Below are positions 1 through 35,021 of a stretch of DNA of 35,021 nt, piece after piece; position 1 is the first letter of the stretch; every line of letters starts with the position of its first letter. The notes beneath the pieces are model-generated. The model was not told the origin of the DNA, did no database searches, and was given only the letters and a program-made list of their open reading frames with translations. Position numbers and translations under genes: made by a program. The stretch comes from Candidatus Gottesmanbacteria bacterium (lineage in GTDB: Bacteria; Patescibacteriota; Microgenomatia; UBA10105; UBA927). The stretch lies in assembly GCA_016214885.1 (NCBI GenBank), contig JACRMP010000001.1:1-35021 (forward strand). The letters are read 5' to 3'.

Positions 1-826
1 AATACTGATCTACACCTGCAGAATCAGTAAACGTTGTCGCCGCGATCGTGTGTCCCCCATTGTTTGTCACGACAACCTTGTAGTTAGGGCGGTAAATTCC
101 GTCGAGCTGATATGCGTACACAAATGCGCCGTCCACGTCTGTTGTAATCGTATCGGTTGTCGATGTGGCCGGTTCATCCGCGGAACTCACTGTGATGTTG
201 TAGTCATGATTCGGCTTGAATCCTGTACCGGTAATGATCGCCGTATCTGTGGGTGCGTAATCAGCTTTGTCAGTTGTAAGTGATGCGCTGTTAGAAGGGT
301 CGATGTTATCCAAGTTCAGTGAGTTTGCCTCTACGTTCTGAAGCACAACAGCTTGCAGTTGTCCGTCTTCGGAAAGCTCCGGTGTGACGGTCGGCGAAGG
401 CGTGGCCGTCACGGAAGCGCCATCCAGGATCTGTCCCTGCTCCGGCGGACCGGTTTCTTTCGGCGGTTCACTAGATGTCGTTGTTGGCGTCGTTGTCTGC
501 TCTGTCGGAGTTGGAGTTACTTCTTCTGTCGGTGTTGCGGTTGGGGTTACGTCAGGAGTAACCGTCGGGCTAACTTCGGTAGTCGGGGTAGGAGTCCCGG
601 TTTCTGTCGGAGCCGGGGTAGTTTCCGTCGTTGGTGTAGGTGTTGTTGGCTCGTCGGTCGGTGTGGGTGACGTTTCTTCTGTCGGTGTCGGTGTTTCTGT
701 CGGTGTTGCATCTTGCGCGTACACGGGGGGTACGAGTAACGGGAGAACAGGAAAAATTGGCTGAACCAGCATGAGGATACTGGTAATAATTGCAAATAAT
801 TTATTTGCCCGTCGTATGCGATTCAT
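1..826 (-). CDS. Secreted/surface protein, N-terminal part, truncated at left window edge; signal peptide then Pro/Thr-rich (TPTPTE) linker
   Basis: Manual reverse translation from ATG at 826: MNRIRRANKLFAIITSILMLVQPIFPVLPLLVPPVYAQDATPTETPTPTEE...; frame open to the edge and so absent from the ORF track; TTGACA-17-TAGAAT promoter upstream. Confidence 0.8.
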   Translation of the reverse strand, partial: MNRIRRANKLFAIITSILMLVQPIFPVLPLLVPPVYAQDATPTETPTPTEETSPTPTDEPTTPTPTTETTPAPTETGTPTPTTEVSPTVTPDVTPTATPTEEVTPTPTEQTTTPTTTSSEPPKETGPPEQGQILDGASVTATPSPTVTPELSEDGQLQAVVLQNVEANSLNLDNIDPSNSASLTTDKADYAPTDTAIITGTGFKPNHDYNITVSSADEPATSTTDTITTDVDGAFVYAYQLDGIYRPNYKVVVTNNGGHTIAATTFTDSAGVDQY

Positions 827-863
827 GATGTAATAAATTCACCATCAACCGTTATTTAGGTTG

Positions 864-892
864 ATTCTAGTACCCTATAGCACGCTTGTCAA
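864..892 (-). promoter_or_regulatory. Sigma70-type promoter TTGACA-N17-TAGAAT for the surface protein
   Basis: Minus strand TTGACA (887-892) and TAGAAT (864-869), 17-nt spacer. Confidence 0.65.
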
Positions 893-998
893 ATACGCGG
901 ATGCGATAGTAGCAAGTGTGAGATAGATTACAGAGCATTATAACCAGGATTAGGTAGTGACGCAAGCAACAGATTGGTCTTACGGCCTCTTATCTTAT

Positions 999-1580
999 TC
1001 AGCGGTCCTTGGTTATTGGTGTAGCCCGGACAACCAACCGCATACTATCCAGAAAACCGGTACACGTATAGAGAGTTAACATTTCAAATTGTGTGGGAAG
1101 GAGTAGTGTGGTATTCGTTGGTGCGACAGTTACTATTTCTACAACATTGTAGGAGTGCTCTTTTCCTTCCTTCGTCTGTATGATAATTTCTTCTCCTTTC
1201 TGAACCTGGTTAAGCGAACCAAATAACGCTGCTCTATTATGTGCATATATAATAATGTTACCTTTTTCCCCCGGTGATGCGGATTTTGTTACGTGATTTG
1301 CCGCCTTTTCCGAAATGAGCCAGGAGCCGTTTACATACCCAGCTGGTGCAATCGGCGCATTAATAAGGCTTCCAATACGGATTGAGGACGGGTGCGATAC
1401 GGGCGATGCGTTTGATGATAATTGCAGCGTGTGCTGTAGTGAAAGAGTTAGCGAGCGGATATAGAAAAATTTATGAAGTCCCCAAAAACCAAGCAACACG
1501 ATACCCAGCACGATAAGGCTTGTCCCCAACAGGTGTTCATTTTTTTGATGTACGTGTTTTGATTTTTTTTGTTTTCTCAT
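999..1580 (-). CDS. Sortase family transpeptidase (class D/E/F-like)
   Basis: N-terminal TM, IIIYAHN (His), TLYTCTG (Cys), DSMRLVVRA (Arg); start at MRKQKK preferred over the longer ORF. Confidence 0.85.
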   Translation of the reverse strand: MRKQKKSKHVHQKNEHLLGTSLIVLGIVLLGFWGLHKFFYIRSLTLSLQHTLQLSSNASPVSHPSSIRIGSLINAPIAPAGYVNGSWLISEKAANHVTKSASPGEKGNIIIYAHNRAALFGSLNQVQKGEEIIIQTKEGKEHSYNVVEIVTVAPTNTTLLLPTQFEMLTLYTCTGFLDSMRLVVRATPITKDR

Positions 1581-1615
1581 AATAATTTCAGTGTAACAGA
1601 GTGTGATCAGAACCA

Positions 1616-1643
1616 AAAAGGGGCTCCATGCGGAGCCCCTTTC
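1616..1643 (-). terminator. Rho-independent terminator downstream of the collagen-like gene
   Basis: 8-bp stem GGGGCTCC-ATGC-GGAGCCCC (1620-1639) followed by a T-run on the minus strand. Confidence 0.8.
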
Positions 1644-1660
1644 TAAATTCAATGTGATAT

Positions 1661-2563
<903 letters not shown>

Positions 2564-2719
2564 CTATAATTATGCTTTTCTATCGGCCTTAATACATATA
2601 TTAACCTCGGAGGTGAATAAATATATAAGGCTTATAGTGTAATATATCTAACTATAAAAATCAAGCAGCTATTGGGTGTGGGGTTTGGTGTAAGGGGTTG
2701 TGGGGTGGCGTCGGGTAAT

Positions 2720-2796
2720 TGGTGGGCGCACAGGGGCTCGAACCCCGGACCTTTGCAATGTGAATGCAACGCTCTAGCCAGCTGAGCTATGCGCCC
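2720..2796 (-). tRNA. tRNA-Val(CAC), CCA encoded
   Basis: GGGCGCATAGCTCAGCTGGCTAGAGCGTTGCATTCACATTGCAA...TGCGCCCACCA; loop TTCACAT. Confidence 0.92.
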
Positions 2797-2894
2797 TGTC
2801 ATGGACGGGAAATTATGTTTCCCTTCCAACCTCCCTTCCTACCAAGGTGTTGCGACGGCTCTCCGCATATATCACTCCGCCGCAACGGATTTTA
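2797..2894 (-). promoter_or_regulatory. tRNA-leader element copy E1 (two hairpins plus TAAAAT box)
   Basis: Near-identical to E3 over about 50 nt: GGTAGGAAGGGAGGTTGGAAGGGAAAC. Confidence 0.7.
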
Positions 2895-2957
2895 CCCTGT
2901 TCGTATGGGCGATATCAGACACAACCATTATATATGGTGAAGCTGGTTTTGGGAAGG

Positions 2958-3551
2958 TTAGCCCGCACTTGTGGCTAGAGAACGCTCACTGGAGAGTCCA
3001 AAGGTGGTTCCGTGTTTCTTGAACATACCCCAATACCCCATTTTCTTTTTTCTGGTATTAAACGAGGCTAACCATGACCGACTATCCTCTACCTGTTGCC
3101 GTAATACGTGGATAAACGTGCGTAACTGTTCATAGAAATTCAGGTGGTATACACCGGGGTGCACTACCTCCTGGGATACCGCGGTACTTACTTCATTGTG
3201 CAGGTTTTTAAGGGAAACTATGAGTGCTTTAAGCTCCGCCCGTATGGCATCCAGCTGCTTTTTGGTTTCCATCTCAATAATATCCACATTCGGCCGGTGC
3301 ATGGTTTCGGTGCGCATTGGCTGGACGGGGGCCTGCTCCACCGGTTTTTCACCGAATTCTATGGTCTGGTTTGGCGCAAGATCACCGGAGCGCGGAGTGC
3401 CGCCGATAAGGGAATTAACGATATCAGCTCCTATTTTGCTGAATTCAGACGCCGTGGTAGAGCCTACGCTGGTAGGCACGGAACCAAGCGCCTCGAGGAC
3501 GTTATCGTTCTTGTAGTGGGTCTGTTTTTTCTTGGTGGCAAATTGAGCCAT
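2958..3551 (-). CDS. Conserved hypothetical protein (possibly DUF5660-like)
   Basis: ORF with coherent soluble coiled sequence; family recalled, not searched. Confidence 0.65.
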   Translation of the reverse strand: MAQFATKKKQTHYKNDNVLEALGSVPTSVGSTTASEFSKIGADIVNSLIGGTPRSGDLAPNQTIEFGEKPVEQAPVQPMRTETMHRPNVDIIEMETKKQLDAIRAELKALIVSLKNLHNEVSTAVSQEVVHPGVYHLNFYEQLRTFIHVLRQQVEDSRSWLASFNTRKKKMGYWGMFKKHGTTFGLSSERSLATSAG

Positions 3552-3593
3552 AGCGCCTGCATTATACCGTCAGGGCAGAAGCTTTGCAAATTG

Positions 3594-4442
3594 TTACGCC
3601 ATGAGGCCATCGAGAGTTTTTTGCCTCCGGATGAGTGATGTAAGGTAGTACCGCTGTCCTTCGAGAGCCTTGCGCTCTTCGTCGGATTTGGCGGTTGCCA
3701 GAAGCTTATTTACCTCTTCGTCACTCACTGTCACATTTTCTTTATCCGCAATGGCTTCGAGGCCGAATTCCAGAGTAAGATTCTTTGCTGCCTGAGCTTT
3801 GTAATCAGCGCGGATACCTTCGGCATTTTTCCCTGTTGAGGCAAGGTACTGTTCCACCGTAAGACCCAGTTTTTTGGTCTGATCCACAAGCTGTGACAAC
3901 TGATGGGTTACTTCGTGTTCCAGAAGGATTTCCGGAAGCTTGGCTTCTACGGAAAGAAGAATAGCATCCAAAACTTCGTCCACTGAAGGTCCTTTTGCCT
4001 TTTCATCCGCAGGAGCATCTTTTCCCGGTACGATGATTTTGGGGGTTTTACTGGCCTTAAGCTCAGCCACTGCCTTCTTGTAATCTTTGAGCGTCACGAC
4101 CGGCCGCTCGCAAGTGCGGGCAGTAACCACCCAGTCCTTCCCCTCTTCAGCGCTCTTAAGCTCAATCTGGGGCATCATAATCGGTGCGATTTTTTGCTCG
4201 GTAACCGCTTCGGTATACGCTTTAGGTACCAAGCGCTTGATGGTTTCTTCGTAGGCTTTTGTTTTATCTATGTTTTCTTCTACGATCTGTTTGGGTGCTT
4301 TGCCTTTCCGGAATCCTGCTACTTCGGTAGCACTAGCGGTTTCGGTAACCACTACTTCATACATATCCTGGATGTCTTTCCAGGGGATGGTGATGGTGAG
4401 TTCTATTGTTGCGTCGTCTGTTTTGTGGATAGAGCTAGTCAT
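3594..4442 (-). CDS. Trigger factor-like chaperone lacking an FKBP domain
   Basis: ATEVAGFRKGKAPKQIVEE ribosome-binding signature and trigger-factor-like C-terminal half. Confidence 0.8.
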   Translation of the reverse strand: MTSSIHKTDDATIELTITIPWKDIQDMYEVVVTETASATEVAGFRKGKAPKQIVEENIDKTKAYEETIKRLVPKAYTEAVTEQKIAPIMMPQIELKSAEEGKDWVVTARTCERPVVTLKDYKKAVAELKASKTPKIIVPGKDAPADEKAKGPSVDEVLDAILLSVEAKLPEILLEHEVTHQLSQLVDQTKKLGLTVEQYLASTGKNAEGIRADYKAQAAKNLTLEFGLEAIADKENVTVSDEEVNKLLATAKSDEERKALEGQRYYLTSLIRRQKTLDGLMA

Positions 4443-4489
4443 AATAGTTGAGAGTGTACCATAGCCTTAGTCCTGCCGCAAAGGGATAT

Positions 4490-4921
4490 TTAGTTAGTTA
4501 AATTTAGTTCCAGATCAAGAATTGGGGGTGCCAGTGTGCTGTCCTGGAGGGTAAAAGATTCCAGCGTTGCGGAAAATGAGGCAATTTCCTGTACAAATGC
4601 TCCAAATGCGCTGGTAGATGCGATGCGGGACAAATTTGGCGGAGGGGTCGGTGTTGGCAGAACCGTTGGTGTTGTAGCCACCGGAACTTCCTGTGTAGCG
4701 GGGGCTACACTTCTGGCGTACAACACTCCGGTAATCAGGATAGCCAAACATAAAACGCCACCTATGAGTATATAAAGCGAGTTGTTGCGGGGTGGTTTGG
4801 ACGCCGCCACCGAGAGTGGGGGTGGAGCGGAAGGAGTCACGGTTGCTACGGGTTCAGCCACGGGGGGCGTAGCTACCGGCGGTGAGGTTACAGGCGTTGC
4901 TTGTGGTTGTTGTTCGTCCAT
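4490..4921 (-). CDS. Single-TM protein with Pro-rich N terminus
   Basis: ORF; TM segment SLYILIGGVLCLAILITGVLYA. Confidence 0.65.
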   Translation of the reverse strand: MDEQQPQATPVTSPPVATPPVAEPVATVTPSAPPPLSVAASKPPRNNSLYILIGGVLCLAILITGVLYARSVAPATQEVPVATTPTVLPTPTPPPNLSRIASTSAFGAFVQEIASFSATLESFTLQDSTLAPPILDLELNLTN

Positions 4922-4926
4922 AATGA

Positions 4927-5730
4927 TTAATCGTATTTAAGAGCCGTTTCGAGCTCCTTAAGATAAGACCCTGCTTCTATAAGATCCTGACGGGCTGCAT
5001 TCACTGTTCCCTGGAGCTGCTGAAACAAACGTTCCTGCTGCTGCACGTCTCCGGTAATTTTGGGGATGGTGGAACGTATGTTGTTTGCTTTTTGTTGGTA
5101 CAGACTATGTTTGTTGGATAACGCCAAAAGCCATCGGTCGAGAATCGCCTGTTTCTGAGGTGTTGAGTCAGCGCGGCTGGCGCTGATAAGCGCCTGGACA
5201 TGGGTAGCGGCGTCATTAAACAGTTTGGCAAAGTAATTGAGGTATCCTAGTTCCAGTGCGCTGATAATCTGGCGGTATGCCGACTGCATGGTTTCATAAT
5301 TGGTGACAAACTTTTCGGAAACATCCTCGGCATCTTCAAGTGATGCTATCGACGGCGCCAGGATGAGGTGCTGGTCAATATACGCAATCTGATTGGTAAG
5401 TATCGCACGATAGGTTTGTTTTTCGCTGGCAAGCATACCGGGGTTCTCAGTAATTTTTTCGTTCAGGAAAAGAAAATAGGTTTTTGCCACATTCCCCCGC
5501 TGGGCAATATAGAGCTTAACTTTCTCCAGTGCGTCCTGCTGGGCAGCCAACGACTTAAATTGTTTATATTGGTTGAGTGCTACCTGATAATCGGAGTGCC
5601 GTTGGCGGTACACACTGAACTGGTATTGGTAGTCCTGGTATGCCTGCTGACTGGTCGCCAAAACAGGCGGGGGAGTTACAAAAACAAAAAGCGATAGAAT
5701 AACAATGAGCAGGAGCTTCATTCCCTTCAT
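4927..5730 (-). CDS. Secreted helical hypothetical protein
   Basis: Signal peptide MKLLLIVILSLFVFVTPPPVLA. Confidence 0.7.
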   Translation of the reverse strand: MKGMKLLLIVILSLFVFVTPPPVLATSQQAYQDYQYQFSVYRQRHSDYQVALNQYKQFKSLAAQQDALEKVKLYIAQRGNVAKTYFLFLNEKITENPGMLASEKQTYRAILTNQIAYIDQHLILAPSIASLEDAEDVSEKFVTNYETMQSAYRQIISALELGYLNYFAKLFNDAATHVQALISASRADSTPQKQAILDRWLLALSNKHSLYQQKANNIRSTIPKITGDVQQQERLFQQLQGTVNAARQDLIEAGSYLKELETALKYD

Positions 5731-5785
5731 CGTATCATCCGGAAAACAGAAGGGTCAATGGGGGCGGGTAACCGTGTTTGTCGTG

Positions 5786-5867
5786 TGCTCCCGAGAGGAA
5801 TCGAACCTCTAAGGGTTACCCCATACGCTCCTAAAGCGTACGCGTCTGCCAATTTCGCCACGGGAGC
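5786..5867 (-). tRNA. tRNA-Leu(TAG), no encoded CCA
   Basis: GCTCCCGTGGCGAAATTGGCAGACGCGTACGCTTTAGGAGCGTA...CGGGAGCA. Confidence 0.92.
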
Positions 5868-5896
5868 AATAGTAACGCTCCCCTATTATACCTGCC

Positions 5897-6445
5897 TTAG
5901 ATGGTTACGGCTAGATGTTCGACACCGGTAGGGTTGAAGTTCTCGATTTTATCTAAGAAAAACCGTACTTTCATGCTCCATGTAGGAGAAGCGGCATACC
6001 GCTTTCCCATCTGTTCGATGGTGATAAGTCCTTTGTCCATGTAGTTATACCGGAGGCCTTCCGAAACCACGGTAATGCCGTCTTTCCAGCCGTCAAAGTG
6101 TCTGCCATCAGATTGTCCGGTATATATAGCCCATCCCCATCCGTTGTAGGAATTAGCCGGCACATGTTTTCCGAAGGTAGATTCAACGCCTGCGATAGCG
6201 GCAACAAGTTTCCAGTCCATCTGGAGACGGTCAGCTTCCGCGACGAAATGTCCGGCCTGGTCAGCTAATGGGGAATTATGTGTTTCAAGGTAAGCTTTGA
6301 GCTTGGTTACCCGTTCATCGATAATGGCATGGGTAACCGGCAGGTGGGCGCTCGCTTCAGCCATGGGAACATTCTGCGCCATGACCGGTTTGGCCATAAG
6401 ACCAAATATAGCAAGCGTGATGATGACTGTTATGGTATTTTTCAT
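5897..6445 (-). CDS. Secreted lysozyme-like (transglycosylase-fold) protein
   Basis: Signal peptide; LVAAIAGVESTFGKHVPANSYNGWGWAIYTG. Confidence 0.75.
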   Translation of the reverse strand: MKNTITVIITLAIFGLMAKPVMAQNVPMAEASAHLPVTHAIIDERVTKLKAYLETHNSPLADQAGHFVAEADRLQMDWKLVAAIAGVESTFGKHVPANSYNGWGWAIYTGQSDGRHFDGWKDGITVVSEGLRYNYMDKGLITIEQMGKRYAASPTWSMKVRFFLDKIENFNPTGVEHLAVTI

Positions 6446-6669
6446 AATCTTTTCTCACATTGATCCCGAGACAATCGGAACAAAGGTGAAAAAAGAGAAT
6501 CTTGCTGCCTCTATTGTGGGAGAGGCTACGGGGAGGACCGGGGTTTATTGGTAGTTAACGGCTACTCAAGCGGGCAGTTTGTAGCCTCGTTTTGAGGCTA
6601 GCTTGAGTATCCATTAATAACCCTAAAGCAAGCTATGGTTTAGGTAGCGAACCTTAGGATCTATGGGAG

Positions 6670-6698
6670 AGTATAGCCTATAATTAGTATGATGTCAA
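6670..6698 (-). promoter_or_regulatory. Sigma70-type promoter TTGACA-N17-TATACT
   Basis: TTGACA at 6693-6698 and TATACT at 6670-6675 on the minus strand. Confidence 0.75.
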
Positions 6699-6844
6699 GT
6701 CCTATGGGATACAATTATATGTGATCAAATCCTATTGAAATAGTCTATTTTAAAATAAATGAGATAGTTATGGGACTCTATATATTCGAAGAAAATCATA
6801 TGCTACCCAAACTTATAGAGAGACAGAGAAATATTTATTCTACG

Positions 6845-7441
6845 TTACTGGATTTCTTCCATGAAGTGGCCGACACAAGTAGCCCAGGAGTTGCCGTTGG
6901 CTACCGATGGAGGTGCATAGATAGCACCGATATCGATAAGGTCAGTAATCCCCCGGGAATAATATTTTTCATTAAGATACCGTGACACCCAGTCGATGGC
7001 ATACAGCCAGTTGGGAAACTTAGCGCCGCTGATTTCTCCCGTTTCCACACTAATACCCCATGCGTTATACGAGTCCTTGCTCGGCATGCGTTTACCCACA
7101 TTGCTCTCACACATCGCTATGGCTGGAACTAAACGGTAGTCTATGCCATAATGCTCTGCCCTATCCACGATATACTCCGCGTATTCGGCAATGGGAGATT
7201 CATGCTGGGTGAGGAATTTGGAAAGAAGCAGCGCTCTCGCATCGCCCGCAAGTACGCTGGCGCCAAGTACCTGCTCCGTGCCGTATGATGACGCAGCGAT
7301 ACGCATCGGAGGTAGTCTGGGGGTTACTGTTTCTGCAGCATTTGCACGATTAGTGAGGGTAACAAGGAGCGATAAATTTACCGCAAGCAAGCTTAACGCC
7401 AACGGAAACCAACACAATACAATCAGTGCTTTTTTGAGCAT
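6845..7441 (-). CDS. Secreted lysozyme-like protein, paralog of 5897..6445
   Basis: LVPAIAMCESNVGKRMPSKDSYNAWGISVETG aligns with the neighbouring gene; VLGAS motif after signal region. Confidence 0.75.
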   Translation of the reverse strand: MLKKALIVLCWFPLALSLLAVNLSLLVTLTNRANAAETVTPRLPPMRIAASSYGTEQVLGASVLAGDARALLLSKFLTQHESPIAEYAEYIVDRAEHYGIDYRLVPAIAMCESNVGKRMPSKDSYNAWGISVETGEISGAKFPNWLYAIDWVSRYLNEKYYSRGITDLIDIGAIYAPPSVANGNSWATCVGHFMEEIQ

Positions 7442-7447
7442 ATAGTC

Positions 7448-7476
7448 ATAGTGACATGAAGGATATTTTATGTCAA
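7448..7476 (-). promoter_or_regulatory. Promoter TTGACA-N17-CACTAT, probably giving a leaderless mRNA
   Basis: TTGACA 7471-7476, CACTAT 7448-7453, ATG at 7441. Confidence 0.6.
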
Positions 7477-7498
7477 CTTGACAAGCGGAATTAGTGCG

Positions 7499-8233
7499 TT
7501 AAATACGGAAAAACGTCCCTACGAAGTATGCGGCAGATGCCGAAATCCCCCCCACCATCAGCGTTTCCAAAATACCCCGTAACGGCTTCCTCCGGGTGAC
7601 CCCTGCGCGGAGTAATCCCAATAGCAACAATGCCATCACGGTAAAGCCTATGGAATACGCAAATACCCCGCCCGTCAGACCGAACATGTATGGTGCCAGC
7701 GGAATAATGCCGAAGATTATAAATGAAAGAAACGTGGATACGGCAACCAGCATGGGCTTTTCATTTTCCGGATTAGTCATTTCCAACTCGTCCTTCATCA
7801 TAAACTCTGTCCAGTACTTGGGATTGGTCCGGTATATGGAAGCGAGAGTTATTGCATCTTTTTCACTGAAGCGTTTGTTCATAAGTATCGTGACTGTTTC
7901 GTTAAATTCTGATTCCGGTTCGTGGGCAATTTCATGGGCTTCTTTTGCTTTTTCTGACCGGTATACATCCTGATCTGCCCGCAATGATAAAAAGCTCCCG
8001 AGTCCCATGGATAAGCCGTCCGCGAGTAAATTGGCAAGACCAAAAAGGAGAACCGAGATTACGGGGATAACACTCGAAGCCGGATCCTGTGCGGCACCTG
8101 CAAATCCTGCGACTACGGCAAATGTGGTAACAATGCCGTCATTGCCTCCGTAGACAATTTCGCGCAGGTATTCTGAAAGCGGTGTCCTTTTATGTTCCTG
8201 TTCCAGATGTCTTTTTAAATCAAACCTCATCAT
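7499..8233 (-). CDS. VIT1/CCC1 family transporter
   Basis: [40 protein letters not shown]-terminal TMs; start at 8233 or 8230 because the longer ORF runs into the tRNA. Confidence 0.88.
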
Positions 8234-8236
8234 ATG

Positions 8237-8308
8237 TGAGCGCAGAAGGATTCGAACCTTCAACCGACAACTTAAGAGGTTGCTGCTCTACCGTTGAGCT
8301 ATGCGCCC
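8237..8308 (-). tRNA. tRNA-Lys(CTT), no encoded CCA
   Basis: GGGCGCATAGCTCAACGGTAGAGCAGCAACCTCTTAAGTTGT...TGCGCTCA. Confidence 0.9.
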
Positions 8309-8405
8309 TATTCATGGGGCAAAACCGAGGTTTTTCCCCAACACTTTTCCTTCAATGAGTTACAACGGGTTCAGATCGAGAGCCACACCGTTGCAACAAA
8401 TTATA
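8309..8405 (-). promoter_or_regulatory. tRNA-leader element copy E2
   Basis: TATAAT-TT-GTTGCAACGG...CCGTTGTAAC...GGGGAAAAACCTCGGTTTTGCCCCATGAAT directly before tRNA-Lys. Confidence 0.7.
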
Positions 8406-8448
8406 TTCTAATCACAATCAATTTTTCTCAATTTTTTAATGCGCCTTG

Positions 8449-8520
8449 CGCCCTTGGAGGGAATCGAACCCCCATCACCTGTTCCGAAGACAGGCACTTT
8501 ATCCGTTAAGCTACAAGGGC
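8449..8520 (-). tRNA. tRNA-Arg(TCG)
   Basis: GCCCTTGTAGCTTAACGGATAAAGTGCCTGTCTTCGGAACAGG...CAAGGGCG. Confidence 0.9.
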
Positions 8521-8523
8521 ACT

Positions 8524-8602
8524 TGGGGTGGCTGAGCGGATTCGAACCGCCGACATTCTGCTCCACAGGCAGACGCTCTAACCAGGCTGAGCTACAGCCA
8601 CC
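8524..8602 (-). tRNA. tRNA-His(GTG) with encoded G-1 and CCA
   Basis: GGTGGCTGTAGCTCAGCCTGGTTAGAGCGTCTGCCTGTGGAGCAGA...AGCCACCCCA. Confidence 0.92.
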
Positions 8603-8664
8603 AATGACAATATTGTACCCCATTTACCGGGGATTTGCATGGAGAGGTAGGGTCATATGAGGTA

Positions 8665-10374
8665 TCAGGGCGCTACGAAAAGCGACATGATAAAGTTGGG
8701 CTGCAGTTTAACGACGGCAAGTATGTCGCCGAAGCTTAAGGCACCGTCTCTGTCAAAATCGAGGGGCAGTGCTTTGGGCATGTCGATTATCGTGGTATCA
8801 GGTTTAAGGACGCTAATGGATTGTGTGGGCAGATAATACGGTACCAGCGTAACGATACGGTATTTATTTCCGGGAACGACGTTACGCAGTTCTCCTACCG
8901 TTGCCGTACCGTTTTTAAACGTAACCCCCTGGATCTTGTGGATGAGCGCCAGGTTGTCGTACACCAGTACCGTGGCGTTGGACGCACTGCTGTCATTGCG
9001 CCAGCCCAGATTGAGACGGACAGTAACCGAGGGAGGAGGAACGAGTGTAAGTGTCCCCGCTTCAACGGTGATGGTATTGCCGTTGTGCAAAAGGTTTAAC
9101 GCATACGCATGGGTACCCGGCGCATTGGGAGTTTCGAGGTGGACGGTGAGTGTGCCAAATTGATGGGGTTCCATGACAGGCAGAGGGTTATATACCATGA
9201 GCATTTTAGCGTCTGACGTGAACGTGAGTGTGTACTCTTTGTTTTGCTCCGTCAGTATTCCCTGCCCCTCGTTTTTAAGGAGTGCTTCCAATACATAGGT
9301 AGATCCGGCAACAAGGGTTTCCGGAATTATTTTATGATCCAGCGTGTACTTTTCGCGCTGGCGGGGTTGGCCTTTTTGTTTAGGTATCTGTTGGTATGTC
9401 TGATACTGGCTGTAAAAATCTTCACTGCCTAATTTTTTCCAGGAGAAGTGATCAAACGGCAGCCCTTGATAACTTAACACAAACGGGGTGACGGCTACGA
9501 TATCGGGATCCGTCCAGACCGATGTTGCGGCAATGGTAAGGTTTGCTCCCACTGCGGCTGAGGAAAGAAGCCCTGAATTTACTACTACACCTTCACTGTG
9601 TACCCAGCCTGTTTCGGTGATAAATACCGGGAGTTTTTTGGTAACACCGAGTTCTTTGAGGCGATTAAGTTCCCACTGGTAGCTCCGGAGAGTCCCCCGT
9701 CCGGTGGCATACGGGGATCCGGAAAATGCAGGGTTAGGATACGAGTGTGATGCCCAGCCGTCCAGATGGTCTGCGAGTTTAGGCTCTGCCTGGAACATGC
9801 GGGATAGAAACACCGATGCATCCAGAGACCGGCCATCTGATGCGGCTGATACATCGAGTCCTGCTGGCAGGACAAAAAAATCTTCGGATGCTTCGTGAAG
9901 CTTCTGAGCGTGACGCACCAACGTGCGGGCGTAGTCCTCGGGATCAAGCGATTTACCCCATTCATTGGCATGATTGGGTTCATTAAATATGCTTACATAA
10001 CGGTTCTCTGTGGGCCAGTTTAGGGAGTTAAGAAACCGAGCCCAGTCAGAAGCAGAATCGTTATATGGTTTCGCCCAGGAATCGCCGTTTATGTGGGTGG
10101 CAATACGGACAATGGGAATTAAATGAAGCGAGCGCATGTCATTTAAAACCCTCTGCCATTTACCCAGATCGCGGTCGTCCTCCTGTATGACCAGTGTGAC
10201 ATATCCCCAGTCCCCGCCTCCGGAGTTTACTAATTTCGCGGCATCACCCAGTCCGTTTGGATCTACGATATGGATACCGTATTTATTGTTCGGCACTGCC
10301 AGCGGGTCGTATTTGGCAAAAACAGGAACCGGCAGCAATAGGAGGATTGCAAGGAATATAAATAGCTTCCGCAT
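8665..10374 (-). CDS. Secreted clan GH-A-like glycoside hydrolase with single dockerin-like C-terminal EF-hand
   Basis: Signal peptide; VSIFNEPNHANEWG, PVFITETGW; C-terminal LPLDFDRDGALSFGDILAVVKL. Confidence 0.75.
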   Translation of the reverse strand: MRKLFIFLAILLLLPVPVFAKYDPLAVPNNKYGIHIVDPNGLGDAAKLVNSGGGDWGYVTLVIQEDDRDLGKWQRVLNDMRSLHLIPIVRIATHINGDSWAKPYNDSASDWARFLNSLNWPTENRYVSIFNEPNHANEWGKSLDPEDYARTLVRHAQKLHEASEDFFVLPAGLDVSAASDGRSLDASVFLSRMFQAEPKLADHLDGWASHSYPNPAFSGSPYATGRGTLRSYQWELNRLKELGVTKKLPVFITETGWVHSEGVVVNSGLLSSAAVGANLTIAATSVWTDPDIVAVTPFVLSYQGLPFDHFSWKKLGSEDFYSQYQTYQQIPKQKGQPRQREKYTLDHKIIPETLVAGSTYVLEALLKNEGQGILTEQNKEYTLTFTSDAKMLMVYNPLPVMEPHQFGTLTVHLETPNAPGTHAYALNLLHNGNTITVEAGTLTLVPPPSVTVRLNLGWRNDSSASNATVLVYDNLALIHKIQGVTFKNGTATVGELRNVVPGNKYRIVTLVPYYLPTQSISVLKPDTTIIDMPKALPLDFDRDGALSFGDILAVVKLQPNFIMSLFVAP

Positions 10375-10375
10375 G

Positions 10376-10447
10376 TACCCCCAGAAGGAATCGGACCTTC
10401 ATCGGATCATTAGAAGTGATCTGCTCTATCCATTGAGCTATAGGGGC
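10376..10447 (-). tRNA. tRNA-Arg(TCT), no encoded CCA
   Basis: GCCCCTATAGCTCAATGGATAGAGCAGATCACTTCTAATGATC...TGGGGGTA. Confidence 0.9.
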
Positions 10448-10478
10448 GAGTATGCAAATTATACTATGGAAGCGTGAT

Positions 10479-12182
10479 TTAATGAAGTTCCGCGCGCCGC
10501 TCTTTGATGTATTGGCTCCAGTTTTCGATGAAGTCGAAAACGACCACCATCGGGGTTTCAACCAAAAAAGTAAATACAATGGCGATAATGTTGTACTCTT
10601 TCCACTTAGCGGCCAGTATGCTGCCGATACGGGCTATAGGTACGGATAGCATGTCCAGCAAAAATTCCCAGACGGGTGTTTTGTCATCAACCGAAAGCTC
10701 CTTGGATTTGTTGCGTATTCCCACCGCGGCAAAAAAGGTAAGAGCTATGGTGAAAGTGTCAAAGATAACCGACGTGATCGGCAGCTTGGCGATATAGAAG
10801 AGGTAGCCTACCCCACCCAGAACCCCGAACATCATAAATAGGTAGAGCAAGCCGACTACTAACATAAAGGCAGAGTTGCGGCGCTTCTTCATATATACGT
10901 CATAGAGTTTTTTCTTTTCGTCGTCATACACAAACTGGTAGACGGTGGAAAGCACCTGGGTTACGTTTTCTTCTGCAGGAGGTCTGATTATCGAAACAAG
11001 CGCAAACATAACTGCAGTGGGAACTACAAAGTCTACTATGGCAGCAAACAGGTTAAATCCTTCGTAAAATATTTTCGCCAGCGGGATCTCGACAATGTAA
11101 AAAGTGACCCAGTTGGATAAGAAAACGGACAAAGTGGAAAATATAGCAAGGCGCATGAGCCGGCTTTTAAGGGAAAGGAACCGTTTGTTATACGCTTGGG
11201 TAATTTCTGCCGTGAGTTTTATCTTATCGGAAAATATCGCCGCTACTTTTTGCGGGTTTTCTTTGTGCGTATCCAGCACGTCACCTAACAGCATGTATAC
11301 GGTGTCAATGCGTTCGCAAATGGAATAGAGCTGACGGCTTACGGCATGTTCGAGCACCTTGTCTTTTTCCGTCCAGATGGTGGGTATATCGGTCGCAAGT
11401 TTTTCCAACAGTTCGGGTGAAGGGTTAAGCCAATCAGCGTAACTAAATTTCATCAACTGGGCGAGAATATAATTGTCGTCCAGGTCGAATAAGGTGCGGC
11501 TTGCAGCGATAAATACGTGGGTTTTTTTCTCATCGGCAGACATACTGTCTTCCGGTCTGATACGGATTCTCTCCGTGAGCGTTTGTGTCATGGTTTCCAG
11601 TAACACCCTTTCTTTGACCGGATTGGTGAGGATTTCTTCGATATCGACGGCGGCTAACTCAATAATGAAATAGGTAAAGTTTATCTGACGCTTAATGGGA
11701 AGCAGTTCATTGGTGGGAAATTTTGCATGCTTGAGTACATACAGCGCTTTCTTGAGGACTGTTTCTACTAGTATGACCTGTTCCTGAGGAATTTCATCGT
11801 TTTGGAGGTGTCCGCCGCGGATAAGGTCTGCAGTTACTGAGTACGCCACCCGGTAGGTATCGATATCTGATTTAAGGGTTACGCCGGAAAGTTTGGGAAA
11901 GAGGATCCGTTTGAGTGCGCGCTCAATAGCGCTTCTCCGTAGCACATTATCCTCTTTCCAATCGATAACTTTCCGTACCTGCTCGTAGAATTTCGCGATA
12001 TGCGAGGCGATTTCGTCGACATGTATGGGGGTTACGGGTTTTTTAGCGGACTGGATACCGTCCGTATAAGTGCTCAGCATGTGATCCATTTCCTTTGACA
12101 ACGGATGGATATCAGTGCTGTCCTCTGAAGGTTCCGGTGAATGTTCTGTGTGTTGCGCGTGCGGATCGGTTGTTTCTTGCAT
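10479..12182 (-). CDS. Large multi-TM protein of unknown function
   Basis: Soluble N-terminal region plus C-terminal TMs; start at MQETTDPH because the upstream part overlaps tRNA-Gly. Confidence 0.75.
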   Translation of the reverse strand: MQETTDPHAQHTEHSPEPSEDSTDIHPLSKEMDHMLSTYTDGIQSAKKPVTPIHVDEIASHIAKFYEQVRKVIDWKEDNVLRRSAIERALKRILFPKLSGVTLKSDIDTYRVAYSVTADLIRGGHLQNDEIPQEQVILVETVLKKALYVLKHAKFPTNELLPIKRQINFTYFIIELAAVDIEEILTNPVKERVLLETMTQTLTERIRIRPEDSMSADEKKTHVFIAASRTLFDLDDNYILAQLMKFSYADWLNPSPELLEKLATDIPTIWTEKDKVLEHAVSRQLYSICERIDTVYMLLGDVLDTHKENPQKVAAIFSDKIKLTAEITQAYNKRFLSLKSRLMRLAIFSTLSVFLSNWVTFYIVEIPLAKIFYEGFNLFAAIVDFVVPTAVMFALVSIIRPPAEENVTQVLSTVYQFVYDDEKKKLYDVYMKKRRNSAFMLVVGLLYLFMMFGVLGGVGYLFYIAKLPITSVIFDTFTIALTFFAAVGIRNKSKELSVDDKTPVWEFLLDMLSVPIARIGSILAAKWKEYNIIAIVFTFLVETPMVVVFDFIENWSQYIKERRAELH

Positions 12183-12203
12183 ACGTATTGCCCAAGGTTT
12201 AAC

Positions 12204-12277
12204 TGGAGCGGATGAAGGGAATCGAACCCTCGTCACCAGTTTGGAAAACTGGCGCTCTACCATTGAGCTACACCCGC
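12204..12277 (-). tRNA. tRNA-Gly(TCC), CCA encoded
   Basis: GCGGGTGTAGCTCAATGGTAGAGCGCCAGTTTTCCAAACTGG...CATCCGCTCCA. Confidence 0.92.
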
Positions 12278-12362
12278 CTCGCGTCGACGAACTCCGTAAA
12301 TAACGACGGACCCGTTACGCACTACGATATTATATCGTGTTTTCCGCACCAATGCACACTCT

Positions 12363-12803
12363 TCATTTGTCCATAAATTGGACCATGTCTCCGATAGTTA
12401 TCTGATGCTCACGTACAAACCCGGCGTTAACTTCCAGAACTTTGTCTACCGGAACCTTAGGCTTAATCATTGCAGGTTGCTGATCGCCGACGGGAGGCGG
12501 AACGTTTAGCGTGATGTCTGCAATCCGGTTGCCGTCTATCCAGATAAAATCCAGAGGAAACAGCATACCGCGCATCCAAAAATTATAGTGTTCTTTATGA
12601 TCATACGGAAACAGCATGCCTGAAGAATTTCCCAGAATTTTGCGTCCTCCCAGGCCTTTTTGTTTCTGAGCTTCGGTGACCGCGACTTCGGTTACGATAA
12701 CGGTGTCGCGGATTTTTACTTTAGATACGAGGGGGTGAGAGCGATAGTACAGTAACAATGTGAGAAACGGTAAAATAATAAGCACCAGAAGCCAGGGTTT
12801 CAT
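12363..12803 (-). CDS. DUF192 family secreted/anchored protein
   Basis: KQKGLGGRKILGNSSGMLFPYDHKEHYNFWMRGMLFPLDFIWID. Confidence 0.88.
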   Translation of the reverse strand: MKPWLLVLIILPFLTLLLYYRSHPLVSKVKIRDTVIVTEVAVTEAQKQKGLGGRKILGNSSGMLFPYDHKEHYNFWMRGMLFPLDFIWIDGNRIADITLNVPPPVGDQQPAMIKPKVPVDKVLEVNAGFVREHQITIGDMVQFMDK

Positions 12804-12807
12804 ATCG

Positions 12808-13716
12808 TTATTTACTCCGTGTCAGGCAAAAACGCACCAATGCCGTAAGTTCGCCTTTGCGCGTTTCACTGATGGGCAGCAAGCCAATTTCATGATCACA
12901 GTGCTCGAGCAGCGATACTTTGAGATCATTGAGTTCGTCGCTGTCCAATAAGGTCGCCAATGTTTGTTTCTCATTCCGCTGATCGCTGCCGGTAGGTTTA
13001 CCGGTGATTGTGCTGTCGCCTGCTACACTCAGTTCATCATCGCGGATTTGAAACAGTAATCCCATAGATTCTCCTAGCCGGTCAAGGACATCTAAATTGT
13101 TTTTCGTAGCTCCCGCGAGTATTGCACCTACTGACATGGATAGCGAAAAGGTATACCGGGCGGTTTTATACCGGTACAGCGACATAACGTCCTCTTTGGA
13201 CATGGCAGTACTTTTGCCGCTCATCATGTCCTGCATCTGAGCAATAATAACCGGCTGTAGCTCCCGAGAAACCACATCATTGAGCCGGACATCAGTTAAC
13301 AATTCCTGTGCCATAAAGAAGCAGAGATCGCCGATATTTATGGCCTGGCTTATACCGGTGTGTACGTCACCGGAACTGACACGGTACTGTTCCCACATGC
13401 TGGGACCCCCTCTTCTCAGGGTATCACGGTCCATAACGTCATCGTGGATAAGAAAGCCTGAATGATAGAGCTCAAGAGCAGACGCCGCTTTGTATATATC
13501 GGGAGATATATTTTTTTGAAAAAGTGAGTATATATACACCGCTAAGCTTCCGCGAGTAGTTTTACCCGATGTAACAAACGGAATAAGCCGGTCGATTACA
13601 TCGCCGCCAAAGCTGTTTATTTGGACAAGTTTAGATTTCTTGTTTGTTAAATACGTAACCAGATAACTGTCTATACCCTTTTTATGCTTAAGAATTTCGG
13701 TGAGTGAGTCTGTCAT
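12808..13716 (-). CDS. Polyprenyl (geranylgeranyl-type) diphosphate synthase
   Basis: FLIHDDVMDRDTLRRGGPSMW first Asp-rich motif; LLFQIRDDELSVAGD...GKPTGSD second. Confidence 0.88.
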   Translation of the reverse strand: MTDSLTEILKHKKGIDSYLVTYLTNKKSKLVQINSFGGDVIDRLIPFVTSGKTTRGSLAVYIYSLFQKNISPDIYKAASALELYHSGFLIHDDVMDRDTLRRGGPSMWEQYRVSSGDVHTGISQAINIGDLCFFMAQELLTDVRLNDVVSRELQPVIIAQMQDMMSGKSTAMSKEDVMSLYRYKTARYTFSLSMSVGAILAGATKNNLDVLDRLGESMGLLFQIRDDELSVAGDSTITGKPTGSDQRNEKQTLATLLDSDELNDLKVSLLEHCDHEIGLLPISETRKGELTALVRFCLTRSK

Positions 13717-13753
13717 AGGATTATTGTACTGTATTCTGTTAAAATAGCGTCAT

Positions 13754-13829
13754 CGGGGTGTGGCTCAATTGGTAGAGTGCGCGCTTTGGGAGCGTGAGGT
13801 TCCGAGTTCGAGTCTCGGCACCCCGACCA
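13754..13829 (+). tRNA. tRNA-Pro(TGG), CCA encoded
   Basis: CGGGGTGTGGCTCAATTGGTAGAGTGCGCGCTTTGGGAGCGTG...CACCCCGACCA. Confidence 0.93.
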
Positions 13830-13940
13830 ACTTTATTCTCCAACAAACTTTCCCCTGACCTGTTCCGAGTTCCCCGTGACTACACGGGATCGTTGGCAGT
13901 AATTACTCGACGCGAAGAAGCGTCTCGCAAACTGCCTCCG

Positions 13941-13963
13941 TCGAGTCTCGGCACCCCGACCAA
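13941..13963 (+). repeat. Exact 23-bp duplication of the tRNA-Pro 3' end
   Basis: TCGAGTCTCGGCACCCCGACCAA at 13808-13830 and again at 13941-13963. Confidence 0.95.
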
Positions 13964-13973
13964 AAGCTTTTGT

Positions 13974-14720
13974 CTATTTTTTCCCTCCTTTTTTCCACGG
14001 TGCGTGTTCAATAAGCGGACTGTATATGTCGTCAGCAAGCGGTATATGCAATTCGTCAGTTTCATTTTTTGTCGGGGCGTCTGCTGCGAATCTGATGAAC
14101 GGAACATCAGTGATAAGAACAAGCGGCGTTTGTTCATTTCCTTCTCCCATCACCAATACTGCCGCGGCGGCTAGCCCATCCGCTACATTTGCTTTGGTGA
14201 CTTTAAGTTTTCTTCCGAACAGATCCGGGGTATCTATATAGTTATTGAGTGCAGAGAATCCCGCATACGCAAGCGACACTCCAGTTGTCCCCAGGTGGAG
14301 CGGAGTTGTTTTGCTGTCCGAAATAAGCACACCAACATCATTGATGTTAAACCGCTTTGCTAAATAATCTCGCACTTCCCTGGCCGTTGCTTCCGGGTTT
14401 CTCGGCCAAAGCACATAATAGCCGTTACCATTTGATTCATCTATCCCAGCGGTCGGGATAAGCGTATTTCTGGTAACGGTAAGCGATATATCATATTTAC
14501 TTTTTTCTGGGGGAATGTAGAGCTCTGATTCCTGTTCAATAAGTTTTTGTTTGTCTATGGATCCGATTGCCACCACATTGCCTTCGCAAAGGGATATGAT
14601 TTTTGAGGTTATTACCAGCACCGACTGCTCAGGTATACCGGTGAGTACTCTGTCAAGAACGGCGATGAGTGTTTGGGCATTTGCCGTAATCTTTTCAGTT
14701 CTTATAGGTGTTATGTTCAT
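13974..14720 (-). CDS. CofE-like / FolC2-like gamma-glutamyl ligase
   Basis: SVLVITSKIISLCEGN, GIDESNGNGYYVLWPRNP, DVGVLISDSKTTPLHLGTTG. Confidence 0.85.
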   Translation of the reverse strand: MNITPIRTEKITANAQTLIAVLDRVLTGIPEQSVLVITSKIISLCEGNVVAIGSIDKQKLIEQESELYIPPEKSKYDISLTVTRNTLIPTAGIDESNGNGYYVLWPRNPEATAREVRDYLAKRFNINDVGVLISDSKTTPLHLGTTGVSLAYAGFSALNNYIDTPDLFGRKLKVTKANVADGLAAAAVLVMGEGNEQTPLVLITDVPFIRFAADAPTKNETDELHIPLADDIYSPLIEHAPWKKGGKK

Positions 14721-15217
14721 GTTAACGGTACTGATTCGACACGATTAAGTTTTTCTAAATATTTATTATATGGCTTAGAAATGATTTCAGTATTTTCCAA
14801 ATAAAATTCTTTTTCCATTGATTTATGCTGATTAGGAAGGTAGGTTAAAATAATAGAGTTAAGAAAATCATTTATAATATACAAGCCGATAACCCCGTTT
14901 TTATAACCATATTCCGAGTAATTCATTTTTATAATGTTTACTTTCTCATACCCTTTTGCTTTGAGCCACGCAAGCCCTGCTGCTTTATTTGCTACTAACA
15001 CCTGTTCTCCATTGACAAATTTCCCTCCCGTTTCTTTAAACACATGTATTTCCCATCTATCCGGGTATTCTACTAGTTTTTCTACATCATTACCTTGATG
15101 TACGCCATAGTAATGAGTGGAAACTATATCTTTTATTTTCTTTGCACCTTTTTGATTGAGTAAGTTTAATACGGTGCTAAATGAATCGACGCGGTATTTC
15201 TTTTCCTGTAGCTTCAT
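14717..15217 (-). CDS. CYTH-like / class IV adenylate cyclase-like protein
   Basis: N-terminal EKKYRVDSFSTVLNLLNQKGAKK, YYGVHQGNDVEKL; overlaps neighbours by 4 nt. Confidence 0.6.
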   Translation of the reverse strand: MKLQEKKYRVDSFSTVLNLLNQKGAKKIKDIVSTHYYGVHQGNDVEKLVEYPDRWEIHVFKETGGKFVNGEQVLVANKAAGLAWLKAKGYEKVNIIKMNYSEYGYKNGVIGLYIINDFLNSIILTYLPNQHKSMEKEFYLENTEIISKPYNKYLEKLNRVESVPLT

Positions 15218-15741
15218 ATGACTTTATAATGCATGAGCAGCGTACCTTTGTTATTTAGCTTGGTAACGCTGATAAGTTGCAAGGATACATCTACATCTAC
15301 GGGGGCAAATAAATTGTTGCCGCTTCCGAAAAATTTTGGTTCGATGGTCAAGTAACATTCATTGATAAGCTTACCCGCAAGAAAGGAGCGGTTGAGCTGG
15401 CTTCCTCCGACCAGAAGCATGCTCTCGTATCCTTCCGCTGTCATGCGCTGGGTGAGCGCCTCAGGCGTTTCCGCGGTAAACTCCAGCTGCCCCTGTACTG
15501 TCTCCGTCTGAAAATCTTCCGGAGTACTCGTCATTACAATGCGCCGTAGCGTTGAAGAAGGCGTAATGGTTTTTTTTATCGCGGTGTAGGTGTTCTTGCC
15601 CATGACCAGCAAATGGTGCTCGGATTTAAGTTTGGCAAAGTGCGCCAGATCTTCAGGGGACGACCATCCGTGCACCTTGGGCTCATGCCACATGGTAGTT
15701 CTGCCGTCAGCGGTGGTAACCATAACAAGAATTATTTTCAT
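15214..15741 (-). CDS. Dihydrofolate reductase / RibD C-terminal family
   Basis: MKIILVMVTTADGRTT, LLVMGKNTYTAI, SMLLVGGSQLNRSFL. Confidence 0.82.
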   Translation of the reverse strand: MKIILVMVTTADGRTTMWHEPKVHGWSSPEDLAHFAKLKSEHHLLVMGKNTYTAIKKTITPSSTLRRIVMTSTPEDFQTETVQGQLEFTAETPEALTQRMTAEGYESMLLVGGSQLNRSFLAGKLINECYLTIEPKFFGSGNNLFAPVDVDVSLQLISVTKLNNKGTLLMHYKVI

Positions 15742-16064
15742 AATGCGGGAAACGTGTATAGTGATTTTGATAAATCCACTTGTGTGTCGGTAAGAAAAAC
15801 AACACCTTCCAGCTCGAGTTTACGGAGTTGTTCTTTGGGTCCCCCGAATGCATATCCGGGAGCCAATCTCCCGTCAGAAAAAACAACACGGTGGCATGGG
15901 GTCAGATCACTGTCGGGATTTGCATGCAGCGCGTGCCCGATTCTCCGCGCGTCCTTAGTATGGAGCGCATTGGCAATGGCTCCGTAGGTAGTCACCTTAC
16001 CCGCGGGAACGGATCTGACCAGCGCGTAAATCTGCTGAAAAAATGAATCGGGTGTATCAGTCAT
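15738..16064 (-). CDS. MGMT-family (alkyltransferase-like) protein
   Basis: VPAGKVTTYGAIANAL, LTPCHRVVFSDGRL. Confidence 0.88.
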   Translation of the reverse strand: MTDTPDSFFQQIYALVRSVPAGKVTTYGAIANALHTKDARRIGHALHANPDSDLTPCHRVVFSDGRLAPGYAFGGPKEQLRKLELEGVVFLTDTQVDLSKSLYTFPAL

Positions 16065-16075
16065 AAATATACTCC

Positions 16076-16747
16076 TTATGTTAAATGGGCAGATAGCAAA
16101 AACGAAATAACCACATGGATAAGTGAGGATTTAAGTGCCGGGGTGGCTTTGCCCGGGATTTCAGCAGTGAATGACCGCTTGCAGCGGTTTTCTTCATACA
16201 ACCATCGGCTGGAAAAGCCGGTTGTTTCCCCCGTTTTTTCAAATCCCAATGAAACATATCCTTTTTCGACATACAGGTTTAGGTGCTCATCGTCGACATC
16301 ATCAACGCCGGTATATAATTTCGCATCCGTTTTGTGGATAGCAGCACGGTACGCTACCAGTTCCTCATCGGTCATTTGTTCAGTGTCATACAGATAAAAG
16401 CCCATGGTCCGGTCAGGATCTTCATGGATATCAACACATAAATCAAACCGGTAATTACCAAGCAGCGACATAACGGCTTTTGCTTCAGGATCTGTTGAGT
16501 TTTTGGTAAACTGGCGGTTGATGTCATTGCTGTAGGCATTTTTTCTTGTCTTCGCTTTAACTGCACTTGGGCTTACCCGCGGGATGTAGAGAAAGGCAGG
16601 AAGGCTGGGTGCATGCTGGGTAAGATATGCCTCCAGGAGATTGCCGGATTCATATTCGTCGCCATGCATTCCGGAAAGTAAAAGAATACGCGGATCCTCA
16701 CCATGGGTGAAGTACGTAATCACATCTTGGTGTCTGTGTTCGTCCAT
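16076..16747 (-). CDS. Succinylglutamate desuccinylase/aspartoacylase (M14-like) family
   Basis: LLSGMHGDEYESGN, NDINRQF, LCVDIHEDPD. Confidence 0.78.
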   Translation of the reverse strand: MDEHRHQDVITYFTHGEDPRILLLSGMHGDEYESGNLLEAYLTQHAPSLPAFLYIPRVSPSAVKAKTRKNAYSNDINRQFTKNSTDPEAKAVMSLLGNYRFDLCVDIHEDPDRTMGFYLYDTEQMTDEELVAYRAAIHKTDAKLYTGVDDVDDEHLNLYVEKGYVSLGFEKTGETTGFSSRWLYEENRCKRSFTAEIPGKATPALKSSLIHVVISFLLSAHLT

Positions 16748-16749
16748 CG

Positions 16750-16839
16750 TGGTGCCGAGGGCGGGGGTCGAACCCGCACGAAGTGTTTAGCTCCGCGGGC
16801 TCTTAAGGCCCGTGTGTCTGCCAATTCCACCACCTCGGC
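16750..16839 (-). tRNA. tRNA-Leu(TAA), CCA encoded
   Basis: GCCGAGGTGGTGGAATTGGCAGACACACGGGCCTTAAGAGCCCG...CCTCGGCACCA. Confidence 0.93.
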
Positions 16840-16852
16840 TAAGTATTTAAGA

Positions 16853-16909
16853 TTAGCCAACCGCCTCGCGTCGACCGCGTATTCGCGAGTCGAGGCGGGC
16901 CTCGGCTAA
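16853..16909. repeat. Palindromic dispersed repeat, copy B
   Basis: TTAGCC/GGCTAA outer and CCGCCTCG/CGAGGCGG inner inverted arms. Confidence 0.8.
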
Positions 16910-16937
16910 TAGTCATGTATTAAAATGTACAAGGTTA

Positions 16938-17960
16938 TTATACCGCATTTTCCGGGCGCATAGCCTTGGGAAGCGTACTACTAACTTTTTTGAGCTTTGC
17001 GATATAGAAGCCTTCCATAAGCTTGCTTGGATTAATACGTGCAGTAAGCTTGAGCGTCGGATCGTATGTTTTGCCGTCCCATGACGGCAAAATAGGATCA
17101 TCAAACGGCAACAAATCCGTCTGTATAGTCTCAAGCACAACATTCCCCTTTTCTTTTTTGAGGAGCCAGTCGATAATTTCTTCGTTTTCTTCCGGGCTTA
17201 AGGTGCATGTTGAATAGACGATGGTGCCCCCTGGCTTGGTGGCGCTTACTGCAGAGCGCAAAATCCAGCGCTGAAGGCGTGATAACTCGCGTACTTTTTT
17301 AACCGACCAGTCCTGGTAGCTTTTGGGGTCTGCAACGGAAAATCTACCTTCCATGCTGCAAGGAACATCAACAAGAGTTCTGTCATAGTATTCAGGACTT
17401 TTTTGCCAGAGCGCCCGGGCGTCTTCATGGGTGATGCGCGCAATGGTCGCTCCCTGCAGTTTGAGGTTTGCTTCCAGCCGGTAAATGCGAACACGGCTGG
17501 CATCATTTGCCGTGATTTGTCCTTTGTTTTCCATCATTGCCGCTATTTGCGTGGTTTTGCTTCCGGGAGCTGCCGCAATATCCAGCACCTTTTCACCCGG
17601 TCTGGGGTTGAGGACGAGCGGAGGGAGCATGCTCGATAAGCTTTGGACATACAACTGGCCTGCGTTATACGCTTCGGTCTCTGTGAGTTCGCGGAGGCTT
17701 TTGTTTTCTAAAATAAATGCATCGGGGTACCAATCAACATTTTTTATGTTAAATCCCTGCTTATTAAGCGATTCCCTGAGTGTTGCAGCAGTAGTTTTTA
17801 GTGTATTTACACGGAAAGTAGTCGGACGGTCAGAAGAGAATGCCGTCATTACCCTGTCAAAAGCGGCCGGCTCCAGTAGTTTTTTAAGCCGGTCAATAAA
17901 TTCTATTGGTAATACACTGGGAGCTGGAGAATCCATATTCTGATTGTACCTCTGCGCCAT
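16938..17960 (-). CDS. RsmB/NOP2/Sun family RNA m5C methyltransferase
   Basis: VLDIAAAPGSKTTQIA, VDVPCSMEGRF, VYSTCTLSPEENEEII. Confidence 0.9.
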   Translation of the reverse strand: MAQRYNQNMDSPAPSVLPIEFIDRLKKLLEPAAFDRVMTAFSSDRPTTFRVNTLKTTAATLRESLNKQGFNIKNVDWYPDAFILENKSLRELTETEAYNAGQLYVQSLSSMLPPLVLNPRPGEKVLDIAAAPGSKTTQIAAMMENKGQITANDASRVRIYRLEANLKLQGATIARITHEDARALWQKSPEYYDRTLVDVPCSMEGRFSVADPKSYQDWSVKKVRELSRLQRWILRSAVSATKPGGTIVYSTCTLSPEENEEIIDWLLKKEKGNVVLETIQTDLLPFDDPILPSWDGKTYDPTLKLTARINPSKLMEGFYIAKLKKVSSTLPKAMRPENAV

Positions 17961-17999
17961 ACCGCTTTACTATGGTATAATTTTTGATACGCCCAGACC

Positions 18000-18034
18000 C
18001 GCCTCGACTCGCGAAGCTCGTCGACGCGAGGCAG
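18000..18034. repeat. Palindromic dispersed repeat, copy A
   Basis: CGCCTCGACTCGCGAAGCTCGTCGACGCGAGGC; same core as copy B. Confidence 0.75.
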
Positions 18035-18044
18035 GTGGTGAAAC

Positions 18045-18302
18045 ATGTTTTTTGTATATATACTAGTCAGCACTAGATATTCAAAAACATACGTTGGAAT
18101 AACGGACAACTTGATCAGAAGGCTTAATGAACACAATAAGGGTCAACACATATATACAAAAAGATATATGCCCTGGAAAATATTGTTTTCAAACGAATTC
18201 GATACAAGGGTAACTGCGCGGAAGAAAGAGAAATACTTGAAAAGCGCTGCGGGGCGACGATGGATTAAGAAGGTGTTTTTTAGTACATTGCCCAGATGGT
18301 GA
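18045..18302 (+). CDS. Single-domain GIY-YIG family protein
   Basis: FVYILVSTRYSKTYVGITDNLIRRLNEHN...PWKILFSNEF..A.KKEKYLKSAAGRRWI. Confidence 0.92.
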   Translation: MFFVYILVSTRYSKTYVGITDNLIRRLNEHNKGQHIYTKRYMPWKILFSNEFDTRVTARKKEKYLKSAAGRRWIKKVFFSTLPRW

Positions 18303-18379
18303 AACTGGTATACACGCTAGCTTCAGGAGCTAGTGACCTTAAATAAGTCGTGGAGGTTCGAGTCCTCTTCTGGGCACCA
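18290..18379 (+). tRNA. tRNA-Leu(CAG), CCA encoded
   Basis: GCCCAGATGGTGAAACTGGTATACACGCTAGCTTCAGGAGCTAG...TCTGGGCACCA. Confidence 0.93.
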
Positions 18380-18465
18380 GCTATCGAAGACAGGTAACCT
18401 GGTAATAAAAACGCAGCTTCATAATTCCTCATTGTAAGTTTTCTCATAAAAAACAATTTGTCGGT

Positions 18466-18786
18466 GTGATAATGTATATGCATATGATACAAATTCACTC
18501 TAATTCCTTAGGAAACAAACGTTTTCATGCGATTTTACCCATCGTGGTATTTATTTTTGGGATAGCGTTTATCGGACTTATGTTTGTTGCATTATCCGGG
18601 CCACTCTATAGCGCACCAAAGGCATCCGGACCTACTTCATGTCCTGCAGGTATGAAAATTAAAACATTTGCCAACCGGAAATGTACTACTAACAAAAAGG
18701 GACAGCGTACATGCAAAACTACTCAAGATACTACCTGCGTAGTGAATCAATTTTACAATCCGAATAAAACATTGCAGAATCAGTAA
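18466..18786 (+). CDS. Small secreted/anchored Cys-containing protein
   Basis: TM followed by Cys-containing segment SCPAGMKIKTFANRKCTTNKKGQRTCKTTQDTTC. Confidence 0.6.
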   Translation: MIMYMHMIQIHSNSLGNKRFHAILPIVVFIFGIAFIGLMFVALSGPLYSAPKASGPTSCPAGMKIKTFANRKCTTNKKGQRTCKTTQDTTCVVNQFYNPNKTLQNQ

Positions 18787-18832
18787 TGAGCGGGAAACCT
18801 CCGGGGAAATGCGTGTTCACATAAAGCGAGTG

Positions 18833-18914
18833 TGCGGACGAGAGGACTTGAACCTCCAAGCCTTACGGCACAGCCTCCTCAAGACTGCGTGTCTACCAGT
18901 TTCACCACGTCCGC
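18833..18914 (-). tRNA. tRNA-Leu(GAG), no encoded CCA
   Basis: GCGGACGTGGTGAAACTGGTAGACACGCAGTCTTGAGGAGGCTG...CGTCCGCA. Confidence 0.92.
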
Positions 18915-18964
18915 GAAAACAGGACTTAATTATAGCATCAAATCAGGAAGAGGTGAACGCGTGG

Positions 18965-19423
18965 TTATGAGGCTAAGGATTTTCCTAAACCGGCGGCCCA
19001 GGTTTTTACATTGTCTTCATTTTCCCGCAGCGAGTAGTAGCGGTCGACGCGGAGCGAGGTAACTATGGGAGTAACCGATATTTTTTTGAGCATTTCTTCC
19101 ATAATGTCGATTGCTCCGCAGTAGTGCGGGTACGATGTGTCTCCCAGTCCCATAAGGGCGACTTTCTTGTCTTTCAAATCCTCCGAAGTCACCGTTTCGA
19201 GAAATTTGCGGACTTCCGGCAGAGGTTGGCCGTCTTTGCCCTGATCTTCCCAGCTCGGAGATGCGACAATAAGTGCGCCGTATGATGCTAATTTTTCCCG
19301 TGATGCTTCTTCGACACCAATAACATCCACTTCATGTCCTGCTGTGCGCAGTTCGGCAGCGGCAAGTTCCGCGGCAGTCATGGTGGATCCTGACAACGTT
19401 CCGTAGACAAGGAGGCATTTCAT
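18965..19423 (-). CDS. Flavodoxin
   Basis: LLVYGTLSGSTMTAAE, LIVASPSWEDQGKDGQP, GLGDTSYPHYCGA. Confidence 0.9.
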   Translation of the reverse strand: MKCLLVYGTLSGSTMTAAELAAAELRTAGHEVDVIGVEEASREKLASYGALIVASPSWEDQGKDGQPLPEVRKFLETVTSEDLKDKKVALMGLGDTSYPHYCGAIDIMEEMLKKISVTPIVTSLRVDRYYSLRENEDNVKTWAAGLGKSLAS

Positions 19424-19442
19424 ATCTGTTATCTATTATACA

Positions 19443-20483
19443 TTAGTGCAACGAGTTGTGAACAATCTGCACCACAAAATCATCGAGTGTCATGCCGTGT
19501 GCCTTGATACTTGCCGTCATGGCGTCACGCGGATCCGGGTCAAAGCCTGCGTTGGCATTGGCTTCCAGGAAATACCACATATTGTCTTTGGTATTAAAGC
19601 GCAAATCAAAACGGGCGTAGTCGCGTAATCCCAGCGCATAAAAGGCGCGGATGGAGTCTTTCCGGATACCCGTGTCTATCCCCGATTTAAGTTCCTTGGG
19701 AGGGGCGACAAAGTGACAGCTCTGGTAGGCTGCTGTATTCTTTGTCCATTTTTCGTCAAAGCCATAGATGTTCCATTTATTTTTCCCTTTGCTGCGGAAT
19801 GCGATTTCGGCTATAGGCAGTGCGTAGGTTTTCGTTGGTGTTTCCAGCACTGTTACCTGGAGTTCTTTGCCTGCGATAAATTCTTCTGCAAGGAGCGCCT
19901 GCTTGTGGTCAACCCGCATACGCTGGATTATTTTTTTAAATTGTTCATAGGTGGTGGCGATGGATTTATTGGTGATACCGATACTGCAGTGCTCGAACGC
20001 CGGTTTAACGATGATAGGAAACTTGCCCGGCAATAATTTCCGGCTTATGCGGTCATGGAGCCGGATAACCGTGTATTTGGGGGTTGGCAGTGAGTTTTTT
20101 TCGAACAGCCTTTTGGTGCGAAGTTTGTTATTGGATATTTGTATCGCTTTAAAAGAAGAACCGGAATAAGGTATATGCAGGCGGCTAAGAATTTTTGCGA
20201 TTTCTACTTCCATTTTTTTACTATCGACAAGGTTGAAAACAAAATCAGCTTTCAGATTTTTTAGTTCGGATAAATCATCCGGCTTAACTTTGATAATCTG
20301 CACCCTATATCCCCGTTTCTGAAAAAGCGTTTTCATGTAGCGCACAATATCATCTGTCTGATTATCGACCAATGCATGTTCGGCGCTGAAATATGCGTCA
20401 GTTATTTCTTTGGGGACGTAATGATACAGGATCGCAATTGTCCTGGTTTTTTTGGCGCGGATTATTTTCTTTTTTTGTTTCAT
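19443..20483 (-). CDS. ATP-grasp, D-Ala-D-Ala ligase-like protein
   Basis: FPIIVKPAFEHCSIGIT, EEFIAGKELQVTVLE, WYFLEANANAGFDP; start at MKQKKK since the longer ORF overlaps tRNA-Val. Confidence 0.85.
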   Translation of the reverse strand: MKQKKKIIRAKKTRTIAILYHYVPKEITDAYFSAEHALVDNQTDDIVRYMKTLFQKRGYRVQIIKVKPDDLSELKNLKADFVFNLVDSKKMEVEIAKILSRLHIPYSGSSFKAIQISNNKLRTKRLFEKNSLPTPKYTVIRLHDRISRKLLPGKFPIIVKPAFEHCSIGITNKSIATTYEQFKKIIQRMRVDHKQALLAEEFIAGKELQVTVLETPTKTYALPIAEIAFRSKGKNKWNIYGFDEKWTKNTAAYQSCHFVAPPKELKSGIDTGIRKDSIRAFYALGLRDYARFDLRFNTKDNMWYFLEANANAGFDPDPRDAMTASIKAHGMTLDDFVVQIVHNSLH

Positions 20484-20581
20484 ACGATCATGTATAACAA
20501 CAACAAATTTTATATGATTTGTCAAATATACCACAACCATTGTGGCATCATACGCATATTTGCTAAAATAGCTGTATTGAG

Positions 20582-20654
20582 GGACGATTAGCTCAACGGC
20601 TAGAGCACTTCGTTTACATCGAAGGGGTTGGGGGTTCGAATCCCTCATCGTCCA
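20582..20654 (+). tRNA. tRNA-Val(TAC)
   Basis: GGACGATTAGCTCAACGGCTAGAGCACTTCGTTTACATCGAAG...ATCGTCCA. Confidence 0.93.
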
Positions 20655-20689
20655 CAGATGGGGAAAACTCTCGGTTTTGCCCCAAAAGA

Positions 20690-20762
20690 GCAGAGGTAGC
20701 CAAGGTGGTCAAGGCGCCTGTCTGAAAAACAGGTTATGCGTGTTCGACTCACGCCCTCTGCA
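20690..20762 (+). tRNA. tRNA-Phe(GAA)
   Basis: GCAGAGGTAGCCAAGGTGGTCAAGGCGCCTGTCTGAAAAACAGG...CCTCTGCA. Confidence 0.9.
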
Positions 20763-20805
20763 CAAAGAGGTTCCTATTAGATGTAGACGGAGCTTATGAA
20801 TAAGC

Positions 20806-20904
20806 TATAATACCGTCGCAAGGGTGTGCGTCATGTCGAGACCCCTTGCGACACTCTGGTAGGAAGGGAGGTTGGAAGGGAAACGTAGTTTCCCCGTCCA
20901 TGAA
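20806..20904 (+). promoter_or_regulatory. tRNA-leader element copy E3
   Basis: TATAAT then perfect 10-bp stem GTCGCAAGGG/CCCTTGCGAC, then GGGAAAC-GTA-GTTTCCC hairpin. Confidence 0.75.
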
Positions 20905-20976
20905 GCGGCGTTAGTTCACCGGTAGAATGTCTCCTTGCCAAGGAGAAGGTAACGGGTTCAATTCCCGTACGCCGCT
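20905..20976 (+). tRNA. tRNA-Gly(GCC)
   Basis: GCGGCGTTAGTTCACCGGTAGAATGTCTCCTTGCCAAGGAGA...ACGCCGCT. Confidence 0.92.
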
Positions 20977-21009
20977 CAGATAATGAAGAAATAGTGTGAA
21001 TAAATAAGG

Positions 21010-21106
21010 TATAATATTGTCGCGCAGGTGTGAGCTACGATCTATTCCCTTCGCGACTCTTTGTAGGAAAAGCGTTGGGGAAAAACCCTCGGTTTTGCCC
21101 CATGAA
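21010..21106 (+). promoter_or_regulatory. tRNA-leader element copy E4
   Basis: TATAAT, GTCGCG/CGCGAC stem, TAGGAAAAGCGTT, GGGG.AAAAC..GTTTT.CCCC hairpin, CATGAA. Confidence 0.75.
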
Positions 21107-21178
21107 TGCGGGGTCGTTCAATGGTAGGACACCTGCCTTTGGAGCAGGGTACTCTTGGTTCGAATCCAAGCCCCGCAG
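21107..21178 (+). tRNA. tRNA-Gln(TTG)
   Basis: TGCGGGGTCGTTCAATGGTAGGACACCTGCCTTTGGAGCAGG...CCCCGCAG. Confidence 0.92.
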
Positions 21179-21185
21179 CATATAT

Positions 21186-21211
21186 AAAAATTGCCCGTTA
21201 GGGCATTTTTT
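21186..21211 (+). terminator. Rho-independent terminator of the tRNA cluster
   Basis: AAAAATTGCCC-GTTA-GGGCATTTTTT. Confidence 0.85.
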
Positions 21212-21457
21212 GTATATACGGGTTTAGGACGAGAACCAATCCGCCCGATGGCGGATGGTTCGGGAGTAACAAGCCACTATCAAACCAACGAGTGGTCACT
21301 CATGGAGTACCGCTAAAGAGGGACGAACATCACCAAGCCCTGTCAGAAGCAAGCAGTCATTTTCCAAGCACCTTACACATAATTAACTCATTATCTTTTC
21401 TCGTCTCACTTCATTTTTTGGGTTGCAATTCATTGTGATTTATATTACTAATTATGT

Positions 21458-22054
21458 ATGAGAAAACTTATCGTACTTAGTTTCGTATCTCTTGATGGCG
21501 TGATGCAGGGGCCCGGAGGCCCAACAGAAGATACAAGCGGAAATTTCACCCATGGCGGGTGGGTTACCCCCTACTTTGATGAATTTGCTGGCAAGATAAT
21601 GAGTGAGCAGATGAAAGGGCCTGCAGAATTTCTCCTTGGACGCAGGACTTTTGAGATATTCGCTTCCTACTGGCCAACCCATGCTGCAGACTGGCCTGAT
21701 ATAAATACTGCTACCAAGTATGTGGTATCCAATACCATGACGGAGCACGAGTGGAAGCCATCCGTATTTATTAAAGGCGATGTCGCAACCCAAATCAAAA
21801 AAATTAAAGAATCACCGGGTCCTGATTTACAGGTGCATGGCAGCGGTAATCTCATTCAGACACTTTTGAAACATGATCTTGTCGATGAGCTGTGGCTTAA
21901 AATTTTTCCGGTGACACTTGGTAGTGGTAAACGGTTGTTTGACAACGGCACCATTCCCGCTGCCTATACCCTCATAGCATCATCAGTGTCTCCTTTGGGG
22001 GTTATTTTCGCATCTTATAAACGCGCCGGCGAGTTAAAGACCGGATCGTTTTAA
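21458..22054 (+). CDS. Dihydrofolate reductase family (RibD C-terminal) protein
   Basis: MRKLIVLSFVSLDGVMQGPGG, FLLGRRTFEIFASYWP, LQVHGSGNLIQTLLKHDLVDEL. Confidence 0.92.
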   Translation: MRKLIVLSFVSLDGVMQGPGGPTEDTSGNFTHGGWVTPYFDEFAGKIMSEQMKGPAEFLLGRRTFEIFASYWPTHAADWPDINTATKYVVSNTMTEHEWKPSVFIKGDVATQIKKIKESPGPDLQVHGSGNLIQTLLKHDLVDELWLKIFPVTLGSGKRLFDNGTIPAAYTLIASSVSPLGVIFASYKRAGELKTGSF

Positions 22055-22092
22055 AGCCAGCTTGTTAATGGGATATCCTTCCTATAGCGGCG

Positions 22093-22716
22093 TTATTTCC
22101 ACGTTTGCAGCCAGCTCCGCATGTCGTTTATCTCCTTGGTTTGTGCCGCTATTATGTCATCTGCCAATTTTTTCATTTCAGGCCTGCCGGATCCGTCTTT
22201 AAGCATATTGGCCATCATGACCGCCATCTGATGATGCGGAATCATGTCCTCGACGAATGCCACATCAAAATTAGCTGCATTTGCTAACCTTGTGCTATCG
22301 CTTTCATCTCCCATCATTCCCATATGCATACTTTCAGTTCCTCCCAGCATTCCATGCTGTGCCATGGTCGTTTTATTGGAAGAAAGTTCACGGCCAAACC
22401 AGTCTTTGTACCAGGCTTTCATCTGATTAATCTCATTACCTTGGGATAGGATGATGTTTTTGGCCAATTCTTTCACTTCCTTTGTTTTTGCTTTTGTTTC
22501 CGCCAGCTTAGCCATAGTAATTGCATCTTCATGATGCGGAATCATTTGTTCAATAAAGTGAGAATCGAGTGCATCTGACGATGCTGAAGTTCGGTTTATT
22601 CCCATCTGGCTGAATAAAGGTTTGCCAGACTGAAGCGACACTGTCGAGCCAATCCACATTATCAATGCTCCCAGTATAATACCCGATACCCCAAAAATAA
22701 ATTTTTCATGCATCAT
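22093..22716 (-). CDS. DUF305 protein
   Basis: Two copies of the FIEQMIPHHEDAITMA / FVEDMIPHHQMAVMMA motif. Confidence 0.93.
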   Translation of the reverse strand: MMHEKFIFGVSGIILGALIMWIGSTVSLQSGKPLFSQMGINRTSASSDALDSHFIEQMIPHHEDAITMAKLAETKAKTKEVKELAKNIILSQGNEINQMKAWYKDWFGRELSSNKTTMAQHGMLGGTESMHMGMMGDESDSTRLANAANFDVAFVEDMIPHHQMAVMMANMLKDGSGRPEMKKLADDIIAAQTKEINDMRSWLQTWK

Positions 22717-22748
22717 ACGTGTAATCCCCTTCTTAATCTATAATAGCA

Positions 22749-24095
22749 TTATTGTTTTCCTCTGTTTATCGTGTAGAGTTTGGGGTAATACAAAAAGATG
22801 GCAGGAGCTTCTTCCACTAATCTTCGTTGGAAATCGGTATATATGAGTTTCCGTTTGTCCTGATTTAATTCTACTCTGCCGTCTTCGAGAAGCTTATCAA
22901 TTTTTACGTTCACAAATCCGGTTACATTCGTACCCATTTGCGTCGAATGCCAGAAGGGATACTGGTCAGGGTCAGGAGGAACATCCTGAGCGCTAAGTAG
23001 CACCTGGTAGTCCTGCGGAACCGTACTTTCCACCTGTACATTGGTCGTCAAACCGAGTGCCGTCCATGATGCGGCGATCTTTTGTGCTATATCGAGGTAA
23101 GCAGGAAAAGTAGACAGGGTGAGTTGACCTGATCCGGTTGCCAGCCGTGTTTCTTTCAGTAATTTTTTGGCTTCGGCGGGATTATATGAATAGTTTTTAA
23201 CATTTTTGGCGTAAGCCCAGGAAGTTTTACTGATGGGAGAACCAGCTTTTTCATACGGCAACTCGGGAATACCGTAGGCCAGACCCTGCCTCACCGCTTT
23301 ATCGCCCAGCTCCGGATTACGCATATTAAAAAATAATGTAACGATCCGGTCATATTTAGTGGTGTCGGTTATCGTTACATTCCCCCAATTGGCCAGGCCG
23401 GAGACCGTACTCATTTCAATAAGTGTGTCTACTTCTCCCAGCTGGAACGCAAGCTGCGCTTGTGCTTCTGTCTGATAAAGGGTGAATTGTTTAGGTTTAG
23501 CATCCTCCCCTTTTGCCGGATAAAGCGAAACAGACTTTACACTACCGCCGCTTAACTGGATACTCCCCACGCTGTAAGGGCCGATACCGTTTAACCCGGG
23601 AAGGAAAATCGGTTTGGATAACAGCGTCGGAAACGGACTGTATGGGTACTGGAGATGTGCGATAAGTGTATTATCCCCCGTGGGTACAAGGGTAACCCCC
23701 CGTATGTTGTAGTTCACGTCGTGAGCGGTAACCGTTTTGCCGTTGTGCCAGGTTACATCCTTTTTCAGGGTAAAGGTAAATGTTTTACCGCTATTGGTTG
23801 CTTCCCATCGTTCTGCAAGAGATGCCATCGGGCTACCGTCAGGGGAAAGTTCGGTTAAACCACGGCTGATAAGCTGCTGGATAGTAGGAGGCAAAGTGGA
23901 CGGGCTGAATTCTCCCACCATACCGATTCTTTGGGTGTTATAAAAGAATGACCGTGCAATCAGTGGGTATGTACGCCAAAACAACACAGAAAGCAGCAAC
24001 CCTGCAAAAAAACCAAGAATTAGTGAGCGGGTATATTTGCGGGCAAGCTCTATGACGACTAAGAAAAAAAGACGAACCGATCTGGTTGCAAGCAT
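22749..24095 (-). CDS. Membrane-anchored family 5 extracellular solute-binding protein
   Basis: QLISRGLTELSPDGSPMASLAERWEATNSGKTFTFTLKKDVTWHNGKTVTAHDV. Confidence 0.88.
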   Translation of the reverse strand: MLATRSVRLFFLVVIELARKYTRSLILGFFAGLLLSVLFWRTYPLIARSFFYNTQRIGMVGEFSPSTLPPTIQQLISRGLTELSPDGSPMASLAERWEATNSGKTFTFTLKKDVTWHNGKTVTAHDVNYNIRGVTLVPTGDNTLIAHLQYPYSPFPTLLSKPIFLPGLNGIGPYSVGSIQLSGGSVKSVSLYPAKGEDAKPKQFTLYQTEAQAQLAFQLGEVDTLIEMSTVSGLANWGNVTITDTTKYDRIVTLFFNMRNPELGDKAVRQGLAYGIPELPYEKAGSPISKTSWAYAKNVKNYSYNPAEAKKLLKETRLATGSGQLTLSTFPAYLDIAQKIAASWTALGLTTNVQVESTVPQDYQVLLSAQDVPPDPDQYPFWHSTQMGTNVTGFVNVKIDKLLEDGRVELNQDKRKLIYTDFQRRLVEEAPAIFLYYPKLYTINRGKQ

Positions 24096-24110
24096 AGCAA
24101 TGGCGATGGT

Positions 24111-24326
24111 CTAGTTTACCGCTACGTTGATAAGCGATGTCAGAAGAAATAACACAGCGACAACAATGGTTGAGGTGAAAATCAGTTTTTCGGCTCCCCG
24201 CTTTGTCCGGTATAATTGTCCCCCGCCTAATCCTCCTCCCAAGCCCCCTTTACTGCTTTGGAGAAGGATAAGTGCCATAAGCGTTCCGGACAAAAGAACT
24301 TGGAGTATAAGGAGAACTATTTTCAT
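24111..24326 (-). CDS. secG: Protein translocase subunit SecG
   Basis: LLQSSKGGLGGGLGGG and two TMs. Confidence 0.9.
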   Translation of the reverse strand: MKIVLLILQVLLSGTLMALILLQSSKGGLGGGLGGGQLYRTKRGAEKLIFTSTIVVAVLFLLTSLINVAVN

Positions 24327-24332
24327 ATATGG

Positions 24333-25340
24333 TTACTTTCCTATAATACCAGCTAGCGCCTCTGCAAGTCTATCGCTGCTGTGGCGGATGAGACTCCGTA
24401 TCAGGGCATCCGATGATGTTTTCTTGTATATGGTGCCGCTTACTAATTTATCGGTTTTTACCCTGTAGTAGGAGTTACGGGGAAGGTTATCAGAAACAGG
24501 CACCTCACGGTATTTGGCATACACTTCGAGCGCCTTTTTGGAAAGAGGAGCGTCATTTACCAGTACGTAATCAACCGTTTCGCCAATTATTCCTTCAATG
24601 GTTTTCACATGATCTAACGCGGTAAAGTTATAGGTTTGTCCGAATTTTGTCATCAGATTGAGGACATAGACCACTTTGGCTTTTGTTTTTTTCAACGCAT
24701 CGGATACTCCCGGTACAAGAAGATTGGGAAGCAGACTGGTATATAGGTCACCGGGGCCAAGCACTACCATATCTGCGTTCATGATGGCATTTAGGGCTTC
24801 CGGATTTGGGGTGGCTTTCGGTTTCAGGTATATATCGGTTATTTTGAGTGTACCGTCATGGGTCGGTTCATCGATAAGGTGTTCCTCGCCGACCGTTGTG
24901 CCGTCTTCGTACGTTGCATAGAGGTTGGTTTCGGTGAGGGTGACCGGGATAACTGCTCCTTTGATGCGCAGCACCTTGCCTGTCTGACGGATAGCTTCTT
25001 CCTGGCTTCCCATAATATCAGTGAGCGCTGCCATAAACAGATTCCCGAATGTCATACCGGCAATCCCCTGACCTTTTTCAAACCGGTACATGAAAAGCTT
25101 GCGAAGTATACCAATGCCGCCGCTTTCATCTGAGAGGGCTACTAAACACTGCCGGATGTCCGATGTGGGGAGCAGTCCGAATTCATCCCGTATCCTTCTG
25201 TTGCTTCCACCGCTGTCACTCATGGTGACGATAGCCGACAGGGAAAGCGGGTGTTGTTTGAGTCCCCGAAGTGCCACAAATGTTCCGGTACCCCCTCCGA
25301 TACACACTACGCGTTTCAGATGTTGTTGTTTTGTTGTCAT
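24333..25340 (-). CDS. YvcK/CofD-like family protein
   Basis: VVCIGGGTGTFVALRGLKQ, VTMSDSGGSNRRIRDEFGLLPTSDIRQCLVALSD. Confidence 0.92.
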   Translation of the reverse strand: MTTKQQHLKRVVCIGGGTGTFVALRGLKQHPLSLSAIVTMSDSGGSNRRIRDEFGLLPTSDIRQCLVALSDESGGIGILRKLFMYRFEKGQGIAGMTFGNLFMAALTDIMGSQEEAIRQTGKVLRIKGAVIPVTLTETNLYATYEDGTTVGEEHLIDEPTHDGTLKITDIYLKPKATPNPEALNAIMNADMVVLGPGDLYTSLLPNLLVPGVSDALKKTKAKVVYVLNLMTKFGQTYNFTALDHVKTIEGIIGETVDYVLVNDAPLSKKALEVYAKYREVPVSDNLPRNSYYRVKTDKLVSGTIYKKTSSDALIRSLIRHSSDRLAEALAGIIGK

Positions 25341-25353
25341 AGCTTATACCGGT

Positions 25354-25758
25354 TTATGACTCCGAAATGTCGTGAAGAAGGTTCACGAGCATCGAGACAG
25401 CCAATGATACCAGAATAAACGAAACAAATGAAGAAAACGCTATTTCAGGCAGCACAAATCCAGCAAATGTCCAACCCGGAAAGGTCCACGCGGTGACACT
25501 TACTCCCGATACAAAAAATGTCAGTAAATACAGCACAATGACGTTGATAAACCAGGATAGCAAGCCGAACGTGAGCAGGTTAATGGGAATAAAAAGGATT
25601 TTAAGGATGGGAGCGATAAGTAGCATAAGCAGGCTTAACACAAATCCGGCAAACAACAACACCTGCCATCCCCCGTTTATCCGGAGGGCGGGTAATATCT
25701 GGGAAACAAACCAAAGGGAGAAGCTGTGGAAAAGGAAAACCCGCAAGAGATACTTCAT
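25354..25758 (-). CDS. Phage holin family 4 / YvlD-like membrane protein
   Basis: Four predicted TMs; LKILFIPINLLTFGLLSWFINVIVLYL. Confidence 0.8.
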   Translation of the reverse strand: MKYLLRVFLFHSFSLWFVSQILPALRINGGWQVLLFAGFVLSLLMLLIAPILKILFIPINLLTFGLLSWFINVIVLYLLTFFVSGVSVTAWTFPGWTFAGFVLPEIAFSSFVSFILVSLAVSMLVNLLHDISES

Positions 25759-25792
25759 AATGATTTATGGTAGCAAACTCAACAAGGAGCGG

Positions 25793-27136
25793 TCAAACAG
25801 CGCCGTCCGTCATCCCGTCATGAAAGGATTTTGCGCGGAGCTTACGGTGGTAGGTAATGGCAAAACGGTGTGCTTCGTCGCGGATTCTCAGCATGACCTT
25901 AATTGCCCTGCCGGAGAGCGGCAGCCGGAGAATCTCAAATTTCCCTTCCTGGGGAATAATTAGCTCCTCCTCACGTTTAGCGAGCCCTGCAAATGGAATG
26001 GTAATACCGTGTTGTATAAACACTTCGCGTGCAGCTTCTACCTGGGGTTTGCCGCCGTCAACGATGATGACATCAGGGTAAGTCCATTCCGTGTGTTTGA
26101 GTCGGCGCTCCAATACCTCTTTCATCATTGCGACATCAGAAATACCCTTTACCGTTTTAATGCGGAATTTGCGGTACTCACTTTTTTCCGGCCTGCCGTG
26201 TATAAGCACCGTCATGGATCCTACAGCCTGCTGCCCATAGAGATTGGAAATATCAAAGCATTCAATACGGGTGATTTTGGATACTGTCGGATAGTATTTC
26301 CTAAAACGTCCGGTAAATTCCTCAAGCTCTTCTTCATAAATATCTTCAGCACCCTGATCCAGAAATACCTGCGGATCATAACGGTACGCTGATATGCCGC
26401 TCAAATACCGGAGCCGCTCTTTCACTATTCCGGCTTTTTCGAACTGGAGTGCGTCGGCAAGTGCGCGCATTTCTTTTTCGTATTCGCGTACGAGCCAGCT
26501 GGTGCGGCCTTCAAAAAGCGCACGGAGCCTAAGCATATGTTTTCGATATTCAGCAATAGCCTCTACTTTTTCTTTTCCGGTGAGCCGCACAATCACCCCG
26601 GGGCATGGACCGCATAATCCAAGATGTGTATAAAAACACGGTTTACCCCGCCGTTCCTTCTGCGTGCAGTACGGAACAATGCTCCGCAGCTGGCGGAGTA
26701 GGCTCTTTAACGCGTACCCTGATTGGAACGGGCCGTAGACTGCATTTTTTTTGTTGGTTTCGTACTGTGCGATTTCGCCTTTCCGCACGAGGAGGAGCCG
26801 TGGTAATTGTTCGGCCAGCGTGATCACTACGTACAGCGGACTTTTGTCATCCCGGGATATGACGTTGAATTTCGGCATATACTGCCGGATTAGCTTGGCT
26901 TCCAGGAGCAGTGCGTCATATTCACTCGTCGTGGGGATTGTTTCTATTGCATCGATATTACTTACCAAGCGCGCAGTTTTTTCACCAACTGCGTCGTCGC
27001 GCTGAAAGTATTGTTTTACACGCCGTGACAGATCAACCGCTTTGCCGACATAGATAACAACACGGTCACTGTTCCGGTATATATACACTCCGGGTTCATG
27101 GGTAATTGCGGCTAATGTTTTTTGGACATCTTCCAT
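25793..27136 (-). CDS. uvrC: UvrC excinuclease subunit without C-terminal HhH domain
   Basis: GIY-YIG, UVR and RNase H-like motifs (ECFDISN, VIIVDGGKPQ, RDEAHRFAITYHR); stops 13 residues after the last. Confidence 0.93.
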   Translation of the reverse strand: MEDVQKTLAAITHEPGVYIYRNSDRVVIYVGKAVDLSRRVKQYFQRDDAVGEKTARLVSNIDAIETIPTTSEYDALLLEAKLIRQYMPKFNVISRDDKSPLYVVITLAEQLPRLLLVRKGEIAQYETNKKNAVYGPFQSGYALKSLLRQLRSIVPYCTQKERRGKPCFYTHLGLCGPCPGVIVRLTGKEKVEAIAEYRKHMLRLRALFEGRTSWLVREYEKEMRALADALQFEKAGIVKERLRYLSGISAYRYDPQVFLDQGAEDIYEEELEEFTGRFRKYYPTVSKITRIECFDISNLYGQQAVGSMTVLIHGRPEKSEYRKFRIKTVKGISDVAMMKEVLERRLKHTEWTYPDVIIVDGGKPQVEAAREVFIQHGITIPFAGLAKREEELIIPQEGKFEILRLPLSGRAIKVMLRIRDEAHRFAITYHRKLRAKSFHDGMTDGAV

Positions 27137-28929
27137 AGGAAAAACCGGATAAGTTTAACTGCGACAATAACTGCCAGTACGAGCGAAAGCACGCCAAGTA
27201 CTATCATCCAATATAGCGGTTGTATGCGGAAACTTTGGGTAAGCGTTACGTCATTTACCCGTGCCCTTATTTGCCCCGGCTGTGATGTGACGGTTTGCCC
27301 GAAGGTGGCGGTTATGGGAACACGGTAAACTGCATACGGAAGCAGTTCGGGGATGACTTCGGTAATTTTTATATTCCCCGGTTCAGACACTGCGCTTACC
27401 GCTATGTTGTAGGCGGATTCGCCTCCCTTGTTGGTAATCACGATTGCGCCACTTACCCTGGTGCCAGCTCCTACCTGACCCGGAAATTCTATGACGGTAG
27501 AAACACTTGCTCCTTTGTCTTTGGCAGTAGGCGCAAATTCAACGCTAATATCCCTTCCAGATGCATCCGCTGTACGGTAGTATCCCGCCGGATATGGCGT
27601 GGAACTGTCGAGTCCGTTTATGGCAAACACAATATGGTTAAAGTCCAGCTTAGTAAAGTAATCTACTCCGCCGGTGGTGTTTGCCCATGTAGGATCTATT
27701 GGTATCCACAATTTTTGCTGGGCGTCATAATATTCCGGCCATGCATGCAAGACGTCGGAAATAAGTGATAACGGGCGTAGTTTTGGATTATTCGTATATG
27801 CGTACCCGACCACCCTACGGGCGGGTATGCCGGCCGACCTGGCTATCGCGATAAACAGATCCGTAAACTCCATGCAAACGGCTTTTGTAGGTGTTTGTAA
27901 AGCTCCGACTGCCCCCAGTCTGGTGGTAGGTGCATTTACTTTTTCATAATCGTAATCCAGTGTACGTGCAACGTAATCGTAAATCATGCGCGGTGTGGGG
28001 TTTTGGACGGCAAGTGTTTGGATTGTTTCATCTTCCGCCTGCCAATAGGGAGCCGCTTCCGTATAGTGCGACGTTTTGGGTGGAATGGTTTGGAAATCCT
28101 TTCTCGCGCTCAAAAATATAGCAACGCTAACTTTTGCTGTAACGGTTACGGTTTGCCGCGGTCCCAGGCTATATTTTGCCAGCCAATTTCCGTCGTCATC
28201 GGAGGTAACCGTCACCGGTGAAGGCGTAAGTGATTGCAGGGTGACTTTTTGGAATGCTGTACTCGGGGGCAATGCTATTTCCTGATTTACACTACCCACT
28301 CCAGGATTAACGAGTGTGTAGGTTAATGTCAGATCAAAATTTTGGCTGGTGCCGTAGGCTCCCGCTATTCCCCCGCGGATCATTTGCGCCTTTGTCCAGG
28401 ACTTACCGTTAGCAGGCGGCGGAGATAGATAAGCTGCCGGGCCGAAGGTCGGAGGTACTGCCAGGCTTACATCATAATTTCCTATATCCGGGTCGTTAAG
28501 GACGCCGGGTACGTATATTTCCCATATGCTGCCGTTTTTGGAAGCTATACCTGCATGCTCATACCGCAGAGAAAATGGGAGGGATTTCCCGAGTCCGATG
28601 GCTTTTACATTAAATTTCAGTCCTATGTGGGTTTTACCTTCTTTTACCGATATGGCGGGTGTGATAATGCCACCATCATCGTACGCAATCACGTTATTTA
28701 TTTTGTCGCTGTCTAAGATAAGCGAATACTCCTGGGGATAGTAGTTAGGTAATTTGTTGGTAAGCGTTACCTGCTGGGTGACAATGGTTTTACCCGTCGG
28801 CGATATGGCATACTGCACGTCATAATCTGCCTGGAACTCTCCTGTCGCATACACAGGCGGGTGGATGCTTAGGGTAATACCGACGATAAGGAAAAAACTC
28901 AGGATAACCCTGGCGAGTGTTTGCCACAT
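27112..28929 (-). CDS. Transglutaminase-like domain protein, membrane anchored
   Basis: KAVCMEFTDLFIAIARSAGIPARRVVGYAY...HAWPEYYD...WIPIDPTW. Confidence 0.88.
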   Translation of the reverse strand: MWQTLARVILSFFLIVGITLSIHPPVYATGEFQADYDVQYAISPTGKTIVTQQVTLTNKLPNYYPQEYSLILDSDKINNVIAYDDGGIITPAISVKEGKTHIGLKFNVKAIGLGKSLPFSLRYEHAGIASKNGSIWEIYVPGVLNDPDIGNYDVSLAVPPTFGPAAYLSPPPANGKSWTKAQMIRGGIAGAYGTSQNFDLTLTYTLVNPGVGSVNQEIALPPSTAFQKVTLQSLTPSPVTVTSDDDGNWLAKYSLGPRQTVTVTAKVSVAIFLSARKDFQTIPPKTSHYTEAAPYWQAEDETIQTLAVQNPTPRMIYDYVARTLDYDYEKVNAPTTRLGAVGALQTPTKAVCMEFTDLFIAIARSAGIPARRVVGYAYTNNPKLRPLSLISDVLHAWPEYYDAQQKLWIPIDPTWANTTGGVDYFTKLDFNHIVFAINGLDSSTPYPAGYYRTADASGRDISVEFAPTAKDKGASVSTVIEFPGQVGAGTRVSGAIVITNKGGESAYNIAVSAVSEPGNIKITEVIPELLPYAVYRVPITATFGQTVTSQPGQIRARVNDVTLTQSFRIQPLYWMIVLGVLSLVLAVIVAVKLIRFFLWKMSKKH

Positions 28930-28933
28930 ACCT

Positions 28934-31858
28934 CTATAGTACCTTTTTGAGGAATTGACCGGTATACGATAATTGGTTTTTGGCTATATCAGAAGGCGTT
29001 CCCTCACTGATTATTTCTCCACCCTTGCTCCCCCCCTCGGGGCCAAGATCAATCACCCAGTCAGCGCTTTTTATCACATCAAGGTTATGTTCAATAACAA
29101 CAACGGTATTTCCAAGTGCTACCAGCCGGTGCAATACGGCAAGAAGTTTTTCCAAATCGGCAAAATGGAGTCCTGTCGTAGGCTCATCCAGAATATACAG
29201 TGTCCGGCCAGTGCTTCTGCGTGAAAGTTCGCTGGCTAACTTCACCCGCTGAGCCTCACCGCCCGATAAGGTGGTGGCAGGTTGCCCAAGGTGCATGTAG
29301 GACAAACCCACATCGGCAATAGTGGTGAGTTTGCTTAATATCTGGGGGTGCGCATGAAAAAACTCTATGCCCTCGGTGATGCTCAGGTTAAGCACTTCTG
29401 CTATGGATTTGCCCCGGTACGTTACCTCGAGTGTTTCGTTGTTATACCGTTTGCCACCGCACACCTCGCAGGTAACATATACATCAGCCATAAACTGCAT
29501 TTCAATTTTCCGCTGCCCCTCTCCTTCACAGACTTCACACCTTCCTCCTTTGACGTTAAAGGAAAATCTGCCGCTTTTGTAGCCGCGGATGCGTGATTCG
29601 GAAAGGTTGGCATAAAGATCGCGGACAAAGCTAAAAATCCCGGTGTAAGTTGCCGGATTACTCCGTGGTGTTCTGCCGATTGGCGACTGGTCTATGAGTA
29701 CCACTTTATCTATTTCTTCTGCACCGGTAAGCGCCTCATGAACTCCTGGGCGGTCTTTGGAAAACGGATTGTAGTGCCGCATAAGTGCCGGATAAAAAGT
29801 TTCTACAATCAGGGATGATTTACCGCTACCCGATACTCCTGTAACACAGACAAATTTTCCGAGCGGTATGGTAAGGTCGACGTTCTTTAAATTATTGTGG
29901 GATACCCCTTTTAGCTTTATTGCACGCGGCGTGAGGCTTAGGGGCGGGGTTTTAGGCACTTTAATAGTTTTGGCGCCGGATAAATATTTACCGGTAACTG
30001 ATTTTGCCGATGCCCTGATTTGATCAAGAGTTCCTTTGGCTACTACTGATCCGCCGAATTTTCCGGCTCCGGGACCGAAGTCGACAATATAATCACCGGC
30101 CTCGATCATCTCGCGATCGTGTTCAACAACAATAACGGAGTTGCCCAGGTCTCTTAAAGCTACTAAAGTCTTTATCAGGCGATGGTTGTCCCGCGGATGC
30201 AGACCAATGGATGGTTCATCTAATACATACAAAACTCCGGTAAGTCCAGAACCGATCTGGGAAGCAAGCCTGATACGCTGTGCCTCTCCTCCTGCCAGAC
30301 TGGTAGCACCACGGGACAGTGACAGATACTCCAGTCCCACACTAAGGAGAAAACCTAAACGTGCTAATACCTCTTTAAGGATCGGCCCTGCTATACGGAC
30401 TTCTGTTTGTGAAAGCACGTTGGCAGTTGGATCCGCAAGTTTTTCCGCCCAGGCGTGGGCGTCAGTTATACTCATATCAGTTACCGAACTGATAGGCAGC
30501 TTGCCTATGGTTATCGTGAGGCTTTCTTTTTTAAGACGCTTGCCGTTGCAGGACGAACAAATTTCGGTGCGCATATACTTTTCAATTTCTGCCCGCATAA
30601 AATCAGACTCGGATTCTTTGTGCCGGCGCAGGAGTTCGGGAATAAAGCCTGCGTACGTTTCATTGATAGCGGTTTCTTCTCCGAACCTGTTTTTGCCTTT
30701 GACGTGATGGATTTCATCGCCGGTGCCGTAGAGAAGAACCTCACGCTGCTTTTTGGTTAAAAGCTTCATGGGTGCTCGGGGGTTTATCCCGTATTTTTCA
30801 GCTACTGCCGTCACCACACGTGCGTACCAAGTGTCGTGGAAAAAAGTTTTTGCAAAGGGTAATACCCCTCCTTCAGTAATGGAAAGCTCCGGGTTAATAA
30901 CAAGGTCGGGATCTACCGTAAGTATCGTGCCGATACCGGTGCATTCAGGACATGCACCATGGGGTGAGTTAAATGAAAATGACCGTGGCTCTATTTCCGG
31001 AAGCGATATGTTACAAATCGGACAGCTGAATTTTTCTGAAAATATATGGTCGTGGACGTCTTTCGGGGACTCCGGAAGACTGAAACTCTTATCTTTTATT
31101 TCCCCCGCAATAACGAGCCCTTCAGCGAGATTAAGCGACTGCTCGACTGCTTCGGTAAGTCTGGATCTGATACTGCTTATCATACCCGGCTTAAGACTCG
31201 GTTTATCGATGCTGAATCTGTCGATCACAACATCTATGGAGTGCTTATTTGTCTTTATAAGCGTTATGTCCGTGTCCAGATCCATAAACCTGCCGTCTAC
31301 GCGCACCATGCGGTAGCCTTTGGCAGACAGATTATCAAACATTCCGCTAAATTCACCTTTCCGGTCACGCACGGCTGGGGCAAGGATGACGATGCGATAG
31401 CTTTTGGTAGATCCGGATAAACCTGCTTCTGCCATGGCAAGGATGGCATTCACGATCTGGTCAGCAGACATTTTGGATATTTCCCGGCCGCAGTTGGGAC
31501 AATGCGGGTGCCCTACCCGGGCAAACAGCAGACGGAGGTAATCATATATTTCTGTGACCGTTCCCACGGTACTTCGGGGGTTATGAGAGGTAGACTTCTG
31601 GTCAATGGATATGGCGGGCGATAACCCTTCGATCGTATCTACGTCCGGTTTGTCCATGACGCCCAAAAACTGCCGGGCGTATGAGGAGAGGGACTCTACG
31701 TAACGGCGCTGCCCTTCGGCATAAATGGTGTCAAATGCCAGGCTGGATTTGCCGGAACCGGAAAGACCGGTAAACACGACAAGTTTATTCTTGGGTAGTT
31801 CCAAGTTGATACTTTTGAGATTATGCTGTCTTGCACCTTTAATTACAATATTTTCCAT
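28934..31858 (-). CDS. uvrA: UvrA excinuclease ATPase
   Basis: Start MENIVIKGARQHNLK; two Walker A (GLSGSGKSSLAFDT, GVSGSGKSSLIVET), two ABC signatures and Zn CxxC motifs. Confidence 0.97.
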   Translation of the reverse strand: MENIVIKGARQHNLKSINLELPKNKLVVFTGLSGSGKSSLAFDTIYAEGQRRYVESLSSYARQFLGVMDKPDVDTIEGLSPAISIDQKSTSHNPRSTVGTVTEIYDYLRLLFARVGHPHCPNCGREISKMSADQIVNAILAMAEAGLSGSTKSYRIVILAPAVRDRKGEFSGMFDNLSAKGYRMVRVDGRFMDLDTDITLIKTNKHSIDVVIDRFSIDKPSLKPGMISSIRSRLTEAVEQSLNLAEGLVIAGEIKDKSFSLPESPKDVHDHIFSEKFSCPICNISLPEIEPRSFSFNSPHGACPECTGIGTILTVDPDLVINPELSITEGGVLPFAKTFFHDTWYARVVTAVAEKYGINPRAPMKLLTKKQREVLLYGTGDEIHHVKGKNRFGEETAINETYAGFIPELLRRHKESESDFMRAEIEKYMRTEICSSCNGKRLKKESLTITIGKLPISSVTDMSITDAHAWAEKLADPTANVLSQTEVRIAGPILKEVLARLGFLLSVGLEYLSLSRGATSLAGGEAQRIRLASQIGSGLTGVLYVLDEPSIGLHPRDNHRLIKTLVALRDLGNSVIVVEHDREMIEAGDYIVDFGPGAGKFGGSVVAKGTLDQIRASAKSVTGKYLSGAKTIKVPKTPPLSLTPRAIKLKGVSHNNLKNVDLTIPLGKFVCVTGVSGSGKSSLIVETFYPALMRHYNPFSKDRPGVHEALTGAEEIDKVVLIDQSPIGRTPRSNPATYTGIFSFVRDLYANLSESRIRGYKSGRFSFNVKGGRCEVCEGEGQRKIEMQFMADVYVTCEVCGGKRYNNETLEVTYRGKSIAEVLNLSITEGIEFFHAHPQILSKLTTIADVGLSYMHLGQPATTLSGGEAQRVKLASELSRRSTGRTLYILDEPTTGLHFADLEKLLAVLHRLVALGNTVVVIEHNLDVIKSADWVIDLGPEGGSKGGEIISEGTPSDIAKNQLSYTGQFLKKVL

Positions 31859-31884
31859 ACATATGCCTGCCGTGCAGACACGCT

Positions 31885-31918
31885 CTTGCGACGCGAGGAC
31901 GTAGACCTCGGGAGCAAG
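31885..31918. repeat. Inverted repeat in the uvrA leader (copy D of the CCTCGCGTCG-core repeat, divergent)
   Basis: CTTGC..CGAGG/CCTCG..GCAAG arms; shares CGACGCGAGG with copies A-C. Confidence 0.5.
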
Positions 31919-31993
31919 TAAGTGCTCTGCTGCGGTTTTCCATAGCAAAAATGACCACCGATATCCCGTGGCACGGGCATTATAACACGGAAA

Positions 31994-34003
31994 TTACTTT
32001 CCCCCCTCCAGTACCGCTATAAGATCGCGGAACCGGGCAGCCGTCTCGAAATCGAGATCCCGGCTGGCTTTGCGCATCAATTTCGTATATACCGCAATTT
32101 TTTTCTGCCGGTCGTTGGGCGTCATGGCATCGATAGTTTCGGCCGGTAAATCAAGGGCTTCGTTTATATAAACTTCCTCTTCCTTCCTGACCATGCGCTC
32201 CCGGATGGGTTTGGAAATTGAGAGAGGGGTAATGTTATGTTCTTTATTAAAAGCAAGCTGGACTTTACGTCTCCGGGTTACTTCCGAGATAGCTGCTTTC
32301 ATGGATTTGGTCATCACATCGGCATACAGGATAGCTAAGCCGTTTACATGACGGGCAGCCCTTCCCATGGTTTGGATAAGACTTGTTCTACTGCGTAAAA
32401 ATCCTTCTTTATCCGCATCCAGTACCGCAACAAGTGATACTTCGGGCAAATCCAGCCCTTCACGGAGCAAATTGATACCCACCACCACGTCATATTTACC
32501 GCTTCTCAAATCAGCGAGTATGTCACTTCGTTCCAGCGTCAGGACATCGGCATGCAGATAATGCACCTTAACGCCACGGTCTTCCAGGAATTTGGCTAGG
32601 TCTTCTGCCATACGTTTGGTGAGAGTAGTAACCAATACCCTCTCGTGTTTGACTGCCCGTTTTTCGATTTCGGCAAGCAGGTTATCTATCTGCCCCTGGC
32701 TGGGGCGTACTTCAATTTCCGGGTCTACGAGCCCTGTAGGGCGGATAAGCTGCTCTGCTATGGCGGATTTTCCGCTCCTTGCCGTCACACGGTCAGTCTC
32801 CCAGGTATCCGGGGTAGCTGATACAAAAATAGTCCGGGGCATCCTGCGTTCAAATTCATCGAACCGAAGCGGACGGTTGTCTATGGCTGCAGGAAGCCGG
32901 AATCCATAATCGATAAGTGTCTGCTTCCGGCTCCTGTCTCCCTGGTACATTCCGCGTATTTGGGGAATAGTCATGTGCGATTCATCTACCATCAACAGCC
33001 AATCCTTGCCCGCTGCTTCCTTAAAGTAATCAAGCAATGAAAACGGTGCTTCCCCGGGCTTTCTCCCGTCGAAGTATCGGCTGTAGTTTTCGATACCGTT
33101 CACAAATCCTACCTCCTGGATCATTTCGAGATCGTAGGTTACCCGCTCCTGAATTCGTTGGGCTTCAATAAATTTACCTGCTTTTTTAAATTCAGCAACC
33201 CGTTCGTCCAGATCTTTCTGGATTTGGGCAAATACGGGTTTGTAGGTTTTGGGGTCGGTCATATAGTGTTTAGCGGGATAAATAACCAGTGCCGGCAGCA
33301 CTTCGAGCTTTTTGCCGGTCAGCGGGTCACGGCGATCTATGGAAACAACGCCGTGTTCACCCATGGTGATGCGGATGCCTAAATCTTCGTAGGCGGGAAA
33401 TATATCAATAGTCTCCCCGCGTACTCTGAAAGCGCCCCGGTGAAAGCCGTAATCATTCCGTTCATACTGGAGATCGATAAGCCGTTCCATAATACTTTCG
33501 CGGGTGACATTTACCCCCGGAGCGAGTTCTAAGACAAAATGGCCATACTCTTTGGGCGATCCGATGTTATATATACAGGAAACAGAGGCTACGACTATCG
33601 TATCCGGGCGCGTGAGCAGGTTGGTCGTGGCAGCCAGCCGGAGCTTGTCTATTTCCTCATTTATTTCCGTTTCCTTCTCTATATAGGTATTGGTAGAAGG
33701 GATGAATGCCTCCGGCTGATAATAGTCATAGTACGAGACAAAATATGAAACGGCATTGTCGGGGAAGTAGTCACGGAACTCCTGATACAGCTGTGCTGCT
33801 AGTGTTTTATTGTGCGAAATGATGAGTGTAGGCTTTTGGGTTTTCTCGATAACCTGTGCCATTGTATATGTTTTGCCACTACCGGTTACTCCCAGCAGTA
33901 TCTGTTCAGGTACATTTTTTTCAAGATTAGTTACAAGCGACGCTATTGCTTTTGGTTGGTCGCCGGTGGGCTTGTACGGAGAAACGAGTGTAAAAGGCTT
34001 CAT
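31994..34003 (-). CDS. uvrB: UvrB excinuclease helicase subunit
   Basis: MKPFTLVSPYKPTGDQPKAI, LLGVTGSGKTYTMAQ, SYYDYYQPEAFIP, C-terminal UVR motif. Confidence 0.97.
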   Translation of the reverse strand: MKPFTLVSPYKPTGDQPKAIASLVTNLEKNVPEQILLGVTGSGKTYTMAQVIEKTQKPTLIISHNKTLAAQLYQEFRDYFPDNAVSYFVSYYDYYQPEAFIPSTNTYIEKETEINEEIDKLRLAATTNLLTRPDTIVVASVSCIYNIGSPKEYGHFVLELAPGVNVTRESIMERLIDLQYERNDYGFHRGAFRVRGETIDIFPAYEDLGIRITMGEHGVVSIDRRDPLTGKKLEVLPALVIYPAKHYMTDPKTYKPVFAQIQKDLDERVAEFKKAGKFIEAQRIQERVTYDLEMIQEVGFVNGIENYSRYFDGRKPGEAPFSLLDYFKEAAGKDWLLMVDESHMTIPQIRGMYQGDRSRKQTLIDYGFRLPAAIDNRPLRFDEFERRMPRTIFVSATPDTWETDRVTARSGKSAIAEQLIRPTGLVDPEIEVRPSQGQIDNLLAEIEKRAVKHERVLVTTLTKRMAEDLAKFLEDRGVKVHYLHADVLTLERSDILADLRSGKYDVVVGINLLREGLDLPEVSLVAVLDADKEGFLRSRTSLIQTMGRAARHVNGLAILYADVMTKSMKAAISEVTRRRKVQLAFNKEHNITPLSISKPIRERMVRKEEEVYINEALDLPAETIDAMTPNDRQKKIAVYTKLMRKASRDLDFETAARFRDLIAVLEGGK

Positions 34004-34004
34004 A

Positions 34005-34073
34005 GTTCGGTTAGATTTCGATATTGATATAGATATACCCTATTTGTACGTATTGACAGTTCGGTTAATTTTC
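34005..34073. promoter_or_regulatory. Candidate LexA operators (GTTC-N7-TTTC, two copies) and lexA promoter TTGACA-N17-AATACT
   Basis: GTTCGGTTAGATTTC (34005-34019) and GTTCGGTTAATTTTC (34059-34073); second lies within the 17-nt promoter spacer. Confidence 0.6.
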
Positions 34074-34131
34074 GTAATACTATGAATTATCGTAACACAG
34101 TTTCGGTTCCTGTAAATACCTTAAAAAAACT

Positions 34132-34755
34132 ATGCCAGCAATTCTTTACCCGAGAGAACGACAATTATTAGATTTTATCACGCAATTCATAGGGCGTTAT
34201 GGATACGCTCCTACTCTTAAGGAAATTGGAGAAGCACTAAACATTCATTCCCCCGCAACGGTACACGAACATGTCGACAGGCTTCGCCAAAAAGGATTTA
34301 TCCGCAAGCTGGATGGCACCGCCCGCGGTCTTGAAGTGGTTGCCGAAAATTACAAACCGGCAGGATCCAATGCAACTATGGATCTGCCCGTCCTTGGATT
34401 TATAGCTGCAGGAGCGCCGCTTGAACCCTATACCGATCCTAATTTTTATATATCAGTTGCTCCCAGCATGATCGCCTCGAGTCAGCCGCACTATGTACTG
34501 CAGGTTAAGGGTCAGTCCATGATTGATGATGGTATTTTCGACGGCGACTATGTAGTTATCCAGCACCAGCAGGATGCCAAAAACGGTGATATCGTGGTAG
34601 CACTTCTTCCCAATGGGTTAGCAACACTTAAGCGGATTTACTTTGAGAAGGACAAAATTAAACTTATGCCGAGCAATTCCACCATGTCGCCTATTTTTAC
34701 TACCCATGTCAAAATCCAGGGGCGCTGTGTGGGGCTTATCCGTAAATTTGTATAA
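34132..34755 (+). CDS. lexA: LexA repressor
   Basis: N-terminal wHTH TLKEIGEALNIHSPATVHEHVDRL, AAGAP cleavage region, VKGQSMIDDGIFDGD Ser, LATLKR Lys. Confidence 0.95.
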   Translation: MPAILYPRERQLLDFITQFIGRYGYAPTLKEIGEALNIHSPATVHEHVDRLRQKGFIRKLDGTARGLEVVAENYKPAGSNATMDLPVLGFIAAGAPLEPYTDPNFYISVAPSMIASSQPHYVLQVKGQSMIDDGIFDGDYVVIQHQQDAKNGDIVVALLPNGLATLKRIYFEKDKIKLMPSNSTMSPIFTTHVKIQGRCVGLIRKFV

Positions 34756-34768
34756 TCGTTACGGTTAG

Positions 34769-35020
34769 TTATTTATTAATTATCTTCTCCAGCTTCTTTG
34801 TGGCAATGCCGGGAACATCAGGATTCCGTTTATTTTGGATATATTCGTATATCATCGGAATAATAGAAAGCCCGATAATGGCAAATACGGCATAGTGGAA
34901 GTTCTCTTTGATAAACTCCATGTTGCCGAAAAAGTATCCTAAAAAGGTGAATAGTGTCACCCAAAGTACGCCGCCAAGTACATTGTAGAGAATAAACGTG
35001 GAGTAATGCATACTCCCCAC
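34769..35020 (-). CDS. DedA-like membrane protein C-terminal portion, truncated at window edge
   Basis: STFILYNVLGGVLWVTLFTFLGYFFGN; frame open to the right edge. Confidence 0.7.
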   Translation of the reverse strand: MGSMHYSTFILYNVLGGVLWVTLFTFLGYFFGNMEFIKENFHYAVFAIIGLSIIPMIYEYIQNKRNPDVPGIATKKLEKIINK

Positions 35021-35021
35021 G

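Follow-up and report, generated by a model that had tools for sequence, protein, structure and literature searches.

The window, that is, the whole stretch of 35,021 nucleotides analysed here, belongs to a Candidatus Gottesmanbacteria genome (G000) and holds 15 tRNA genes within ~18.5 kb (2720-21179), on both strands. Four intact copies of one element, a folded RNA leader of ~90 bases, lie in the window 4-8 nt upstream of tRNA-Gly(gcc), tRNA-Gln(ttg), tRNA-Val(cac) and tRNA-Lys(ctt). The relevant features are the following, P1 and P3 being the first and the second hairpin of the element:

20806..20811, + strand: TATAAT box of the Gly copy, 3 nt (ACC) before hairpin 1; either a promoter -10 or an RNA/DNA part of the element
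20815..20852, + strand: P1 hairpin of the tRNA-Gly(gcc) copy, from direct reading, folding and covariation
20862..20873, + strand: purine-rich conserved core of the Gly copy, GGAAGGGAGGTT (family consensus AGGGAAAAUCGUU)
20873..20900, + strand: P3 hairpin of the Gly copy, with outer TGGA/TCCA, inner GGGAAAC/GTTTCCC and a GTA loop
20905..20977, + strand: tRNA-Gly(gcc), starting 4 nt past P3
21010..21015, + strand: TATAAT box of the Gln copy, from direct reading
21019..21105, + strand: intact Gln copy, before tRNA-Gln(ttg) at 21107-21179
8312..8397, - strand: intact Lys copy, before tRNA-Lys(ctt) at 8236-8308; TATAAT at 8405-8400
2799..2886, - strand: intact Val copy, before tRNA-Val(cac) at 2720-2796; TAAAAT at 2894-2889
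20656..20689, + strand: possible P3-only remnant, TGGGGAAAACTCTCGGTTTTGCCCCA, without core and without P1, between tRNA-Val(tac) and tRNA-Phe, from direct reading

In the Gly copy, P1 is formed by pairing of GTCGCAAGGG (20815-20824) with CCCTTGCGAC (20843-20852) across an 18-nt loop. Directly 3' of P1 lies ACTCTGGTAGGAAGGGAGGTTGG, followed by GGGAAAC-GTA-GTTTCCC (20878-20894), and this second stem is extended outwards by 4 bp, UGGA/UCCA (20873-20876 with 20897-20900). After P3 comes TGAA, which adjoins tRNA-Gly(gcc) at 20905; the whole element runs from 20815 to 20903. A preliminary description of this DNA had read the same order of parts (TATAAT, 3 nt, a 10-bp stem with an 18-nt loop, a second hairpin, the tRNA), and all of them were found in place, as were the three further copies, on both strands, that it had assigned to tRNA-Gln(ttg), tRNA-Lys(ctt) and tRNA-Val(cac). 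Its remark that most other tRNAs here have short leaders also holds, the distance from the -10 box to the tRNA being usually 8-17 nt.

All four window copies have a P1 stem of 10 bp, with one mismatch in the Gln copy, and the differences among copies are compensatory. Their P3 stem has 11 bp, some of them mismatched in its interior. The folding z score was -3.7 for the Gly copy and weaker (-1.6 to -2.3) for the other copies in the window.

Covariation and the conserved core

A covariance model (R1) was built from the four window copies and refined twice (R2, R3). In this genome R1 gave 10 matches at E ≤ 0.001 and 15 at E ≤ 1, and in relatives it found matches in 10 of 38 genomes; further copies, anticipated in the preliminary description, are thus present in both. 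With R3, ~18 full or partial matches were detected in this genome. Ten of these are copies of the intact type, each immediately in front of a different tRNA (Gly-gcc, Gln-ttg, Val-cac, Lys-ctt, Thr-tgt, Thr-cgt, Arg-ccg, Val-gac, Pro-cgg and Ala-ggc), while the genome has 51 tRNA matches altogether. Such placement goes beyond chance because a copy placed at random would fall in sense orientation within 10 nt upstream of a tRNA about 2 times in 10,000, as a rough estimate.

When 68 copies were examined for covariation, double changes were seen in 10/10 pairs of P1, with 95% of cells paired, and in 10/11 pairs of P3, with 91% paired. Over the whole model, changes on both sides affected 24/25 pairs in 68 copies and 21/25 in 31 copies. 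The covariation score with 68 copies was 0.407, compared with 0.147 for shuffled and at most 0.134 for slid structures, the alignments having been fitted to the model's own structure, which introduces some bias in its favour. None of 500 shuffles reached the observed score, and slid structures attained at most about one third of it with 68 copies and under half with 31. Compensatory changes in P1 are also found at orthologous sites, for instance those of Gln and Thr(tgt). Covariation of both hairpins far beyond shuffled and slid controls, across divergent genomes, bears out the structure initially proposed. Altogether, the element is clearly a genuine new structured RNA family whose shape is kept by selection. 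A third helix, P2, was discarded as a family feature: it is weak and fits the window copies, yet only 36% of it is paired across the family.

Between P1 and P3 lies a purine-rich, near-invariant core, (A)GGRAAAA-UCGUU, whose 3' end can also be read as UCGUY. Conservation is highest in this single-stranded core, (A)GGRAAAA-UCGUY, which precedes the P3 stem GGGAAAAAACC/GGUUUUGUCCC, and near-invariance of this kind suggests a binding partner or a tertiary contact. In many copies the core reads like the 5' arm of P3, down to matching A-to-G changes, which would make a switch possible. For the core paired instead to the P3 3' arm, pairing reached 92.2% versus 88.4% in shuffled controls, a modest difference. 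In a permutation of the direct repeat, 68 of 5000 permutations did as well when all distinct types were used and 542 of 5000 with one entry per P3 type; a cruder score for the same pairing gave no signal, and the rule is broken by several copies with an unrelated P3 stem. Hence, alternative pairing of the core with the P3 3' arm is suggestive only.

A second type of copy lacks P1, and a TATNATCC-like box runs straight into the next hairpin. Copies of this type occur in tandem, ~25 nt before tRNA-Pro, or antisense just past stop codons; the neighbours of the antisense copies, which were named by reading the sequence, are presumably era and a gene for a penicillin-binding protein.

Promoter boxes, placement and distribution

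The box that precedes hairpin 1 in the window is a common trait of the element: a TATAAT-like sequence is found 0-4 nt upstream of P1 in 25 of 39 copies from Gottesmanbacteria. In 29 of the 39, another -10-like box is situated more distally, 8-75 nt upstream, compared with 18 expected from shuffled upstream sequence; in the Val(cac) copy, for example, a distal TATAAT is located ~40 nt further upstream of the TAAAAT box. Motifs with a promoter-like look, AAGCC at about -33 (-32 to -35) and GGGT at about -10 (-9 to -12), recur upstream of a subset of copies. Where a tRNA lacks the element, a recognisable -10 nearly always lies 8 nt or more ahead of its start; with that spacing, the proximal box would start the RNA inside P1. 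However, pairs 1-3 of P1 covary, and full-length P1 is therefore presumably transcribed, either from the distal promoter or from an upstream tRNA. The earlier proposal that transcription starts at hairpin 1 is hence no more than a possibility: the adjacent box would suit it, the distal box and a normal spacing that lands inside P1 would not.

Most copies adjoin tRNAs of many kinds, and the gap between P3 and the tRNA is 4-8 nt in nearly all of them, with the leader in sense orientation. In copies associated with mRNAs, P3 ends directly before the SD/AUG of rplL, rpsT, HU, atpE, atpD, DUF5679, an RRM protein or a nucleotidyltransferase, the downstream proteins having been checked with Pfam. Two Saccharibacteria carry the element inside their 23S rRNA genes, where it occupies the 3' edge of an insertion; the 23S site differs between the two. 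In one such locus (L098, 1960-6902) the 23S rRNA gene spans ~4.9 kb, with insertions of ~2 kb in total that include a small ORF with an SD, upstream of the element. Other placements are rarer: one copy is antisense to the adjoining tRNA-Thr (L031/L086), an orthologous pair (L019, L071) is flanked by convergent genes, and L019, L030 and L071 are stand-alone copies without a downstream sense gene.

The preliminary description had viewed the element as a conserved 5' leader with a role in tRNA maturation, stability or expression. The leader itself stands, as it is repeated, covarying, present in CPR relatives and fixed at 4-8 nt from the tRNA. A role restricted to tRNAs does not, since the element also adjoins the SD/AUG of mRNAs and sits in 23S intervening sequences, so that tRNA maturation alone probably cannot account for it. 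The idea that the odd leaders reflect a loss of RNase P was likewise rejected: RNase P RNA was found, although it scores below the gathering cut-off in this genus.

The taxonomic range was examined by scanning GTDB r220 (one genome per species) with an exact 30-nt core + P3 pattern. All 44 stretches detected belong to Patescibacteria: Gottesman-, Roizman- and Levybacteria, other Microgenomates, two Saccharibacteria and one Paceibacterota. The same core pattern had no match in the viral contigs of IMG/VR, nor were matches found in plasmids or phages, the phage and plasmid searches being weak tests made with single copies by blastn. Distribution is patchy: among 39 other genomes of the class, the refined model finds the element in 5. 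A phylum-wide sample of 389 genomes yielded 4 positives, an underestimate caused by stricter filters. In two species of the same genus no copy reached the model threshold, and one of the same-genus genomes below threshold (G001) still shows a recognisable copy at Val(cac). A tRNA cluster shared by sister species carries the element in one and lacks it in another. Same-genus species that lack it at orthologous tRNAs have flanks too diverged for an exact alignment of empty and filled sites, and one spacer contains a remnant.

The history of the copies was approached with a tree of 39 tRNA-linked copies. Labels of tRNA identity required 28 changes versus 31.4 when shuffled (5 of 500 shuffles as low), and genome labels required 19 versus 25.0 (0 of 500 as low). 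Both label sets cluster, so inheritance at a given site and copying within genomes have both taken place. In genome G006, the copies at His and Lys share a block from TATAATTC to CCCAAGA and are little alike outside it. Decayed remnants were detected at Asp in G000, in the Arg-Lys spacer of G002 and at Val in G001.

Working leader or mobile repeat

At the gathering cut-off, Rfam 15 identified only tRNA in the window and only 23S and 5S rRNA in eight related loci, and when the copies were scanned permissively, what matched the element stayed below threshold and at the level of chance. The open-access literature yielded no description of it either. The original statement that no described family has such an architecture is thus corroborated, and we know of no described bacterial covarying leader common to tRNA genes, ribosomal-protein, HU and ATP-synthase mRNAs, and 23S insertions. 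The newness of the family rests on the missing Rfam and literature matches together with this mixed placement.

We give about half of our confidence to the reading that the element may be a cis-acting structured leader RNA family of Patescibacteria that would fold by itself, insulate or control the adjacent transcript and possibly spread as a cassette. The unit would comprise an AT-rich -10-like box, the 10-bp P1, the near-invariant purine-rich core and P3, in this order, with P3 ending 4-8 nt before a functional RNA (a tRNA 5' end, an SD/AUG or a 23S segment). Such a leader would be co-transcribed, would fold alone and, we infer, would act as an insulator that keeps upstream RNA from mispairing with the product. 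Core and P3 would probably be the docking site of a trans factor, be it RNA polymerase, a nuclease or a protein that binds RNA, and this factor would set how much of the downstream RNA is made or where it begins; copies would be added to new tRNA genes within a genome. In 48 copies, leader-tRNA cross-pairing averaged 1.2 expected pairs with native leaders versus 7.2 with shuffled leaders; this low predicted value fits an insulating leader, and would hold for any, or at least many, stable hairpin leaders. A search for trans factor candidates found none: NusG is single-copy among 39 genomes, and Y1 transposases do not track the element. A more specific version, which we deem unlikely, would have a portable leader on stable-RNA, translation and energy genes, in which either the core would rival the P3 5' arm for one 3' strand, as a switch, or the leader would serve as an aptamer for the transcription machinery, giving tRNAs, mRNAs and rRNA a common control handle.

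Several traits of the element admit another explanation. Patchy distribution, copies antisense to or downstream of genes, and the likeness of copies from the same genome (0/500 shuffles), as a mobile repeat would show, speak against a working leader. The main rival, which we hold to be possible but doubtful, is a selfish MITE/REP-like palindromic repeat that would spread in transcribed, tolerant places such as tRNA leaders, 5' UTRs, 23S intervening sequences and sites past stop codons; the TATAAT would either belong to the element or be the site that it targets, and the hairpins would be kept for transposition as ssDNA or RNA. ERIC, Correia/NEMIS, Rickettsia palindromic elements and REP/BIME are hairpin-forming repeats of ~100 bp, multi-copy and patchy, found in transcribed non-coding places, and some have promoter-like boxes. 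The element resembles them in size, hairpins, copy number, patchiness and sites, and variable copy number, tandem and truncated copies, the decayed remnants and the restricted block common to the G006 His and Lys copies agree with such an origin. Against it stand the strict sense orientation and fixed spacing to tRNA or SD, the maintenance at orthologous tRNAs across species with compensatory P1 changes, and the lack of visible terminal inverted repeats. No associated transposase was recognised either. A REP/RAYT or IS200/IS605-type repeat with its own Y1 (HUH) transposase was rejected because Y1_Tnp is missing from G000 despite its many copies, and because copy numbers in 39 genomes do not go with Y1_Tnp. 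Many CPR relatives do encode Y1-transposase proteins (PF01797) of ~200-270 aa, RAYT-like and up to 13 per genome, some of them without copies of the element. We favour a working leader over a selfish repeat; the two are not exclusive, and the tree supports inheritance as well as copying.

Other rivals fare worse. A DNA-level promoter module, in which the -10-like box, a GC-rich start region and an inverted repeat would control initiation and the RNA hairpin would be incidental, might account for the box next to P1 and for the recurrence of GGGT and AAGCC in a subset. We find it quite unlikely, as P1 pairs covary instead of holding a consensus operator, strong conservation reaches P3, ~50 nt downstream, the second type of copy has no P1, and many copies have another promoter upstream. 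It is very improbable that RNase P frees the ~90-nt leader from tRNA transcripts to act elsewhere as a trans-acting sRNA: the near-invariant core, the several paralogues, the stand-alone copies and the presence of RNase P RNA would suit it, but RNase P would not free the mRNA and 23S copies, and the placement in cis is tightly fixed. A T-box-like switch that senses tRNAs or amino acids has its site before tRNA genes in its favour and is nonetheless scarcely credible. No T-box match was found in Rfam, the downstream tRNAs span many amino acids, neither core nor loops show a visible dependence on the tRNA that follows, no specifier-like part is seen to change with the anticodon, and the mRNAs are not tied to one amino acid. 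T-boxes are tRNA-related leaders too, but they precede aminoacyl-tRNA synthetase and amino-acid genes, whereas the element precedes tRNAs and shows no specifier loop or T-box bulge.

The working leader has likenesses to other RNA systems. With riboswitches and ribosomal-protein leaders it shares covariation and a conserved RNA structure directly upstream of the SD; it differs in its presence on tRNAs, unrelated mRNAs and 23S intervening sequences, and in that no terminator, SD-sequestering platform or Rfam match was recognised. Processive antitermination RNAs (HK022 put, boxB/boxA rRNA leaders, LoaP/RfaH targets) also place leader hairpins on stable-RNA and ribosomal genes, and put, a leader RNA that lets RNA polymerase pass through terminators, has two hairpins like the element. 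Unlike them, the element is found on only some stable-RNA genes and has no Rfam match. Antitermination of the RfaH/LoaP type was rejected, as no specialised NusG paralogue was found in 39 genomes: there is at most one NusG per genome, detected in 36/39.

Patescibacteria (CPR) are a large lineage of ultra-small bacteria with few known regulators, whose gene regulation is almost undescribed. If functional, the element would be a common control or maturation handle for their translation machinery. If selfish, it would fall among the small palindromic repeats, as one with an unusually exact taste for transcript leaders. The covariance model, the set boundaries and the same-genus species with and without copies make both outcomes directly testable.

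Sequences adjoining individual copies

A GC-rich hairpin repeat (e.g. CCTGCCTCGCTGTCAAGGCGGGC) is inserted in the P3 loop or the core of L018, L040 (G004), L150 and L152, and several G004 copies are so affected. At tRNA-Thr(tgt) of G002 and G004 (L032, L033), a tRNA-Thr 5' half, duplicated or interrupted, separates the element from the full tRNA-Thr, an arrangement that looks like a tRNA insertion or an intron; in L211, the copy is succeeded by a comparable disrupted stretch that resembles tRNA-Met. In two species (L081, L085), a conserved two-hairpin sequence, ACGCGCCGGGTCCTC...GGACTCGGC, lies 3' of the element; it has no Rfam match and is possibly another unnamed RNA. Lastly, DUF5679 genes preceded by the element occur in two distantly related genomes (L026, L095).
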